Made by a program: the position numbers and the translations under genes
Notes under the pieces: generated by a model
What the model saw: only the letters and a program-made list of their open reading frames with translations
Databases searched by the model: none
Told to the model about the DNA's origin: nothing
Shown: one piece after another, positions 1 through 64,000 of the stretch
How positions within the stretch are numbered: the stretch's first letter is position 1
Layout of the letters: each line of letters starts with the position of its first letter
Origin: Paenibacillus sp. FSL R5-0517
GTDB lineage: Bacteria > Bacillota > Bacilli > Paenibacillales > Paenibacillaceae
Assembly (NCBI RefSeq): GCF_037974355.1
Contig: NZ_CP150235.1
Location: 6,138,001-6,202,000 of the forward strand
Reading direction: 5' to 3'
DNA: 64,000 bases

Positions 1-389
1 TCAGCGCTGAGCATCCCCGCTATCGTCAACCGTCCGTTCAGCTTGATATTTTCTGCCTGACAATCCCCTGACAAATGAAGCTCACCAACCACTTTGATAT
101 GCTCAGCTTTGGCATGCAGGCCAGATGCCTGAATTCCATCCTCACCATCGTTGCTGACAGCTCGATCTGTCAAAGTAAGGGTTCCCGTAATTTTAATCTC
201 TGTGGCTTCAAGCGATCCGTATATGACCGATGTACCCGTACATTTGAAAAGATCACAAGATAGATTGTCGTTAAAGGACGCATCCCCTATGACCTTAACC
301 TTGCCATACACGCCCCCAGCAGAACTGCCATCACCAACGATGCTGATATCCATTTTGTTGTCCAATGAACGCCCAGGATTGTTATTCAT
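1..389 (-). CDS. Bactofilin-like polymer-forming protein, 3' part outside window
   Basis: The gene runs off the left edge; about 129 N-terminal residues are visible, beginning MNNNPGRSLDNKMDI. The body is made of short beta-strand-like repeats with Gly turns and words such as KVKVIGDAS, GSLEATEIKITGTLTL and HIKVVGELHLSGDCQAENIKLNG, the pattern of bactofilin (DUF583) right-handed beta-helix proteins. The ATG at 389 is preceded by a GA-rich ribosome site (agaaaggg). It follows the next bactofilin-like gene by 34 bp in the same direction, giving a pair like yhbE-yhbF (bacE-bacF) of Bacillus subtilis, which are needed for flagellar assembly there. By order this would be the yhbF-like partner, but the C-terminus is missing. 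The family call is solid; a motility role here is inferred. Confidence 0.75.
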   Translation of the reverse strand, partial: MNNNPGRSLDNKMDISIVGDGSSAGGVYGKVKVIGDASFNDNLSCDLFKCTGTSVIYGSLEATEIKITGTLTLTDRAVSNDGEDGIQASGLHAKAEHIKVVGELHLSGDCQAENIKLNGRLTIAGMLSA

Positions 390-423
390 GTCGATCTCAT
401 CCCTTTCTCTCCATATCCAAAAT

Positions 424-1152
424 TTAAATTCGCTGACTGCTGCCCACCTTGGCATCCTGATCTACCTCAAGTTCACCTGAATATTCGACCAGCCGGATGT
501 TACAGCCGCGACCGATGAAAATGTTACTCCCCCGAACAATATCAGCTTCGGTATCTTCCAGCACAATCTCATCGCCCTCAATCAAGGATGTCTTAAATGA
601 TGGAGTTCCGCCCAGGCCAATACTTTTCCAGAACCCGTTCTGTTGTTCCTTGCGACGAATATCAATACGCTCTCCGCCAATCTCTTTAGCCGAAGAAGAG
701 GTGTGAAGCCTGATCTCCACTGTTCCCGCATTCAGGAAGCCGCTGATCTTGATATTTCCCTGTACGTTCAAGGACTCACATTGCACATCACCTTCAACAT
801 CGATCACGCCGCCAATATCAATTCGTTCCCCATCTACTCTTCCACGTACGGTACACTTCCCGTTCACTTCAATCTCAGGGCTATGAAGATCTCCGTTAAT
901 TGTCGTCATGCCATCCACACGAACACGCGAACTGGTCAAGGGGCCATTCAACGTACACATGCCGTTAATCGTTGCACTCTCGGAGCTTAAAGCGCCGTGC
1001 ATCTTCAATGTTCCATTCACTTCCATAGAGGTACAGTCCAGATTACCATTCACCTTAGCCATACCATCAATCGATACACGGTGAAACTCCCCACCTGCCG
1101 TTTGACTCATACCCGATACATTCAGATCATTCCGCTTATTTCGTTCTTCCAT
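424..1152 (-). CDS. Bactofilin-family cytoskeletal protein, YhbE/BacE-like
   Basis: A 242-residue protein. Residues 25-150 are a regular series of about ten-residue repeats with the signature VNG/IDG/VDG-x-xx-hydrophobic-NG-L (for example SIDGMAKVNGNLDC and EVNGTLKMHGALSS), as in the bactofilin beta-helix core. The C-terminal 90 residues are more charged, with a second short strand set ending near GRGCNIRLVEYSGELEVD. Bactofilins self-assemble into filaments without nucleotide. The start ATG has a good ribosome site (aaggagagg). It lies 14 bp downstream of the YhbD-like gene and 34 bp upstream of a second bactofilin gene, so the three are probably one operon as in B. subtilis yhbD-yhbE-yhbF. 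Motility function is known only from that relative. Confidence 0.8.
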   Translation of the reverse strand: MEERNKRNDLNVSGMSQTAGGEFHRVSIDGMAKVNGNLDCTSMEVNGTLKMHGALSSESATINGMCTLNGPLTSSRVRVDGMTTINGDLHSPEIEVNGKCTVRGRVDGERIDIGGVIDVEGDVQCESLNVQGNIKISGFLNAGTVEIRLHTSSSAKEIGGERIDIRRKEQQNGFWKSIGLGGTPSFKTSLIEGDEIVLEDTEADIVRGSNIFIGRGCNIRLVEYSGELEVDQDAKVGSSQRI

Positions 1153-1166
1153 AGATGATCCTCTCC

Positions 1167-1790
1167 TTATCCCAATTTGAGTTTTAATTCTTCCATAAAT
1201 GTTCCCATCGGCTGCCTAACAACCACCTTCACACCATTGTCAAAATAAAACTCCATTCCTGCTGTTACCAGCATGAATGAAGGAACACCCATCTTACGAA
1301 TAAGCACCAGTTCGCTGGGTTTGCCTGTAAAACGATAATAATGTTCGGACATCACATCGATTAGCAACACACCCTCTTGCCGAGTAATATCTCCGCTCAT
1401 TAACAGCTTATCAAGGACGTAGAGCATCATGATCTGCTCCAAAGCATATAACGATTGTTCCCGACCTGCTTCTTTCATCAAATCCAGCGATATTTGCGAA
1501 ACAATGTTTCGCTCTAACAACTGTTGTGCGGACATTTCCACTTCACCCAACGTAGGTGAGAACACGTCCGCCAGCTCATCCAGCGATAATCCGTCTTTCA
1601 TATTGAGAATCTTGTCAATGCGCAGTAAAATCTGTTGTTTGGGAAAAAAGGTCTCTTGTCCGGTGTAGGACGACTTCCGAATAAACCATTCTTCCGGAAT
1701 GAGATTTTTCCGCTTCCAGCGGTATAACTGGCCGTAGGAGATTCCTGTCAGGTCCAGCAGTTCTTTTTTGGAGATCAAATCATCCGTCAT
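1167..1790 (-). CDS. YhbD-like protein (DUF4004) with MerR-like N-terminal helix-turn-helix
   Basis: A 207-residue protein. Residues 1-75 (ISKKELLDLTGISYGQLYRW, then KRKNLIPEEWF and KQQILLRIDKIL) look like a MerR-type winged helix-turn-helix, and the remainder is a helical domain of unknown role. The length and its place immediately upstream of two bactofilin genes match B. subtilis YhbD. The ATG at 1790 follows a strong ribosome site (aaaggggga, spacing about 7). Its promoter region holds inverted repeats that it might bind itself. DNA binding is inferred from the fold only; the protein has no assigned function that I know of. Confidence 0.7.
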   Translation of the reverse strand: MTDDLISKKELLDLTGISYGQLYRWKRKNLIPEEWFIRKSSYTGQETFFPKQQILLRIDKILNMKDGLSLDELADVFSPTLGEVEMSAQQLLERNIVSQISLDLMKEAGREQSLYALEQIMMLYVLDKLLMSGDITRQEGVLLIDVMSEHYYRFTGKPSELVLIRKMGVPSFMLVTAGMEFYFDNGVKVVVRQPMGTFMEELKLKLG

Positions 1791-1819
1791 ATATGGTCCC
1801 CCTTTATCGTGAAATCAGT

Positions 1820-1856
1820 GTAACATAACATTGTTACGTTGTAAATAACGTCGTAA
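1820..1856. promoter_or_regulatory. Overlapping inverted repeats upstream of the yhbD-like gene
   Basis: A perfect repeat GTAACA-n6-TGTTAC (1820-1837) overlaps an imperfect one, TTACGTTG-n7-CGTCGTAA (1834-1856, 6 of 8 pairs). They lie 30-66 bases before the yhbD-like start, where an operator would be expected. The rest of the 299-bp gap between this divergent gene and the esterase shows no gene. The operator role is inferred. Confidence 0.35.
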
Positions 1857-2089
1857 TAATGTTGATCTTCCCTCCACGCCACTCATCTGGCTTAGCCTGT
1901 TGAAACCTTACAATTTAGAGATACTTCTGCATAATTTTTTAATGTGCATCTTTGTTATTGCATTGCACCAGCAATGCGTATAACCTGTTAAATATGGACA
2001 CTTAAAAGCTAATAGGGAGCAATCCCGGCTCATCCTCTCAAGTCAAAAACACGTGGTTAACGAACTTATGAAAGGGGTTTCTTATACTC

Positions 2090-2878
2090 ATGGCACTTAT
2101 TAAATGTGATTTTTACTCCGATACACTTGGGCTGAGTACCAGTATGCATGTCATTCTGCCGCAACAAACCCACAATCAGATCGGTATGGAGAACGTGACA
2201 GGCAAAGGACTTCATCCAACCCTGTACCTGTTACACGGTCTATCGGATGATGATTCCATCTGGCTGCGCCGCACATCGATTGAACGTTATGTAGCCAACC
2301 TAGGAATCGCCGTTGTTATGCCGCAAGTACATCGCAGTTTCTATACAGATATGGTCGAAGGCGGAAAATACTGGACGTTTATCAGCGAAGAACTGCCTAA
2401 ACTTGCTCGTTCTTTCTTCCCTCTGTCACCAAAGCGTGAGGATAACTTCGTTGCTGGATTATCCATGGGTGGTTATGGCGCGTTCAAGCTGGCCCTTCGT
2501 AAACCAGAACAGTATGCGGCAGCTGCCAGTTTGTCTGGTGCTCTCGATATGTCTGCACATATGGATAGAAACGCATCCTCAGCCTTACAACAAACGGAGT
2601 TACAGCGGATTTTCGGACCCGATGTGACAGGTACAGAGAACGATCTGATCCATCTGTTAAAAGAAAATCAATCTGGCGAAAGCCCACGACCTTTGCTCTA
2701 CCAATGTTGCGGAACGGAAGATTTCCTGTATGAGGATAATCAAACTTTCCGTCAAGCCTGCGAACAAACCAACTTCGAATTGACGTACGAGGAAGGGCCT
2801 GGTGAACATGAATGGGGCTACTGGGATGCCAAGATCCAGGATGTATTGAAATGGTTGCCTTTGCCCAAGCGCGATTAG
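2090..2878 (+). CDS. Esterase of the FrmB/EstA (esterase D-like) alpha/beta-hydrolase family
   Basis: A 262-residue cytoplasmic hydrolase without a signal peptide. The nucleophile elbow GLSMGGYGA places the catalytic serine at about residue 125. The motif [11 protein letters not shown] before it forms the oxyanion region, [12 protein letters not shown] carries the likely acid residue, and GEHEWGYW carries the catalytic histidine near residue 240. This architecture matches tributyrin esterase EstA of lactic bacteria and S-formylglutathione hydrolase-like esterases; the natural substrate cannot be told from sequence. The start ATG follows gaaagggg with a longish 12-base spacer, but the N-terminus [14 protein letters not shown] is the family's usual one. 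It is a single-gene unit, convergent with argH, and the two share a terminator. Confidence 0.85.
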
Positions 2879-2984
2879 TAGAGCATTAATAACCGCTGCA
2901 GACAATGAAGACTGGCATTCAGATGGCAACAACCTTCTATTGCTATGGAGCTGGAATGATCCACATCATATCGCTGTAAAACAC

Positions 2985-3029
2985 AAAAAAGCAGGCCATG
3001 GAGAACAAAGTTCTCTGGCCTGCTTCTTT
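2985..3029. terminator. Bidirectional terminator between the esterase gene and argH
   Basis: AAGCAGGCCA and TGGCCTGCTT pair, with an inner GAGAAC/GTTCTC stem around AAA. Six A on the left and a T-rich stretch on the right let it work for both convergent genes. Confidence 0.9.
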
Positions 3030-3073
3030 ATTGTCCTGTCCTATCTGTACAAATACCTATAGTAACCGTGATA

Positions 3074-4477
3074 TTAACCGCGGTTCGTAATCCATTGCTC
3101 GGTAATCTCCAGTACCTTCTCACTGCGTGTGATGGCTTCGGCAACTTGACCCGAAGCTGTTCCACCGTAAACGTTACGAGCGTTCACTACCGCTTCCGGT
3201 TGAAGTACATCATAGATCCGGTCATCGAACAGTGGTGAGAACTGCTTGAATTCATCGATCGTCAGATCCAGCAAATACTTGCTGTTCTGGATGCAGTACA
3301 GCACCGTTTTACCAATCACTTCATGCGCCTGACGGAAAGGCAAGCCTTCGCCTACGAGGAAATCGGCAATATCCGTGGCGTTCGAGAAATCCTGGTTGAC
3401 CGCTTGACGCATCCGATCCTTGTTCACGGTCATTGTTGCGATCATTGGAGCAAACAGTTGAAGTGCACCTTCCAGCGTTGCTACCGTGTCGAACATGCCT
3501 TCTTTGTCTTCCTGCATATCTTTGTTGTATGCCAGTGGAAGAGATTTCAGTACGGTCAGCAAACCAATCAGGTTGCCGTACACACGTCCTGTTTTACCAC
3601 GAACGAGTTCAGGAACGTCCGGGTTTTTCTTCTGAGGCATAATGCTGCTGCCTGTGCAGAACGCATCGTCCAGTTCAACGAATCCAAACTCTGTGCTGCT
3701 CCACAGCACCAGCTCTTCACTCAGACGGGACAAGTGAGTCATGATGAGGGAAGCTGCTGCCAGGAACTCAACGATGAAGTCGCGGTCGCTTACTGCGTCC
3801 AGACTGTTCTCGTACACACCATCAAAGCCCAGTTGTTCCGCCACAAAATGACGGTCAATCGGGAATGTTGTGCCAGCGAGCGCACCTGCACCCAGTGGCA
3901 GGATGTTAATGCGTTTGTAACTGTCCATCAGACGCTCCGCATCACGTTGGAACATGGAGACATACGCCATCAGGTGATGGGCGAACAGAATCGGCTGTGC
4001 CCGTTGAAGATGTGTATAACCCGGTACGATGGTATCGAGGTTATCTTTCGCTTGTCCAATCAGTGCTTCCTGCAAGGAATGCAGCATGCCTACAAAGCCA
4101 ACCACGCGCTCACGCAAGTATAGGTGCATATCCGTTGCAACCTGGTCGTTCCGACTACGGCCTGTATGTAGTTTGCCGCCTACAGGGCCAATCGTATCAA
4201 TCAGGTTTTTCTCAATATTCATGTGGATATCTTCATCCGAAACGGAGAATTCCACTTCGCCCGCACGGATTTTGTGCAGAACGGTGATTAGACCTTCTTT
4301 GATCGTTTCCACATCTTCCGCTGGAAGAATACCACATTTGCCCAGCATCGTTACATGGGCCAGACTGCCCTGTATATCTTCCTCAGCCAAAGCTTTGTCA
4401 AAATTGATTGATGCCGTATATTCCTCAACCAAATGATTGGTTTGTTTTGTAAAACGTCCTCCCCACAGCTTGCTCAC
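3074..4477 (-). CDS. argH: Argininosuccinate lyase
   Basis: The last enzyme of arginine synthesis, splitting argininosuccinate into arginine and fumarate; cytoplasmic and tetrameric in the family. The fumarase/aspartase superfamily signature [12 protein letters not shown] lies near residue 280, and the N-terminal SKLWGGRF and [12 protein letters not shown] motifs are present. I place the start at the GTG at 4477 (467 residues). It has the ribosome site aaggggag eight bases upstream and gives the family-typical N-terminus (V)SKLWGGRF. Longer TTG or ATG starts at 4507 and 4501 would add residues not seen in homologs and have no ribosome site. It is the last gene of the arg run, 110 bp after argG and in the same direction. 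Confidence 0.96.
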
Positions 4478-4587
4478 AGTGAGTACTCCCCTTTCGCTCA
4501 TGGACAAAGCCGCTCCTGCCAGATGTGCAAGAACGGCCTGCCTTGTTTGTCATTTATATTGATATAGCTCTATTGTGCAGGTTGAAA

Positions 4588-5823
4588 TTAGTTTTTGTTC
4601 TGCTCCACGCCGGAGTTTACTTTCAGACGAAGTGCGTTCAGGCGGATAAAGCCTGTTGCATCCCCTTGATCGTAAGCTTGCGTTGGATCAGCTTCCATCG
4701 TTGCGATGTCCGGATTGTAGAGACTGACAGGACTTTTCACACCTGCGCCGATGATATTGCCTTTGTACAGCTTCACACGTACGGTACCTGTTACATTTTT
4801 TTGGCTTTCAGTCACCAGCGCTTGCAATGCAAGACGCTCTGGTGCGAACCAGAAACCGTTGTATACCAGGGTGCTATAACGTGTGATCAGGCTATCACGC
4901 AGGTTCATCACTTCACGGTCCATCGTGATGGATTCCATTTTGCGATGTGCGGTGAACAAGATCGTTCCACCTGGGGTTTCGTACACGCCACGGCTCTTCA
5001 TACCCACAAAACGGTTCTCAACCATATCTACACGGCCAATACCATGTTTGCCACCCAGCTCGTTCAATTGCTCCATCACTTGCAGTGGGCTCAAGCGCTC
5101 ACCGTTCAGTGCAACACAGTCACCTTGTTCGAATTCAAGCTCAACATATTCCGCTTGGTCTGGTGCATCTTCAGGTGCACTGCTCAGCAGGAACATGTCT
5201 TTGTTCTCGTCCGCGCTTGGATCGAACCAAGGATCTTCAAGCACACCGCTCTCATAGCTGATATGCAGCAAGTTACGGTCTGTAGAGTATGGTTTAGCCG
5301 CAGATGCGGTTACCGGAATGCCATGTTTCTCAGCGTAAGCAATCATCTCTGCACGTCCCGGGAACTGGTTGCGGAATTCTTCCAGACGCCAAGGTGCAAT
5401 GACGTTAATGTCTGGTGTCAGCGCAGCCGCGTTCAACTCAAAGCGAACTTGGTCATTTCCTTTACCCGTAGCGCCGTGAGCGATGGCTGTAGCACCTTCT
5501 GCACGAGCGATATCCACCATGCGTTTAGCGATCAGTGGACGAGCGATACTTGTGCCGAGCAGGTATTGTCCTTCATAAAGGGCACCTGCCTGGAACATCG
5601 GATAGATGAAATCTTTCGCGAATTCATCGCGCAGATCGTCGATGTATACTTTGGAAGCGCCAGTAGCGAGTGCTTTTTCCTCCAAGCCATCCAGTTCGTC
5701 CTTTTGTCCGATATCCGCTGTGAAAGCGATAATCTCAGCATCATATGTTTCTTTCAACCATTTCAAAATTACAGATGTGTCCAACCCGCCCGAATACGCG
5801 AGTACAATTTTTTCCTTAGCCAT
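4588..5823 (-). CDS. argG: Argininosuccinate synthase
   Basis: A 411-residue ATP-dependent ligase joining citrulline and aspartate. The N-terminal P-loop of the ATP-pyrophosphatase type, [11 protein letters not shown], begins at residue 9; other family words are [13 protein letters not shown] and [12 protein letters not shown]. The ATG at 5823 follows ggggagg at good spacing. It lies between argF (157-bp gap) and argH, so citrulline made by ArgF is consumed by the next two products in order. No T-box or terminator was seen in the gap before it, so it is probably co-transcribed with argF. Confidence 0.97.
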
Positions 5824-5980
5824 GTTCAGTGGTCCTCCCCAAGATCAGTTAAGTTAAAACAGAGCCTTCATACACTGAATCCTACAAGCTTCTTTTTAAT
5901 TAACTTTTTAAAGTACATTATAGATGAATCTATCATCGCGAAATCTGCGCCTAAAATCAACCCATAAAGGCAAACAACAT

Positions 5981-6946
5981 CTATTCGCTCATTAACGCAG
6001 CCATTAATGCTTTCTGTGCATGCAAGCGATTCTCCGCCTGATCAAAGATCAGGGAGTTCGGTCCGTCAATTACACCGGCACTCACTTCTTCGCCGCGGTG
6101 TGCTGGCAGACAGTGCAAGAACATGTAGTCCGGCTTCGCGCTTTTCATCAGTTCCTCATCCACTTGGTATGCCGCAAACGCTTGCTCACGAATCTTCTGC
6201 TCTTCTTCAAAGCCCATGCTTGCCCACACATCCGTGTACACGATATCTGCATCTTTGGCGGCTTCTTGTGCACTGTACGTTACAGTCACTTCAGAACCGC
6301 TCTCCTGTGCGATAATACGTGCCTGCTCCACTACTGCGCTATCCGGCTCATAACCTTCTGGCGTTGCTACAGCAACATGCATCCCCATCTTCGCTGCACC
6401 GAGCATCAGGGAGTGTGCCATGTTGTTGCCATCTCCGATGTAAGCCATTTTCAGACCTGCGAGCTTGCCTTTGTGCTCCAGCACCGTTTGGAAGTCTGCC
6501 AGTACCTGGCAAGGATGCGCTGCATCGCTCAGGCCGTTAATGACTGGAACATCCGCATGCTCTGCCAGTTCAGTTACATTATGGTGTCCAAAGGTACGAA
6601 TCATGATGCCGTCCAGGTAGCGGGACAATACTTTGGCTGTATCATGTGTTGTTTCCCCACGACCCAGCTGGATATCATTTTTGCTCAGGAAGAGCGCGTG
6701 TCCACCCAATTGGAACATGCCTACTTCAAAGGATACACGCGTACGTGTAGATGATTTTTCAAAAATAAGTCCGATCGTTTTGCCTTTCAACGGTTGAAAC
6801 GGTACACCGCTTTTTTGCTTGCCTTTAATCTCGATCGCGAGATCAAGCAGATAACGAATCTCCTCTGCCGTGTAGTCCGTGAATTCGATAAAATCCCGGC
6901 CTCTCAGATCAATCTTCTGAATCTTTTCCGTCTGTTGTGCTGTCAT
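5981..6946 (-). CDS. argF: Ornithine carbamoyltransferase
   Basis: A 321-residue enzyme making citrulline from ornithine and carbamoyl phosphate. The carbamoyl-phosphate loop SSTRTRVSFEVG, the ornithine-side motif DAAHPCQVLADFQT and the C-terminal HCLPAHRGEEVS are all intact. This favours the anabolic enzyme, as does its position between argD and argG; a catabolic arcB would be expected next to arcA or arcC, which are absent. The ATG at 6946 has the ribosome site aaggagga. No carbamoyl-phosphate synthetase (carAB) lies in this run, so carbamoyl phosphate must come from elsewhere. Confidence 0.96.
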   Translation of the reverse strand: MTAQQTEKIQKIDLRGRDFIEFTDYTAEEIRYLLDLAIEIKGKQKSGVPFQPLKGKTIGLIFEKSSTRTRVSFEVGMFQLGGHALFLSKNDIQLGRGETTHDTAKVLSRYLDGIMIRTFGHHNVTELAEHADVPVINGLSDAAHPCQVLADFQTVLEHKGKLAGLKMAYIGDGNNMAHSLMLGAAKMGMHVAVATPEGYEPDSAVVEQARIIAQESGSEVTVTYSAQEAAKDADIVYTDVWASMGFEEEQKIREQAFAAYQVDEELMKSAKPDYMFLHCLPAHRGEEVSAGVIDGPNSLIFDQAENRLHAQKALMAALMSE

Positions 6947-7104
6947 CTATAATGTCCTCCTTATTTCCGGTTCCCTGCACCCGCATGGGCAGAAGAGAGA
7001 GCAACGTTGACAAGTTGTCTGGGTGCGCTCAAGTTGTGTAATCATTGCCGCCTTCCGCAAGTTCACCACGCGGCTACAGGGATTCATCATCTCATTCTGC
7101 TTCG

Positions 7105-7131
7105 AGGCCGGTAATGGCCCCGAGACAGAAA
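7105..7131. other. Stable hairpin in the argD-argF gap
   Basis: CGAGGCCGG-TAAT-GGCCCCG forms a GC-rich hairpin shortly after the argD stop. It has no U-run, so it is not a standard terminator; mRNA processing or stability control is possible. The rest of the 200-bp gap shows no gene and no T-box signature. Confidence 0.4.
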
Positions 7132-7147
7132 GGTTCTCATTTTTATA

Positions 7148-8407
7148 TTAGGCTTTCGCCGCTACGTGCTCTTCGATCAATGTGCCTACCAGCGATACGG
7201 CCTCGTCGATCTCTTCTTTGCTCACATACAGGTTCGGAAGCAAACGAATCACATTTGGTCCTGCAGAGACAAACAAAATACCGCGTTTTTGCCCAGCAAG
7301 CACAATATCACCTACCGGCTCAGCACATTCAATACCAACGAGCAATCCCATGCCACGTACTTCCTTCACAAAGGAATTACCTGCCAAGCGATTCCGCAGG
7401 GAGCTCATCAGGTATTCACCCATCTCCGCTGCACGCTCTGGCAAACGATCTTCCAACATCGTTTCGATGGTCGCAATCACAACGGATGAAGCAAGTGGTG
7501 TTCCACCAAAGGTGGTCGCATGACTACCTGGCGTGAACGCATCCCGCAGGAAGCCTTTACCCAGCATCGCGCCTACAGGGAAACCACTGCCGATACCTTT
7601 GGCAACGGTGAACACGTCTGGCTCAATGCCATAATGTTCGTGTGCAAACAATTTACCAGTACGTCCCATTCCAGTCTGCACTTCATCCACAATGAGTAAC
7701 AATCCGTGCTCGTCACACAGTTTCCGTACATGCTTGACGAATTCCGGCTCAACTGGATATACACCGCCCTCGGCCTGAACCATTTCCAGCATAATTGCTG
7801 CCGTCTTAGGTCCAATTGCCGCTTCAAGTGCAGGAATATCATGCAAAGGTACAGTTACAAATCCGGCTGGCAATGGCAAAAATCCTTCTTTCACCTTATC
7901 CTGTCCAGTTGCCGTCAATGTTGCAAGTGTCCGTCCGTGGAAGGACTGGGCAAAGGTGATCACTTCATAGCGATCTGTTCCTTTCACTTTCTGGTGATAA
8001 CGACGTGCTACTTTGATTGCCGCTTCGTTCGCTTCGGCACCACTGTTACAGAAGAACACGGCATCAGCACATGTATTGGCTGTCAGCAGTGCTGCTGCTT
8101 TCTCCTGGCCCGGAATCTGGAACAGGTTGGACACATGCCACAGCTCATCAATCTGAGCTTTCAGCTTGGCACCGACTTTCTCTGGTGCATGGCCCAGGCT
8201 GGTTACAGCGAGTCCGCACATGAAATCTAGATAACGGTTGCCTTGGTCATCCCACAACCAACTTCCTTTACCTTTGACCAGACTGATTGGATAACGCGCA
8301 TATGTTTGAAAAAGCGAGCTTTCCGTCTGTGCCGCTGCACCTGTTGCTGCTGCGCCCGCTACCGCTGTGCCAGAACCTGGCTGTTCGTTGCCTTTTGCCA
8401 TCACCAT
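7148..8407 (-). CDS. argD: Acetylornithine aminotransferase
   Basis: A PLP-dependent class III aminotransferase (419 residues) that turns N-acetylglutamate semialdehyde into N-acetylornithine. The cofactor lysine is in FTVAKGIGSGFPVGAML; FCNSGAEANEAAIK and VDEVQTGMGRTGKLF are the phosphate-loop and cofactor-aspartate motifs. The N-terminal 35 residues are Ala/Gly-rich and probably not part of the fold. The start may be the ATG at 8407 or the ATG two codons later; taggag lies just upstream of both. A related ornithine or GABA aminotransferase is excluded mainly by its position among argB and argF. Confidence 0.93.
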   Translation of the reverse strand: MVMAKGNEQPGSGTAVAGAAATGAAAQTESSLFQTYARYPISLVKGKGSWLWDDQGNRYLDFMCGLAVTSLGHAPEKVGAKLKAQIDELWHVSNLFQIPGQEKAAALLTANTCADAVFFCNSGAEANEAAIKVARRYHQKVKGTDRYEVITFAQSFHGRTLATLTATGQDKVKEGFLPLPAGFVTVPLHDIPALEAAIGPKTAAIMLEMVQAEGGVYPVEPEFVKHVRKLCDEHGLLLIVDEVQTGMGRTGKLFAHEHYGIEPDVFTVAKGIGSGFPVGAMLGKGFLRDAFTPGSHATTFGGTPLASSVVIATIETMLEDRLPERAAEMGEYLMSSLRNRLAGNSFVKEVRGMGLLVGIECAEPVGDIVLAGQKRGILFVSAGPNVIRLLPNLYVSKEEIDEAVSLVGTLIEEHVAAKA

Positions 8408-8493
8408 ATCACTCCTATTGGTTGGTGCAACGGCACTAATTATGAGAACACCTTAACTTTACACTTTTCACTTCGATGCCAGAACAACCTTCC

Positions 8494-8640
8494 GATCGCT
8501 GTTATCCCCGGATTTTTTGATTACCCCTTAAAGGGGAAAATCCGGGGATAGTGTATGCTTCCGAAGTAGCTTTCTTTCAGAAAGCTTTTAGGCGCACGCT
8601 TCGCTTCTTCAGGTTATTTCTGTCCTCTACGTTATTGTGT
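8494..8640. repeat. Intergenic modular repeat, copy A (argB-argD gap)
   Basis: This fills most of the 317-bp gap. The left module, beginning gatcgctgttatccccgg, forms a long hairpin in which ATCCCCGGAT pairs with ATCCGGGGAT around CCCCTTAAAGGGG. The right module has a smaller hairpin (tagctttctttcagaaagc) followed by a cgcttcgcttcttcagg tail. The left module matches copy B (9662-9764) and the right module matches copy C (14101-14190). No ORF and no U-run terminator are evident. Confidence 0.75.
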
Positions 8641-8724
8641 GATGTTCAATCTTCACATAAAAATGCCGTGCACATATTTTTTATTTAATATAAGACCATG
8701 AAGACCCTAGCGCACTGAGAATAA

Positions 8725-9564
8725 TTATTGCATACGGATAATTTTTGTTCCGATAATTTCTCCGCCGAGCACTCGGCTCAGGATCTGGGGTTCGCTTCCG
8801 TCTACGATGATAACCTCACGTACTTGACCATGAATACATGCGATAGCTGCACGCACTTTGGGAATCATGCCACCATAGATTTCTCCGGTTTGGATCATAT
8901 CCTCGATCTCCTGTACAGAGACGGATGGCAGTACTTTTTTCTCGCCGCCTACGTTCTTCATGATGCCAGGAACGTCGGTTACGACAATCATCCGGCTTAC
9001 GCCAAGATGAGACGCCACAGCACCCGCAGCTGTATCTGCGTTGATGTTGTAGCGTTGTCCAGTGGCATCCACACCAACTGGCGCGATAACCGGCATGTAA
9101 CCCATGTTCACGATGCCTTGGATAATCTCTGCATTCACACCCGTGACATCGCCTACCCAGCCGATCTCTGCGTGATTTGTAACAGGTTTAGCCTGGATCA
9201 AACCACCGTCCACGCCGGATAAACCTAGTGCACGACCGCCCACACGTTGGATCAGGCGCACGATCTGTTTGTTGATACTGCCCGCAAGCACCATCTCCAC
9301 TACGTCCAGCACAGGTTCAGTTGTTTTGCGCAGGCCATTAACGAATTCGGTTTCGATACCAAGCTTCGCCAGGTTATCCGAAATTGCAGGGCCTCCACCA
9401 TGCACGATTACCGGCTGTGTGCCCTGAGACTGCAAATCACGCAGATCCGCAAAGAAGGACTCTGGCAATGCCGCCAGTGTGCTGCCTCCACATTTCATGA
9501 CAAACATCTGTTTCTCTGTGCTCGCTTCCGTTGCGGTACTTTTGTTTGGCATTGTTGAATTCAT
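8725..9564 (-). CDS. argB: Acetylglutamate kinase
   Basis: Phosphorylates N-acetylglutamate, usually the feedback-controlled step. Family motifs are FVMKCGGSTL near the N-terminus, VIVHGGGPAIS, and the nucleotide-site words VTDVPGIM and GGMIPKV. I place the start at the ATG at 9564 (279 residues, MNSTMPNKST). It has the ribosome site aaaggagc eight bases upstream and fits the usual length. The open frame extends about 77 codons further upstream, but that part is basic, unlike the family, and overlaps repeat copy B. It is followed by argD after a repeat-filled gap. Confidence 0.95.
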   Translation of the reverse strand: MNSTMPNKSTATEASTEKQMFVMKCGGSTLAALPESFFADLRDLQSQGTQPVIVHGGGPAISDNLAKLGIETEFVNGLRKTTEPVLDVVEMVLAGSINKQIVRLIQRVGGRALGLSGVDGGLIQAKPVTNHAEIGWVGDVTGVNAEIIQGIVNMGYMPVIAPVGVDATGQRYNINADTAAGAVASHLGVSRMIVVTDVPGIMKNVGGEKKVLPSVSVQEIEDMIQTGEIYGGMIPKVRAAIACIHGQVREVIIVDGSEPQILSRVLGGEIIGTKIIRMQ

Positions 9565-9661
9565 GAGGGCAAGCTCCTTTCGTTCAAATATTCTTAAAGG
9601 CTTAACACTTAATTGATGCGATATTCGTTGGCTGACCGTTCCGAATCCGGATCGTTCTTTT

Positions 9662-9764
9662 GATCGCTGTTGTCTCCAGGTTTTTTGATTCCCTTTATAA
9701 AGGGGAAACCCGGAGACAAAGGCGAACGCTTCGCTTCTACAGAATCGATTCCGTCTTCTCCACT
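9662..9764. repeat. Intergenic modular repeat, copy B (argJ-argB gap)
   Basis: It contains the same long-hairpin module as copy A (gatcgctgttgtctccagg, then gattccctttataaagggg), with GTCTCC pairing to GGAGAC. Copy A has ATCCCC and GGGGAT at these places, so both arms changed together. The inner small hairpin of copy A is absent, but the tail cgaacgcttcgcttct is kept. A separate hairpin, AACAGCTTC/GAAGCTGTT, lies at 9824-9848 in the same 313-bp gap. Confidence 0.75.
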
Positions 9765-9877
9765 GCCTTCGCCTCAAAGACCAAATAAAGTTCAATCCTT
9801 ATAGATTTTCTATATATTTACGAAACAGCTTCTTTTAGGGAAGCTGTTAGCTTCAATAGAATAAATGCTAAGACGTA

Positions 9878-11116
9878 TTACGTACGGTATGCTGCGTTAA
9901 TTCGGACGTAGTCATACGTCAGGTCGCAGCCCCAGGCTGTTGCCATTCCTTCGCCGTGGTGCAGATCCACCACAATGCGTACTGTATCGGTCTGCAAATA
10001 GGCCAATGCTGCTTCTTCGTCGAAAACGACTGGACGAGATTGTTCAAGTACCGAGATCTCTCCCAAACGAATATTCACCGTATCCGGGTTCACTGGTTGC
10101 CCTGCACGTCCTACGGCTGCAATAATTCGTCCCCAGTTGGCGTCAGCGCCGAACATGGCGGATTTCACCAGACTGGACCCGATAACCGTTTTGGCAATCG
10201 CTTGTGCAGATTCATCACTTACCGCACCCGTAACTTCTACCTCAACCAGTTTGGTTGCTCCTTCACCATCGCGAGCAATGGCTTTGGCCAGTACTTGGCA
10301 TACATAGGTGAAGCCAGCTGCAAAAGCGTCCCAATCCGGGTGCTTTGTTGTCAGCTCTTCATTGCCTGCATATCCACTGGACATGGCTACCAGCATGTCG
10401 TTTGTACTTGTATCCCCATCGACGGTAATCATGTTAAATGTGTGATTGGTTGCCTGGCGCAGCAGGCGCTGCAACGCTTCTGCACCAATGACCGCGTCAG
10501 AGGTCATAAAAGCGAGCATCGTCGCCATATTCGGATGAATCATTCCCGAGCCTTTGGCGGCACCCGCAATCGTAACCGTCTTGCCGTTAACCAGAACGGA
10601 GACGCAGGCTTCCTTTTTCACCAAATCCGTTGTCAGAATCGCTTGTGAAAATTGTTCCGCCTCATTCGACTCCTTGCCCATATGCGCCGGAAGGCCGGTG
10701 ATGCCTGAATGTACAGCATCCATTTTGAGCAATTCCCCAATGACACCTGTGGAGGCCACAGCAACGTCCTCTTCAGCCACACCCAACTCACGCGCAGCAG
10801 CCGAGCGCATCGCATATGCATCTTCTTCCCCTTGTTGCCCTGTGCATGCATTAGCGTTACCGCTGTTAACGATAACAGCCTGAAGTCGTCCGTTGTTCAA
10901 GCTTTCGCGCGTTACTTTGAGTGGCGCGGCCTGAAACACATTCGTTGTATATACAGCAGCAGCTGTAGCCGGTACATCACATCGGATCGCTCCGATGTCA
11001 TTACGAGAAGTTTTTTTCAATCCGCAGTGAAGTCCACCAGCAGTGAATCCCCCAGGAGTTACAATTGTTCCGTTCTCAATCACGGTAAAACTCTGTTGCT
11101 CCACATTCGTTCCCAT
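9878..11116 (-). CDS. argJ: Glutamate N-acetyltransferase / ornithine acetyltransferase
   Basis: A 412-residue ArgJ that moves the acetyl group from N-acetylornithine back to glutamate, making the pathway cyclic. The precursor cuts itself into two chains just before the nucleophile threonine in HPNMATMLAF (about residue 198); this motif is intact. Other family words are VNSGNANACTG near the N-terminus and the C-terminal WGCDLTYDYVRINA. The ATG at 11116 follows ggggga at good spacing. It lies 135 bp after argC. Whether it is bifunctional (also using acetyl-CoA) cannot be judged, but no argA or argE is present here. Confidence 0.96.
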   Translation of the reverse strand: MGTNVEQQSFTVIENGTIVTPGGFTAGGLHCGLKKTSRNDIGAIRCDVPATAAAVYTTNVFQAAPLKVTRESLNNGRLQAVIVNSGNANACTGQQGEEDAYAMRSAAARELGVAEEDVAVASTGVIGELLKMDAVHSGITGLPAHMGKESNEAEQFSQAILTTDLVKKEACVSVLVNGKTVTIAGAAKGSGMIHPNMATMLAFMTSDAVIGAEALQRLLRQATNHTFNMITVDGDTSTNDMLVAMSSGYAGNEELTTKHPDWDAFAAGFTYVCQVLAKAIARDGEGATKLVEVEVTGAVSDESAQAIAKTVIGSSLVKSAMFGADANWGRIIAAVGRAGQPVNPDTVNIRLGEISVLEQSRPVVFDEEAALAYLQTDTVRIVVDLHHGEGMATAWGCDLTYDYVRINAAYRT

Positions 11117-11251
11117 ATCATATCCCCCGTATGCGTTCAGCTAAATGCCGATGATCCGCCTGCTTAACCTGATCCGATCTCCCTAAGTTCACTCCAAGAA
11201 TGCACTCTTACTTTAACTTTGAATATTCCAGTGCCTTCTGAATTCCAATCC

Positions 11252-12301
11252 TTATGGATATACAGGTGTCATGTTCAGCCCGAGGTTCTCCTCCCATCCC
11301 ATCATCAGGTTCATATTTTGAATCGCTTGCCCGGATGCACCCTTCACCAGGTTGTCGATGACCGAAATAATCGTCAAACGCCCTGTGCGAGGATCTACCG
11401 CAAATCCGATATCACAATAGTTGGATCCGTACACTTCTTTGGTAGAAGGCCAGATGCCCGGTTCACGTACACGTACGAAAGGTCTGTTTTCATAATATTT
11501 GCGATACAAATCCACGATCTCCCGGTCGCTGTGTTCCCCAATGAGTTTTGCATACATCGTACTCATGATTCCACGTGTCATTGGCACCAGATGTGTGGTG
11601 AAGGTAACCGTAACAGGCGTTCCCGTTATGTTGCCAAGCACTTGCTCGATCTCGGGAATATGTTGGTGTTTGTTCAGTTTATAGGCTTTGAAATTCTCAT
11701 TCATCTCTGCATAATGGTTCGTCAGACTTGTTCCGCGTCCTGCTCCGGATACGCCTGATTTGGCATCTATAATAATAGTGGAAGGATCAATCCAGCCTGC
11801 CTCTACTGCAGGAATCAGTCCAAGAAGTGTAGCCGTTGGATAACAGCCTGGGTTAGATATGAAATCCTGTCCCTTCACCTTATCACCGTACACCTCAGCC
11901 ATGCCGTACACCGCTTGTTCTAGCAAATCAGATGAAGGCGCCGGATGTTTGTACCACTCTTCATACACCGTTCCATCCTTGAGTCTGAAATCACCAGACA
12001 GATCAATGACCTTAAGCCCTGCTGCCAGCAAACTTGGTACGAGCTTCGCACTTACGCCGGACGGGGTCGCTGTGAATACCAGATCCGCACGACTCGCAAT
12101 CTCAGCCGGATCTACGCCGTCAAGTGGCCTGTGAATCACGTCCGTCAAATGCGGAAACCCATCTGCGATGGATTCACCACTGCTCGATGATGAGATCACC
12201 GATGTGATTTCAACCTGCGGATGGTTCTGGAAAAAACGAATCAGCTCCACCCCGCCGTAGCCGGTGGAACCGACGATTGCTACTTTTAATTTGTTATTCA
12301 C
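11252..12301 (-). CDS. argC: N-acetyl-gamma-glutamyl-phosphate reductase
   Basis: NADPH-dependent reductase of the third pathway step. The nucleotide-binding loop VAIVGSTGYGGVEL is at the N-terminus, and the active-site cysteine lies in FISNPGCYPTATLL near residue 150. I choose the GTG at 12301 (349 residues): the ribosome site gggggag lies five bases before it, and the protein then begins (V)NNKLKVAIVG as expected. The longer frame to 12478 would run through the promoter region. It is the first gene of the run, with its own promoter about 100 bases upstream. Confidence 0.95.
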   Translation of the reverse strand: MNNKLKVAIVGSTGYGGVELIRFFQNHPQVEITSVISSSSSGESIADGFPHLTDVIHRPLDGVDPAEIASRADLVFTATPSGVSAKLVPSLLAAGLKVIDLSGDFRLKDGTVYEEWYKHPAPSSDLLEQAVYGMAEVYGDKVKGQDFISNPGCYPTATLLGLIPAVEAGWIDPSTIIIDAKSGVSGAGRGTSLTNHYAEMNENFKAYKLNKHQHIPEIEQVLGNITGTPVTVTFTTHLVPMTRGIMSTMYAKLIGEHSDREIVDLYRKYYENRPFVRVREPGIWPSTKEVYGSNYCDIGFAVDPRTGRLTIISVIDNLVKGASGQAIQNMNLMMGWEENLGLNMTPVYP

Positions 12302-12382
12302 TCTCGCTCCCCCAATCTCGATGTATGCGCTACTTGTGCTATGTCCTTGCATGAATGAAGCTCGAACACAGCAATTCCGTCG

Positions 12383-12433
12383 CTTATATGCATATTTGTG
12401 TATTATTATACGACTCTGGTTATATAAATACAA
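12383..12433 (-). promoter_or_regulatory. argC promoter with possible arginine-repressor box
   Basis: On the minus strand, TTGTAT (12428-12433), a 17-base spacer and TATAAT (12405-12410) form a near-consensus vegetative promoter, giving a leader of about 97 bases before argC. The A/T-rich stretch at the expected start site contains TGCATATTTGTGTA, which only loosely resembles the ArgR/AhrC box TGAATAWWWATTCA. The promoter is likely; the operator is tentative. The remaining 330-bp divergent gap to cls shows no gene. Confidence 0.7.
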
Positions 12434-12631
12434 CACTCTATCATCAATTTCACATGGATTTCCACCCAATCCGAACATATCTTTTTTAACATCCGGGACG
12501 AACAGGTATACTTCTGTTAAAATACGTATTAGTAGGAAACATTACAATCAGGGTCTCATTCATAACTAACCTGCTAATCAAGGATATATGAATAGATTCA
12601 TGATGGTCATTATGAGACGTGGGGGACTATA

Positions 12632-14080
12632 GTGCATATCGAATCCATTTTACTTATTGTACTCCTGGGCCTGAATATTATTTTTGCGGCAGCCGTTGTT
12701 TTCTTCGAACGGAAGGATGCTAGTGCTTCATGGGCTTGGCTGCTTGTCTTGAACTTTATTCCGGTGTTTGGGTTTGTACTTTATCTTTTAACCGGTCAGA
12801 ATCTGACCCGATACCGGCTTTTCCAATGGAAGGAACGCAAAAAACTCGGGCTGGAGGAACGTATCGAAGCTCAGCTCGCACAGTTGCATGATAACCGTAC
12901 CCCTTTCCGCAACCAGGCAACCGAGAGTAGCCAAGACATGATCTATATGAACCTGAAGCAGAACGGTGCCCTGCTGACCGAGGATAATGCGGTTGAGATC
13001 ATTACGGACGGAACAGACAAATTCCAGCGGCTCTTGGATGACATCGAAGCGGCCAAGGATCACGTGCACGTGCAATACTACATTTATAGAGGCGACCGTC
13101 TGGGCAAAAGAATTCGGGATGCACTCATCCGCAAAGCGCGGGAAGGCATCAAAGTTCGTTTGCTGTATGATGCGCTCGGCTCGCGGCGGGTATCCAAACG
13201 CTTTTTCAAAGAATTGCGCGAAGCAGGCGGATTGGTTGAAGTCTTTTTCCCGTCCAAATTCAGTCTGATCAACTTGCGTATGAACTATCGTAATCACCGT
13301 AAGATTGTCATCATTGATGGTAACCTGGGGTACACGGGCGGATTTAATGTTGGAGATGAGTATCTTGGCTTGAACTCAAAATTCGGTTACTGGCGTGACA
13401 CTCATCTGCGTATTCAGGGGAATGCCGTTCATGCATTGCAGACCCGTTTCCTCCTGGATTGGAATGAAGCGTCCAAACAACACGACACACCATATGTTCC
13501 GGCACATTTCCCTCATATTGAGGGTACGGGCAACACGGCCATGCAGATTGTCTCCAGTGGACCGGATGCAGAGACTGAGCATATCAAGAACAGTTATCTC
13601 AAGATGATTAATGGTGCCAAACATTCGATTCTGATTCAAACGCCTTATTTTATCCCAGATGCCAGTGTATTCGAAGCGATTCGTCTCGCGTGTCTGTCCG
13701 GTATTGATGTTCGCATTATGATCCCGAATAAACCAGACCATGCCTTCGTCTATTGGGCTACGCTATCTTATATTGGCGAGTTGTTGAAGGTTGGCGCCAA
13801 GGTATTTATATATGACAATGGCTTCATTCATGCCAAAACACTTATCATTGACAGTTTGGTTGCATCCGTGGGAACCGCCAATATTGACTACCGCAGTTTC
13901 CGGTTGAACTTTGAGGTGAATGCCTTTATGTACGATGAAACGATTGCGACAGCACTTGTACAAACCTTTGAGCACGACCTGCATGTATCGCGCGAGATGA
14001 CACTCGAGGAGTACCAGAAACGCAGTCTGATTATTCGTTTCAAAGAAGCGATTTCCCGTCTGTTATCTCCGATTCTGTAG
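12632..14080 (+). CDS. cls: Cardiolipin synthase, phospholipase D family
   Basis: A 482-residue membrane enzyme condensing phosphatidylglycerol into cardiolipin. Two hydrophobic segments (about residues 1-25 and 33-52) anchor it. Two HKD motifs follow: NHRKIVIIDG near residue 220 and IHAKTLIID near residue 398, each with a downstream Gly/Asn context (GYTGGFN and GTANIDYRSF), as in Bacillus ClsA/YwnE-type enzymes. The start is GTG at 12632 behind tggggga; no ATG nearby fits better. It is a single-gene unit, divergent from argC, with a strong terminator about 135 bases downstream. Confidence 0.93.
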   Translation: MHIESILLIVLLGLNIIFAAAVVFFERKDASASWAWLLVLNFIPVFGFVLYLLTGQNLTRYRLFQWKERKKLGLEERIEAQLAQLHDNRTPFRNQATESSQDMIYMNLKQNGALLTEDNAVEIITDGTDKFQRLLDDIEAAKDHVHVQYYIYRGDRLGKRIRDALIRKAREGIKVRLLYDALGSRRVSKRFFKELREAGGLVEVFFPSKFSLINLRMNYRNHRKIVIIDGNLGYTGGFNVGDEYLGLNSKFGYWRDTHLRIQGNAVHALQTRFLLDWNEASKQHDTPYVPAHFPHIEGTGNTAMQIVSSGPDAETEHIKNSYLKMINGAKHSILIQTPYFIPDASVFEAIRLACLSGIDVRIMIPNKPDHAFVYWATLSYIGELLKVGAKVFIYDNGFIHAKTLIIDSLVASVGTANIDYRSFRLNFEVNAFMYDETIATALVQTFEHDLHVSREMTLEEYQKRSLIIRFKEAISRLLSPIL

Positions 14081-14100
14081 TGGTGGCAGTCCGATGACAG

Positions 14101-14190
14101 GATATCCTTCTGAAGTAGCTTTCTTTAGAAAGCTTTCAGGCGAACGTTCCACTTCTTCAGGACATTTCTGTCCTCTCCGTTATGTGAAAT
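14101..14190. repeat. Intergenic modular repeat, copy C (downstream of cls)
   Basis: Shares the right module of copy A: gaagtagctttcttt, then agaaagctttcaggcg, a c/g-ttc cacttcttcagg tail and atttctgtcctctccgttatgtg. The long-hairpin module is absent. It lies between the cls stop and its terminator. Confidence 0.65.
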
Positions 14191-14214
14191 GTTAAGTTGA
14201 ACTTTTAATAGTAG

Positions 14215-14268
14215 AAAAGCAGGTACTCCCTCTCTGCCATTGCAGAGAAGGATGTACCTGCTTTTTTT
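14215..14268 (+). terminator. Terminator of cls
   Basis: AAGCAGGTAC pairs with GTACCTGCTT around TCTCTGC/GCAGAGA, followed by seven T. The A-run on the left would also allow weak use from the opposite strand. Confidence 0.9.
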
Positions 14269-14329
14269 GAATTTTTATTCCCAAACGTATGAGCACTACA
14301 ACGGCTCACTCACCTAATGCTCACACCGT

Positions 14330-15238
14330 TCACACATGCTCTCCCCGCTTAAAACCTTCGCCGAGCACTTCGTGCGCGTTACTAATAATGACAAAAGCCC
14401 CCGGGTCTACGGACCGGATCAACGTTTTGAGCCTTGGCACCTCATTTTGCCCAACCACCACCATCAGTACGGTTCGCTGATCATCGGTGTAACCACCTTT
14501 AGCTTCAAGCTTCGTCAAACCGCGATCCAGATCATCCAAAATCACTTTGCTAATCGCTTCAGTCTGGTTGGAGATAATATAAGCCACCTTGGAGAAACCC
14601 AGCCCCATCTCAACGGCATCGATCACTTTCCCCGTAACATACAATCCAATCAGTGCATAGAGTGATTGCTCCAATGACAATACAAAAGCAGCCATAATAA
14701 TAACGGTAGCATCCATAATCACCACACAGATCGAGTAACTCAGTCCACTGTATTTCTGAACGATTCTGGCCAGAATGCTCATGCCCCCCGTTGATCCTCG
14801 ACCCCGATATACAATGCCGATCCCCAAACCAACGCCAATACCGCCATACAGTGAACCAAGCAACGGATTTGTTGTTGGAATGGCCCAATCCTTCGTCAGA
14901 TAAACTAACAGCGGCAGGACGATACTGCCGAGGACTGAGCGAATTCCATACTGCTTACCAATGAGCAGAAATCCTGCAATCAGAAGTGGAATGTTAATCG
15001 CCCACTGGGTATATGCCGGTTCCCAATTAAGCCATTCCTTGCCCAGAATTGATAACCCGGACACCCCGCCTGAAGCGATCTGATTCGGTAATAAAAATAA
15101 ATTAAAAGCCACTGCAATTAAAAACGAACCTACAATAATGGATAACGTATCCACGACGTTTCTCCATGGTCCGTTTAGGGGGATGAGGCTGGTTAACCTC
15201 TTTTTGCGATTATTATGAAATTGTGATCGTTGTTGCAT
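14330..15238 (-). CDS. YitT/YvjA-family membrane protein (DUF161 plus DUF2179)
   Basis: A 302-residue integral membrane protein with about five or six hydrophobic helices between residues 30 and 205 and a soluble C-terminal domain of about 80 residues (TDDQRTVLMVVVGQNEVPRL), which is the YitT family layout. The position next to prfB matches yvjA of B. subtilis. I choose the ATG at 15238 because aaaggaga lies ten bases upstream; the longer frame to 15283 lacks a ribosome site. GGVSGLSIL and RGSTGGMSILA are conserved Gly-rich loops of the family. The transported substrate, if any, is unknown. Confidence 0.85.
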   Translation of the reverse strand: MQQRSQFHNNRKKRLTSLIPLNGPWRNVVDTLSIIVGSFLIAVAFNLFLLPNQIASGGVSGLSILGKEWLNWEPAYTQWAINIPLLIAGFLLIGKQYGIRSVLGSIVLPLLVYLTKDWAIPTTNPLLGSLYGGIGVGLGIGIVYRGRGSTGGMSILARIVQKYSGLSYSICVVIMDATVIIMAAFVLSLEQSLYALIGLYVTGKVIDAVEMGLGFSKVAYIISNQTEAISKVILDDLDRGLTKLEAKGGYTDDQRTVLMVVVGQNEVPRLKTLIRSVDPGAFVIISNAHEVLGEGFKRGEHV

Positions 15239-15309
15239 GTTCTCGTGCTCTCCTTTGTTGTGACTGATCAGTTGTTCGTTCATGTTCTCTATATCTTATA
15301 AAATGATTC

Positions 15310-15365
15310 AAAAAAAAGCCCCTGTATACACCAGCATACGCCTAGACGTATGGGTCCATACAGGA
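15310..15365 (-). terminator. Terminator of prfB
   Basis: CCTGTAT and ATACAGG flank an inner CATACG/CGTATG stem, followed on the minus strand by GGGGC and seven T. It separates prfB from the yvjA-like gene. Confidence 0.85.
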
Positions 15366-15372
15366 ACTTCTA

Positions 15373-16486
15373 TTAATCGGTTTCTACTTTAATCTGGCTA
15401 CGCAAATAACCATCGATGAATGCATCGAGGTCGCCGTCCATTACTGCTCCTGTGTTTCCTGTCTCTACACTTGTACGGTGATCCTTTACCATACTATAGG
15501 GATGGAACACATAGGAGCGAATCTGGCTACCCCATGAAATATCCGACTGATCTCCTCGGATTTCATCCAGTTGTTGTTTTTGCTCTTCAATTTTACGCTC
15601 ATACAATTTCGAACGGAGCATCGTCATCGCTCGCTCACGGTTCTTGATCTGTGAACGTTCATTCTGACACGTTACAACTACACCTGTTGGAAGGTGAGTA
15701 ATCCGTACGGCAGAGTCGGTGGTATTGATATGCTGTCCACCCGCGCCACTTGCCCGGTACGTATCGATCTTGAGATCCTCTGTACGGATATCGACTTCAA
15801 TCGTGTCATCAATCTCCGGTACCACATCACAGGATACGAAGGACGTATGTCTACGGCCAGATGAGTCAAAAGGAGAGATCCGCACCAGTCGGTGTACACC
15901 TTTCTCGGCTTTTAGATAACCATAAGCGTTATGTCCTTTGATCGACAACGTAACACTCTTGATCCCAGCCTCATCACCTGGCAGATAATCCAGTACCTCC
16001 ACCTTGAAACCTCGCTTCTCAGACCAGCGTGTGTACATGCGAAGAAGCATCTGGCCCCAATCCTGAGACTCGGTACCACCCGCACCCGGGTGAAGCTCCA
16101 GAATCGCATTCATCTTGTCATATGGCTGGTTCAGGAGAAGCTGAAGCTCGAACTCTGCAACCTTATTCACGATCGCTGTAATACTGTTACCAATCTCGGT
16201 AGCGAGATCTTCGTCGCCTTCTTCATCCGCCAGCTCTATCATCATCACTGCATCATCATAATCCTGCTGAAGTTTGGTGTATTGATCTACAGATCCCTTT
16301 ACCGCATTCAGCTCAGCGATTACAGATTGCGCCTTGTCACTGTCGTCCCAAAAATCCGGGGCAGACATCTTCACTTCGAAGTTGCCAATCATCTCTTGCT
16401 TCAGATCTAAGTCAAAGAGACCCCCTAAGGTTTGTTAGTTTCTTGCCTATTTCACGCAGGTCATGCTTCACATTTGGATCGATCAT
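15373..16486 (-). CDS. prfB: Peptide chain release factor 2, with programmed +1 frameshift
   Basis: RF2 recognises UGA and UAA stops. The gene is in two frames. Zero frame starts at the ATG at 16486 ([17 protein letters not shown]) and after 24 codons reaches an in-frame TGA at 16414-16412. The site reads AGG GGG TCT CTT TGA C: the internal Shine-Dalgarno and CTT-TGA-C slip sequence of known RF2 autoregulation. Skipping one T continues as [15 protein letters not shown] to the stop at 15373, giving 370 residues, near the normal length. The [15 protein letters not shown] peptidyl-hydrolase motif and the anticodon-like SPF are present. It is downstream of secA, as in Bacillus. Confidence 0.97.
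16411..16425 (-). promoter_or_regulatory. RF2 programmed frameshift site
   Basis: AGGGGGTCTCTTTGAC on the minus strand has an SD-like AGGGGG three bases before CTT, an in-frame UGA, and a C after it. When RF2 is scarce, ribosomes slip +1 and complete the protein. This is established for prfB; the sequence match is direct. Confidence 0.95.
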
Positions 16487-16727
16487 GTGCAATTCCTCTT
16501 TTCATTAAGATAAGCTCCCCGCTTCCAGGGCATTCCTCCAGATCAGGTATCAGATGCACCACCCTGGTGTTGAGACTACTGTTGTATCAGTATATCTCTC
16601 CTCCGTGATCATGGTCATATTATTATAACTATGCACCATTCATCGGTTTTGCATCCTTCACTTCATCCTATGGAATACCCGGCTGCGAGGAGCCGTTCAT
16701 GTCATCGTGTATATAAAAATCGTTGTA

Positions 16728-19232
16728 CTACTCTTGACCGTGGCAGTGTTTGAACTTCTTGCCACTACCGCATGGGCATGGATCGTTACGTCCGATTTGG
16801 TCAGAAACCTTCACTGGACGTTTCTCAGCAGGTTCACCGCTTGTCGAGATCTGACTTTCCTCAACAACCGCTTGACGCTCCTGATTGCTCTCGATCTGTG
16901 CTCTCATCACATAAGTCGCTACTTCTTCTTGAATTGAAGCGATCATCTGATGGAACATCTCGAAGCCTTCGAACTGGTACTCACGCAGTGGATCTGTACC
17001 GCCGTAGGCGCGAAGGTGGATACCTTGACGCAATTGATCCATTGCATCAATATGATCCATCCACTTGCTGTCTACTGCACGCAGCACAACCACTTTCTCG
17101 AACTCACGAACCATCTCTTCGCCAATTCGCTCTTCACGTGCATTGTACTTGTTCTGAACTTTCGTAAACAGGTACTCGATGATCTCTTCTGCTTCCTTGC
17201 CCCACAGATCATCTTTCGTTACCGAACCATCATCCAGCAATTTGCTGTTCATGTAATCGGCAACTTCCTGCAACTCCCAGTTTTCCGGAATATCGTCACT
17301 ACAATGTGCTTCAACGATACGTTCAATGGAAGGTTTGATCATATCCATGACGATCTGTTTGATATTTTCGGACTCCAGTACCTCGCGGCGCTGTTTATAG
17401 ATAATTTCACGTTGTTGGTTCATGACATCATCATATTGGAGAACGACTTTACGCACGTCAAAGTTGTTACCTTCAACACGCTTCTGCGCCGATTCTACTG
17501 CACGGGTAATCATCCGGCTCTCGATCGGTTGGTCTTCTTCAAAACCAAGGCGCTCCATCATGTTCAATACATTGTCTGCACCGAAACGTCTCATCAATTC
17601 ATCACCCAGTGACAGGTAGAATTGTGTTGAACCCGGGTCACCCTGACGTCCCGCACGACCACGCAGCTGATTATCAATCCGGCGTGATTCGTGACGCTCT
17701 GTACCGATGATATGAAGGCCGCCTACTTCAGCTACACCTTCACCCAAGATAATATCTGTACCCCGTCCTGCCATGTTGGTAGCAATCGTTACTGCACCCG
17801 CTTGGCCAGCACCTGAGATAATCTCTGCTTCTTCCGCGTGGTACTTGGCGTTCAGTACCTGGTGTTTTACACCACGGCGCTTAAGCATATCAGACAAGCG
17901 TTCAGAGTTCTCGATGGATACTGTACCTACCAGAACCGGTTGATTCTTGCTGTGGCGCTCCACAATTTCTTCTACAACCGCCTTGAACTTGCCATCGATG
18001 CTCTTGTACACGACATCTGCCATGTCATCCCGTTTGTTCGGACGGTTGGTTGGAATCTGCAGTACTTCGAGGCCGTAGATTTTTTTAAACTCTTCTTCCT
18101 CGGTTTTCGCTGTACCCGTCATACCCGCAAGTTTACGGTACATCCGGAAATAGTTCTGGAAGGTAATCGTAGCAAGCGTCATACTCTCGTTTTGTACTTC
18201 AATGCCTTCCTTGGCTTCAATCGCCTGGTGCAATCCATCACTGTAACGACGTCCAGACATCAGACGACCTGTGAATTCATCGACGATCATAACTTCTTCG
18301 TCACTGACTACATAATCCACGTCACGACGCATGATTACGTTCGCTTTCAAGCCCTGTACGATGTGATGGTTGAGCGTAACGTTGGCATGATCATACAAGT
18401 TCTCGATCCCAAATGCTTTCTCTGCTTTGGCCACACCCGCCTCAGTCAACGCTACGGATTTCACCTTGATGTCTACCGTAAAGTCTTCCTCCGGTACCAA
18501 ACGCTTCACAAAACGGTCAGCTGCATAATACAGATCTGTCGATTTCTGAGCTTGTCCAGAGATAATGAGTGGCGTACGCGCCTCATCGACCAGGATGGAG
18601 TCCACCTCATCAATGATACAGAAGAACAATGGACGTTGTACCATTTGCTCTTTGTATAGCACCATGTTGTCACGCAGATAGTCAAAACCAAACTCATTGT
18701 TCGTTCCGTACGTAATATCACATGCATATGCATGCTGTTTCAACGCATGGTCCATACCGCTCAGGTTAACCCCTACCGTCATGCCCATGAATTCGTAGAT
18801 TTGTCCCATTTCCTGGCTATCTCGCTGGGCCAAATAATCATTGACCGTGACCACGTGAACACCTTTGGACATCAACGCGTTCAGATATACCGGAAGTGTT
18901 CCTACCAGCGTTTTACCTTCACCCGTTTTCATCTCGGAAATACGGCCTTCATGCAGCGCGATACCGCCTAGCATCTGTACATCGTAGTGGCGCTTGCCCA
19001 GTACACGGCGTGATGCCTCACGTACAGTTGCAAATGCCTCTGGAAGAAGCTCATCTGTTGTTTCTCCCTTTTCGATACGAGCACGGTATTCCTCCGTTTT
19101 ACCTTTCAGCTGTTCATCAGACAACGCCTGAAATTGTGGTTCCAGTTTATTGATCACATCGACCGTCTTCATCAGACGTTTAACATCACGTTCATTCATG
19201 TCGCCGAAGATCTTTTTGACAAGTCCTAGCAT
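16728..19232 (-). CDS. secA: Preprotein translocase ATPase SecA
   Basis: An 834-residue motor that drives secreted proteins through SecYEG. Visible are the Walker A region [12 protein letters not shown] (near residue 100), Walker B-type [16 protein letters not shown] (near 205), NMAGRGTDI, and [13 protein letters not shown] in the second ATPase domain. The C-terminal zinc tail [17 protein letters not shown] binds SecB-like partners and lipids. The start is the ATG at 19232 with aaagggg before it, giving the usual [11 protein letters not shown]; the frame upstream to 19310 is not conserved. It lies between hpf and prfB. The many secreted proteins in this window depend on it. Confidence 0.98.
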
Positions 19233-20020
19233 GGTATACCCCTTTCGTGCAAAACAGAATAGACCCCCTGTTGCCGCCACGCGACACCATCGGATGGATG
19301 TTGCATCCATTTCCCCTTGGGGGTGACAAACAATATAAAAAGTAATATGGATGAATCAACTCCAGGCTTGCCAAGGGTTCCTCATGAAGCTGATTCGGTG
19401 TTCAGACGGATTCGATTATTAAAAACTAGCCGAAGCCCCCGCCTTGCGAATCATGTTCATGGTGCTGTGCCTGTCATTGATTATGATTAGCGATCATTCG
19501 TTGACAATTCCTCATCAGGACAATGATTCTCTTTGCATAAATTGTAACAGTTTGTAAGGGTCGCCGCAACACGCCACGGCACACTTCTTTGAACTTCTGA
19601 GACATATCAGATGGAGTTTAAGTGCAAAAAATCATAGTCGTTAGCGGAAGCGTTCGATTGTCTTGTTTCATTTTACAAGGCAGACTGCCCTGTCAACGAA
19701 TTTTGATGGTAAATTTGGATGATAATCTCAAAATTAAGTTCTCGATATTAGGTGTACGAATATTTTCGTAACCATCGGAATCTGGTGGTTAAATTGTAAC
19801 GATTATTGTTTCTTCATACTATCTATTAGACGCAGCAGCATAGGGAATAGTTTCACCATTTTATTTCCAAAGGTCGTTTCCCCGTCCCTCTACGCACAAA
19901 AGAGCCCCACCCCCTAAGGGATGGAAGCTCTTGTTAACTCTAATCCAGGACTACAGTTCCTGAGTTCATTATTAAAAATTAGATATTCTTATTCAGTTCC
20001 GATGATCCTGTACGTTAAAA
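19233..20020. other. Long intergenic region before secA
   Basis: This 788-bp gap has no supported gene. It holds the hpf terminator (19897-19932) and a small palindrome, ATGGATG-TTG-CATCCAT, near 19294-19310 in the secA leader. I could not fix a secA promoter with confidence. Confidence 0.6.
19897..19932 (-). terminator. Terminator of hpf
   Basis: AAGAGC and GCTCTT enclose CCATCCC/GGGGGTGG on the minus strand, followed by TTTTGT. Confidence 0.8.
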
Positions 20021-20584
20021 TTAACCTTGTTCGATCAAACCGTACTTACCATCGTTCCGTTTATAAACCACGCTAACTTCTTCACTGTCAATGTTGGAGA
20101 ATACGAAGAAATTGTGACCAACCATGTTCATTTGGAGGATGGCCTCTTCCACGTCCATTGGTTTCAACATAAAGCGTTTCGTACGTACAACTTCCAAATC
20201 ATCTTCATCCGTGTCCGCATCCAGTTCAGCTGTAGCTACAGTACCTGTTGGATCTTCAACGAAGAGTGTTTTCAGGCTGCCTTCCTGGCGGAACTTACGG
20301 TTAATTTTAGTTTTGTGTTTGCGGATCTGACGTTCCAGCTTGTCCACCACGGAGTCAATGGATGCGTACATATCGTCGCTCTCATCCTCAGCGCGGAGCA
20401 CAATGCCTTTCAAAGGGATCGTCACCTCTACCGTATGCAAACCTCTCGTCGTGCTCAATGTAACAGCACCGTCAGAGTTAAGGGGTGCATCGAAATACTT
20501 CTCGAGTCTACTCAACTTTTTGTCGACATAATCCTTCAAAGCATCAGTAACCTCGATTTGTTGACCTCGAATACTTAAATTCAT
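20021..20584 (-). CDS. hpf: Long-form ribosome hibernation promoting factor
   Basis: A 187-residue protein. Residues 1-100 are the ribosome-binding domain (NLSIRGQQIEVTDALKDYV, then DDMYASIDSVVDKLERQIRK). The last 55 residues (VVRTKRFMLKPMDVEEAILQ) are the dimerisation domain that joins two 70S ribosomes into 100S particles in stationary phase. I choose the ATG at 20584: aaggagg precedes it and MNLSIRGQQIE is the family N-terminus; the frame to 20746 would pass through the promoter. The position before secA matches B. subtilis hpf (yvyD). Confidence 0.95.
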   Translation of the reverse strand: MNLSIRGQQIEVTDALKDYVDKKLSRLEKYFDAPLNSDGAVTLSTTRGLHTVEVTIPLKGIVLRAEDESDDMYASIDSVVDKLERQIRKHKTKINRKFRQEGSLKTLFVEDPTGTVATAELDADTDEDDLEVVRTKRFMLKPMDVEEAILQMNMVGHNFFVFSNIDSEEVSVVYKRNDGKYGLIEQG

Positions 20585-20615
20585 AGGGCACTCCTCCTTT
20601 TTCCTTTGCCACTTC

Positions 20616-20645
20616 ATTATAACACGAATGTAAGCGCCATGTAAA
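20616..20645 (-). promoter_or_regulatory. hpf promoter
   Basis: TTTACA, an 18-base spacer and TATAAT on the minus strand, ending about 30 bases before the hpf ATG. It looks vegetative; I saw no clear SigB-type GTTTAA/GGGTAT pair, although B. subtilis hpf is stress-controlled. The gap of 468 bp up to the next gene otherwise holds only the terminator at 20967. Confidence 0.65.
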
Positions 20646-20966
20646 AACTCCCGGTGACCGAATAATGACATCTGTTGAAGCCACATCTGCCAACATAGGC
20701 ATAACGCCATATTTCGCGATATTTCATCATATTCAGCCATAATCAAGAAATCACATTGGTTGTCTTCTCAGGCGCTTGAATGATGTAATTAACCATTTCT
20801 GAGCGGGTTCAATCTATGATGTGAAATTTAAAATAAATTCCCGAATCTTCCTTCACTATTAATAATCACTACTTATTTTAACTTGGACCTGACATACTGC
20901 AGGTACACCTGAGAACTTGAAAACTTCCCTACTTACTCATTCACATTAGAATCAAGTTTATAATTC

Positions 20967-21012
20967 AAAAACCCATAAAAGAGGATCTTCCCTATTCCTC
21001 TTTCATGGGTTT
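20967..21012 (-). terminator. Terminator of the SLH surface-protein gene
   Basis: AAACCCAT-G-AAAGAGGA pairs with TCCTCTTTTATGGGTTT, followed by a T-run on the minus strand. Confidence 0.9.
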
Positions 21013-21052
21013 GAAGTTACTATTTTAACCGTCTTCTATAATTAAACTATAT

Positions 21053-23785
21053 TCATTCAGTCACGTAAGCTACCACTGTTACTTCCTCCACGCTTCCTGC
21101 ATTGTAACCTGTTTTAGCCGCATAACGCACTTCATACGTTCCTGACGCCAAACCTGTGATAGTCGTACTCTCTGCTGTTACCTTTGTCCAGTCACTCGCA
21201 CCTTGCAAGCGGTATTCCATTTCATCGGTTACTCCTGTGATTGTACCGTCATTTCCTGTTGCTGTTACCGCTGTGGAATTCAATCCTTCTGGAGCTTTTT
21301 GATCTTGATTCGGTGCCTGCACTTCTACTGTATACTTCAAGGCTTCTCCCTGGGACTTAAATTCAGTGCCTTGTTGAGCCGTAAAGATTGTAATTGTATA
21401 CGTCCCTACCACTGCGCTTTCTTTAGCCTTTACCGTCAAGTTGATTGTACGTTTTGCTCCTGCTTCAAATCCTACCGTATGAGCCACACCATTGGATTGT
21501 CTCAAGCCATAGAACAAACTATTTCCGCCTATCGGTTGAGCCAGTACAGTTTTATATTGCTCAAATCCTTCGATCCCGAAGTCAGCCTTTTCGCGGTTGC
21601 TATCCGGAATCGTATCCACAGTGCCATTGTTCGTTTGTAATGTAATCTCGCTTAATACATCATTGAACGGGAGTACATTCCCTTCAGCATCTGTCAGTTG
21701 CAACGCTATATACGCACCATCTGAATAGTAATTGTAGCTACTTCCATTCGTGTTTTCTAGCTTGTCTTTACTACCTATGCCGTTAATAGAACTCCAGTTG
21801 AAGCTTACCGCTCCAGTATTCAGATCACTGTTCTCCTGCATCTTAGTTACTGTAGTATCAGGTGCCACATAAGCCGCCACTGTTACTTCCTCCACGCTTC
21901 CTGCATTGTGACCTGTTTTAGCCGCATAACGTACTTCATAGGTTCCTGCAACCAATTCCGTGATTTCAGTTCCTGTCACTGCTGTCCAGGCATTATTAGA
22001 GTCTTTCAAGCGATATTCCATCGCGTCTGTAACGCCTGTAATTGTACCGTCATTTCCTGCTGCAGTTACCGCTGTGGAATCCAGGCCTGTTGGAGCGTCC
22101 TGATTTTCAAGTTCAGGTGCCACATATGCTTCTACTACTACTTCTACCGCCGCTCCAGCGTTGTATCCTGCTTTTGCCGCATAGCGCACTTCATATGTTC
22201 CTGCTGCCAGACCTGTGACTTCTGTTCCAGCCACGGTTGTCCAGTTAGCCGATCCTTTCAGGCGGTATTCCATCGCTGATGTAACCCCTGTAATTTTTCC
22301 ATCATGCCCAACTTCAGTAACCTCTTTAGAGGACAGACCAGTCGGCTTTCCTTGATTAATCAAGCCACCAGTCGAGCCACCACTTGATCCTCCACTCGAA
22401 GATCCACCTGAAGAAGATTCTCCGCTTGAAGCAGTCGTCGTAGATGATGGCGTGTTAACAACAATGCTACCTTTTTGGTCACCTTGAACATTGCTTGGTC
22501 TTACATCGAATGCGGAATTCTGGGAACCGGAATTCAGTGTTACCGTTGTAATATTAGATGCACCTAATATTTTTGAAATTGCGTTTAATACAAGATTCAC
22601 AACTTGCGCACCAGCACTAATTTGGATTGTGTTATTGGCAGCCGTAGCATCCACTTTCACGTCCTGAATTGATCCGCGCTGCAATTGTACAGTCACGGAT
22701 GCGCTGAATACATCAACATCATCAAATTTACCATTTAACTGAATTCTCGCATTAGCTGGCAGTTCTTTTGCCAATTCAATATCAGTAAATCCTTCACCTT
22801 TTAGTTCATTCTCTTCCAATTTGGCAGAAGATTGTACAATCACTTTTTGAGCTGTTGTTGTGCCTTCTGCGACCAAACGAACGGTACCATACTTTTTATT
22901 TACCAGAACGTTGACGAGCACTGAATCTACAAAATGAATAGAGTTCTCACCGCCACCCTCTACATTGGTAGTACCGTGGACTTTTACATTTTTAATGGTT
23001 ACGTCTCCGCTGCCAATACCTGAAGCAAGCAGTAAATCACCTTTAATTTCATAGTTTTCAAGAGTCACGCCAGCCACATTAATAATTACATCACCGTTCA
23101 CAACTTTGGTTTCTTGTGCGCTTCCATATGTTCCTGGTGTATCAATGCTTAAAGTTTCTTTTGCTACCGTCCGGTTGTTTAGAGCAGAATCAATCAGGAC
23201 AATCGCTTCAGCGCGAGTCAGCTGCTTTTGAGCCTGGAACGTGCCATCTGGGTATCCTTTCATGATCCCCTTCTCAATTACTGCTGCAATACTCCCCTGA
23301 CTCCAAGCAGGAATTTTACCTGCATCTTTGAATTGTTTGATTCCTTCAGAGTTACTTGGGTCTAAACCAAGAACACTAGATATCATACTCGCTGCTTCCT
23401 GACGGCTAACATTGGAAGAAGGTTGGAAAGTATTGTCGGAATACCCTTTAACATAACCAGCTTTGAGCGCTTTAGCTACGTCATTATATGCCCAGTTGGA
23501 TGGTGACAAATCTTTAAAATCAGCAGATGCTGTTTCAGAAAATTCAAACAACCGATTCACCAATACGATGAACTCGGCACGTGTAATTGCGCTATTCGGT
23601 TTAACCGAACCATCCTGGTAGCCGTTCAGACTTCCATTTGCAATCCAGCTATCAATTTGTTGTTCCGCCCAGTGTCCTTTAACATCATTTACAGACTGTG
23701 CAGATACAGCACCCATTGATGACAGTGCCATACTTAAGCTCAATGCGCTAACAAATGCTCCACGAAGTTTTTTCTTTTTGCTCAT
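21053..23785 (-). CDS. SLH-anchored cell-surface protein with C-terminal 70-residue repeats
   Basis: A 910-residue exported protein. A signal peptide (KKKKLRGAFVSALSLSMALS, cut near VSAQS) is followed by three SLH domains at about residues 30-205 (DVKGHWAEQQID, SNWAYNDVAKAL and IPAWSQGSIAAVI), which hold it on cell-wall polymer. Residues 215-440 look like a beta-helix or Ig-like region, followed by a Ser/Gly/Thr linker. Three homologous repeats follow (for example TGLDSTAVTAAGNDGTITGV with YEVRYAAKTGHNAG). The third is separated from the first two by an unrelated domain of about 140 residues. The ATG at 23785 has a perfect aggagg. Its ligand is unknown; a structural or adhesive role is inferred. 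Confidence 0.85.
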   Translation of the reverse strand: MSKKKKLRGAFVSALSLSMALSSMGAVSAQSVNDVKGHWAEQQIDSWIANGSLNGYQDGSVKPNSAITRAEFIVLVNRLFEFSETASADFKDLSPSNWAYNDVAKALKAGYVKGYSDNTFQPSSNVSRQEAASMISSVLGLDPSNSEGIKQFKDAGKIPAWSQGSIAAVIEKGIMKGYPDGTFQAQKQLTRAEAIVLIDSALNNRTVAKETLSIDTPGTYGSAQETKVVNGDVIINVAGVTLENYEIKGDLLLASGIGSGDVTIKNVKVHGTTNVEGGGENSIHFVDSVLVNVLVNKKYGTVRLVAEGTTTAQKVIVQSSAKLEENELKGEGFTDIELAKELPANARIQLNGKFDDVDVFSASVTVQLQRGSIQDVKVDATAANNTIQISAGAQVVNLVLNAISKILGASNITTVTLNSGSQNSAFDVRPSNVQGDQKGSIVVNTPSSTTTASSGESSSGGSSSGGSSGGSTGGLINQGKPTGLSSKEVTEVGHDGKITGVTSAMEYRLKGSANWTTVAGTEVTGLAAGTYEVRYAAKAGYNAGAAVEVVVEAYVAPELENQDAPTGLDSTAVTAAGNDGTITGVTDAMEYRLKDSNNAWTAVTGTEITELVAGTYEVRYAAKTGHNAGSVEEVTVAAYVAPDTTVTKMQENSDLNTGAVSFNWSSINGIGSKDKLENTNGSSYNYYSDGAYIALQLTDAEGNVLPFNDVLSEITLQTNNGTVDTIPDSNREKADFGIEGFEQYKTVLAQPIGGNSLFYGLRQSNGVAHTVGFEAGAKRTINLTVKAKESAVVGTYTITIFTAQQGTEFKSQGEALKYTVEVQAPNQDQKAPEGLNSTAVTATGNDGTITGVTDEMEYRLQGASDWTKVTAESTTITGLASGTYEVRYAAKTGYNAGSVEEVTVVAYVTE

Positions 23786-23852
23786 GTTGTCCTCCTAAAG
23801 TCTTATGTATTACTCTCAGATAATCGTTAATGCTTTGTTAGACGATTGTAAT

Positions 23853-23872
23853 AAATCTAACAACTTAGATTT
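23853..23872. promoter_or_regulatory. Perfect inverted repeat in the SLH gene leader
   Basis: AAATCTAA-CAAC-TTAGATTT lies about 70-90 bases before the SLH gene start. It is an operator or leader hairpin candidate. The rest of the 508-bp gap to the cold-shock gene shows only the latter's terminator. Confidence 0.35.
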
Positions 23873-24200
23873 ATAGGTCTAATTATCTAGCAAGGTAGTA
23901 ATAATATACCATATACTGGACGAAGTATTCTACTATTTATTTACTCTTCAATGATAGTTCAGGAAGAAAATTGGAATCTCCCTACAGAAAACCTCGTTTT
24001 TTACACTATTAATATGTTGAATCAATCTCTTATCATCGTCGTTTATCCACATACTTTCGCTCTTGTGCATCATTAAAAATTTTACCGCTTAAATTATCAA
24101 ACAGCTCTAAACTCGTATTGTTTAGAACATTCATTAATAAGAACGATGATAGCTTTATGTAAAATTGAAGCTAGACTTAATTAAAAAAATATAAGTAAAC

Positions 24201-24228
24201 AAAAAAAGACCCCGGATCACCGGAGTCT
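24201..24228 (-). terminator. Terminator of the cold-shock gene
   Basis: GACTCCGG-TGAT-CCGGGGTC hairpin followed by seven T on the minus strand. Confidence 0.9.
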
Positions 24229-24293
24229 GATGCTAGCGATAATTCAATTTGGTAACCATCTAACCATATATGTAGGTCGGATTGTCCGGATGA

Positions 24294-24491
24294 TTATAAT
24301 TTGATTACGTTAGCTGCTTGCGGTCCACGCGCGCCTTCGACGATGTCGAATTCTACGGATTGACCTTCTTCCAAAGTTTTGAATCCTTCGGATTGAATTG
24401 CGGAGAAATGTACGAATACGTCGCCGCCATCTTCAGTCTCAATGAAACCGTAACCTTTTTCTGCGTTGAACCATTTTACTTTACCTTGCAT
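24294..24491 (-). CDS. Cold-shock protein, CspA/CspB family
   Basis: A 65-residue single OB-fold RNA chaperone that binds single-stranded RNA and DNA. RNP1 (KGYGFIE) and RNP2 (DVFVHFSAI) are intact, and the N-terminus [16 protein letters not shown] is typical of Bacillus CspB/CspC/CspD. A gaaggga ribosome site lies upstream. It is monocistronic. Which paralog it represents cannot be told from the sequence alone. Confidence 0.96.
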
Positions 24492-25225
24492 GCACTAACA
24501 TTCCCTTCGTCATCAAATGAAGTGAAGCTTTCGGCCTTAACCTCTGCCCACAATTCAGATAATACCATCCAAAGTTATCCATTGTCAATTGGTAAAGTAA
24601 ATGTTTTCTTGGAATTTTTTGTAGATTAATTGGGGATTGTGTTGAATGCTGGGATATCTTAAATATATCAGGTGTTAAAGAACAGATGTGACCAAATATA
24701 CAAGTAAGATTAACAAACGCAACGCTAATAGGATAACATAAAAATAGTTATTAGATCGCGCAAAATAATCTACTGTAGCTATACAATAGTAATTGTAATT
24801 AAACTCATGTAGCAATTTATAGGAGTACCCTCTGAGCAGAGCATCTTTTTAGGATACTTTTTCTGTTACATAGCGAGCATCTCAACAATGGAAGTTGCGA
24901 GACTCATCGATGCAAAGAGTAGCTAAAGCGGTTATAAGCGCTGATTGAAATACAATGTAGTCGCCTCTCTACATTCGGAGAATCCGGAACACAACTGACG
25001 GCATGAATAGAGAAAAGGATGCATCTAAAGACAATCATAACGCGAAGGAGACCAGCAATATTCACATAATGTATCGCTATTAAATAGTCGTCTGATAGCT
25101 TATGAATACATATGATAACAGATACGATTTGTAACAATTTGTATTTATATCAATTATTTAATAAACTAATATTTATTTGTGATATATTTAGATAGAAGTA
25201 AATATATTCCAAGGAGATGTTCAAA
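24492..25225. other. Intergenic region without a supported gene
   Basis: AT-rich, 734 bp between the csp gene and the small secreted protein. The longest frames are short, lack ribosome sites and show no recognisable motif. A decayed gene is possible in 24850-25100, where base composition is less AT-rich, but I cannot name a family. Confidence 0.5.
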
Positions 25226-25594
25226 TTGTTTAATTCTAAAAAAGTACTACTTACTGCATCGGCTCTTCTGTTGCTCTCACTAAGCACTGGCATTGCATCC
25301 GCATCAGATTCAACAATTAAACCCGTAGCAAAAGCAGATGTCACGATTCAAATGCTTACTTATCAAGTAAAACTTAAAGTTGGTGAAACCTATCAACTGC
25401 CATACGGTCGTAATTACAAATACTATCCTAGCCAATATAGCGAAGGCGGGCCCTATTTCAGCGTTACAAATTCAGGTCTAGTAAGAGCTTTAAAATTACC
25501 ACCCACAATCCCTGGTGAGGCTGTTGGTTCAGTTGGAGTCGTACAAGAAGGCGTAAGGGATATTGCTGAAGTTTTCATTGAAATAACATATTAA
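25226..25594 (+). CDS. Small secreted protein of unknown function
   Basis: 122 residues, beginning with a Sec signal peptide (FNSKKVLLTASALLLLSLST, cut after a site such as ASA). The mature part is about 95 residues and includes VKLKVGETYQLPYGRNYKYY and a beta-rich end; it resembles a single Ig-like/Big_2 type domain but I cannot assign it. I choose TTG at 25226: aaggag ends directly before the ATG at 25217, too close to serve it, but lies nine bases before this TTG. It is isolated, on the plus strand, with a terminator about 180 bases downstream. Confidence 0.65.
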   Translation: MFNSKKVLLTASALLLLSLSTGIASASDSTIKPVAKADVTIQMLTYQVKLKVGETYQLPYGRNYKYYPSQYSEGGPYFSVTNSGLVRALKLPPTIPGEAVGSVGVVQEGVRDIAEVFIEITY

Positions 25595-26042
25595 TCTTTT
25601 TAAAAAAGTAGAGGCTTTAACTTATTTAGAATCCATTTCTAAGACGTTTGAAAAAGTGTAATGCTCATTTAATAAGCGGACAATAGATGATTCCTGTATT
25701 AAACAACTCTATTGAAAACTAACGCTTTGTGAAACATCAAAACTTTAGGATATCATACGATTTCCAGGACTCAAAACGAGCCTTAGAAGCGATTCTAAAG
25801 GCTCGTTTTTTGATGTTTCTATAAGAGATACTTTTTCAGTGACTGAGGAAGTGATTCTTGATGGCCTCCCCTTTAACATTTGTTCATGTCTTCTTCCGTA
25901 AATTACTCCTTTATTCTCCAGTGCTTACCCAGCACACAAAATAGTACCCAAAGACCGCACACCTTTTATCAAGTGTCCAGACTAATGGGTACCAGTGTAA
26001 TGATGCAGTCATTCTCTAACATGAAGGTTTCTTATTAAGTTC
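25595..26042. other. Intergenic region downstream of the small secreted protein
   Basis: 448 bp without a supported gene; it contains the plus-strand terminator at 25773-25812 and nothing else I can identify. Confidence 0.5.
25773..25812 (+). terminator. Terminator, probably of the small secreted protein
   Basis: AAAACGAGCCTTAGAA pairs with TTCTAAAGGCTCGTTTT (one bulged A) followed by a T-run. Confidence 0.8.
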
Positions 26043-26384
26043 CTATTTCTTTTTGTCCATTAAAAAACTATCTGGTGTATAACCTGACTCATAAGCATTT
26101 CGCTGTGTTTTGGCTTGTCCTCGTTTATGCAACCAGTCCCGAGCTTCTAATCGCAGAACATTCATACGTGCTACTATTTCGTTGTCGTTGCCCAAAAGCT
26201 GTTCGATTTCTATCTTCTCAGTTACACTTGCGGGCTGGAGAGAAAACTGCTCCACAAGTCCATTAATAATCACTTGGCGCTCTTCAACAAAAGCTTCGAG
26301 TTGCTCATACTCGGTTTCATATAACACGTCCATGATATTACTCGTCAGCTGCTGTAACTGAGTCAGATATGACGATTTATCCAT
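26043..26384 (-). CDS. fliT: Flagellar protein FliT-like
   Basis: 113 residues, mostly helical, beginning MDKSSYLTQLQQLTSN. The length, helical pattern and place after fliS match FliT, a chaperone for the cap protein FliD in the type III flagellar export system. The call rests largely on position because FliT sequences diverge strongly. The ATG at 26384 overlaps the end of fliS by eight bases (ATGGATAA), implying translational coupling. The open frame further upstream lies inside fliS. It is the last gene of the flaG-fliD-fliS-fliT unit; I saw no clear terminator after it. Confidence 0.75.
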   Translation of the reverse strand: MDKSSYLTQLQQLTSNIMDVLYETEYEQLEAFVEERQVIINGLVEQFSLQPASVTEKIEIEQLLGNDNEIVARMNVLRLEARDWLHKRGQAKTQRNAYESGYTPDSFLMDKKK

Positions 26385-26787
26385 GAGCACTTTCAGTAGT
26401 AACAGGTGGCGCTTCCTGACCTGAAGCAATCTTAGAAGCTTGTAGCCACGTTTCACGAAGATCCGTTAAATATCCTACTGCTTCTTCGGCTTTGGTTACA
26501 TCTTTGCGAATGTTTGCCTCCACAAGCAGATAATTTGTATATTCATATAATGAATGCAGACTCTTGGAAATATCATAAGACCGATCCAAGGTACTCATCA
26601 ATTCACTAATAATGGTCTGGGCTTTCCCCAAATTCAGACTTGTCTTCTCATTATCCTTCTGGGTCAACCCATCAATAGCTGTCTTAACAAAACGAATTGC
26701 TCCATCATACAACATAATGACCAATTGTGCCGGATTTGAAGTCTGGACTGAGGATTGACGGTATTTATCATAAGGAGATGTAATCAA
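26377..26787 (-). CDS. fliS: Flagellin export chaperone FliS
   Basis: A 136-residue four-helix protein that binds the flagellin C-terminus and keeps it unfolded for export. Family words are SPYDKYRQSSVQTSNPAQLVI near the N-terminus, MLYDGAIRFVKTA, and LYEYTNYLLVEAN. I choose TTG at 26787: aaaggg lies eight bases before it, and it gives MITSPYDKYRQ, close to the family N-terminus. The GTG at 26796 overlaps the ribosome site itself. It lies 17 bp after fliD and overlaps fliT. Confidence 0.93.
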   Translation of the reverse strand: MITSPYDKYRQSSVQTSNPAQLVIMLYDGAIRFVKTAIDGLTQKDNEKTSLNLGKAQTIISELMSTLDRSYDISKSLHSLYEYTNYLLVEANIRKDVTKAEEAVGYLTDLRETWLQASKIASGQEAPPVTTESAHG

Positions 26788-26804
26788 GAGTCTCACCCTT
26801 TATA

Positions 26805-28685
26805 TTAAGATTGTCCTAAACTGGAAAAGAGACTGGACGACTGTGTTTGCATCTTGTTCATTGCTGCTTCCATTGCAGCGAATTGCTTGTAATATCTGTC
26901 TTCTGTACGTTGCAAGTTCGTTTGCATCATCAGAATTCTACTGTTATAGTCTTTCATTTTACGACCCATAATGTTTTCATCTCTGAATGCACTAGTTACA
27001 TCCGTTGTATATCTATTCGTTCCTGCACGCTGATAAATTTTTTCGATTGCATTTCCTACTTTATCAGCCAACTTATCAAACAAACCTTCATTGGGAGCGT
27101 TGGAGGGACCTTGAAACAGATCCAATGCCAGTTGTGGATTGGAACTGATCATATTTTTAAGTTTTGTCTCGTTCTCTATCACCAACTTACCATTCTCAGA
27201 ATAGCTGCCGGTTGTAATCCCAAGAGCACTTAAAGGACCAAGTTTATCTGTAATGACTTGACGCATTTCTGACAACACGGATTTGATGATATCATCATTT
27301 TTTAGCAAGCCACTTTTTGCTTTCTCAGTCCAAGTATCAATTTCGGATTCTTTTAGTTCTTTTTTTTGCTCGTCTGTTAACGGTTTAAAATCACGATATT
27401 TTGTTTCTTCCACCTTAGAGTTAAGAGCTTTAATCAAGCTATTGTAATCTTCAATAAAACCTTTAATGGATTCCAGTGCTTTATCTGGATCACTTTGGTT
27501 CTTAATAATGGTCGGAGTATCCACTCCATTCTTTGTGGTAACATCCATCAAAGTTATTTGGACACCATTCAGAGAAAACGTATTACTCTTGATATCATTC
27601 AAAGGCTCATCATTCACGGTTACTTTTGCATCTTGACCTGCAGTAGTCGTGAGCTGACCTGCCACATCTTCATAAGGTTTAATTCCCTTAAACAAATTCA
27701 AAAATTCATGCGATCCACCGCTCATTTTCAATTCCTCACCGGACTGAGCAGTAATCGTTAATTTCCCATCTGCAAAATTCGCTGTTGCCTTGGCATCACC
27801 AGATTTTATCTTGTCTACTACATCTGATATTTTATCCGTCTCATTGAAACTAAACGTCTTTCCATTCAATACAAAACTGTACGTCTTCGCAGGGGAACCT
27901 GGTTCTGGATCCTTACCACCACTCAGTTTATATAGATCAGCCAGTGTCTTATCATCGGTCACTCCCGTACCTGCGCCATTCGTTTCAATCACCGTTTTTT
28001 TAGAAAAGAGGGCTAACAAGGAATTGCCACCAGTAGGGGTTTCTACTGTCACTTTACTATCCAGACCTCCTGTTTTGGAGGCTATTGATAACTTACCTGT
28101 AATCTCATCATAACTTGCAATTGCATTTGCCTGAGTATTGGAGTTAATGGTAGATACCAATGTAGAGATGGAGGTCATACCGTTGAATAAGGACTTACCA
28201 TCTTTATCGGTAAAGCTTACACCATTAATCTTGATATCAAAACCTTTTTGAAGATACTTAGCCATGTCCGCAGAACCCATTTTGGACAAGTCTACACCTT
28301 CCAATGAAGCTAGCGATGTAGATCCACTTATTCCTTGTCCCAAACCTGAAGTAGCTACTGTTGCGCTCTTAGCTAACTGAGTAACACTTACCTTCATTTC
28401 AACTCCGTTAGCGGATGCGGATGCTTCAGCTTTAACAGCATCAGTATTACCTGTAACAGTTGCTTTATTTGCATTCAGTGCTGTAGAATTACCGTATTTT
28501 GTTATTAACTTATTGGATCTAAAGTCATATAATTTACTGCTTAATTCACGATAACTTTCCCGCTGCCACTGCAACAGCTGCTTTTCCTGATTTAGTTTGT
28601 CCAAAGGTACGCGCTTCGTTGCCATCATGCTTTTGACCATGCTCTCAATGTCCATACCAGAGAATCCATTAACACGTGTTACCAT
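26805..28685 (-). CDS. fliD: Flagellar cap protein FliD (hook-associated protein 2)
   Basis: 626 residues, longer than the roughly 500 of B. subtilis FliD. The N-terminal FSGMDIESMVKSMMATKR and the C-terminal coiled region (YNSRILMMQTNLQRTEDRYYKQF) are the parts that assemble at the filament tip. The extra length lies in the middle, which contains flagellin-IN-like units (ISDVVDKIKSGDAKATAN and SISTLVSTINSNTQANAIAS). The ATG at 28685 follows gggggtgg. It is exported by the flagellar apparatus and caps growing filaments. Confidence 0.96.
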   Translation of the reverse strand: MVTRVNGFSGMDIESMVKSMMATKRVPLDKLNQEKQLLQWQRESYRELSSKLYDFRSNKLITKYGNSTALNANKATVTGNTDAVKAEASASANGVEMKVSVTQLAKSATVATSGLGQGISGSTSLASLEGVDLSKMGSADMAKYLQKGFDIKINGVSFTDKDGKSLFNGMTSISTLVSTINSNTQANAIASYDEITGKLSIASKTGGLDSKVTVETPTGGNSLLALFSKKTVIETNGAGTGVTDDKTLADLYKLSGGKDPEPGSPAKTYSFVLNGKTFSFNETDKISDVVDKIKSGDAKATANFADGKLTITAQSGEELKMSGGSHEFLNLFKGIKPYEDVAGQLTTTAGQDAKVTVNDEPLNDIKSNTFSLNGVQITLMDVTTKNGVDTPTIIKNQSDPDKALESIKGFIEDYNSLIKALNSKVEETKYRDFKPLTDEQKKELKESEIDTWTEKAKSGLLKNDDIIKSVLSEMRQVITDKLGPLSALGITTGSYSENGKLVIENETKLKNMISSNPQLALDLFQGPSNAPNEGLFDKLADKVGNAIEKIYQRAGTNRYTTDVTSAFRDENIMGRKMKDYNSRILMMQTNLQRTEDRYYKQFAAMEAAMNKMQTQSSSLFSSLGQS

Positions 28686-28702
28686 TTAGCCACCCCCGTA
28701 AT

Positions 28703-29086
28703 CTATATTTTCTCGTCAATTAAGATACCCGCAATTTCCATCATCTTGGCTACTAAATCTAATGTTTTCTCCGGTGGAATCTCACGGAGCAATTCCCCAG
28801 TTTCCTTATTTAAAACTTTGACCATAATATCATGTGTCTTCTCATGAATACTGATATCTAATGTCGTTTCCGGACCTTGCAATGCTTTCACCGCTCGATC
28901 AATATTACGAATTAGCTGTTCTTCACCAATTGATAAGTGTACACCTTGTTTTTCTTTGGCATAAGCTTCCTTCGCTGTCCTGATGTTTGCTGTGTCGGTT
29001 ACCGCTTGAGAAGCGCCTCCGGGGTGATTCACCTCTGTAGCAGTGTTTGTTACGGATGAGGCAGATAAAGAAAATTGAATATTCAC
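28703..29086 (-). CDS. flaG: Flagellar protein FlaG
   Basis: 127 residues. The C-terminal half (FSIHEKT-like DISIHEKTHDIMVKVLNKET, then GELLREIPPEKTLDLVAKM) is the FlaG domain; the N-terminus is Ser/Thr-rich and probably disordered. FlaG influences filament length in other bacteria. The start is GTG at 29086 with ggagg ten bases upstream. It is the first gene of a SigD-type transcription unit and lies 17 bp before fliD. Confidence 0.92.
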   Translation of the reverse strand: MNIQFSLSASSVTNTATEVNHPGGASQAVTDTANIRTAKEAYAKEKQGVHLSIGEEQLIRNIDRAVKALQGPETTLDISIHEKTHDIMVKVLNKETGELLREIPPEKTLDLVAKMMEIAGILIDEKI

Positions 29087-29123
29087 CCTTCAACGACCTC
29101 CAACTTGTTCGCATTTATAATAT

Positions 29124-29151
29124 ATATCGGTCAAGCAAGTCCCCAGCTTTA
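29124..29151 (-). promoter_or_regulatory. SigD-type promoter of flaG-fliD-fliS-fliT
   Basis: TAAA (29148-29151), 16 bases, ACCGATAT (29124-29131) on the minus strand; seven of eight -10 bases match the GCCGATAT consensus. Spacing is identical to the hag promoter. Confidence 0.85.
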
Positions 29152-29171
29152 GGAAATATGTAAAATCTAAT

Positions 29172-29203
29172 AAAAAAACCTTGGATCAAAGATCCAAGGT
29201 TTA
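29172..29203 (-). terminator. Terminator of hag
   Basis: AAACCTTGGATC-TTT-GATCCAAGGTTT followed by T-run on the minus strand, about 20 bases after the flagellin stop. Confidence 0.95.
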
Positions 29204-29221
29204 GTGTAGAGCCTGTTAAAA

Positions 29222-30952
29222 TTAACGAAGCAATTGCAGAACGCCTTGTGGCTGTTGGTTTGCTTGAGCCAACATAGCTTGAGCTGCTTGAGCCAAGATG
29301 TTGTTTTTCGTTTGGCTCATCATTTCTTTAGCCATGTCAACGTCACGGATACGGGATTCAGCAGCTGTCAGGTTCTCAGAAGCTGTTCCCAAGTTGTTGA
29401 TTGTGTGCTCCAGACGGTTTTGAACAGCACCCAGTTTAGAACGCTCGCTGGATACAGTTGCAGTTGCTTTATCCAGAACCGCGATTGCAGCAGCCGCGCC
29501 CTCTTTAGTGGAGATGTTCAGGGCAGCCTCGCCTTTAACATCGTTAGTTCCATCAGTTACTGTGTTTTCTTTAGTGAAACCAGCATCGCCAGCTTTACCA
29601 GTGATACCCAGAGCAGAAGAACGCATGTCGCCAATTGCTAAGCTCATGGATTGTCCAGTGTTAGCACCAATTTGGAATGAAGTCTCGAAATCTTTTTGAA
29701 CTCCACCGTTTGATACTTTAATTCCGTTACCCGCTTCACCTTTAGCATCAGTTGCAGTAACTGTCAATGTACCTGCTGTCGCATTAGTGAGCTTAACGCC
29801 ATCCAGTTTATCACCAACAGTGTCTACAATTGCTTGAACAACACTAGCCGCATCAGTTGCGTTACCGATATTAACACCAATTGCTTTACCAGTATATGAA
29901 CCTTTAGTTGCATCGTAGAATTCAATTTGCTGATCGTTAATTGTCATACCTGTACCAACCAATTTATCTACTGCTGCTTTATTTGCTGCTGTAAATGCAA
30001 TATCTTGTGTAGCTTGCGTATAAGATGTCACACCCACACTTTGGTTACCAGCTGCAACTGCACCACCCAGGGAACCTTTTGATGCAGCAATATTACCAGC
30101 GGAACCGTAAAGACTTCCACCATTCGCTTTTGATACAGCAGTTACAGTTACTGCAGCACCTGCACCTGTAACAATATAATTACCTTTTAAATTTTCATTT
30201 TCATCAATCATTTTTGTAAGAGCGCTTCTTACATCAGCTGCGGCACTCGCTGCAGTGTTATTAGCAGGTGTAGTACCATCTAAAGTAACACTTGCAGAGT
30301 TAGATGTAACGTCATAAATAGCACGGTCTCCATCAGCACCTGTTTTCCCATTTGCTCCAGCAGCAGCAAAGCTCACTTTAAGTTCTTGTCCATTTAAAGT
30401 AAAGGTAACATCGTTACCTGCAGTTGCCGCAGCACCTACTGTTACAGTTTGAGTAGCTTGTGTATAACCAGTCGCACCTGAAGCCAACAAATTATCAGTG
30501 AACGCACCGTTAGTTCCAGCCAATGTTGCTTTGCCGTCACCTTTAAGCAATTTTTGAGTATTGAACTCAGTAGTGTTACCGATACGGTTGATTTCGGAAG
30601 TCAATTGGTTCATTTCGTCTTGCAGAGCTTGACGATCTGAATCCGTGTTGGTTCCGTTAGCGGATTGGTTAGCAATCTCGCGTTGACGTTGCAGGATGGA
30701 GTGAGTTTCGTTCAAAGCACCCTCAGCTGTTTGGATCAAAGAGATACCATCTTGAGCGTTACGGGAAGCTTGGTCCAAACCACGGATTTGACCGCGCATT
30801 TTTTCGGAAATTGCCAGACCAGCAGCATCGTCACCAGCACGGTTGATACGAAGACCGGAAGACAATTTTTCGATATTTTTGTTAGTGTTAGCAGTGTTTG
30901 CAGACAATTGACGGTGTGTGTTCAATGCCGCGATATTATGGTTGATAATCAT
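29222..30952 (-). CDS. hag: Flagellin
   Basis: The filament subunit, 576 residues, nearly twice the B. subtilis Hag. The D0/D1 ends are typical: [40 protein letters not shown] at the start, and [14 protein letters not shown] plus [16 protein letters not shown] at the end. Residues 165-430 form an enlarged variable region rich in Gly, Ala and Thr, with repeated units (YTQATQ occurs twice). The start is the ATG at 30952 with gggagg; the frame further upstream is not flagellin. It has its own SigD-type promoter, a CsrA-type hairpin in the leader and a strong terminator. Confidence 0.98.
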
Positions 30953-30960
30953 TAGAGTAT

Positions 30961-30998
30961 TTCCTCCCTGAAAATAAATTAGTTCCACATCCATGTGG
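30961..30998 (-). promoter_or_regulatory. CsrA-type binding hairpin and Shine-Dalgarno of hag
   Basis: The hag leader RNA contains CCACAUGGAUGUGG (30985-30998), a six-base-pair stem with GG at the tip; its core ACAUGGAUGU matches the CsrA consensus ACARGGAUGU at nine of ten positions. The ribosome site GGGAGG (30962-30968) supplies a second GGA about 17 bases downstream. This is the two-site layout known for CsrA repression of hag in B. subtilis. Confidence 0.75.
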
Positions 30999-31051
30999 TA
31001 AACGCCGCGACATTAAGGTCGGCCGCCCTGCCGAAGCAGCGTCTAAATTAT

Positions 31052-31079
31052 ATATCGACGGAAGGTGAGCAACTGTTTA
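31052..31079 (-). promoter_or_regulatory. SigD-type promoter of hag
   Basis: TAAA (31076-31079), 16 bases, GTCGATAT (31052-31059) on the minus strand; seven of eight -10 bases match the consensus. The leader is about 93 bases. Confidence 0.88.
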
Positions 31080-31097
31080 TAGCAAATTGGAATATTT

Positions 31098-31343
31098 TTA
31101 ATCTTTTTTATTTTCTGTTTTTCTTAAACGTTCCATGAACGCTTCAATATTGGCTGCGAGAGGTGTAGCAGACTCCCGATTCGCTTCCTGAATGGACGCG
31201 TAGATCTCCTGCCGAAAGATATCAATATGCTTAGGAGCAGAAATACCAATTCGTACAGTATCCCCTTCTACAGCAAGTACAGTGACTTCAATATGATCTT
31301 GAATCACAATCGATTCGCCTTTTTTTCGCGAGAGTACCAGCAT
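31098..31343 (-). CDS. csrA: Translational regulator CsrA
   Basis: An 81-residue RNA-binding dimer beginning [15 protein letters not shown]. The family features are [22 protein letters not shown] and a charged C-terminal tail. In Bacillus it blocks translation of hag until FliW removes it. I choose the ATG at 31343 (ribosome site ggtggag, spacing six). The GTG four codons earlier lies inside the ribosome site. It starts one base after the fliW stop, so the two are translationally coupled. Confidence 0.97.
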
Positions 31344-31344
31344 G

Positions 31345-31791
31345 CTAGACTCCACCCTTCACTGAGTTTACTTCATCTTCTGCCCAAATGAGATGACGTG
31401 TCTCATAACTGGAATGATGGAGTACCACTTGTTTTCCCAGATGTTGCTCTGGATTAAGTACAACGGGAGCCAGTAAATTCATGGTAGATCTATTTATGTT
31501 GGAATGAATAGTTACCAGAGAGAAAACCGACACCTGCTCTTCAATCCCTAACTCTTCCTTATCCACCTCACCCAATTCAAAACTATAATCAGGTACAAAC
31601 ATAAATGGACTAACCAACAAGAATGATAAGCCAGGTTCTTTTACTGATTGTAAATAACTGAATGGCGTATCTTCCCATGGAATTAATGCGTACTCCGTCT
31701 CTTCCTCAAATCCTGGTAACCCTTTGGGAAATTGATACAGATCTTCCTCTTTGACCTCTAGTTCTCCCCACATGCTTGTCTGTATATGAAT
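31345..31791 (-). CDS. fliW: Flagellar assembly factor FliW, apparent ATT start
   Basis: Binds flagellin and CsrA, setting flagellin translation by partner switching. Family words are [20 protein letters not shown], then [17 protein letters not shown] and a C-terminal SYETRHLIW. The perfect site AAGGAGG is followed eight bases later by ATT at 31791, giving 148 residues. This position lines up with the ATG of B. subtilis FliW as I recall it (MIIDTKYHGELE). The first ATG in frame (31773) is 26 bases from the ribosome site and would remove the first strand. A TTG at 31824 precedes the ribosome site and lies at a terminator. The start is therefore inferred to be ATT. Confidence 0.93.
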
Positions 31792-31822
31792 GGTAAACGC
31801 CTCCTTGGCAAAGAATTTATAC

Positions 31823-31867
31823 AAAAAGAGCCATAGATGGCTGCATATCGAGACCGTCTATAGCTCT
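31823..31867 (-). terminator. Terminator-like hairpin between yviE and fliW
   Basis: AGAGCTATAGA pairs with TCTATGGCTCT (11 pairs, one G-U) with a 19-base loop, followed by UUUUUG on the minus strand. It ends 31 bases before the fliW start, with no room for a promoter between, so fliW-csrA transcripts must read through it. Confidence 0.75.
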
Positions 31868-31877
31868 ACATTATAAC

Positions 31878-32447
31878 TCACAACCCGATATCTATGTCAG
31901 GTGGAGTATATTGAACTGACGCATATTGTTTCACATAAATATCTAGCTTACCCCGTTGATATTCAATCTCGGGTTTGTTAACAATAACGTTCATTTCAGA
32001 AACGGCGGGTTGAAAGTTAATATCCGGTGGCCTTGTATCAACACGTGTGTCAACATTATCAAATGAAGCCGGAGTGCGCGTTTCAGGGAATGGCTGTGGT
32101 TTCCAGTCCATGCCCACTATATTGGCAATCGTATTACCTGACTTATGGATGGCTGCCAATTGATTCCCCTGTTGAACGCGTTCAGCCATGTTTTGCAGAA
32201 ATTGTTGCTGTATTCCAGAATATATTCGTGCGTTCATATCGATCATATTCCCGCCATTGTAAGCAGAGAAAGCCTTACTTTGATCTACACGAAGAGTGAT
32301 AGGATGACTCTCTACCGTTAGCTTGGCAGGTCTGGTGTTTAGCTGTACTTCTGCCTTAGGCTGACGAATAGAGTACTGACCAGGATCAGCATCCATATTG
32401 AGAATGGACGGAGTTGTTCGAATCTGGACAACCGGAAGAGTCTTCAC
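31878..32447 (-). CDS. yviE: YviE-like flagellar-locus protein (DUF6470)
   Basis: 189 residues. Short beta-like repeats of the form h-x-I/V-x-T/S-x-P-x-I/L occur at both ends (VVQIRTTPSILNMDADPGQY and EIEYQRGKLDIYVKQY), with a helical centre (MIDMNARIYSGIQQQFLQNM). It matches the YviE family by position between flgL and fliW. The start is GTG at 32447 behind aaggaggg, spacing eight. Function is unknown. It follows flgL by 17 bp. Confidence 0.85.
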   Translation of the reverse strand: MKTLPVVQIRTTPSILNMDADPGQYSIRQPKAEVQLNTRPAKLTVESHPITLRVDQSKAFSAYNGGNMIDMNARIYSGIQQQFLQNMAERVQQGNQLAAIHKSGNTIANIVGMDWKPQPFPETRTPASFDNVDTRVDTRPPDINFQPAVSEMNVIVNKPEIEYQRGKLDIYVKQYASVQYTPPDIDIGL

Positions 32448-32464
32448 AGATTAAGCCCTCCTTC

Positions 32465-33385
32465 TTATCTCAGGAAGTCTACCAGAGAGGGCGAAATAAT
32501 CTTAGCACCCGCAGATAAGGAAGCATTGTAGATGTTTTCCTGTATTTTGGATTGCATCGCCAATTCTGCATAATCTGCATCCTCAACTTTGGCTTGCAGA
32601 TCTGTCAAATTGATATTAAGGTCATCGAGACGTCCCATCATCAGATCAACACGGTTGGTTTTTGCTCCAAGCTCAGAACGAATGGCCAGCATCTTGTTCA
32701 TTCGGGTATCTATATTATCCAGTTGCTTGGATAACGCCTCTGTATCCCCTTCTGTTAGAGCCTTCATAATGTTATTAACCGTTACGAATAGATTATCCTC
32801 TTCCGTTCCAGTACCAAATACCTCATTGCCATTCACATTGATGGGTAACTGAACACTCTCACCAACAATAAAGTTAATTTTACCCTTGTCCGTTACAATA
32901 GATGCAGCATTCGAGGTATCAAAGGACCCATCTGGATTGGTAGGAAACTCGTAAGGTTTTACATCATAGGTTTCACCGTTGAAGATATACTTGCCGTTCA
33001 GCTTACTATTAGATACATCAATTAGTTGTTCATTCAACTGTTTTACTTCCTCATTAATGCTGTCTAGTGCAGATTGAGGATTAGTGCCTGTCGATCCCTG
33101 AACTACCAGTTCACGTAAGCGTTGAACAACGTTCCCAGCTTGATTCATAACGGTATCATTGAATTCCAACCAAGAAATAGCACTGTCTACGTTTTTCTGA
33201 TACTGTTCATTGGAGGATAGCTCTGCACGATAACGAAGGGAGTACGTTATCCCTACCGGATCATCTGAAGGTTTGTTAATCTTCCGACCTGTAGCTAATT
33301 GGGTCTGCGTATTATTCATCTGTTGTGCGTTCCGGTTCAGGTTTAACAGTAGCTGTGAACTGAGCATATTATTTGTTATTCTCAT
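32465..33385 (-). CDS. flgL: Flagellar hook-filament junction protein FlgL (HAP3)
   Basis: 306 residues. The flagellin-like N-terminus MRITNNMLSSQLLLNLNRN, then LATGRKINKPSDDPVG, and the helical C-terminus (DADYAELAMQSKIQENIYNA) form the D0/D1 domain that joins hook and filament. Lies 24 bp after flgK. Confidence 0.96.
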   Translation of the reverse strand: MRITNNMLSSQLLLNLNRNAQQMNNTQTQLATGRKINKPSDDPVGITYSLRYRAELSSNEQYQKNVDSAISWLEFNDTVMNQAGNVVQRLRELVVQGSTGTNPQSALDSINEEVKQLNEQLIDVSNSKLNGKYIFNGETYDVKPYEFPTNPDGSFDTSNAASIVTDKGKINFIVGESVQLPINVNGNEVFGTGTEEDNLFVTVNNIMKALTEGDTEALSKQLDNIDTRMNKMLAIRSELGAKTNRVDLMMGRLDDLNINLTDLQAKVEDADYAELAMQSKIQENIYNASLSAGAKIISPSLVDFLR

Positions 33386-33409
33386 GGTCTGTTATGTCAC
33401 TCCCTTCTA

Positions 33410-34963
33410 TTATCTGCCTACTGTCCCAGTAGAGTTAATTAATTTATCAAGTAATTCATCATAAGTGGTCATAAATCGAGCGGATGCGTTATATGCATGT
33501 TGAAACTTAATCATATTGGACATCTCTTCATCCAAAGATACTCCGCTAACCGATTGGCGACGTGTCTCCACCTGCTCCACCAAAAATTCCGAGTTGGATG
33601 TCTGACGTGCGGCTTCCTGAGACTGCACACCCAGCTGTCCAACAATAGCGCTAAACTGTGCGCCAATAGCTGCATTACGCATGCCGTCGGCAGACTTCAT
33701 TGGTGTATCTTTCAGATTGGCGAGCAAAATGGCAAGTGTATTATTACCTTTGATTACAGTCTCTGTGCCGGACGCATCTGTAGTACGCAAAGAAGTAGCA
33801 ATTTTATTCGGATCAGCCAAAATTTCTGCGTTCAATGAGATATTGCCAGCTGTAATGGCTGTTCCCCCACCTGCTGCTGTGAAGAAAGGTAATCCTGGTG
33901 CATTGGTCCCGTCCATACTATATCCAAGCTGATGCAGACCGTTCAGTCCTTTGACTGTAACCTTCAAGTCTGTAGCAAGTGTACGCGCTGCACCCGTGTA
34001 TGTAACCCCATCCAGTACAGTATTGTCTGGTAATACCGAACCTGCTGGAAGAGTAATCTCAATATCTCCGTTAGCAAGGGTATTAGCCAAGTCGTCCATT
34101 TGTTTCCGGTAATCACTTACCAAGGTATCTCTGGACTTAATCATGCCATGAACTTCACCATTGGTGAGTGTACCAGCAGTATATGCATCATTCAGAAAAG
34201 CAGGATCTACCGCGACTTGTACTGCCCCGCCTGTAACGAGTGCCTGTCCATTCATCTGAATCTGATATCCTTGCGGGGAATCCGTAACGGTAACATTCAT
34301 GATTTTGGACAGCTTGTCCGTCATTAGATCGCGTTGGTCACGCAAATCGTTGGCATTGTCGCCAAGTGACTCAATTTTCACAATGGCACTATTGAGGTTC
34401 GCAATATTACCCAGGTAACCCTGGATCTCATTACTTTTCACAGCGATGTTACTATCCAAATCCTGACTAAGCGCATCCAATTGACGGCTAATCTGATTCA
34501 TCGCATCCGTAAGAGCAAGTGTGGTTTCCTTGACAATTCGACGTGCCGTAACGTCCTCAGGGTTTTTACTCAGATCTGACCATGATTTGTAGAAGTTATC
34601 CATAACCGTCCGGAATCCAGTGTCCGATGGCTCGTTCACAATCGCTTCCAGTTTCTCAAGTGTATCTCGTTGAATGGACCAACTCCCGAAGTTGGTGTTT
34701 TCATTACGATATTGGTCATCTAGGAATTTCTCGCGTACACGTGTGATAGAGTCAAACTCTACCCCAGTACCGAGCTGTCCTGGTGTTGTGCTATGCAGAA
34801 ATGCAAATGGCTCCATTGGAATGGAGGCCTGCATATTTACCTTTTGGCGTGAGTACCCTTCCGTGTTGGCATTGGCTACGTTATGGCCTGTTGTGCTAAG
34901 AGCTGTCGTCTGTGTGAACAAACTGCGTTTAGCCGTTTCGATTGAATGAAATGTAGATGTCAC
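33410..34963 (-). CDS. flgK: Flagellar hook-associated protein FlgK (HAP1)
   Basis: 517 residues. The N-terminal rod/hook signature (ALSTTGHNVANANTEGYSRQ) and the C-terminal LDEEMSNMIKFQHAYNASAR are complete. The protein forms the first ring of the hook-filament junction. The start is GTG at 34963 with aggggg upstream. It lies between flgN, its export chaperone, and flgL. Confidence 0.97.
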   Translation of the reverse strand: MTSTFHSIETAKRSLFTQTTALSTTGHNVANANTEGYSRQKVNMQASIPMEPFAFLHSTTPGQLGTGVEFDSITRVREKFLDDQYRNENTNFGSWSIQRDTLEKLEAIVNEPSDTGFRTVMDNFYKSWSDLSKNPEDVTARRIVKETTLALTDAMNQISRQLDALSQDLDSNIAVKSNEIQGYLGNIANLNSAIVKIESLGDNANDLRDQRDLMTDKLSKIMNVTVTDSPQGYQIQMNGQALVTGGAVQVAVDPAFLNDAYTAGTLTNGEVHGMIKSRDTLVSDYRKQMDDLANTLANGDIEITLPAGSVLPDNTVLDGVTYTGAARTLATDLKVTVKGLNGLHQLGYSMDGTNAPGLPFFTAAGGGTAITAGNISLNAEILADPNKIATSLRTTDASGTETVIKGNNTLAILLANLKDTPMKSADGMRNAAIGAQFSAIVGQLGVQSQEAARQTSNSEFLVEQVETRRQSVSGVSLDEEMSNMIKFQHAYNASARFMTTYDELLDKLINSTGTVGR

Positions 34964-34982
34964 CTGGTTTCCCCCTAATTAA

Positions 34983-35486
34983 TCAGGCACGCGTGTCAAA
35001 CAGACCGATTCGCCCTGGATTGCCGTTCTTATCAGCAGGATGCTGATATGTGGCATCCTGTTCTGGCCGAGAAGCAAAGATGTCCATTGAAAGATCAATA
35101 AACATCAACGATTGCTCGATCAGCTTTTGATTCAGTTGATTGATTTCCTTTAACTCCTGCAGTGTTCCCGCCAGCTTCTTCTGGACTTCGAGCAATCGCT
35201 GTTTGTCAGCCGGATCAAAAATCAGTTTGGAGATCTCTGTAATGTTCAGGTTCAGCATGGACTTGATTCCACGCTCCTGAAGCAATTCGTGAACCGCACT
35301 CTGTCGTTCAATCTCCAATGGCTCCTGTTGTTTCATGAAACGGGACTCTTTGTTCAGAACGGCAATGAGTTCATCCACATCGTTTTTGACAATGACCTGT
35401 CTCTTGACCTCGCTGAGTGCCAGCATATCGCGGTGACTTTGTTCCATTTGCTGCAAAACTGCAATTAATCTGTCCAGTGCTGCCAT
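34983..35486 (-). CDS. flgN: Flagellar export chaperone FlgN
   Basis: 167 residues, almost entirely helical (LDRLIAVLQQMEQSHRDMLA and LQELKEINQLNQKLIEQSLM), the FlgN-family layout (yvyG in B. subtilis). It binds FlgK and FlgL before export. It lies 11 bp after flgM and 19 bp before flgK. The last 30 residues (SRPEQDATYQHPADK onward) look disordered. Confidence 0.9.
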   Translation of the reverse strand: MAALDRLIAVLQQMEQSHRDMLALSEVKRQVIVKNDVDELIAVLNKESRFMKQQEPLEIERQSAVHELLQERGIKSMLNLNITEISKLIFDPADKQRLLEVQKKLAGTLQELKEINQLNQKLIEQSLMFIDLSMDIFASRPEQDATYQHPADKNGNPGRIGLFDTRA

Positions 35487-35497
35487 TACGTGATCAC

Positions 35498-35782
35498 CTA
35501 TTCCTTATCAAAAGACTTAAAATACGGTAGCAATTTGTCAGCAAGCTTGCTGCTGTCTACCTGATACGTTCCTGAACTGACCTGTTCTTTCAGTTCCTGT
35601 ATCCGCTGAATGCGTCCTGCATCTTGTGTACGCCCTTGTTCCTCAAGCATCTTCATCGCCTCCGGAGAAATGGATACTTCGTCCTTACGGCGGCTCTTCT
35701 TGGCATCAGCCTGCTGATTGGATTCAACGTTCCTCTGATATGAATTGATGGCGCCAATTCTACTCGGTTCATTGATTTTCAT
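35498..35782 (-). CDS. flgM: Anti-sigma-D factor FlgM
   Basis: 94 residues. The C-terminal half (EQVSSGTYQVDSSKLADKLL) is the SigD-binding FlgM signature, preceded by KDEVSISPEAMKML. It holds SigD inactive until the hook-basal body is complete. It begins MKINEPSRIGAIN with ggaagg upstream. A SigD-type promoter lies just before it, as expected for feedback control. Confidence 0.95.
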   Translation of the reverse strand: MKINEPSRIGAINSYQRNVESNQQADAKKSRRKDEVSISPEAMKMLEEQGRTQDAGRIQRIQELKEQVSSGTYQVDSSKLADKLLPYFKSFDKE

Positions 35783-35871
35783 TTAAAATGCACTTCCTTC
35801 CACGTTAGAATTTTACATTGATATACGTTTTTCTTACTTTATCTTTATGTTATCGAAATGATTAGGATAAT

Positions 35872-35907
35872 AAAAAAAACCGATAATCTTTAATAAGTTT
35901 ATCGGTA
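35872..35907 (-). terminator. Terminator of yvyF, overlapping the flgM promoter
   Basis: ACCGATAA (35899-35906) pairs with TTATCGGT (35879-35886), followed by eight T on the minus strand. Its 5' arm is also the -10 element of the flgM promoter. Confidence 0.8.
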
Positions 35908-35926
35908 CGTTTCAAAACATTTGTTA
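35899..35926 (-). promoter_or_regulatory. SigD-type promoter of flgM
   Basis: TAAC (35923-35926), 16 bases, ACCGATAA (35899-35906): three of four and six of eight consensus bases, with the same spacing as the hag and flaG promoters. Transcripts starting near 35892 would lack the 5' arm of the yvyF terminator. Confidence 0.6.
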
Positions 35927-35958
35927 TAGCAAAACATGTATTTGAGCCCTCGCTCCTA

Positions 35959-36363
35959 TTAATCGCGTAGTTTGTCGACAGCATTGTAGGTTCGTCCGCC
36001 TACATTGTTGTTATCCTTCTGACCTACTTCACGAGCTGCCCCTGCTAAGTCTTTCGTCAATCGAATACGACAAGAGTCACACATATGACCTTCACGAATC
36101 AATGTTCCGCACACTTCACAAGGATACATCATATTCGGGGCGTTCTCGATGGAAATTCGTCCCTCTCGGATGAACTTGGTAATGGTTTTGATTGAAACTT
36201 CTGTTGCATCAGATAGTTCCTGTATGTTGGTGCCTTTGTTTTCGCGCAAATAATCTACACAGATCTGATATTCCGCTTCCATCTCCTTAATACAATTCGA
36301 GCATACATCTCGAAAATTCAAAGCATATAATTTACCACAGCGAGGACAATTACCTAGATTCAT
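35959..36363 (-). CDS. yvyF: YvyF-like flagellar operon protein
   Basis: 134 residues. Two zinc-ribbon-like pairs at the N-terminus (CPRCGKLYALNFRDVCSNC), a central helix-turn-helix-like segment (LSDATEVSIKTITKFIREGR) and a second CxxC pair set (CEVCGTLIREGHMCDSC). This matches the TIGR03826/YvyF family that precedes flgM in Bacillus. Function is unknown; nucleic-acid binding is plausible. Confidence 0.9.
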   Translation of the reverse strand: MNLGNCPRCGKLYALNFRDVCSNCIKEMEAEYQICVDYLRENKGTNIQELSDATEVSIKTITKFIREGRISIENAPNMMYPCEVCGTLIREGHMCDSCRIRLTKDLAGAAREVGQKDNNNVGGRTYNAVDKLRD

Positions 36364-36458
36364 CGCTAAAACGCCCCTCTCAAACTTCCATTTCCGAATA
36401 GATAATAACTATACATTACCTTATTTTCTCTGATGAATCCATAGTCTATTTGCAAAAC

Positions 36459-36502
36459 AAAAGAGGGGCGCAGGATGCACATATACGCAACCCTGCTCCC
36501 CA
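36459..36502 (-). terminator. Terminator of the FN3 giant gene
   Basis: GGGGAGCAGG and CCTGCGCCCC pair around a 16-base loop, followed by TCTTTTG on the minus strand; it lies just after the stop at 36514. Confidence 0.85.
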
Positions 36503-36513
36503 ATTTTATATTC

Positions 36514-39500
36514 CTAATTCAATGTTCTAATACTTATTACAGAAGACCATATGCTTGTGTTCTGATCGTTGAATGCGCGAATGCGATATTTATGCAAACT
36601 GGACGGTAACAAGTCAGAATGAATAAATGTTGCATCACTGACCGTCGCCACAATTTGCCCATCGGCTTCAATTTCGTAAAACGAAGCCCCCATAACCGCA
36701 CCCCATGTCAGAATAACGTTTGTTCTGTCGGAAGTCCCCTTCAGCACAGGTGTAGTTAATTGAGTCATTCCCGTTATCATCTCACTCCAAACTCCTGCAC
36801 CAGAAGCATTTTTAGCACGAATTCGGAAGGTATGTTCCGTATTTGGTGCAAGTCCGCTCTTCGTATAAGCGACTCCACTCACGGCAACCACTGTACCATC
36901 AATCTCCAGATCATATCCTGTAGCTCCAGTTGCAGCAGTCCATCTCAGCGCGATAGCCGCTGTGGTTGCAGAGTTAATACTTAAACCTGAGACACTGGCA
37001 GGCAACGTAGTTTGGGACAGTATTGCTGTCCAGGCACTCACATTAGTATCGGTCAGGGAACGTATACGGTACTTATGCGCCGTACCACCAAGTAATCCAT
37101 TATGGACATATAAGAGATCACTCACAGTTGCAACCACTATGCCATCTGCTTCAATCTCATATTTTGTTGCACCAGCAACTTCATTCCATGTCAGCGTAAC
37201 TGCCGTTTCTTCAGGTACAGCTTTCAGCGTTGTTGGTACATTTAATTGGGTCGAAGCGGTTACGACCTCACTCCAGCTACCAATGCCAGCAGCATTTTTG
37301 GCACGAATGCGGAAGGTATGATCTGTATTGGCCAGAAGTGCTGTTTTGGTATAAGCCAGAGCCGACACAGCAACGATTTTACCATCGATCTCAAGATCGT
37401 ATCCTGTTGCTCCCGTAACCGCATTCCACTTCATAGCAATGGTTACTGTTGTTGCAGAATTCATACTCAATCCGGTCACACTGCCTGGTATAGTGCTTTG
37501 AGTCAAGACTGTAGACCAAGCACTACTGTTCTTATCCGTTAATGCACGCACACGATAGGTGTGCGATGTTCCTGCAAGCAAATCACTATGAACATATGAG
37601 GGATCAGTTACTGCAGAGACAATTGCTCCATCTGCCTCAATCTCATAATTGGTTGCATCTTTGATATCAAGCCAATTCAAAGTAATAGCGGTTTCCTCTG
37701 ATGTTGCTTTCAGAGCAGGTGTGTTTAACTGAGTTGTAACATTTGTTACATCTCCCCAAGCTCCAGCCCCAGCAGTATTTTTGGAACGAACACGGAATGT
37801 ATGATCCGTATTGGCGATAAGTCCCGTTTTGGTGTAAACCACTCCACTAACAGGTACCACCGTGCCATCAATTTCAAGGTCATATCCCGTCGCTCCTGAG
37901 ACTGCGTTCCACTTCAGAGCAGCAGCTGTGTTCGTTATGCTTGTTACCGTTAACCCGGTAACAGAACCAGGCAACGTATTTTGTGTCAAGACTGCAGTCC
38001 AGGCTCCAACATTGGTTCCGGTTAGAGCGCGTACGCGGTATTTATGCGCCGTTCCAGCTATGAGATTATTGTGAGTATAAGTAGGCTCCGTAACAATACC
38101 CACTACGACTCCATCCGCTTCAATCTCATATTTGGTTGCATCTTTAACTTCAGGCCATGTCAAGGTAACCGCTTGTTCCTCAGAAGAAGCCTTCAGAACA
38201 GGTGTGTTCAGTAAAGTTGTGCCATCTACAATCTCACTCCATATACCTGCACCTGCTGTATTTTTAGAACGAATACGGAACGTGTGATCCGTATTTGTCA
38301 CAAGACCACTCTTCGTATAAGCTACTCCTGTTACTGGTACAACTGTACCATCGATCTCAAGATCATATCCTGTTGCTCCCGTTACTGCCGTCCATTTTAA
38401 GGAAATGGCTACATTGGTAACAGAACTAATACTTAAACCAGTAACTGATGCAGGTATCGTACTTTGCGTCAGCACCGCAGTCCAGGCACCTGTATTAGAG
38501 TCCGTCAGTGCACGTACACGATATTTATGCGCCGTTCCTGGAAGCAAGCTAGTGTGCACATATTTCGGTTCGCTAATTGTTCCAGTAACGACTCCATCTG
38601 CTTCAATCTCATACTTGGTTGCATCTGTTACATCTGCCCATGTCAATGTAATCGCTGTTTCTTCCGAGGAAGCTTTTAGAACAGGGGTATTCAATAACGT
38701 TGTGCCACTTACCCCGTCACTCCAAGTCCCAGCACCTGCCGCATTTTTGGAGCGAACGCGGAACGTATGATCCGTATTAGCCGCAAGTCCGGTCTTGTTG
38801 TATGTTAATCCAGTAGCGGCTACTACCGTGCCATCAATTTCAAGATCATAACCTGCTGCTCCGGTTACAGCATTCCATTTCAAACCCATTGTTGTGTTCG
38901 TTACAGAGGTAATGCCCAACCCTGTTACTGAACCTGGTAGTGTATTTTGATTTAAAACAGCAGTCCATGCGCCATTGTTTGTATCTGTCAGTGCTCTTAC
39001 ACGATACTTATGCGCTGTTCCTGGCTGGAGACCTGAATGCACATATTTTGGCTCATCAACTGTTGCGATAGTTGATCCATCTGCTTCAATCTCATACTTG
39101 ATCGCATCTGATACATCTGCCCATGTTACTGTAACAGCAGTCTCTTCCGAGGAAGCTTTTAAAACAGGGGTATTCAACAATGTTGTACCATCAATGATAT
39201 CACTCCACGCTCCGGCACCTGCCGTATTTTTAGAGCGAACGCGGAACGTATGATTCGTATTGGCTGCAAGACCTGTCTTGTTGTAGGTTAATCCACTTAC
39301 AGCTATTACCGTGCCATCAATCTCCAAGTCGTAACCCGTTGCTCCAGTTACAGCATTCCATTTAAGAGCGATAGCGACATTGGTTGCAGAGGTTACACTC
39401 AACCCTGTGACTGAACCCGGTAAAGTATTCTGAGTGAGAAGTACAGTCCACGGGCTAACGTTCATCTCCGTCAGGGCTCTTACACGATACTTATGCGTTG

Positions 39501-41991
39501 TTCCTGGGATCAAATTCTCGTGCGTGTAGACTGGCGCCGTAACCGTAGCTACAACAATACCATCAGCCTCCACTTCATATTTGGTTGCATCAGTAACATC
39601 TGCCCAAGTTACAGTAATTGCATCTTCTTGGGAAGATGCTTTCAGAACAGGCGTATTAAGTTGAGTCGTGCCACTTACCACGTCACTCCACACACCCACA
39701 CCTGCCGTATTTTTGGAACGTATACGGAATGTATGGTCTGTATTCGCTGCAAGACCACTCTTCGTATATGTTAAACCAGTAACTGGAACTACCACTCCAT
39801 CAATCTCCAAGTCATATCCAGAGCTACCGGTTACTGCACTCCATTTCAAGGAAATTGCGGCGTTCGTTGTGGATGTTATACTGAGACCTGATACCGCTGC
39901 GGGCAATGTACTCTGTGTCAGAACAGTTGTCCAAGCACTTATGTTAGTGTCAGTAGCCACACGAACACGATATTTATGAGAAGTACCTGGTAATATATTT
40001 CCATGTGTGTAGTTTGATTCACTTACATTTGCAACAATCACACCATCTGCTTCAACTTCATATGCAGTAGCATCTGGTATGGATGTCCACGTCAATGTGA
40101 TTGCTGTTTCCTCAGAGGATGCCTTCAATATAGGCAAATTAAATTGTGTACGACCTGTTACTATTTCGCTCCAGGCTCCTGCACCTGCAACGTTCTTCGA
40201 ACGAATACGGAAAGTGTGCTCCGTGTTTCCGACGAGTCCACTCTTCGTATAACTTGTAGCTGTCAAAGAAATCGGGGTGCCGTCAATTTCCAAATCGTAG
40301 CCTGTAGCACCGGTAACCGCATTCCATTTTACTGTAATGGCTGTATTGGTGACTGCACTCACATTCAACCCACTGACAGAGTCAGGCAAGGTATTTTGCG
40401 TTACTACTGATGTCCAAGCACTTGTATTCGTCTCATTGATTGCCCGCACACGATATTTATGCGCTGTGCCCGGTGTCAGATTGGTGTGGTTAAAGATTGG
40501 AGCTTCTAAACCTGAAGAAACAACTCCATCTGCTTCAATCTCATACGAAGTTGCGCCTTCAATGGGAGCCCATACAAGTACAACTTCCTCTGCTGTGACA
40601 TTAGACTGAACTACGGGTGTACTCAGTTGAGTGGTGCCCGATACTGGATCACTCCAACTTCCTGTCCCACCAGCATTTTTGGATCTGATTCTGAAGGTAT
40701 ATTCTGTATTGGCTGCAAGTCCAGTCTTGTTGTATGTTGTTCCTGTCACCGCAACAACTGAACCATTGATCTCCAGATCATATCCAGTGGCTCCCTTAAC
40801 AGCAGTCCAGGATACAGACAATTTATTCAATGTAGCATCTGTGATTTTCAAACCATCTGCACGATTAGGTACTGTCAATTGACTTAGTGGTTTACTCCAT
40901 GAACTCTCATTGTCAGTTGAGAATGCTCTCAGCACATAGGTATGTGTTGAATTGGCCTCCAAATCGTCATGCTCATATGAGTTCACATTGCCCAATTCAA
41001 TAGGTTCTCCTCCGTCAATTCGCAATTGATATCGATCTGCAAATTCAACGGATTTCCAATTCAATGTATTCTTCCCCTCTTCACCTTTTACGGATAAGAT
41101 CGGTTTTTCTAGCAAAGTTCTCAGCGAGTATGTATCACTCCACTCACCTGCACCTCTTGGATTAACACCACGTACTCTGTAAGTATAGTTCGTATTATTT
41201 CTATAAGGACTACTTGTATAGTCCAGACCATAGAATGGACCTTTAGTTACACCATTTTCTTCAATCTCATACTGAACCGCTTGTTGTGCAGCTGACCAGT
41301 TAAGGTTGATTGTCGCATCATTTGCAGTAGCTACCAGTCCAGTAGGTATAGCAGGAACTGTAGTAATTGGCTCCTTTGTTCCCGGCTCTTTTTCAAAACT
41401 GAATGATTCTGCCTTACGTGTGTAATATGGATTAAGGTTAGATACAAAATCTACCACAGCACCTGTATCCGCACTGATCACCAAACTAAGTTGAGAGGCT
41501 TCATAACTTTGTACATATCTAGGGGTTTCCATTCCAAATTCATCTACTCTGGAACTGTTCCAAACACCTACATTCATACCTGATTGTCTATATTCCATGG
41601 TACTGTAATATTCCCAAACCTCGGAAAAGTCAACGATAAATGCGTTAGTCACTTGCCCAGTATAGGTAGAAGTATATTTACCAAATGTTACATTGGTCAT
41701 ATCTTCGAGAGTTCCCCTGATAGACTGGCTTCTTGAGAATGAATATCCTGTTGATGAAATGCTGTATGATCTCGTCCAGCCCAGATCAACCTGTTTCTGA
41801 TTCACCATCAGATTCCCATTCTGTTCTGATAATACAAAGCGATAATCATTACTCGATGCGATAATTCTATTACTCGTTGCGGCATCTGCCCGGTTTCCCC
41901 CATACACACCAAACTGTCCGAATACCAGCATGAATACTAGTAGACGGACAGTCCATAAGTAAAATCCGTTTTTTCTTTTTCCTGCGACCAC
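36514..41991 (-). CDS. Giant secreted protein with 20 fibronectin type III domains
   Basis: 1,825 residues. A signal peptide (hydrophobic LLVFMLVFGQFGVYGG, cut near ADA-ATS) is followed by a unique domain of about 175 residues rich in Ser, Tyr and Trp, then 20 FN3 domains to the very C-terminus. The first two are divergent. The other 18 form nine alternating pairs: type A (ATGYDLEIDG, then HTFRIRSKN) and type B (TKYEIEADG, then HKYRVRAL). No LPXTG, SLH, LysM or catalytic motif was seen, so it is probably secreted or loosely held. I choose GTG at 41991: aaggggag lies seven bases upstream, while the TTG at 42009 has no ribosome site. It sits between yvyF and comFC. Adhesion or matrix function is a guess. 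Confidence 0.85.
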   Translation of the reverse strand: MVAGKRKNGFYLWTVRLLVFMLVFGQFGVYGGNRADAATSNRIIASSNDYRFVLSEQNGNLMVNQKQVDLGWTRSYSISSTGYSFSRSQSIRGTLEDMTNVTFGKYTSTYTGQVTNAFIVDFSEVWEYYSTMEYRQSGMNVGVWNSSRVDEFGMETPRYVQSYEASQLSLVISADTGAVVDFVSNLNPYYTRKAESFSFEKEPGTKEPITTVPAIPTGLVATANDATINLNWSAAQQAVQYEIEENGVTKGPFYGLDYTSSPYRNNTNYTYRVRGVNPRGAGEWSDTYSLRTLLEKPILSVKGEEGKNTLNWKSVEFADRYQLRIDGGEPIELGNVNSYEHDDLEANSTHTYVLRAFSTDNESSWSKPLSQLTVPNRADGLKITDATLNKLSVSWTAVKGATGYDLEINGSVVAVTGTTYNKTGLAANTEYTFRIRSKNAGGTGSWSDPVSGTTQLSTPVVQSNVTAEEVVLVWAPIEGATSYEIEADGVVSSGLEAPIFNHTNLTPGTAHKYRVRAINETNTSAWTSVVTQNTLPDSVSGLNVSAVTNTAITVKWNAVTGATGYDLEIDGTPISLTATSYTKSGLVGNTEHTFRIRSKNVAGAGAWSEIVTGRTQFNLPILKASSEETAITLTWTSIPDATAYEVEADGVIVANVSESNYTHGNILPGTSHKYRVRVATDTNISAWTTVLTQSTLPAAVSGLSITSTTNAAISLKWSAVTGSSGYDLEIDGVVVPVTGLTYTKSGLAANTDHTFRIRSKNTAGVGVWSDVVSGTTQLNTPVLKASSQEDAITVTWADVTDATKYEVEADGIVVATVTAPVYTHENLIPGTTHKYRVRALTEMNVSPWTVLLTQNTLPGSVTGLSVTSATNVAIALKWNAVTGATGYDLEIDGTVIAVSGLTYNKTGLAANTNHTFRVRSKNTAGAGAWSDIIDGTTLLNTPVLKASSEETAVTVTWADVSDAIKYEIEADGSTIATVDEPKYVHSGLQPGTAHKYRVRALTDTNNGAWTAVLNQNTLPGSVTGLGITSVTNTTMGLKWNAVTGAAGYDLEIDGTVVAATGLTYNKTGLAANTDHTFRVRSKNAAGAGTWSDGVSGTTLLNTPVLKASSEETAITLTWADVTDATKYEIEADGVVTGTISEPKYVHTSLLPGTAHKYRVRALTDSNTGAWTAVLTQSTIPASVTGLSISSVTNVAISLKWTAVTGATGYDLEIDGTVVPVTGVAYTKSGLVTNTDHTFRIRSKNTAGAGIWSEIVDGTTLLNTPVLKASSEEQAVTLTWPEVKDATKYEIEADGVVVGIVTEPTYTHNNLIAGTAHKYRVRALTGTNVGAWTAVLTQNTLPGSVTGLTVTSITNTAAALKWNAVSGATGYDLEIDGTVVPVSGVVYTKTGLIANTDHTFRVRSKNTAGAGAWGDVTNVTTQLNTPALKATSEETAITLNWLDIKDATNYEIEADGAIVSAVTDPSYVHSDLLAGTSHTYRVRALTDKNSSAWSTVLTQSTIPGSVTGLSMNSATTVTIAMKWNAVTGATGYDLEIDGKIVAVSALAYTKTALLANTDHTFRIRAKNAAGIGSWSEVVTASTQLNVPTTLKAVPEETAVTLTWNEVAGATKYEIEADGIVVATVSDLLYVHNGLLGGTAHKYRIRSLTDTNVSAWTAILSQTTLPASVSGLSINSATTAAIALRWTAATGATGYDLEIDGTVVAVSGVAYTKSGLAPNTEHTFRIRAKNASGAGVWSEMITGMTQLTTPVLKGTSDRTNVILTWGAVMGASFYEIEADGQIVATVSDATFIHSDLLPSSLHKYRIRAFNDQNTSIWSSVISIRTLN
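36517..40860 (-). repeat. Nine tandem FN3 A/B pairs, about 483 bp per unit
   Basis: Coding repeats with a period of about 161 residues. Units in the middle are the most alike (for example NTPVLKASSEE recurs at nearly every junction), and those at the ends diverge, the pattern expected of unequal crossing-over. Assembly collapse or copy-number variation is likely here. Confidence 0.9.
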
Positions 41992-42307
41992 TTTTGTTCT
42001 CCCCTTCAAAAGATATGTTGTGCCACACCCTTGCTGTCACCTGTGGTGAACGGCAAAACTATCTATTCTGCACGAGAAAACGAAATCCTCTTTTTTACAT
42101 GTAAAAAATTTCTTATTACACTTTCATTTATGATTTCACTAAACAACTATATTTCAAACGGTTAAATATGAAAAGAGGAATTCATATTTGTGAAGTTATT
42201 AATAAGAGAACACATTTTCCTATCTATTAGAAAATAAAGCGTAAGTTGTGTATCCAGGGAGACTTAAAAAATATTTAAACAGTAGCTCAATAGACTGATT
42301 TTGCCTA
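41992..42307. other. Gap between comFC and the FN3 giant, with an 18-bp palindrome
   Basis: No gene. TTTTTTACATGTAAAAAA at 42091-42108 is a perfect palindrome 100 bases before the FN3 gene start. I saw no clear comFC terminator, so readthrough from comFC is possible. Confidence 0.5.
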
Positions 42308-43204
42308 TTAGGATCTTGCCAGTGTTAGTGTGTAAATCTCAACCGGAATTCCCATGGTAAAACCAGCATTTAAGATAACCCGCCCACAAGCATCCAAGGT
42401 ACTGCCTGTTGTGTATATATCATCGATCAGCAGGATCTGTATGGGTTCGTCATGTGACATGCCCGTATGTGTTGACAGATAAGATTCCCTGTATAGCTCT
42501 TCAATTAACTTCATGCCATCGGGGTTGATGGAAAAAGCGTTCTTCATCGTTTCGATACGCTCACCGCGTGATTTGAAGCTTTGTTTGGTGGTGTTGATCT
42601 GGCGCTGCAACAGATCAACGATAGGCAGGCGGCAGGCGGTGGCAAGCCCAGCAGCCAGTCGCTCCGCCTGATTGAAGCCGCGCTCAACCAGGCGCTCGCT
42701 GCTCACGGGAACATAGGTGACCACGGCAGGCCGCCATTGCGGCTTCGTTTGTTGAGCAGGCGTGGCGAGATGAGCCACGGGGGCTGGGGGTTCTTTTCCC
42801 AAAGCAGAATTCTGTTCCTCGCTCATCGCTTGAAAGGCTTGAATCAACAGCGCGGTTAAGAGCGGCGCGTATCGTTCATGGCCTCTGAATTTGTACATGC
42901 CAATCCACTCCTTCATAAGATGGGTGTACTGTACGGCGCTGCGGTTGAGGATAAAAGAACGATTTTGCATATGTGGACGAGCACAGTCCGGGCACCCAAC
43001 GCCCCGACCACAACGCAGGCAGCGGATGGAACGAATCCATGGAATCTGATGCACACAACGTGGGCATATACCCGGATAGAGCGAGGATAGGATCGCCCGA
43101 GTGCCACATGTCAGACAAGTCGCTCCAGGTGGGGCGAGCAGATGATGGAGGCGTTCGGTAAGGTACTGAGCGTGATCGGTAATGTTGCTGAGCCAGTTAA
43201 ACAT
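42308..43204 (-). CDS. comFC: ComF-family competence protein (phosphoribosyltransferase-like)
   Basis: 298 residues. The N-terminus carries paired cysteines (CLTCGTRAILSSLYPGICPRC and CLRCGRGVGCPDC), a zinc-ribbon arrangement. The C-terminal phosphoribosyltransferase loop is ILLIDDIYTTGSTLDACG, and ERGFNQAERLA precedes it. ComFC is needed for DNA uptake or processing during transformation. I choose the ATG at 43204 (ggaggt nine bases upstream); the ORF start at 43222 lies before the ribosome site. A long insert rich in Pro, Gln and Ala lies around residues 120-145. It follows comFA by 125 bp, with no comFB between. Confidence 0.92.
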   Translation of the reverse strand: MFNWLSNITDHAQYLTERLHHLLAPPGATCLTCGTRAILSSLYPGICPRCVHQIPWIRSIRCLRCGRGVGCPDCARPHMQNRSFILNRSAVQYTHLMKEWIGMYKFRGHERYAPLLTALLIQAFQAMSEEQNSALGKEPPAPVAHLATPAQQTKPQWRPAVVTYVPVSSERLVERGFNQAERLAAGLATACRLPIVDLLQRQINTTKQSFKSRGERIETMKNAFSINPDGMKLIEELYRESYLSTHTGMSHDEPIQILLIDDIYTTGSTLDACGRVILNAGFTMGIPVEIYTLTLARS

Positions 43205-43329
43205 AATCGTGTAAACCTCCAATCTGGTCTGGAGAATCTAATGGTATGTACGGAAATATACGCTGTGTGTACTTTGAAATATGGATGCTAATTCATATAT
43301 TTAATATTTAGGCAGATCACAATTAACAA

Positions 43330-45219
43330 TTATGTCTGGGATGGTGGATGCAGGTAGCCTTTGCGACGAGCGATGGTGTTCATTTTCCGAATTTGTGCAA
43401 TAGCCTTCACCTGTGAACGTGTCCGACGAGATGATGCAAAAACCACTCTACCCGCCGGGTCATCCATGGAACGCCCTGCTCTGCCCGCCATCTGAACCAG
43501 TGAAGCTTCATCAAAGAGACCATTGTCTGCATCCAAGATAAATACATCGCTCCGTGGAATGGTCACTCCACGCTCCAGAATTGTGGTGGTTACGAGCAGA
43601 CGAATGGTGCGTTCACGAAAGGCTATAACTTTGCTAGCGCGATCAGGGTCCTGAGATGAAGTTCCTTCGATATGGATTCCGGGAAAAGTATGACGCATCA
43701 GATTCACAAATGCCTCTATCTGGGCAATGCGTGTCACAAACACAAATACCTGGGCGTCACGCTCCAATGAAATTTGGATGTTAGATTTCAAAGCAGACGG
43801 AAGATTTCGTTTCCTAATACATTCAGCAACGGTAGCCATCTTAATCAATTTTGGCACGGGCAAAGGATGACGGTGGAAACGTACTGGAACTTTGGCATGA
43901 GTGAGTTTCCCCTGTGTTGCTTCTCTCTGTAGCCGAGTTGGTGGTGTAGCAGACAGATATATAAAATTCCCATCCGGTTTACAGGAAGATGCCGCCGCGT
44001 GAGCGAGCATGGGATCGTTATGGTAAGGGAAGGCATCCAGTTCATCGATTATGACGAGATCGAACCCCTGATAAAAACGCATCAGTTGATGTGTGGTCGC
44101 GAGCGTCAGTTGAGCATCTTTCCAACGTTCGTCACTGCCGCCGTAAAGAGTAGCGAGCGAGGTGTCCGGAAAGGCTTTGGCCAGACGCGGAGCCAGTTCC
44201 AGTACCACATCCCTGCGCGGGGTAGCGACCAGTGCTCGTCCACCGCGATCCAATGTATGTTGGAGCAGTGGAAAAATCATCTCGGTCTTGCCAGCTCCGG
44301 TCACGGCCCACAGCAAGAACCGCCCCGGCCCATCCCCTGCGGGCGGCCGGGCCAAAAACGCAAGCGCCGCGGCTGCTGCCGCGCTCTGCGCTGCGCTAAG
44401 CCCCCACCGGGCGAGCCCGCCGCCGGTGGGGGCCATGGCCGTGCCACGCGGTGCTTCGCCGCGTACTGGCACGGCCCCTTGCGCTGCACTGCGTAGCAGC
44501 AGCGCACAAGCACGGCTGCGCCCCAGCGCGAGGCAAGCCTCGCAGTAGGCGCACGCCGCCAGGCCGCAGGCAGCGCAGGGCACGCGCTGCCTGGCTTCGC
44601 TGCCACAGCGGTGGCAGCGGGGCGCGCTCCGCGCGCGTCCAAGCCACGCGTGCCGACGGCGCGTGGTAGGCCCTTGGAGGGCGGCTGTGATACTCAGCCG
44701 CCCGTGCAAGCGCGCGAGCTGCGCAGCCGCGCGCCACTCCCTTGGCGGCTGGGCGGTATCCGCCAGCAACGCCTCCGCCTCGGCCGCCAGTAATTGGCGG
44801 CCGCTGATCCGCTCAGCCAGCAGGGCCGCGTCCCGCTCCAGCTGAGCCCACTGCCCGGCGGGATACGACGGCGGCATCCCGCCTACCTGAATGCGACGCG
44901 CAGCGACATTCCCCGCTGTGCCCGCTACACCTTTTCTCGCCTCAACTTCCCCCGAGGCCAGTTCATATACATCCAGCTTCCTCGCAAGATAACTCTGCCA
45001 TTCGCGCTGGCCCCACTGATCCATGCTTCGCTCCATCTCAAAATGTTCAACCAACCAGGATGCCTGACTTAACGGCAACGCCTGATCTAACAGCAACCAG
45101 CGCAGCACATGTCGCCCACTTCCTCCCTCTAGCCACCAGGCCACATCCACACGAATATCGAGTGACAACATCATGCTCCACCCTTCCCCTGTACGGCACA
45201 CATATAAGGCAACCTTCAT
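43330..45219 (-). CDS. comFA: ComFA-like DEAD-box DNA translocase
   Basis: 629 residues, the ATPase that pulls transforming DNA through ComEC. A Cys4-type zinc finger (CHRCG, CAACG and CEAC around residues 205-235) precedes the helicase core: AVTGAGKTEM (Walker A, near 306), IIDELDAFPYHN (near 388), YLSATPPT (near 421), TTTILERGVTIP (near 540) and MAGRAGRS (near 580). Bacillus ComFA is about 460 residues, and the excess is N-terminal. The DNA between about 44,280 and 44,920 is strikingly GC-rich and encodes an Ala/Arg/Gly-rich stretch unlike its neighbours. The ATG at 45219 has gggaggag. Confidence 0.9.
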   Translation of the reverse strand: MKVALYVCRTGEGWSMMLSLDIRVDVAWWLEGGSGRHVLRWLLLDQALPLSQASWLVEHFEMERSMDQWGQREWQSYLARKLDVYELASGEVEARKGVAGTAGNVAARRIQVGGMPPSYPAGQWAQLERDAALLAERISGRQLLAAEAEALLADTAQPPREWRAAAQLARLHGRLSITAALQGPTTRRRHAWLGRARSAPRCHRCGSEARQRVPCAACGLAACAYCEACLALGRSRACALLLRSAAQGAVPVRGEAPRGTAMAPTGGGLARWGLSAAQSAAAAAALAFLARPPAGDGPGRFLLWAVTGAGKTEMIFPLLQHTLDRGGRALVATPRRDVVLELAPRLAKAFPDTSLATLYGGSDERWKDAQLTLATTHQLMRFYQGFDLVIIDELDAFPYHNDPMLAHAAASSCKPDGNFIYLSATPPTRLQREATQGKLTHAKVPVRFHRHPLPVPKLIKMATVAECIRKRNLPSALKSNIQISLERDAQVFVFVTRIAQIEAFVNLMRHTFPGIHIEGTSSQDPDRASKVIAFRERTIRLLVTTTILERGVTIPRSDVFILDADNGLFDEASLVQMAGRAGRSMDDPAGRVVFASSRRTRSQVKAIAQIRKMNTIARRKGYLHPPSQT

Positions 45220-45254
45220 TTACTCTCCTCCCCCATCGTTATTTTTCCGAACGC

Positions 45255-45298
45255 AAAAAAGCACATGCCAACCCGGCTATTCGCCGGCGCATGTGCTT
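45255..45298 (-). terminator. Strong terminator-like hairpin in the comFA leader
   Basis: AAGCACATGC pairs with GCATGTGCTT around GCCGGC/GCCGGG, followed by TTTTTT on the minus strand. It ends 36 bases before the comFA ATG, leaving no room for a promoter after it. Confidence 0.88.
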
Positions 45299-45581
45299 CA
45301 TGTCCATATCCAATCTTCTTATGATCAATCTACTTATGACTATACCAATTGAATCTTCACAGCACAAGGTTATTCACGCATCATACAATTCTTCTAATAA
45401 CCAGAATCTTTCTATAAAATTGCGAAACTTTTTCCAATCTCTATCGTCTATACTTTTAAATTAAGAGTTCTGACTTCGAAAAACTTATTTTAATGATCAC
45501 TACGTCGTCAGGACCCAGGCAATAACCATAGATTGCATAAAAACCCATTTTTAATTTAAAAGCAGACTTGGCTACAATTAC

Positions 45582-45610
45582 AAAAAAAGACTACAGCTTC
45601 TGCTGTAATC
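45582..45610 (-). terminator. Terminator of the small membrane-protein gene
   Basis: GATTACAGC-AGAA-GCTGTAGTC (two G-U pairs) followed by seven T on the minus strand. Confidence 0.8.
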
Positions 45611-45663
45611 TTTTCACTGTAGATCTACGAAATGTTAATCCCATTTCCCGTTCAGATGATGAT

Positions 45664-46041
45664 TTATTGCTCAGACTCACGCAAATCGATCAGTCGAAAA
45701 GTGTGATCGGTCTGTGCTATCCGTTCAATATCAGCAGGGACAGCAGGCAGATAAGATGTCTCCATTCCTTGCCTTTGCATAAGCTTTTCAATAATCGTAA
45801 TCGTTTCCGCTTCTGTACGATCAGCAACAACGGTTAATCTGAAGCTCTTTCCACGGTATAACAATTCCCGGCAAAGTGCTCTTACAATGCCTTCGATCCG
45901 CCCTGCCTGATTGGAAGGGATGAGCAAGATCTGCTCGAATCCTTCAGATTCCGGACGAGAAAGATGGCGCTGGTGCATGGCATGAACGGCCATTGCCGCC
46001 AGGAAGTATATGAGCAGAATCATAGTCAGATGAGCAACCAT
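45664..46041 (-). CDS. Small membrane protein of unknown function
   Basis: 125 residues. One N-terminal membrane helix (HLTMILLIYFLAAMAVHAM) is followed by a cytoplasmic domain with an alternating strand/helix pattern (GFEQILLIPSNQAGRIEGIV and SFRLTVVADRTEAETITIIE). I do not recognise the family. I choose the ATG at 46041 because aggaggt lies nine bases before it; the longer frame to 46152 adds a cysteine-rich part without ribosome site. It lies downstream of degU (358-bp gap) and may be co-transcribed with it. Confidence 0.7.
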   Translation of the reverse strand: MVAHLTMILLIYFLAAMAVHAMHQRHLSRPESEGFEQILLIPSNQAGRIEGIVRALCRELLYRGKSFRLTVVADRTEAETITIIEKLMQRQGMETSYLPAVPADIERIAQTDHTFRLIDLRESEQ

Positions 46042-46399
46042 GGCAACTGCACCTCCTCGGAAGGTCATGCTCACCCATGGCGAACATCCCTGTATACAAC
46101 AAGTATATGCTGTACTTCCTGAAGGGTTACACTTGCATTTCCTATCACTCATATTCCACGCTGATCGACACCGGACGAAGAAAGACAGGCCAGGTCATTC
46201 ATTCACGCCTAAGCTTGAACACATGTTCCGCACAACCTTACGCTTTGCTCATTTGCAGTGATAAAGTCCATTAACCCGCAGACCAATCCAGCATTCTGGA
46301 AAGGGCGCGAGTGAACACCAATCTATACTTCGTCAAGGTTGAATCAACCAATGGACTGACTTACCATAAGAATACTGCTTCTACGATAAACATAAGGTA
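46042..46399. other. Intergenic region after degU
   Basis: 358 bp without a supported gene; no clear terminator for degU was seen. Confidence 0.45.
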
Positions 46400-47125
46400 T
46401 TAGAGCGTAACCCAACCATATTTGATCGAATTGATAACCGCTTGTGTACGGTCGTCCACTTCCATCTTCTGCAGAATACTGCTGACATGGTTTTTTACTG
46501 TTTTTTCACTGATGAACAGGAATTCACCAATCATTTTGTTGCTCTTACCTTCTGCCATTAAGCGAAGCACTTCAGCCTCACGACGTGTGAGCGGGTTATT
46601 GTCACCAGCGACAAATTTAACGCCCGCTTCCTTCGAAGCTCCTTCACTCATCGCCCCTGTTTCATTAAGATACGTCATACGTCGCAGCTGCATGATCAGT
46701 TTGCCTGTTACTTTTGGATGGATGAACGCATGTCCTTCATGCACGGAACGAATCGCATTGATCAGAGACTCGGCCTCCATATCCTTCAGCAAGTATCCGT
46801 TAGCCCCTTTACGAAGCGTCTCAAACACATAACTTTCATCATCATGAATGGACAAGATAATGACTTTGACATCAGGGAACAGCTCACGCAATTTCTCCGT
46901 TGCTTCAACCCCATTTTCAATCGGCATGTTGATATCCATCAATACGATATCCGGTTTATCCTGATTGCAGAATTCGAGCACTTGAATTCCATCGCCGCAT
47001 TCGCCGATGACCTCAATGTCGTCCTCCATATTTAAAATGCGTTTCAGTCCCTCACGGAACAGCTGATGATCATCAGCCAAAAGAACTTTAATCGATGCTT
47101 TACCAGTATCACGGTTTTCCATCAT
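46400..47125 (-). CDS. degU: Response regulator DegU
   Basis: 241 residues, NarL/FixJ type. The receiver domain has the acidic pair DD at 18-19, the phosphorylated aspartate at 64 (VLMDINMP) and the lysine near 115. The C-terminal LuxR-type helix-turn-helix is LTRREAEVLRLMAEGKSNKM and SEKTVKNHVSSIL. DegU controls exoenzymes, motility and competence in Bacillus. A 25-residue linker rich in Gly, Ala and Glu separates the domains. It begins four bases after the degS stop. Confidence 0.96.
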   Translation of the reverse strand: MMENRDTGKASIKVLLADDHQLFREGLKRILNMEDDIEVIGECGDGIQVLEFCNQDKPDIVLMDINMPIENGVEATEKLRELFPDVKVIILSIHDDESYVFETLRKGANGYLLKDMEAESLINAIRSVHEGHAFIHPKVTGKLIMQLRRMTYLNETGAMSEGASKEAGVKFVAGDNNPLTRREAEVLRLMAEGKSNKMIGEFLFISEKTVKNHVSSILQKMEVDDRTQAVINSIKYGWVTL

Positions 47126-47129
47126 CCTG

Positions 47130-48290
47130 CTACTCCTTTCCCTTATCCACGTTTGTCGGGATATGAATCACTATTTTGGTTCCTTGATTTTCTCCGGACT
47201 CAATCTCTATTCTTCCTTCTAACAGTTCAACCCGTTCTCTCATCCCAATCAGACCGAAGTGGGTATGATCCTTGCTTTTCTTTGCAAGAAGCTCCGGTTT
47301 GAACCCAAGCCCATTGTCCTGAACGACAATTTTGACGAGCTGAGCCTGGTATGTAATTTCCACTACAACATAAGTGGGATAAGCATGCTTTGCAGCATTC
47401 GACAGACCTTCCTGCACGAGGCGGTAGATCGCTGCCTCCATCGCGGAAGATAAACGGTGTTCCTTACCTCTTGTTTCAAAAAGCGACCGGATTTTTGTTT
47501 TTACCTCAAAATCCTGCACATACTTCCGAAGCGTTGGAATCAGTCCCAGATCATCCAGTGCCATAGGACGCAGATTGAAAATAACTTTTCTCATTTCTTC
47601 AAGACTGGAACGAACCTGGCCTTTCAAATCTACTATTTCGGCCTGGACCATCTTAAAATCCTGCTTAATGAGCATTCTTTCTACAATTTCCGTCCTAAGC
47701 ACTAGATTTGCGAGCATCTGTGCAGGCCCGTCATGAATCTCACGAGCAATACGTTTCCGCTCTTCTTCCTGGGCCAAAATTATTTTCAAACCAATCATTT
47801 GTCGATTCTTGGCAGATTCGATGATCCGGGTCACTTGACCCAGTTCACCTGACAGGTATTCGAGTACAACACCCATCTGCGAACCGATGGTCTCGGCACG
47901 CTCTACAGAAGCTTCCACATTTTTGGCACGCTTCTGCAGATCATCCCGACGGGCTTTCAGATACATTTCCTTCTCACGATAAATCATCAGATCCAGCTGC
48001 AGCTGTGTTGCTTTCTCGTACGCCTGCTTGATATCATGCTCGGAATAACGGACAAAGTCGCGGCTAACCTCAGTCAGCCGGATCCGGGAACGGCGGTAGT
48101 TCAACTCCAATTGATCTACTTTCTCGATCGTTTCCGCCGTTTCCTTCAGTACCGACTTCAACTCCTCGTTGAGTGTCTTCAGCTCATCGCGAGTTGCGTC
48201 CATAATTTCGAACATTTGATATTTGCTGTTTTCCATGACTTGTATGGCGTTTTTAATGACGCGGTCTATGGCATCGGCTTGTAAATCCAC
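47130..48290 (-). CDS. degS: Cytoplasmic sensor histidine kinase DegS
   Basis: 386 residues, no membrane segment. Residues 1-170 are a long coiled-coil sensor region. The HisKA_3 phospho-acceptor is ERKRIAREIHDGPAQML near residue 184, and the ATPase domain shows LVQEGLSNAAKHA, VQDNGLGF and HFGLIGMRERVE. The start is GTG at 48290 with tggag upstream. It phosphorylates DegU, the next gene. Confidence 0.96.
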   Translation of the reverse strand: MDLQADAIDRVIKNAIQVMENSKYQMFEIMDATRDELKTLNEELKSVLKETAETIEKVDQLELNYRRSRIRLTEVSRDFVRYSEHDIKQAYEKATQLQLDLMIYREKEMYLKARRDDLQKRAKNVEASVERAETIGSQMGVVLEYLSGELGQVTRIIESAKNRQMIGLKIILAQEEERKRIAREIHDGPAQMLANLVLRTEIVERMLIKQDFKMVQAEIVDLKGQVRSSLEEMRKVIFNLRPMALDDLGLIPTLRKYVQDFEVKTKIRSLFETRGKEHRLSSAMEAAIYRLVQEGLSNAAKHAYPTYVVVEITYQAQLVKIVVQDNGLGFKPELLAKKSKDHTHFGLIGMRERVELLEGRIEIESGENQGTKIVIHIPTNVDKGKE

Positions 48291-48337
48291 GTTTGTTCGA
48301 CTCCATTTCTATCGTTTCCGGTATATATCATACCATA

Positions 48338-51118
48338 TCACGATGAGATGGTAACGGTCTTCGTTTTCTGTTCCCATTTTACAGTGAGTCCAAGCTGCTC
48401 GGAAACGAGTCTGAGTGGGACTAAAGTCCTACCACCCGTTACGTATGGTGCAACAGTTGCGCTTTGTCTTTTACCATTTAGAATGAATTCTTTCTGCCCT
48501 ACAACCAGATCAATCAGCTTGCTACCACGTAATACTGTGATCCGCTGATTTTTGCTATCCCAGCTTGCCTGACCACCAAAAGCGTCCAAAACATGTTTGA
48601 TTGGCACATACGTCGTACCATTTTTCAGGACTGGTGCTGCATCAATTGCTTTTTTCGTTCCATTCACCGTCATCGATTTCTGTCCAAGCACAAGCGAAGC
48701 TGTTCCCGTAGGCAATCCAACTTCACTGGACTTGGAAGGCATCGTGAATGCGATATTGTCAAAAGCAACCGTACCTGTCTTCGCGCGCTCATCCTGACCC
48801 TCTTCCACATTCACCACATAAACTCGCTTCAGCTTCGCCGGATAGGCGATATTCAGTCCGTTCAGGTCCACGCTCAGCTTCTTCCATCCGCTCCAGTCAA
48901 TCGCTTTAGCAAGATCGGCATATACCGTTTTGCCATTGGCATCCGTGAATTCAGCGCGCAACCAGTTCAGGCTCTTATCTCCCATAACATCCATCGACAT
49001 TGATGTCGCTGCAGCAGATACCTCTCTGCCGGTAGAACCATTCAGTTGTGCATAAGCATACATTTTACCTGTTCCAGCAGTCATGTCATAACCAAGTTGC
49101 AATACATTGGAGCCGGCTTTTTCACCCGTTCCTGCTGTAACAGTTGCCGATCCGGTCACACCCGCTGCGTTTGTCGTGAAGTTGATCGGATAGCTCACAT
49201 TTTCGAAGTTCTCCCAGATCGTTTCGCTTGCAGAAGCCGAGAGTACAACGACTGTGCTGTAACCATCATAACGTCCAATCGCATATCCCACTTGTGCACC
49301 AGAGTTGACCGAAGATACGGTTAATTGGTCCGCCGTAACTTTACCTTTGAACCCGATAAATTCCCATGTCAGCGAATCGGCCGGAACTGTCACACTTTGT
49401 CCGCTCTTCGTTGTTGCCGTTACAGGAATGGACATCGTTGTGCCCGCTTTGAGCGAACCGAGACCTGATCCTGCTGTCAGAGAAGCCAATTCACTTCCAC
49501 CCAGTACCGATACTTTAATGGAAGATGAAGCTCCATTGCTCGTTGCCGTCAGCGTTGCTGTGCCTGGTTTTACGCCTTTGATCGTGCCGTTGCTGACACT
49601 CACAATGCCGTTGTTGCTAGATTTCCAAGACATGCTGATATCACCTGTTGCGATCGGGTTGTAGTAGGTGTCATATCCTTTGGCTGTGTACTTGCCCTCT
49701 TGCCCCACCAGCAACGTTTGGCTGCCACTCACGGCAAAGCCCTTCAGTTTACCTGCTGGAGCCGTAGAGAACACACCCAGCGTGTTTACAACCTGACGTT
49801 GCTCGGTGCCATACTCTGTGTTGAACGTCAGACCTGCGGTCTGCTCACCTAACGGACGTGTTACCATCGTTGTGGAGCCGCCACCGTCCAGGTTCATACC
49901 TTTCCAGACACCCACGCTGGTCATAAAGGATTGCAGTTCTGTCAGCGACATCCCGCTGCTGTTACTGTTTTTCTCCGCTGCAATGATGTAGACATACCGA
50001 CCATCCTGAGAGTAGCCTACTGCCGTTCTTGCACGAATTCCACCAATACCGGACGCAGCGATATCCCGGGAGAAGGAAGCCGCCTTGCCACCGTTCACCA
50101 AAATGGTATGACCACCAATCATCATCTCCAGATTACTTGGATCAACCGATTGCCCGGTTGTTTTGGCTTTCAGCTTGTAATCCGCATCCAAGGTTTGCCC
50201 AACAGAGAGATGGCTCATGATCCATGTCGCTGCTGTTCCATGCGCACGCAAAATGTACCCATCCTGCGGCACCGTCATGTTTAACGCTTTTTTATCCGAG
50301 ATTTGGGTAATGACTCCGTTCTGCACAAGAACCTCTGTTGGCGTTGTGGAAGGGTCATTCGGACGTTTAGTGGAGGTCCATGCCGGTGTATAAATATACA
50401 TAGAGTTGGCATGACTATATTTCACCGCGCCCGACTCTACCGTATAATCCTCTTTATTTATCCCACGCAAAGCAAAGGTTGAACCATCCTGGGCCTTCAC
50501 CGTTCCATCAAAAGAATACTCGTCGATCATCGGTTTACCGTCCTTGGTCACCGTGAGTGCATACATGCCCGACAGTTCGGAAGGTGTGGAGACCAGTACG
50601 CCATCAGAGACCTGTCCACCAATCGGCGCGAGTTCACCGGATACGTTGAAGTAATCACCATTCACAGCAGCCACTGCACCATTTTCCTTGGCCATGGCAC
50701 CTGTGCTCTGTTTGCTGTTCAGATTACCGCCCTTGCCTGTCATCACATCCAGCTTCACATACGGGTTCTGCAGATCCACCTGGACCACATCCGCCAGTAC
50801 GTTGACCTTGGAACCGGAACGTGTTGTCGTATATCTGTATTTCATGAGCTTCGCACCGGAAGTCAAAATTTCTTCACTCAACTTACTTGTATTCGTAGAT
50901 GCCGCTGCGGCCACCGATTGCCACGAAGTGCCAGACCACATCTGTTCACCTGCGCTCATCACCGGTGCAATCCAGATTACACCCGCCAGCGTCACAATTG
51001 CCCATTTCTTCACCTTACTGCTCTTAACGTCTTCCAGCTGTTTCCCATGTTTCCCCAGCATGTCTGAAACGTCTCTCCCATCTTGTATATCAATCTTAGA
51101 CATCACGAACACTGCCAA
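48338..51118 (-). CDS. Secreted phosphodiester glycosidase-like protein with Big_2 and copper-amine-oxidase N domains
   Basis: 926 residues. A short cytoplasmic start and one hydrophobic segment (about 37-58, WAIVTLAGVIWIAPVMSA) anchor or export it. Residues 100-430 are the NAGPA/phosphodiester glycosidase domain (AAVNGDYFNVSG and MNLDGGGSTTMV). A Big_2-type domain (about 465-545: GTIKGVKPGTATLTATSNG), a carbohydrate-binding-like beta region and, at the end, copper-amine-oxidase N-terminal-like repeats (TYVPIKHVLDAFGGQASWD and LVPLRLVSEQLGLTVKW) follow. A role in exopolysaccharide or cell-wall glycan trimming is likely. I see no good ribosome site; the ATG at 51103 (MSKIDIQDG) is an alternative start. 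Confidence 0.85.
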   Translation of the reverse strand: MAVFVMSKIDIQDGRDVSDMLGKHGKQLEDVKSSKVKKWAIVTLAGVIWIAPVMSAGEQMWSGTSWQSVAAAASTNTSKLSEEILTSGAKLMKYRYTTTRSGSKVNVLADVVQVDLQNPYVKLDVMTGKGGNLNSKQSTGAMAKENGAVAAVNGDYFNVSGELAPIGGQVSDGVLVSTPSELSGMYALTVTKDGKPMIDEYSFDGTVKAQDGSTFALRGINKEDYTVESGAVKYSHANSMYIYTPAWTSTKRPNDPSTTPTEVLVQNGVITQISDKKALNMTVPQDGYILRAHGTAATWIMSHLSVGQTLDADYKLKAKTTGQSVDPSNLEMMIGGHTILVNGGKAASFSRDIAASGIGGIRARTAVGYSQDGRYVYIIAAEKNSNSSGMSLTELQSFMTSVGVWKGMNLDGGGSTTMVTRPLGEQTAGLTFNTEYGTEQRQVVNTLGVFSTAPAGKLKGFAVSGSQTLLVGQEGKYTAKGYDTYYNPIATGDISMSWKSSNNGIVSVSNGTIKGVKPGTATLTATSNGASSSIKVSVLGGSELASLTAGSGLGSLKAGTTMSIPVTATTKSGQSVTVPADSLTWEFIGFKGKVTADQLTVSSVNSGAQVGYAIGRYDGYSTVVVLSASASETIWENFENVSYPINFTTNAAGVTGSATVTAGTGEKAGSNVLQLGYDMTAGTGKMYAYAQLNGSTGREVSAAATSMSMDVMGDKSLNWLRAEFTDANGKTVYADLAKAIDWSGWKKLSVDLNGLNIAYPAKLKRVYVVNVEEGQDERAKTGTVAFDNIAFTMPSKSSEVGLPTGTASLVLGQKSMTVNGTKKAIDAAPVLKNGTTYVPIKHVLDAFGGQASWDSKNQRITVLRGSKLIDLVVGQKEFILNGKRQSATVAPYVTGGRTLVPLRLVSEQLGLTVKWEQKTKTVTISS

Positions 51119-51219
51119 GTAGGCAGCCGATAGCGAGATCCCTAGTATACTCTTCTATTAATAGACTGCTTTTAGTGGAAAAAGTTACGCCACTAGCTAA
51201 CTTTGAGGATATTCTTGGC

Positions 51220-51261
51220 AAAAAAGAACCCAGGCGCAGCATTATCTGCACACCTGAGTTC
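51220..51261 (-). terminator. Terminator after the frame-broken domain protein
   Basis: GAACTCAGGTGTGCAG pairs with GCGCCTGGGTTC, followed by T6 on the minus strand. Confidence 0.8.
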
Positions 51262-51288
51262 TACCTGAACAATGATTTATGTTGAATC

Positions 51289-51720
51289 CTATTCTAATTC
51301 TGGAAAAAAAATTTCGGGAAGCTCTCTATTGGTTTCCTCGTAGTTAGCATCAATGTTAAATTCATCACTATAATTCCAGTGCCCATTGGCATAATCAAGA
51401 TAGAGGAGTGCATTATACTCAGGACTATGCTGCTCTCCATTCTCTGAAATGCTACTCCATTGCAACGTAGCATGGACAACGGCTTGCTTCTCCCCAAGAA
51501 ACACGACACGTTCGTTGGACATACGGTGCGTAGCATCTTCATATTCAAAAGAAGCCTTTTTGCTTTTCTCCCAAGTCATCCAGTCAGCAAGAGCATCTGC
51601 ATTTCTTTGCTCAATCTTATATGGCGAAGTATATTTATATGTTAAATCATAATCTTCCTGATTCAGGGCTTCATAATATATCCTCAGATCTGACAATACG
51701 CTTTGTTGCTTTTCTTTAAA
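51289..51720 (-). pseudogene. C-terminal portion of a frame-broken secreted protein (NTF2-like)
   Basis: This frame is open from just upstream of 51720 to the stop at 51289 and encodes EKQQSVLSDLRIYYEALNQE and a 120-residue NTF2-like domain ending LPEIFFPELE. It has no start codon at a useful distance from a ribosome site: the TTG at 51696 is 33 bases from the nearest ggag. It is offset by -1 from the upstream gene, and joining them at TTTAAAG gives a continuous helix (IKEILK-EKQQSVLSDLRIYY). It is therefore probably the end of the same gene, broken by a deletion, or read by -1 frameshifting. Confidence 0.6.
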
Positions 51721-52520
51721 ATCTCCTTTATATTATCAGCAGATGTATCAATATCTTCTGGGAGACTGGTATAACTGGACAGATATTCCGACTGAAGAAT
51801 TTTCCACAAATTATTTTCCTTCTTAATTCGGAACACGATCTCATGTTGGTCGTCCATTACCTGATTATTATGGATATATGTAACATACAATAATGCCTGG
51901 TTCGCTGATTCATATGTAATGCTTGTTATATCGATACTGTAAATTCGATCCGAAATTTCACTCTCTGGGAGTGTAATCTTACTATCCGTCAGATAGGATC
52001 TTTGCATATGATCTGAAGCAAGTAGTTTTACAGTGAAAGCTCTATCATATGTTGTTATCAAATCAAGTATCTCTTTCTCTTGACCATACCCATACTGCAC
52101 CATCCACGCCGTATTCGACTTTTGATCATACTTAACCGAGTGCTTGGTTAACCAGGCGGCATAACGGATAGGTAAAAAGAATTTTCCATCAATCTGAATA
52201 CCTGGCCTTTGTAATTCGTAGTAATCTCCCGATCCACTAATATAACCATCGTCCGGTAGAAAGATAAATTTTGATTTCCCGATCTTAACTGAGATCTCTT
52301 GATCTACCACGGAGTAATTCGCTTGGTACCCCATTAGTTGAATAAACTCTCGAAATGGAACATACACCGTCCCTGATTTTGTCATCAGTTTAATGTCAGT
52401 AGGTTTTTCATTAACGTACAGTTGTATGGATTCTTTATTATTTTGAGCATAAGCCAGTGATGGTAGGGATATTAACCCCAGAACAAGGAAAATTACTAGC
52501 ATTTTTTTAAACAAATTCAC
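51684..52520 (-). CDS. Secreted protein with copper-amine-oxidase N-like domain, possibly frame-truncated
   Basis: 278 residues. A signal peptide (LFKKMLVIFLVLGLISLPSL, cut near AYA-QNN) is followed by a copper-amine-oxidase N-terminal-like domain (residues 35-150: VYVPFREFIQLMGYQANYSV and FFLPIRYAAWLTKHSVKYD) and one NTF2-like domain (155-255). The last residues (KKSNKAYCQI) look like out-of-frame sequence, and a second NTF2-like domain continues in the -1 frame. The ATG is at 52520; the ribosome site is weak. It is not similar to a copper enzyme's catalytic part; the domain is a common wall-protein module. Confidence 0.7.
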   Translation of the reverse strand: MNLFKKMLVIFLVLGLISLPSLAYAQNNKESIQLYVNEKPTDIKLMTKSGTVYVPFREFIQLMGYQANYSVVDQEISVKIGKSKFIFLPDDGYISGSGDYYELQRPGIQIDGKFFLPIRYAAWLTKHSVKYDQKSNTAWMVQYGYGQEKEILDLITTYDRAFTVKLLASDHMQRSYLTDSKITLPESEISDRIYSIDITSITYESANQALLYVTYIHNNQVMDDQHEIVFRIKKENNLWKILQSEYLSSYTSLPEDIDTSADNIKEILKKSNKAYCQI

Positions 52521-52554
52521 ACCCTCTATCCATGAAATTTATATTTTATAATAT

Positions 52555-52604
52555 AAAAAAGCGAAACCAACCAGTTGAACATATTCCCCTGATCGATTTC
52601 GCTT
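52555..52604 (-). terminator. Terminator of the SLH/Ig-like protein gene
   Basis: AAGCGAAA and TTTCGCTT enclose a weaker inner stem; T6 follows on the minus strand. Confidence 0.8.
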
Positions 52605-52630
52605 CAATAAGATAAAAGAACTACTTACTA

Positions 52631-55600
52631 CTATAGATATCCTAACTTGTCCAAAACTCGTTTTAACATGACTGCTGCCTGTGCACGAGTTGCATTTCCC
52701 TGAGGTTCGAATGTTCTGGCTGTCATGCCTTGAATGATTCCCTCCTGAACCGCTTTGGCAACAGAATCCTTGGACTGGATTTTGTTACTGTCCTTGAACT
52801 TGGATAGAGTGGAAGCAGCCGAAGATTGCAGCGAAACAGTCTTGCCTCCGTACTTCATAGCCCGCACCATCATAAGTGCCATCTGCTCACGCGTGATGGG
52901 GCGATCCGGCTTAAACGTACCATCGGTATTTCCAGTAATGATGCCCGCTTCAGCTGCAGCACCGATATAGGCACTTGTCACACTACCGCTACGTACATCC
53001 TGGAAACGACTTGCTGCGGTCGGTTCTCCATTCAGTCCAAGACCTCTAGCGACCAATTCAGCAAATTCTGCACGTGTAATGTTCTCATTCGGTCGGTAGA
53101 AGCTACCCGTAGGTGTGTTAATAATCCATTTGGCAGAGAGCTCCTTAATGACCTCACTAGCCCAGTGTGACGCTGTATCCGGATAACTAACGATGTTGTT
53201 AACAGGGACTACCGACTGATTGCCATTCAGTTGTCCTCGGACAACTACACCACCTGTCGTATTTTTAAAGGAACTAGGTACATTCGATAACCTAAATGTA
53301 ACTGGATCGATATACGTAAATCCGGATGTTACACTTGGGGTATTGGCAGCCAATTGCATGGCCAGTTGGCTTTTGACATTCTGATCTACACGTTGATCGC
53401 TCGTTCCATTACCGGCATACAAATATACATCCGTATAATTGCCAAGCTTCTGCGCTCCTGCACCTGCAATCAAGCCTTCCATCGTCCCCGATGAAGATAC
53501 TGGTACCGTCTCTAACTGAACGTATAAGGATGGAACTGCTGCTCCTGTCGTTGTACTTGTGTTTGACGTTCCTACACTCCGACTCATAGCCGCCATATCT
53601 AGATTAGACAGTGGCACCGTCCAGAGGAGATCGCCATATTTCACACCTATAGTGCCTGTGCGATAACTTGCAGCAATCTGAGTCAGTGCATTTAATGGGA
53701 ACCCAACATACGCAGCCGATTCACTATCCGGAATCTCGAATACCACCGGCTGAGTCAATTTCCCGTTTGCTCCAGCGTATTCAAAGGACTGAATCAACTT
53801 GGTTGCATCCACGTTGAATTGACGAGTCGGGCGATTAAAGTGGGACATCGCAGATACAGCAGAAGCCGTAGTATTATTCATCACAAGTAAAGACTGACCA
53901 TAGCTTGATGCATCCAATTCGGCCAACCAGGAAGGACGGTTTCCCGACTGATTATTGTTCGAACTATTATTCGTCTGTTGCAACGTAAGTGGACCAAATG
54001 CTGTTATCGTGACATTCGACGCATCCCGCAACGGCACTGCCCCAGGTACATAACTCACCGTTCCCGTCTGAGTAGCTGTCGATGTTACTGCTGAAGTATC
54101 CACTTTCAACGTCACCACAGAGCCAGAAGCTAAAGCAGACAATACAGTTGTGGTTGAATTACCAATCACTACACTGAACTGAGATGCTGTTAGTGCAGTC
54201 TGGGACTGGATTGAATCACGGAAATTAATCTGAACCGTGTCTCCCTGAAGCGTAGCCGACAGGATTTTGCCATTCCCATATGTGTACGTTACTGGAGTCA
54301 GATTGAGATATCCTGCTGGATTATTGTTCAGGTCCGTTAATCGCAAGGCTCCAGGTACATAGGATAACGATATATTTTGTGTATCCTTCACCGCTGAAGC
54401 CAGCGTTAACGTGACCAGATCATTTTCGATCTCAGAATCATTAACGAAGACTGGCTTGCCATCAACCAGAACAGAATATTGGCTGTTGAGCGGTTTATTT
54501 GTCGTGTTCAGTGGTTCATTGTAACGCACCCATAACTTGTTACCACTCACCTCAGCACTCTTGAACTCAGGTGGTTTGGTATCGATGGAATTGCGGACAT
54601 AGAAGCCGCTAAATCCAGCAAGAGCCTGTCCACGTGTATCTTTTACAGGCCAAGAACCTGGCGTGTAAGCAACACGAACGACTTCACCATCCATAATGGA
54701 CCGACTGAGGTTCAATGTCACGACTGAGCTGCCATTGATCGATATGTTATTGATACCTACAGCCGACTGATCCGCAGTTACGCTGAACTGTCTCGCAGCA
54801 TCACTTGAAGTGATATATACCGTCTCAGGGTAGTACAACGTAATTGTACTGTAATATACGTTTCCTTCTCGCGGCTTGGACATAACAGAATCTAAACCGT
54901 TCTCCACATCTCGTGCGCCAAAAGCAGCCGCAGCATTGGAAGATTGATCTGTAAGACGATTACCTGTTGTACCGGGTGTATATGAAATTCGCACAACTTG
55001 TCCTACCGCTACACCCGTATCCAAGACCACATATACACTGTCACCTGAAATATAAGTGGAGCTGACATTCCTCTTTTCACCATTTACAGTGACAGCATAC
55101 GTACTACTCAGCGAATTAGTGCTGTACAGCCACTCATCATATGTTAGGCGAATGGTGTTATTGCTATGCATCTTAGCATTCTTCAACACAGGTGCAGTTG
55201 TATCTGCACTTAATGTTTTAAAGGCCCATGATGTAGACCCATTAAGACCTGTAAATGTATTTCCTGCTTTATCACGAAACGCATTGGCTGGGATGTCTAC
55301 CACGTAATTTGTGTTGCTATCCAATGCGTTGGTAGGTGTAATCAGCAATTGTCTATTGTTTGAACTATTTATGACTGTCTTAGATGAAACAGTTGCTCCA
55401 TTTGATTTTTTGAGCGTTACATTCTGAATGTAATTCGTATCAAGTTCCTTGTTGAATGTAACTGTTAAATTTCCCGTTAATGGTGCATTGGTAGTACCGT
55501 TTGCGGGAGATACAGTAGATACCATAAGAGACGTCGGATCGGATATGACATTGAATCCCCAAACATTCCCATTAATTGCACTGATATCATTCTCATTGCT

Positions 55601-56413
55601 ATCTCGCAAATAACCTTCTGGCATTACGATGTAATATGTAGTGTTGTTGTTCCAGTTATTCGTGGGAACGATCGTAATCGTATTGGTTCCAAAACCTGTA
55701 ATTCGAGGTGCTCCTGCGTTTACTGGAATCTGCTCAAATACTGTACCACCAACTCTTCCCTGATAAATAATGAGATTGCCTCTACCTGCGGTTACCGGCT
55801 TATCGAACGTCATTACTACCTTGGTTGAAAGGGATACCATTGCTGCGTTATCAGGAACTCTACTCACAAGGGAAGTTGAGCCTAGTCCCAGCGTACTGAA
55901 GGTCCACTCTTTGTTAGTCAGTCCCGGAAATGCAGTATTGTCTGCGTAAACAAATGATTTATTATCTATCTCTACATAGTATGTTGCTCCCGGTAGAGTC
56001 TTTCCCAGTGTAATCGTCACTCGTAGGCCAGTAGCTGGTACAGGTGTATTGTCTCCCGCATCGGGTGTCGTAGGGTCTGTAATCGGTGGTGTGGGATCAA
56101 TCACAACTTGGTCACTGGATACCAGCACCGAACCCATCGTTGTATTGTCATCCAAACGTTTAATCACGATTGAACTTTGTGTACCAGTTGCCTTCTGAAC
56201 AGGTTTATCAAAATCAATAACGAATGGAACTGAACTATCCACATTCGTTCCTTTCACAGCAGGAACAGTATTCGTTATTCCATTTGCACTTAATGCGTGT
56301 GCCGCATATGCTTCCCGCTCAACTCCACTCCAACCCGTAAGCCAGCCTTGAGCAGTTAGCATGACGATCAAGAGTCCAAGTATGCCTTTTCTTGCGATTC
56401 TCTTCGATTTCAC
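52631..56413 (-). CDS. Large SLH-anchored surface protein with Big_5/SwmB-like repeats
   Basis: 1,260 residues. A signal peptide (GILGLLIVMLTAQGWLTGWS, cut near AYA) is followed by three Big_5-type Ig-like domains (residues 45-400; SPANGTTNAPLTGNLTVTFN and FDKPVTAGRGNLI are typical). Four or so SwmB-like units (405-830) follow, marked by repeats of VRISYTPG, VRVAYTPG and ISLSYVPG. A region of about 250 residues follows, then three SLH domains (1085-1260: TRAEFAELVARGLGL, ITREQMALMMVRAM and TRAQAAVMLKRVL). The start is GTG at 56413 with aaggggga. It is anchored to the wall by its C-terminus; the ligand is unknown. Confidence 0.88.
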   Translation of the reverse strand: MKSKRIARKGILGLLIVMLTAQGWLTGWSGVEREAYAAHALSANGITNTVPAVKGTNVDSSVPFVIDFDKPVQKATGTQSSIVIKRLDDNTTMGSVLVSSDQVVIDPTPPITDPTTPDAGDNTPVPATGLRVTITLGKTLPGATYYVEIDNKSFVYADNTAFPGLTNKEWTFSTLGLGSTSLVSRVPDNAAMVSLSTKVVMTFDKPVTAGRGNLIIYQGRVGGTVFEQIPVNAGAPRITGFGTNTITIVPTNNWNNNTTYYIVMPEGYLRDSNENDISAINGNVWGFNVISDPTSLMVSTVSPANGTTNAPLTGNLTVTFNKELDTNYIQNVTLKKSNGATVSSKTVINSSNNRQLLITPTNALDSNTNYVVDIPANAFRDKAGNTFTGLNGSTSWAFKTLSADTTAPVLKNAKMHSNNTIRLTYDEWLYSTNSLSSTYAVTVNGEKRNVSSTYISGDSVYVVLDTGVAVGQVVRISYTPGTTGNRLTDQSSNAAAAFGARDVENGLDSVMSKPREGNVYYSTITLYYPETVYITSSDAARQFSVTADQSAVGINNISINGSSVVTLNLSRSIMDGEVVRVAYTPGSWPVKDTRGQALAGFSGFYVRNSIDTKPPEFKSAEVSGNKLWVRYNEPLNTTNKPLNSQYSVLVDGKPVFVNDSEIENDLVTLTLASAVKDTQNISLSYVPGALRLTDLNNNPAGYLNLTPVTYTYGNGKILSATLQGDTVQINFRDSIQSQTALTASQFSVVIGNSTTTVLSALASGSVVTLKVDTSAVTSTATQTGTVSYVPGAVPLRDASNVTITAFGPLTLQQTNNSSNNNQSGNRPSWLAELDASSYGQSLLVMNNTTASAVSAMSHFNRPTRQFNVDATKLIQSFEYAGANGKLTQPVVFEIPDSESAAYVGFPLNALTQIAASYRTGTIGVKYGDLLWTVPLSNLDMAAMSRSVGTSNTSTTTGAAVPSLYVQLETVPVSSSGTMEGLIAGAGAQKLGNYTDVYLYAGNGTSDQRVDQNVKSQLAMQLAANTPSVTSGFTYIDPVTFRLSNVPSSFKNTTGGVVVRGQLNGNQSVVPVNNIVSYPDTASHWASEVIKELSAKWIINTPTGSFYRPNENITRAEFAELVARGLGLNGEPTAASRFQDVRSGSVTSAYIGAAAEAGIITGNTDGTFKPDRPITREQMALMMVRAMKYGGKTVSLQSSAASTLSKFKDSNKIQSKDSVAKAVQEGIIQGMTARTFEPQGNATRAQAAVMLKRVLDKLGYL

Positions 56414-56564
56414 TGATCTTCCCCCTTATCTAAATTTCTTCTCTTGTCTGATGTACAGACCTCATTATGTATTTCGGTTAGAGAAGGGATTTCATTTAGT
56501 TATTTGGGTATATATTCCATATTTTTTCCTTTGTCCATGCAAGCAGTAAAATCGATGGAAGCAC

Positions 56565-56600
56565 AAAAAAGCCCTTAATTCCTGAACGGAATCAAGGGCC
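56565..56600 (-). terminator. Terminator of metK
   Basis: GGCCCTTGATTCC-GTTCA-GGAATTAAGGGC followed by T6 on the minus strand. Confidence 0.9.
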
Positions 56601-56630
56601 TCATTGAATGATCCACATAATGTTAGCTAA

Positions 56631-57833
56631 TTACAGACCTGCTTGAGCTTTCAAATGGTCTACTTTGTCCACTTGCTCCCAAGGTACATCCAGATCTGTA
56701 CGACCGAAGTGACCGTAAGCAGCAGTTTGTTTGTAGATTGGGCGACGCAGATCCAGCATACGAATGATGCCAGCCGGACGAAGATCGAAGTTGTTGCGCA
56801 CAAGCTCAACCAATTTCTCTTCGCTGACTTTGCCAGTACCGTATGTATCCACGTTGATGGATACAGGGTTGGCTACACCAATCGCATAAGCGAGCTGGAT
56901 TTCCACTTTGTCTGCAAGTCCCGCAGCTACAAGGTTTTTCGCTACGTAACGAGCCGCATAGGCTGCGGAACGGTCTACTTTTGTCGGATCTTTACCAGAG
57001 AACGCACCACCGCCGTGACGTGCATAACCGCCGTAAGTATCTACGATGATTTTACGTCCAGTGAGGCCTGCATCTCCCTGAGGTCCGCCAATAACGAAAC
57101 GTCCTGTTGGGTTGATAAAATATTTAGTCTGCTCATCCAGCAATTCCGCTGGAACGACAGGCAAGATGACATGTTCTTTAATGTCTTTTTGGATCTGTTC
57201 CAGTGTAGTCTCTTCAGCGTGCTGAGTAGACACAACGATGGTATCCACACGTACCGGCTTGTCACCGTCGTATTCAATCGTTACTTGCGTTTTACCATCC
57301 GGACGAAGATATTCCAACGTACCATTCTTACGCACTTCCGCCAGACGGCGTGCGATACGGTGGGATAATGCGATTGGCAAAGGCATAAGTTCTGGTGTCT
57401 CGTTCGTTGCAAAACCGAACATCAGACCTTGGTCACCTGCACCAATGTTTTCTGTTTCACGAGCGACTTGTTCTGGGTCACGATTCTCAAGCGCTGCGTT
57501 AACGCCTTGGGCAATATCAGCAGACTGCTCATTCAGAGAAGTCAGAACTGCACAAGTGTTATAATCAAAACCGAACTTGGCACGTGTGTAGCCAATATCC
57601 TTAATTGTATTACGAACGATGGACGGAATGTCCACGTATTCAGAAGCTGAACTGATTTCACCGATGACAAGCACTAAGCCTGTGGCTACGGAAACTTCGC
57701 AAGCTACACGAGCATTGGGGTCGTTTGCAAGAAACGCGTCCAATACGGCGTCTGAGATCTGATCGCAGATTTTATCCGGATGTCCTTCAGTTACAGACTC
57801 CGATGTAAATAGATGCCGGCCTTTAACAGACAT
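56631..57833 (-). CDS. metK: S-adenosylmethionine synthetase
   Basis: 400 residues; makes SAM from methionine and ATP. Motifs are [20 protein letters not shown] at the N-terminus, [14 protein letters not shown] near residue 120 and [20 protein letters not shown] near 265. The ATG at 57833 has gggaggt upstream. It is a single-gene unit with its own promoter and terminator. Its leader lacks the S-box signature that controls metK in many Bacillales. Confidence 0.98.
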
Positions 57834-57974
57834 GAAGTTTCAACCTCCCATAACTAGTAGTATGGCGATTGCCCGAACAAAACATGACAGCGATTCGTTC
57901 ACTGTACCCTCGAAGCTTTCCAACATGGAATAAGGACCCTGGGTCCGCAGTTACGAAGATAAGGATTTTTCAGG

Positions 57975-58064
57975 TAATTGCCTCAAACGAAAATCAACCT
58001 TTCCCTAGTGGAAAAGGTTGCATACCTCAAATGCCATCTTAACGTATTTGTCAAGACGTGTCAA
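57975..58064 (-). promoter_or_regulatory. metK promoter and leader hairpin
   Basis: TTGACA (58059-58064), 17 bases, TAAGAT (58036-58041) on the minus strand: a near-consensus vegetative promoter about 200 bases before metK. Just downstream, CAACCTTTTCC-ACTA-GGGAAAGGTTG (about 57996-58022) is a strong hairpin. A second palindrome, GGACCCAGGGTCC, lies at about 57935-57947. Confidence 0.7.
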
Positions 58065-58088
58065 ACGAATTGGGGTAAGGAAAAAGCC

Positions 58089-58361
58089 TTATAAGTGCTG
58101 CTCTGCCTGACGAATTAGCCTTTTGGTGATCTCTCCACCAACCGATCCATTCTCGCGGGAAGTCAGATGTCCCCACCCTTTGTATTGCCCATAAGAGTGA
58201 TCACTTACTTCACCCAGTTCAGATCCAAATTCTGTATCCGCACCAGCCAAACCTCTGCCACCATACCCCACTTTGAGACCAAATTCTGCAGCAATCTCAT
58301 ACTTCATCTGATCCAGCATTTGACGACTTTCGGGTACCACTTTGCGGTTGCTTCTAGCCAT
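58089..58361 (-). CDS. Small acid-soluble spore protein, alpha/beta type
   Basis: 90 residues. The alpha/beta SASP signature is present: [20 protein letters not shown], containing the germination-protease site around EIAAEF, and the C-terminal DNA-binding motif [16 protein letters not shown]. It coats spore DNA against UV and heat damage. I choose the ATG at 58361 (ggaggt upstream), giving [13 protein letters not shown] Gly-rich insert (residues 33-55) makes it longer than the 60-72 residues usual for the family. Expression in the forespore is expected from the family. Confidence 0.92.
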
Positions 58362-58508
58362 GTTCCTGCACCTCCAGTAATTAATTATCAACAGTTATAG
58401 AGTGAGCAGGAACAAGGCTTGCTAGCCGTATTAATGTTTGTTAGAACTGGGTAATCTGAGCAAATGAAATGTATGAATAATGAATAATTCCTTTAACAGA
58501 AGCAAAAC

Positions 58509-59111
58509 CTATTTCAAAGTATATCCACCACGAACCATTACGGTTAGGCTGTATTTGTTGCCTTCCAATACCGTGATCCCCCGTCCATCCCTTGGAAAAG
58601 AGAGCAGGTGATTGGTCGGCGCTGCCTGTCCATTCGTCAGGTCAATCCCGTCCGTCAGATCCGCTACACCATTCGTACCTTCACTGACGATCACAGCTTT
58701 GCCACTACGTACAATGAACTCCGCGCCAGACTTGCCGATCAGCTGTTGACCCGGCTTCACGGTAACAATCTCAACGGCATCAGAAGCGCCTGAGACCAGT
58801 GGAGGAAGGGAAGTGTCACCACCTGAGCTACCGGAGTTCCCAGTTCCTGTAGAGCCTGTATTGTTACCATTTCCTGCATTGCTGTCTGTTCCCGTACTGG
58901 TACCACCGCCTCCAGTCGGGATCTTACCGCCCAAAGCTTGTTGGATCTGCTGATCTACGTAACTCTTCGTTACAACTGGATCATCCGCTGTACCTGGTTG
59001 GCTGGTCCCTGCTCCAATGGCTGTATTGCTGTATACCGACCCAACCCACACGCCAACACCAATGGCCAGCGCAGCGAGAGATACTTTCATATAAGGTTTC
59101 ATGTGAATCAT
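58509..59111 (-). CDS. Secreted or membrane-anchored protein of unknown function
   Basis: 200 residues. One N-terminal hydrophobic helix (VSLAALAIGVGVWVGSVY), then the segment VVTKSYVDQQIQQALGGKIP, a Gly/Ser/Thr-rich linker (75-100) and a 100-residue beta-rich C-terminal domain (VEIVTVKPGQQLIGKSGAEF). I do not recognise the domain; proteins of this layout occur in Paenibacillaceae near sporulation genes, but no role is known to me. Two ATGs (59111 and 59102) are possible; aggagg is three and twelve bases away, so neither is ideal. Confidence 0.65.
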   Translation of the reverse strand: MIHMKPYMKVSLAALAIGVGVWVGSVYSNTAIGAGTSQPGTADDPVVTKSYVDQQIQQALGGKIPTGGGGTSTGTDSNAGNGNNTGSTGTGNSGSSGGDTSLPPLVSGASDAVEIVTVKPGQQLIGKSGAEFIVRSGKAVIVSEGTNGVADLTDGIDLTNGQAAPTNHLLSFPRDGRGITVLEGNKYSLTVMVRGGYTLK

Positions 59112-59171
59112 TTTCCTCCTCTGGTAATCTATTAACTTTAACTATAGAGAATAAATAGACATGCGACAAGC

Positions 59172-59204
59172 AAAACCTCGCTTCCGCAGATGGGGAAGCG
59201 AGGT
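59172..59204 (-). terminator. Terminator of the 882-residue surface protein gene
   Basis: ACCTCGCTTCC-CCATCTGC-GGAAGCGAGGT followed by TTTT on the minus strand. Confidence 0.9.
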
Positions 59205-59237
59205 CTTAGCTTTAAAATATCTTAATTTTCGTACAAG

Positions 59238-61886
59238 TTACCGATTATTATTGGGATTATTAGAACCCTCTTCCGGGAACTCAGGTATGATAGGTTCTTC
59301 TTTAGGCAGTTTGGACACATCGTAACTATAACCTTGTTCTGCAAGGCGTAGGCGTTGTCCCTCGAACACATCATACAAGGCTACGCGATATGAGCCACCA
59401 CGTATTTTGTCAAATACGGTGTCATCAATACTCCAGTTGAGCGTCTGGTTGATGCCTGTCTTCAGATCGGTTCCTGGTGTGATCTCTTTATCAAACACTT
59501 TTCCTGACCCATCGGTTAGAGATAGAACAAGCTTGTGTCCATACTCTCCACTATCCACGGCTTCCTCCTGTGTTAAGGAGTAGATCATCTCAATCTGTAC
59601 TGCCGTTCCACCTGTAAGGTAAGCTTTGATATTGCTGCCCGAGAATTTGAACGGATACAAGTCTATGTCATTCAGAGATGATAGAACAGATAATGATTTC
59701 GGTTGCACCTCGAATGACATGGCATTAACATAAGCCGTCGCCTCGCCTTCACCCGTGACAAACTTGTTGTCAGCAACGCCTTCACCTACAATCAGACGCA
59801 TATCAGATAATGTTTTTACACTTTTCGGTACTTTAGCCCAGAACGTCACAATACTCTTCTGACCTGGTCCCGGTACACGGTTTGCCTGCTTGGCTGTTGC
59901 TTTGTAATATTGACCATCTGCTGTTTTGTAGTATCCTACCAACTTCGCAAGGCCACTCTGACGCAGAGACTTATTCGTCATCTCGAATTCGGTATATACA
60001 ATATCGGACGAAGATCCCGGATACACATACGTTCTGCGTATGCCCAGCTCTGTTTCTTTATCAGAAGTTCCTTGGGTATAAGTCTTCCCTTCGCCTACAT
60101 AAGAGAGGGGCTGAATTAACCCAGACGTGCTAAGAGTAATCCAATCATTCTTTTCTTCCTCACTTACTTTCTCCAGCAACGTCAATTCCAGACGACTCAT
60201 GTTAAGTTCAGATGGAATCTTCGTAAGGAGATAAGCTTCCATGACCATCCCCGAACCGAGCAACTTGCCGCCTTGCGCGCTAATCAGCTTCGTATCTCCA
60301 TCAATTCTAGCGGAATCAATGGTGAACATCGCTTCCAGCTCAGGCAATTGGACCGTTTTGGCTGAAGCATTACGAATGGTGACCTTGGCAGCAATAATAT
60401 CACTGTCTGTCCAAGGAAGCCGTTGCAAGGAGCCTACAGATACACCGAATGTACCTTTACTATTCTTAATTACCGTTTCTGTCGTAAGCCCATCTCCACT
60501 TGTTACGGACTCAGGAATAGCATAGATGCCAACCGGATAGGAGAACTCAAAGCCACTCGTGCCTCCACCAGACGTTTCCCCTTCTTTGCTCTCATCTTTG
60601 GTTGTAGGCGTCATGGCATATAGCTTGATCTTGCTAGTATCCCCATCTCCTTGAATCGTAGTGATCAGCTTGATCGTTTTAGTCGCACCTGGTTTCAGCT
60701 TCAGATCATCTAGCGCCTTCGTCTCGATCGGATAGGAAGTACCATCTTCTGTACGGATCTCTAATGCGTATTTGGGAACCTTAACTTCTTTTTTCCCTTG
60801 GTTCTTAATGACCCACTGCATCGTTAGATCGAACTCCTCATCCTCACCACGGACACGAGCAGATTCCAGAAGAGTCGATACAGATTGTCCATCAATCGAG
60901 ATAATATTCGGTTGGTTCGCTGCTACATTTACATTGGTTTGACTGGCTTGAGGAAGCTGTAGCGCAGCTACCGGTAGAGCAGTCTTCTCTTCACCTTGTT
61001 CTTCCACTAGCAGTAATTCTGACTTCTCCAGTTTCAACGCTGTAGGCAATGAAGCCATTAAATTTAACGTTATGTTGGCCTGTGCCTGAATGCTGACACC
61101 TGTACTATCCTTATCCGGGGTCAACGGATAATTAGTACCACCGGGTGTACGTAGAATCCACTTGATGTTTGGATTATCCAACAGCTTGTAACTGATATTA
61201 TTCAGGTTTACGCCAACTTTGACGTATTGCTTCTTATTCTCACCCGGATACACTTTAATACCAGAGACTTTAACCTTGACGGCTGAATCACTCAGACGAA
61301 CCGTCTTTGTTTTACCTACAGGTGTAGTGATGCTATATGATGCGGGAACATTGAATTTCCCCAGTGTGCTTTCATAATTCGGTTTACTGAAATCCCATTT
61401 TACAATCAGGAAATTCAGATCACTTAATTTCACTTCACGTCCAACCTTCATAACGTATGTGAGATCCACCGTGGAACCCGGTGATACCGTCTTCTTCTCT
61501 TGATCCTTGGCGATCAGCTTTGGAGAGAAGCTTGTTCCACCTTTTGTTTTCACTTTGCTCCAATAATCAAGCATCATCATCGGTGTGCTGTCATTATTTT
61601 TATACGTCAGTGTATACGTCACCGTATTCCCGTCGTCTTGGGACAAGATATTAACGTCGGTTAGCTTCACGGTACTCCGCGCAGTTACTTTGACCGCAGG
61701 TACCTTAGCCAGTGTATGTACGACTTTGTTCGTGGTTGTTGTCTGTTGCTTCGTTGTTGTCGCGCCGTTATTGGTAGCAGGTTTACCTGAGTTAGCTGGT
61801 GTACTTGCGGCAGCTATTAAGCCTCCACTTGAACTGATGAATAACATACTAGTTATCAAAGTCGTTATGACCTTTTTATGATTCAC
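59238..61886 (-). CDS. Large secreted protein of unknown function with repeated Ig-like beta domains
   Basis: 882 residues. A signal peptide (KKVITTLITSMLFISSSGGL, cut near AAA-STP) is followed by a Thr/Asn-rich linker and about five beta-sandwich-like units of 130-150 residues with the recurrent theme of TVTYTLTYKNND or LTMQWVIKNQGKKEV, followed by LKPGATKTIKL-type strands. This resembles DUF4352/CARDB-like adhesion or binding domains. No enzyme motif and no wall anchor were seen. I choose GTG at 61886: gggagg lies seven bases before it, and the ATG at 61901 overlaps that site. Confidence 0.75.
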   Translation of the reverse strand: MNHKKVITTLITSMLFISSSGGLIAAASTPANSGKPATNNGATTTKQQTTTTNKVVHTLAKVPAVKVTARSTVKLTDVNILSQDDGNTVTYTLTYKNNDSTPMMMLDYWSKVKTKGGTSFSPKLIAKDQEKKTVSPGSTVDLTYVMKVGREVKLSDLNFLIVKWDFSKPNYESTLGKFNVPASYSITTPVGKTKTVRLSDSAVKVKVSGIKVYPGENKKQYVKVGVNLNNISYKLLDNPNIKWILRTPGGTNYPLTPDKDSTGVSIQAQANITLNLMASLPTALKLEKSELLLVEEQGEEKTALPVAALQLPQASQTNVNVAANQPNIISIDGQSVSTLLESARVRGEDEEFDLTMQWVIKNQGKKEVKVPKYALEIRTEDGTSYPIETKALDDLKLKPGATKTIKLITTIQGDGDTSKIKLYAMTPTTKDESKEGETSGGGTSGFEFSYPVGIYAIPESVTSGDGLTTETVIKNSKGTFGVSVGSLQRLPWTDSDIIAAKVTIRNASAKTVQLPELEAMFTIDSARIDGDTKLISAQGGKLLGSGMVMEAYLLTKIPSELNMSRLELTLLEKVSEEEKNDWITLSTSGLIQPLSYVGEGKTYTQGTSDKETELGIRRTYVYPGSSSDIVYTEFEMTNKSLRQSGLAKLVGYYKTADGQYYKATAKQANRVPGPGQKSIVTFWAKVPKSVKTLSDMRLIVGEGVADNKFVTGEGEATAYVNAMSFEVQPKSLSVLSSLNDIDLYPFKFSGSNIKAYLTGGTAVQIEMIYSLTQEEAVDSGEYGHKLVLSLTDGSGKVFDKEITPGTDLKTGINQTLNWSIDDTVFDKIRGGSYRVALYDVFEGQRLRLAEQGYSYDVSKLPKEEPIIPEFPEEGSNNPNNNR

Positions 61887-61970
61887 TTCCAAACCTCCCA
61901 TAAGTTGCTTGTTGCTTTATAGTATAAACGTTTGAGAGAAAGAGAAAGTTACGATGTTGTTGTATAAAAG

Positions 61971-62003
61971 AAAAAAAGCTTACCCAGATGGGTAAGCTTT
62001 TTT
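61971..62003. terminator. Symmetric terminator of the rightmost surface protein
   Basis: AAAAAAGCTTACCC-AGAT-GGGTAAGCTTTTTT, nearly perfect and usable from both strands; it serves the minus-strand gene ending at 62018. Confidence 0.92.
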
Positions 62004-62017
62004 ACAACTCACTGCTA

Positions 62018-64000
62018 TTAGTTAGCAGAAGTTTTGATGGAGATTGTTTTGCTTGGTGCAGCAATATCTGCTGTAAATGTTACTACTGAAGCAGTGTTAG
62101 TTACTGTGTAACCAGTCAGTTCAGCAGCAAATGCATCTTTGATCTTAGCAGCAATAGCATCTGTAGAATCAGCAACCAAAACATCAATTTTCACTTCTTT
62201 TGTAATTGTTCCATCTGTGAATGTCACAGTGTTGCTTCCATTTCTGTCGGCTTTATGATTCACAGTGATGCTAACTTGTTGTGTAGCAGCAACCACTGGC
62301 GCTTTACCTTCAGTCGTTGTTCGTGCAGAACCAGACAATGCAGCACCAGTCACAGTAGCACCAATTGGTTTGCTTGCAGCTTCAGTTCTAGCTGTGAATA
62401 CAACTTTTGCACCGTTGCTAGTTACAACGTAATTAGTTGTCAATGCAGTAGCAAATTCACCAGCAACATCGGTAGCAATATCAGCCAGTGTCTCACCAGT
62501 AGCTACGGTATGAGTTACACTTTTAGCAGCACCGTCATTGAATACTACAACCACATCATCACCAACAGTTGGTGTTCCTGTCAGAGTCAATTCTGCTACT
62601 TGTTTTGCACCATTGTCTTGAACAGCGCCTTCTCTAACAGTTGAAACTGCACTAGTAGTAACACCTGTTGGTGAAGTTACATTAGCGGATGTTCTGAATG
62701 CATCCGATTTAGCAGCAAACTTACCATCAGTAGTGCGAATAAATGTTGCATTGTCTTTCACACTAACAATATATTCAATATTGCTAGGGTTGGAATAAGT
62801 GTCTTTAATAGTGATTTCAACTGTACTACCTACAACTTCCGCTGTGTAATCAGTTACAGGCACCAATGCATCGCTATCAGACGCTTTGTCAGCACGTTTA
62901 ACCAAAAGGTTTGCTGCCACACCAGCAGGATCTACTGTGTCATCAAGAGCTACAGTAAATGGAAGTACAATTACTCTGTCATTTTGTGAAAGAGTATCAC
63001 CGGAATTAAGTTTAACTCGTGGAGCTACTGTTCCAGTAGTAGTCAACTGAACTCCAGCAATTTTATGACCAGCATAAGTTTGAATGCTGTTATTGTTCAA
63101 AATGTTAACATTAGTGCTGTTAGCAAGATCTGCTGATGTTTTCAGCGTCACCTTGTTATTGTCAATTGATACAGAGTTCACAGTGTTATTGCCAGATACA
63201 GTGAAATCATTCACAGAAGCTTGAGCAATCGCTTTGTTGAAAGTCAACTCGATTGTTCTTGCATCTTTTTGTTCTGCTGTAGGTGTAGAAATAATTGACT
63301 CATCCAAAGTACCGGACTCAATCCAAGATGTTGCTTGACCTGTTTTAGATTTCAAACCAGCGATGCTAACTTCTTGAACAGATCCTGGGAACGAAACAAG
63401 TGTTCCTTCGATGTATTGTGGGAATACCAGAACAACAGATTTACCATTGTTAGCTACATTCACTTGTACATCAGTTGGAAGAGAAATGTTTTGTGCTACA
63501 GAAGATCCGGATTTCACAAATTTCACATAATAGTTAGCACGATTGTTCAACGTAGCGAGATCAATTTCTCTGTCGAATGTAAGTGCAACTTTACGCTCCG
63601 AACGATTAACATCTACGCCGCCAAAGTCTGCCAGTTTAGGAGCAGCACTATCACTTGCCAAGAAAGTACCTTCATATGTTACCAAAGTATTGTTCAAAGC
63701 TGTGAAGTCTTTAACGTCAGCTACTTTCAAGCTGTAAGAACCGGAAAGTTTGGAATAGAATGTAACGTTGAATACTTTGTTATCGTAACCTGGTTTTGCA
63801 TAAACACTCTTAACCGGGATTACATCGTTACCTTTTTTAACAGTGAAGAATTTGATATTTGCAGCGTCAACAGCTTTGTCGAAACGAACTGTCAATTCAT
63901 CAGTCACGTCACTACCATAAGTTGCGTCTACTACTTTAGGTTGAACAAGGTCAACTGTAGCAGTAACTTTATGTTCTTTAGTAGCATTTGCATTACCGGA
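62018..64000 (-). CDS. Surface protein with Ig-like and flagellin-IN-like domains, N-terminus outside window
   Basis: 660 C-terminal residues are visible; the frame is open to the window edge, so the gene is partial at its 5' end. An internal GTG at 63907 is not a start, since the same frame continues upstream as ATVDLVQPKVVDATYGSDV. The visible part has bacterial Ig-like domains (DELTVRFDKAVDAANIKFF and RKVALTFDREIDLATLNN), then two C-terminal modules with the pattern GDDVVVVFNDG, IATDVAGEFATAL, NYVVTSNGAKVVFTA. No SLH or LPXTG lies at this end. An S-layer or adhesin role is likely; SLH domains could be at the missing N-terminus. Confidence 0.82.
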   Translation of the reverse strand, partial: SGNANATKEHKVTATVDLVQPKVVDATYGSDVTDELTVRFDKAVDAANIKFFTVKKGNDVIPVKSVYAKPGYDNKVFNVTFYSKLSGSYSLKVADVKDFTALNNTLVTYEGTFLASDSAAPKLADFGGVDVNRSERKVALTFDREIDLATLNNRANYYVKFVKSGSSVAQNISLPTDVQVNVANNGKSVVLVFPQYIEGTLVSFPGSVQEVSIAGLKSKTGQATSWIESGTLDESIISTPTAEQKDARTIELTFNKAIAQASVNDFTVSGNNTVNSVSIDNNKVTLKTSADLANSTNVNILNNNSIQTYAGHKIAGVQLTTTGTVAPRVKLNSGDTLSQNDRVIVLPFTVALDDTVDPAGVAANLLVKRADKASDSDALVPVTDYTAEVVGSTVEITIKDTYSNPSNIEYIVSVKDNATFIRTTDGKFAAKSDAFRTSANVTSPTGVTTSAVSTVREGAVQDNGAKQVAELTLTGTPTVGDDVVVVFNDGAAKSVTHTVATGETLADIATDVAGEFATALTTNYVVTSNGAKVVFTARTEAASKPIGATVTGAALSGSARTTTEGKAPVVAATQQVSITVNHKADRNGSNTVTFTDGTITKEVKIDVLVADSTDAIAAKIKDAFAAELTGYTVTNTASVVTFTADIAAPSKTISIKTSAN

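Follow-up and report, generated by a model that had tools for sequence, protein, structure and literature searches.

A predicted secreted tandem-FN3 giant between comFC and yvyF of Paenibacillus: a candidate released stalk with an exchangeable head

Between comFC and yvyF of Paenibacillus sp. FSL R5-0517 lies a single gene for a predicted secreted protein of 1825 residues, built from a unique N-terminal domain (NTD) followed by 20 FN3 domains, whose head and middle differ between close relatives and whose two ends are conserved. We propose, with a probability of roughly 0.58, that the product is a released 190-kDa FN3 stalk that would be produced as cells enter stationary phase and would display an exchangeable head kept polymorphic by recombination. 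The DNA analysed is a stretch of 64,000 nucleotides (the window; positions 6,138,001 to 6,202,000 of contig NZ_CP150235.1) from a genome of 6.92 Mb in a single contig; judged from the names of its relatives, the host belongs to the Paenibacillus amylolyticus group. Genomes are given by G numbers, G000 being this one. The features of the locus, in window coordinates, are:

35959-36363: yvyF, flanking the giant gene.
36465-36501, minus strand: intrinsic terminator, a hairpin with a T-rich tail (-28 kcal/mol for a 77-nt stretch, z -3.4, equalled by 1 of 200 shuffles).
36498-42308, minus strand: cassette present or absent between species, its edges taken from empty sites.
36514-41991, minus strand: secreted FN3 giant of 1825 aa, a single intact gene of 1825 codons with a GTG start.
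36514-37290, minus strand: conserved tail covering roughly the final 770 nt (last B, A and B domains), with 77-100% identity in 60-nt bins against G049, G002 and G050.
36520-41355, minus strand: 20 FN3 domains, residues 213-1824, by profile segmentation.
36520-40869, minus strand: nine A/B FN3 pairs of ~161 aa each, residues 375-1824, by profile segmentation.
41356-41880, minus strand: unique NTD, residues 38-212 (175 aa), all-beta in the model, polymorphic.
41881-41991, minus strand: signal peptide, residues 1-37, kept between allele types; the inferred cleavage site, between ADA and A, was placed by eye.
41998-42007, minus strand: ribosome-binding site GAAGGGGAGA, preceding the GTG.
42063-42091, minus strand: SigH-type promoter AGAGGATTT-N11-GCAGAATAG (AGGA-N17-GAAT), conserved upstream of carriers.
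42093-42110, minus strand: AT-rich palindrome TTTTTTACATGTAAAAAA, which immediately precedes the -35 element and is partly conserved.
42308-43222: comFC, flanking the giant gene.

The GTG at 41991, seven bases past GAAGGGGAG, is likely the start codon and yields the 1825 residues; an alternative TTG start would extend the reading frame to 36514-42009 on the minus strand. The mature protein has a calculated mass of about 190 kDa, a pI of 5.2 and no cysteine. By inspection, the N-terminus has the properties of a Sec signal, with a positively charged start, the most hydrophobic 19-mers at residues 10-30 and the sequence RADA before the alanine at which the chain would be cut. Iterated two-profile segmentation resolved 20 FN3 domains, two divergent ones and then 18 arranged as nine A/B pairs, and Pfam fn3 (PF00041) matched 17 stretches (E 1.1e-94, 311 bits), which places the units in the FN3 family. 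An earlier sequence-only reading of this DNA had described a secreted giant with a unique NTD and 18 of its 20 FN3 domains in nine pairs of about 161 residues, lying exactly between the two flanking genes, and on all these points our analysis reproduces it. The giant has no C-terminal sorting signal or hydrophobic tail, LPXTG-like strings being confined to the array interior, and the Pfam scan found no SLH domains; the features of a sortase- or SLH-anchored adhesin are thus absent. Three relatives (G038, G005 and G054) lack one base in a run of 5-6 G (YGGN codons; L039-L062), which breaks the frame within the signal peptide; this is probably an assembly error, with decay or slippage as alternatives.

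A structure prediction of the NTD, which the earlier reading had called for, gave an all-beta model (mean pLDDT 85.4, pTM 0.81) for which no clear fold match was found and which points to no function. A Pfam search up to E 10 found nothing for the domain, and its only NCBIfam match is at chance level (E 0.028; 13.8 bits, where 150 is required). It occurs once in this genome. Within the genus it was matched in 31 of 75 genomes at E <= 0.001, 25 of them strongly (E 6.7e-35 or better; the carriers); of the six genomes with weak matches, five hold paralogues of ~370 aa and one (G060) holds a fragment in that search. Across the family, matches come from 44 of 394 genomes, spread over 7 of 19 genera, and an even draw across the order gave 37 matches in 392 genomes, one of them from another family and covering only half the profile. 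An orphan all-beta domain can thus be named that is nearly confined to one family here and is found in two secreted protein architectures. In the second of these, the secreted ~370-aa paralogues, the NTD-like part is the C-terminal half; unlike the giant, these proteins lack FN3 and have a different N-terminal half, which in one of five scanned gave a weak PPC-like match (E 0.21).

Six copies from other genera were inspected: five giants of 1390-2303 aa (G210, G268, G346, G138 and G299) and one 336-aa protein with one FN3 (G258). As in the giant of the window, the NTD homologue of the five is N-terminal to a tandem FN3 array, with 16-26 FN3 matches; in contrast, theirs lie at unrelated loci and no SigH-type promoter was found. 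Searches of the 18-19.5 kb around all six copies gave no match at E <= 1e-6 to comFA, comFC, yvyF or flg genes, and the G299 copy adjoins genes resembling hpf and secA.

When 24 of the 25 genus carriers (G008 left out) were aligned over the sequence preceding the gene, two conserved islands emerged, one AGAGG(A/G)ATT-like and one GAATAG-like, with 11 nt between them in the 9-mer frame. All 24 share the AGG of the -35 element and the GAAT of the -10 element without variation, and no column of the 11-nt spacer is invariant (mean top-base frequency 0.67, versus 0.94 and 0.92 in the islands). The SigH motif, as given in PMC12456013, consists of AGGA and GAAT at 17-18 nt spacing, and on this promoter motif the giant gene would be SigH-controlled. 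The copy of G014, at an unrelated locus, keeps both islands in differing surroundings (site score 15.25 of 16.75), and full-score sites precede three of the seven ~370-aa paralogues tested (G026, G018 and G061), the other four scoring 14.5-15.25. The site in the window scores 16.0, reached by 0.7% of 2000 random window stretches of 410 nt; 8.5% of these reach 14.5. Eight of the 25 carriers have only 14.0-14.5 or a best site elsewhere (G050, G037, G035, G038, G002, G036, G008 and G064), G064 having the conserved site together with a better-scoring one elsewhere and six further carriers scoring 14.5, and a convincing SigH-type site is absent in G008 and in all six other-genus copies. Among the presumed SigH control genes of this genome (spoVG 16.0, spo0A 15.25, spoIIAA 14.5) only spoVG stands clear, spo0A and spoIIAA being near background, and this slightly reduces our confidence in the combined reading. 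The palindrome TTTTTTACATGTAAAAAA is perfect or nearly so in most carriers, the exceptions being G064, G035, G038, G010 and G014; it is a possible operator or A-tract element.

The repeat array proved less uniform than the highly alike tandem units of the earlier description. The A/B pairs of this copy share only 48-78% identity with one another (internal mean 66.8%), and the DNA-level array detected by TRF spans only 38105-39849, with 74% matches. The internal pairs are on average 93-94% identical to their positional counterparts in G041 and G068 (89-94% for the first and last pairs); since pairs that are unlike inside this copy are orthologous in order with those of two relatives, the array is old and stable here. 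The recent expansion that had been suggested therefore fails for this copy, and fits some relatives: within single arrays of G010, G014, G021, G056 and G066 the internal pairs are 90-95% alike, which points to recent homogenisation or expansion there. Variation in unit number, which had been considered possible between strains, was seen between species. The 20 complete arrays among the 25 strong carriers (the remaining five are incomplete owing to contig ends, frame changes or truncation) hold 20 (n=7), 18 (n=3), 16 (n=6), 14 (n=3) or 12 (n=1) FN3 domains, always an even number.

Comparison with G049, the nearest relative of G000 on the flank tree (three genes beside the cassette), locates a block of replaced sequence. 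In 60-nt bins, identity is 87-98% in comFC, 47-70% in the outer spacer, 93-98% over promoter, leader and signal peptide, and 42-75% in the NTD; it recovers to 80-100% about 770 nt before the stop codon and remains high into yvyF. In 240-nt bins the gene is 51-78% identical (three bins gapped) until the last three bins, at 81, 90 and 95%, versus 90-98% along the whole gene for G000 and G068. The right edge of the swapped block lies near 37290, and is the same against G049, G002 and G050. Between G000 and G049 the NTDs share 53% amino acid identity, with dN 0.43 and dS 2.69 against a flank dS of 0.095; the corresponding NTD and flank dS values are 2.59 and 0.135 for G000 and G002, and 1.82 and 0.075 for G041 and G040, all values above 1 being saturated. 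Such synonymous difference goes beyond fast protein evolution alone, and import of a divergent allele can explain it. NTD types, named after the flank tree had been seen, are 86-99% identical within and at most 83% between types (type a comprising G000, G041 and G068). Tests on the flank tree reject monophyly of types a, b and e (p-AU 3.6e-6, 4.6e-6 and 4.8e-4) and not that of type d (p 0.225). The two halves of the NTD can also disagree, G041 and G050 being 62% identical in one and 89% in the other. In 18 of 19 compared pairs, those with a defined dS, NTD dN/dS is 0.03-0.35, which argues that the types are maintained as functional proteins. Allele exchange across species is thereby indicated for a secreted repeat protein of a soil sporeformer.

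The position between comFC and yvyF, genes that are adjacent in Bacillus, is shared by 21 of the 25 strong genus carriers with both flanks read; the copies of G057 and G073 lie beside comFC at a contig end, and those of G014 and G008 lie elsewhere. yvyF is present in 74 of 75 genus genomes. The earlier reading had advised a comparison of comFC-yvyF intervals across the genus. Of 40 other intervals, from a survey that left out twelve further non-carriers, 32 have no insert, with gaps of 182-318 bp; the interval of G014 is among these. A gene for a secreted LysM-like protein occupies six, that of G008 included. In G003 the interval retains a relic of the giant (roughly its final 200 residues, at 91.9% identity), and in G071 it contains other genes. 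In the 47 genomes with a yvyF at least 85% identical to that of the window, the gene is carried by 23 and the site is vacant in 22, and the relic and the other cargo account for one each; the presence pattern needs 9 changes on the tree, 8 of them forced by starred branches. The left edge of the cassette lies at or just past the comFC stop, with weak homology for up to 40 nt more in three of the closest empty sites, and the right edge about 16 nt past the stop of the giant in the closest empty sites and about 24 nt past it in most others. The closest empty sites hold ~110 unrelated bases in place of the cassette. The locus thus offers defined conserved ends together with an empty state, a relic and other occupants.

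From its location the sequence-only reading had suggested a link to motility, surface sensing or DNA uptake, possibly with SigD control, and an accessory to flagella, swarming or DNA uptake that shares the regulation of its neighbours would agree with the comFC-yvyF position of most carriers and with the paralogues of G003, G054, G068 and G073, which sit in the flagellar cluster beside fliD/S/T-like genes. Even so we find it improbable. The giant has its own promoter footprint and terminator, and close relatives keep comFC, yvyF and flgM without it, nearly half of the 47 being empty at the site. No SigD-like site (TAAA-N15-GCCGATAA-like) stands above shuffles, the best reaching 8 of 12 and being equalled by 173 of 200 shuffles, in a scan of modest sensitivity, since hag itself scores only 10 of 12 (as do flgM and flgL) and fliD 8. 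ComK boxes (AAAA-N5-TTTT) were found in 0 of 24 carrier upstreams of 200 nt, and Spo0A boxes likewise in none. Homologues at unrelated loci, which the earlier reading had itself set against the functional link, exist in G014, G008 and the six other-genus genomes, so that its own objection applies in part, 21 of the 25 genus copies being at the comFC-yvyF position. A location beside flagellar genes can mislead.

An alternative with more substance, though still unlikely in our judgement, is a scaffold that binds polysaccharides or surfaces, in which the FN3 array would be a spacer and the head a carbohydrate-binding module, aiding extracellular enzymes or attachment to plant cell walls, with swapping that tracks the type of substrate. 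The FN3 units are similar in sequence to those of chitinase A1 (1k85) and a GH31 enzyme (6m76), the NCBIfam exoglucanase CbhB model matches the array (far under its cut-off), and an all-beta head would suit such a role; against it, Pfam shows no catalytic or known carbohydrate-binding domain in the giant and the head has no clear fold match. The combination of a conserved secretion end with a variable part, and of alleles swapped between close relatives, recalls polymorphic toxins or kin-killing systems with exchangeable heads. Here, however, the variable part is the N-terminal head and repeats and not a C-terminal toxin, no toxin family is among the Pfam or NCBIfam matches, and a likely immunity gene is missing: neither spacer has an open reading frame of more than 45 codons. 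Those present span 40-45 codons; the left spacer has two, both antisense, and the right spacer has one on the sense strand, within sequence largely common to empty sites. We consider the toxin reading very improbable, and equally so that of a nearly neutral repeat gene that spreads selfishly, for which the patchy presence, the G003 relic and the use of the site by other genes elsewhere would speak; against it, dN/dS is below 0.4 in all 18 NTD pairs with a defined dS, the promoter footprint is conserved, the cassette holds no mobile gene, and searches of plasmid, phage and viral collections gave no match.

We therefore return to the released stalk with an exchangeable head. The cassette appears self-contained, with its own SigH-type promoter, 5' leader, signal peptide and terminator, and expression is predicted at the transition to stationary phase and in early sporulation, not together with flagella or competence. 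The protein would be released unanchored, as a rod of 20 FN3 domains with the 175-residue all-beta head at its N-terminus. An FN3 domain is about 3.5 nm long, so the rod may measure some 70 nm; placed in the extracellular matrix or on surfaces nearby, it could serve as a stalk whose variable head, together with the first FN3 units, would bind the ligand. Rod length (5 to 9 pairs) would be set by unequal crossing-over between A/B pairs, and homologous recombination between species would swap the displayed part, using as arms the promoter and signal-peptide end on one side and the last FN3 domains on the other; the whole cassette is also gained and lost. We infer a role in adhesion or recognition under diversifying selection, against which the absence of both an anchor and a partner gene counts. 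More speculative, and doubtful as it stands, is the idea that the giant serves recognition or typing within Paenibacillus communities. Cells would release the long stalk when growth ends, with interchangeable heads that define types common to several species, their diversity being upheld by frequency-dependent selection (self-recognition, or evasion of phages or predators), and the comFC-yvyF gap would be a hot spot for secreted proteins under SigH control.

Secreted bacterial proteins with FN3 arrays are already known. The giant shares with secreted glycosidases sequence-related, spacer-like FN3 domains on a secreted protein, and differs from them in its lack of a catalytic domain, its 20 units in A/B order and its unique head. 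Allele-swapped surface antigens and other polymorphic secreted proteins have conserved ends, a variable exposed middle and recombination between lineages; in these general traits the giant is like them, but it has no anchor, toxin or immunity gene, and is an FN3 rod in a soil sporeformer. Within the literature searched, three things are apparently new: an orphan NTD in two secreted architectures, an exchangeable head and middle with conserved ends, and the repeated use of the comFC-yvyF gap by secreted proteins with SigH-type sites. How polymorphism of secreted proteins is upheld outside pathogens becomes testable at this locus.

Some further observations concern neighbouring genes. The LysM-like occupant of the comFC-yvyF gap is found in six genomes of another subclade (L099, L101, L102, L103, L107 and L108) as a secreted protein of 149-155 aa, its C-terminus judged LysM-like by eye, with a SigH-type site ~205-210 nt upstream of the gene (score 15.0-15.5 in five, 13.5 in one). 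The gap of G071 holds 7.8 kb of other genes (L093, about 3500-10640), mostly on the opposite strand and including an open reading frame with an ATPase-like GPPGTGKT motif. In G021, G010 and G042 (L053, L056 and L062) flgN and flgK are only 46-65% identical to those of the window, versus 86-94% for yvyF, hinting that flagellar hook-associated genes may also have been replaced there. The fliT-hpf interval is a second variable surface-protein site: it holds the ~370-aa NTD paralogue in G054, G003, G073 and G068 (L046 650-1771, L067 6173-7321, L068 4825-6015 and L069 5882-7030) and an SLH-domain protein in the window (21053-23785). Upstream of the degS-degU region, at 52631-56413, the window also encodes a 1260-aa protein in which SLH domains are combined with Big_5 and 'putative flagellar system-associated' repeats (PF13753).
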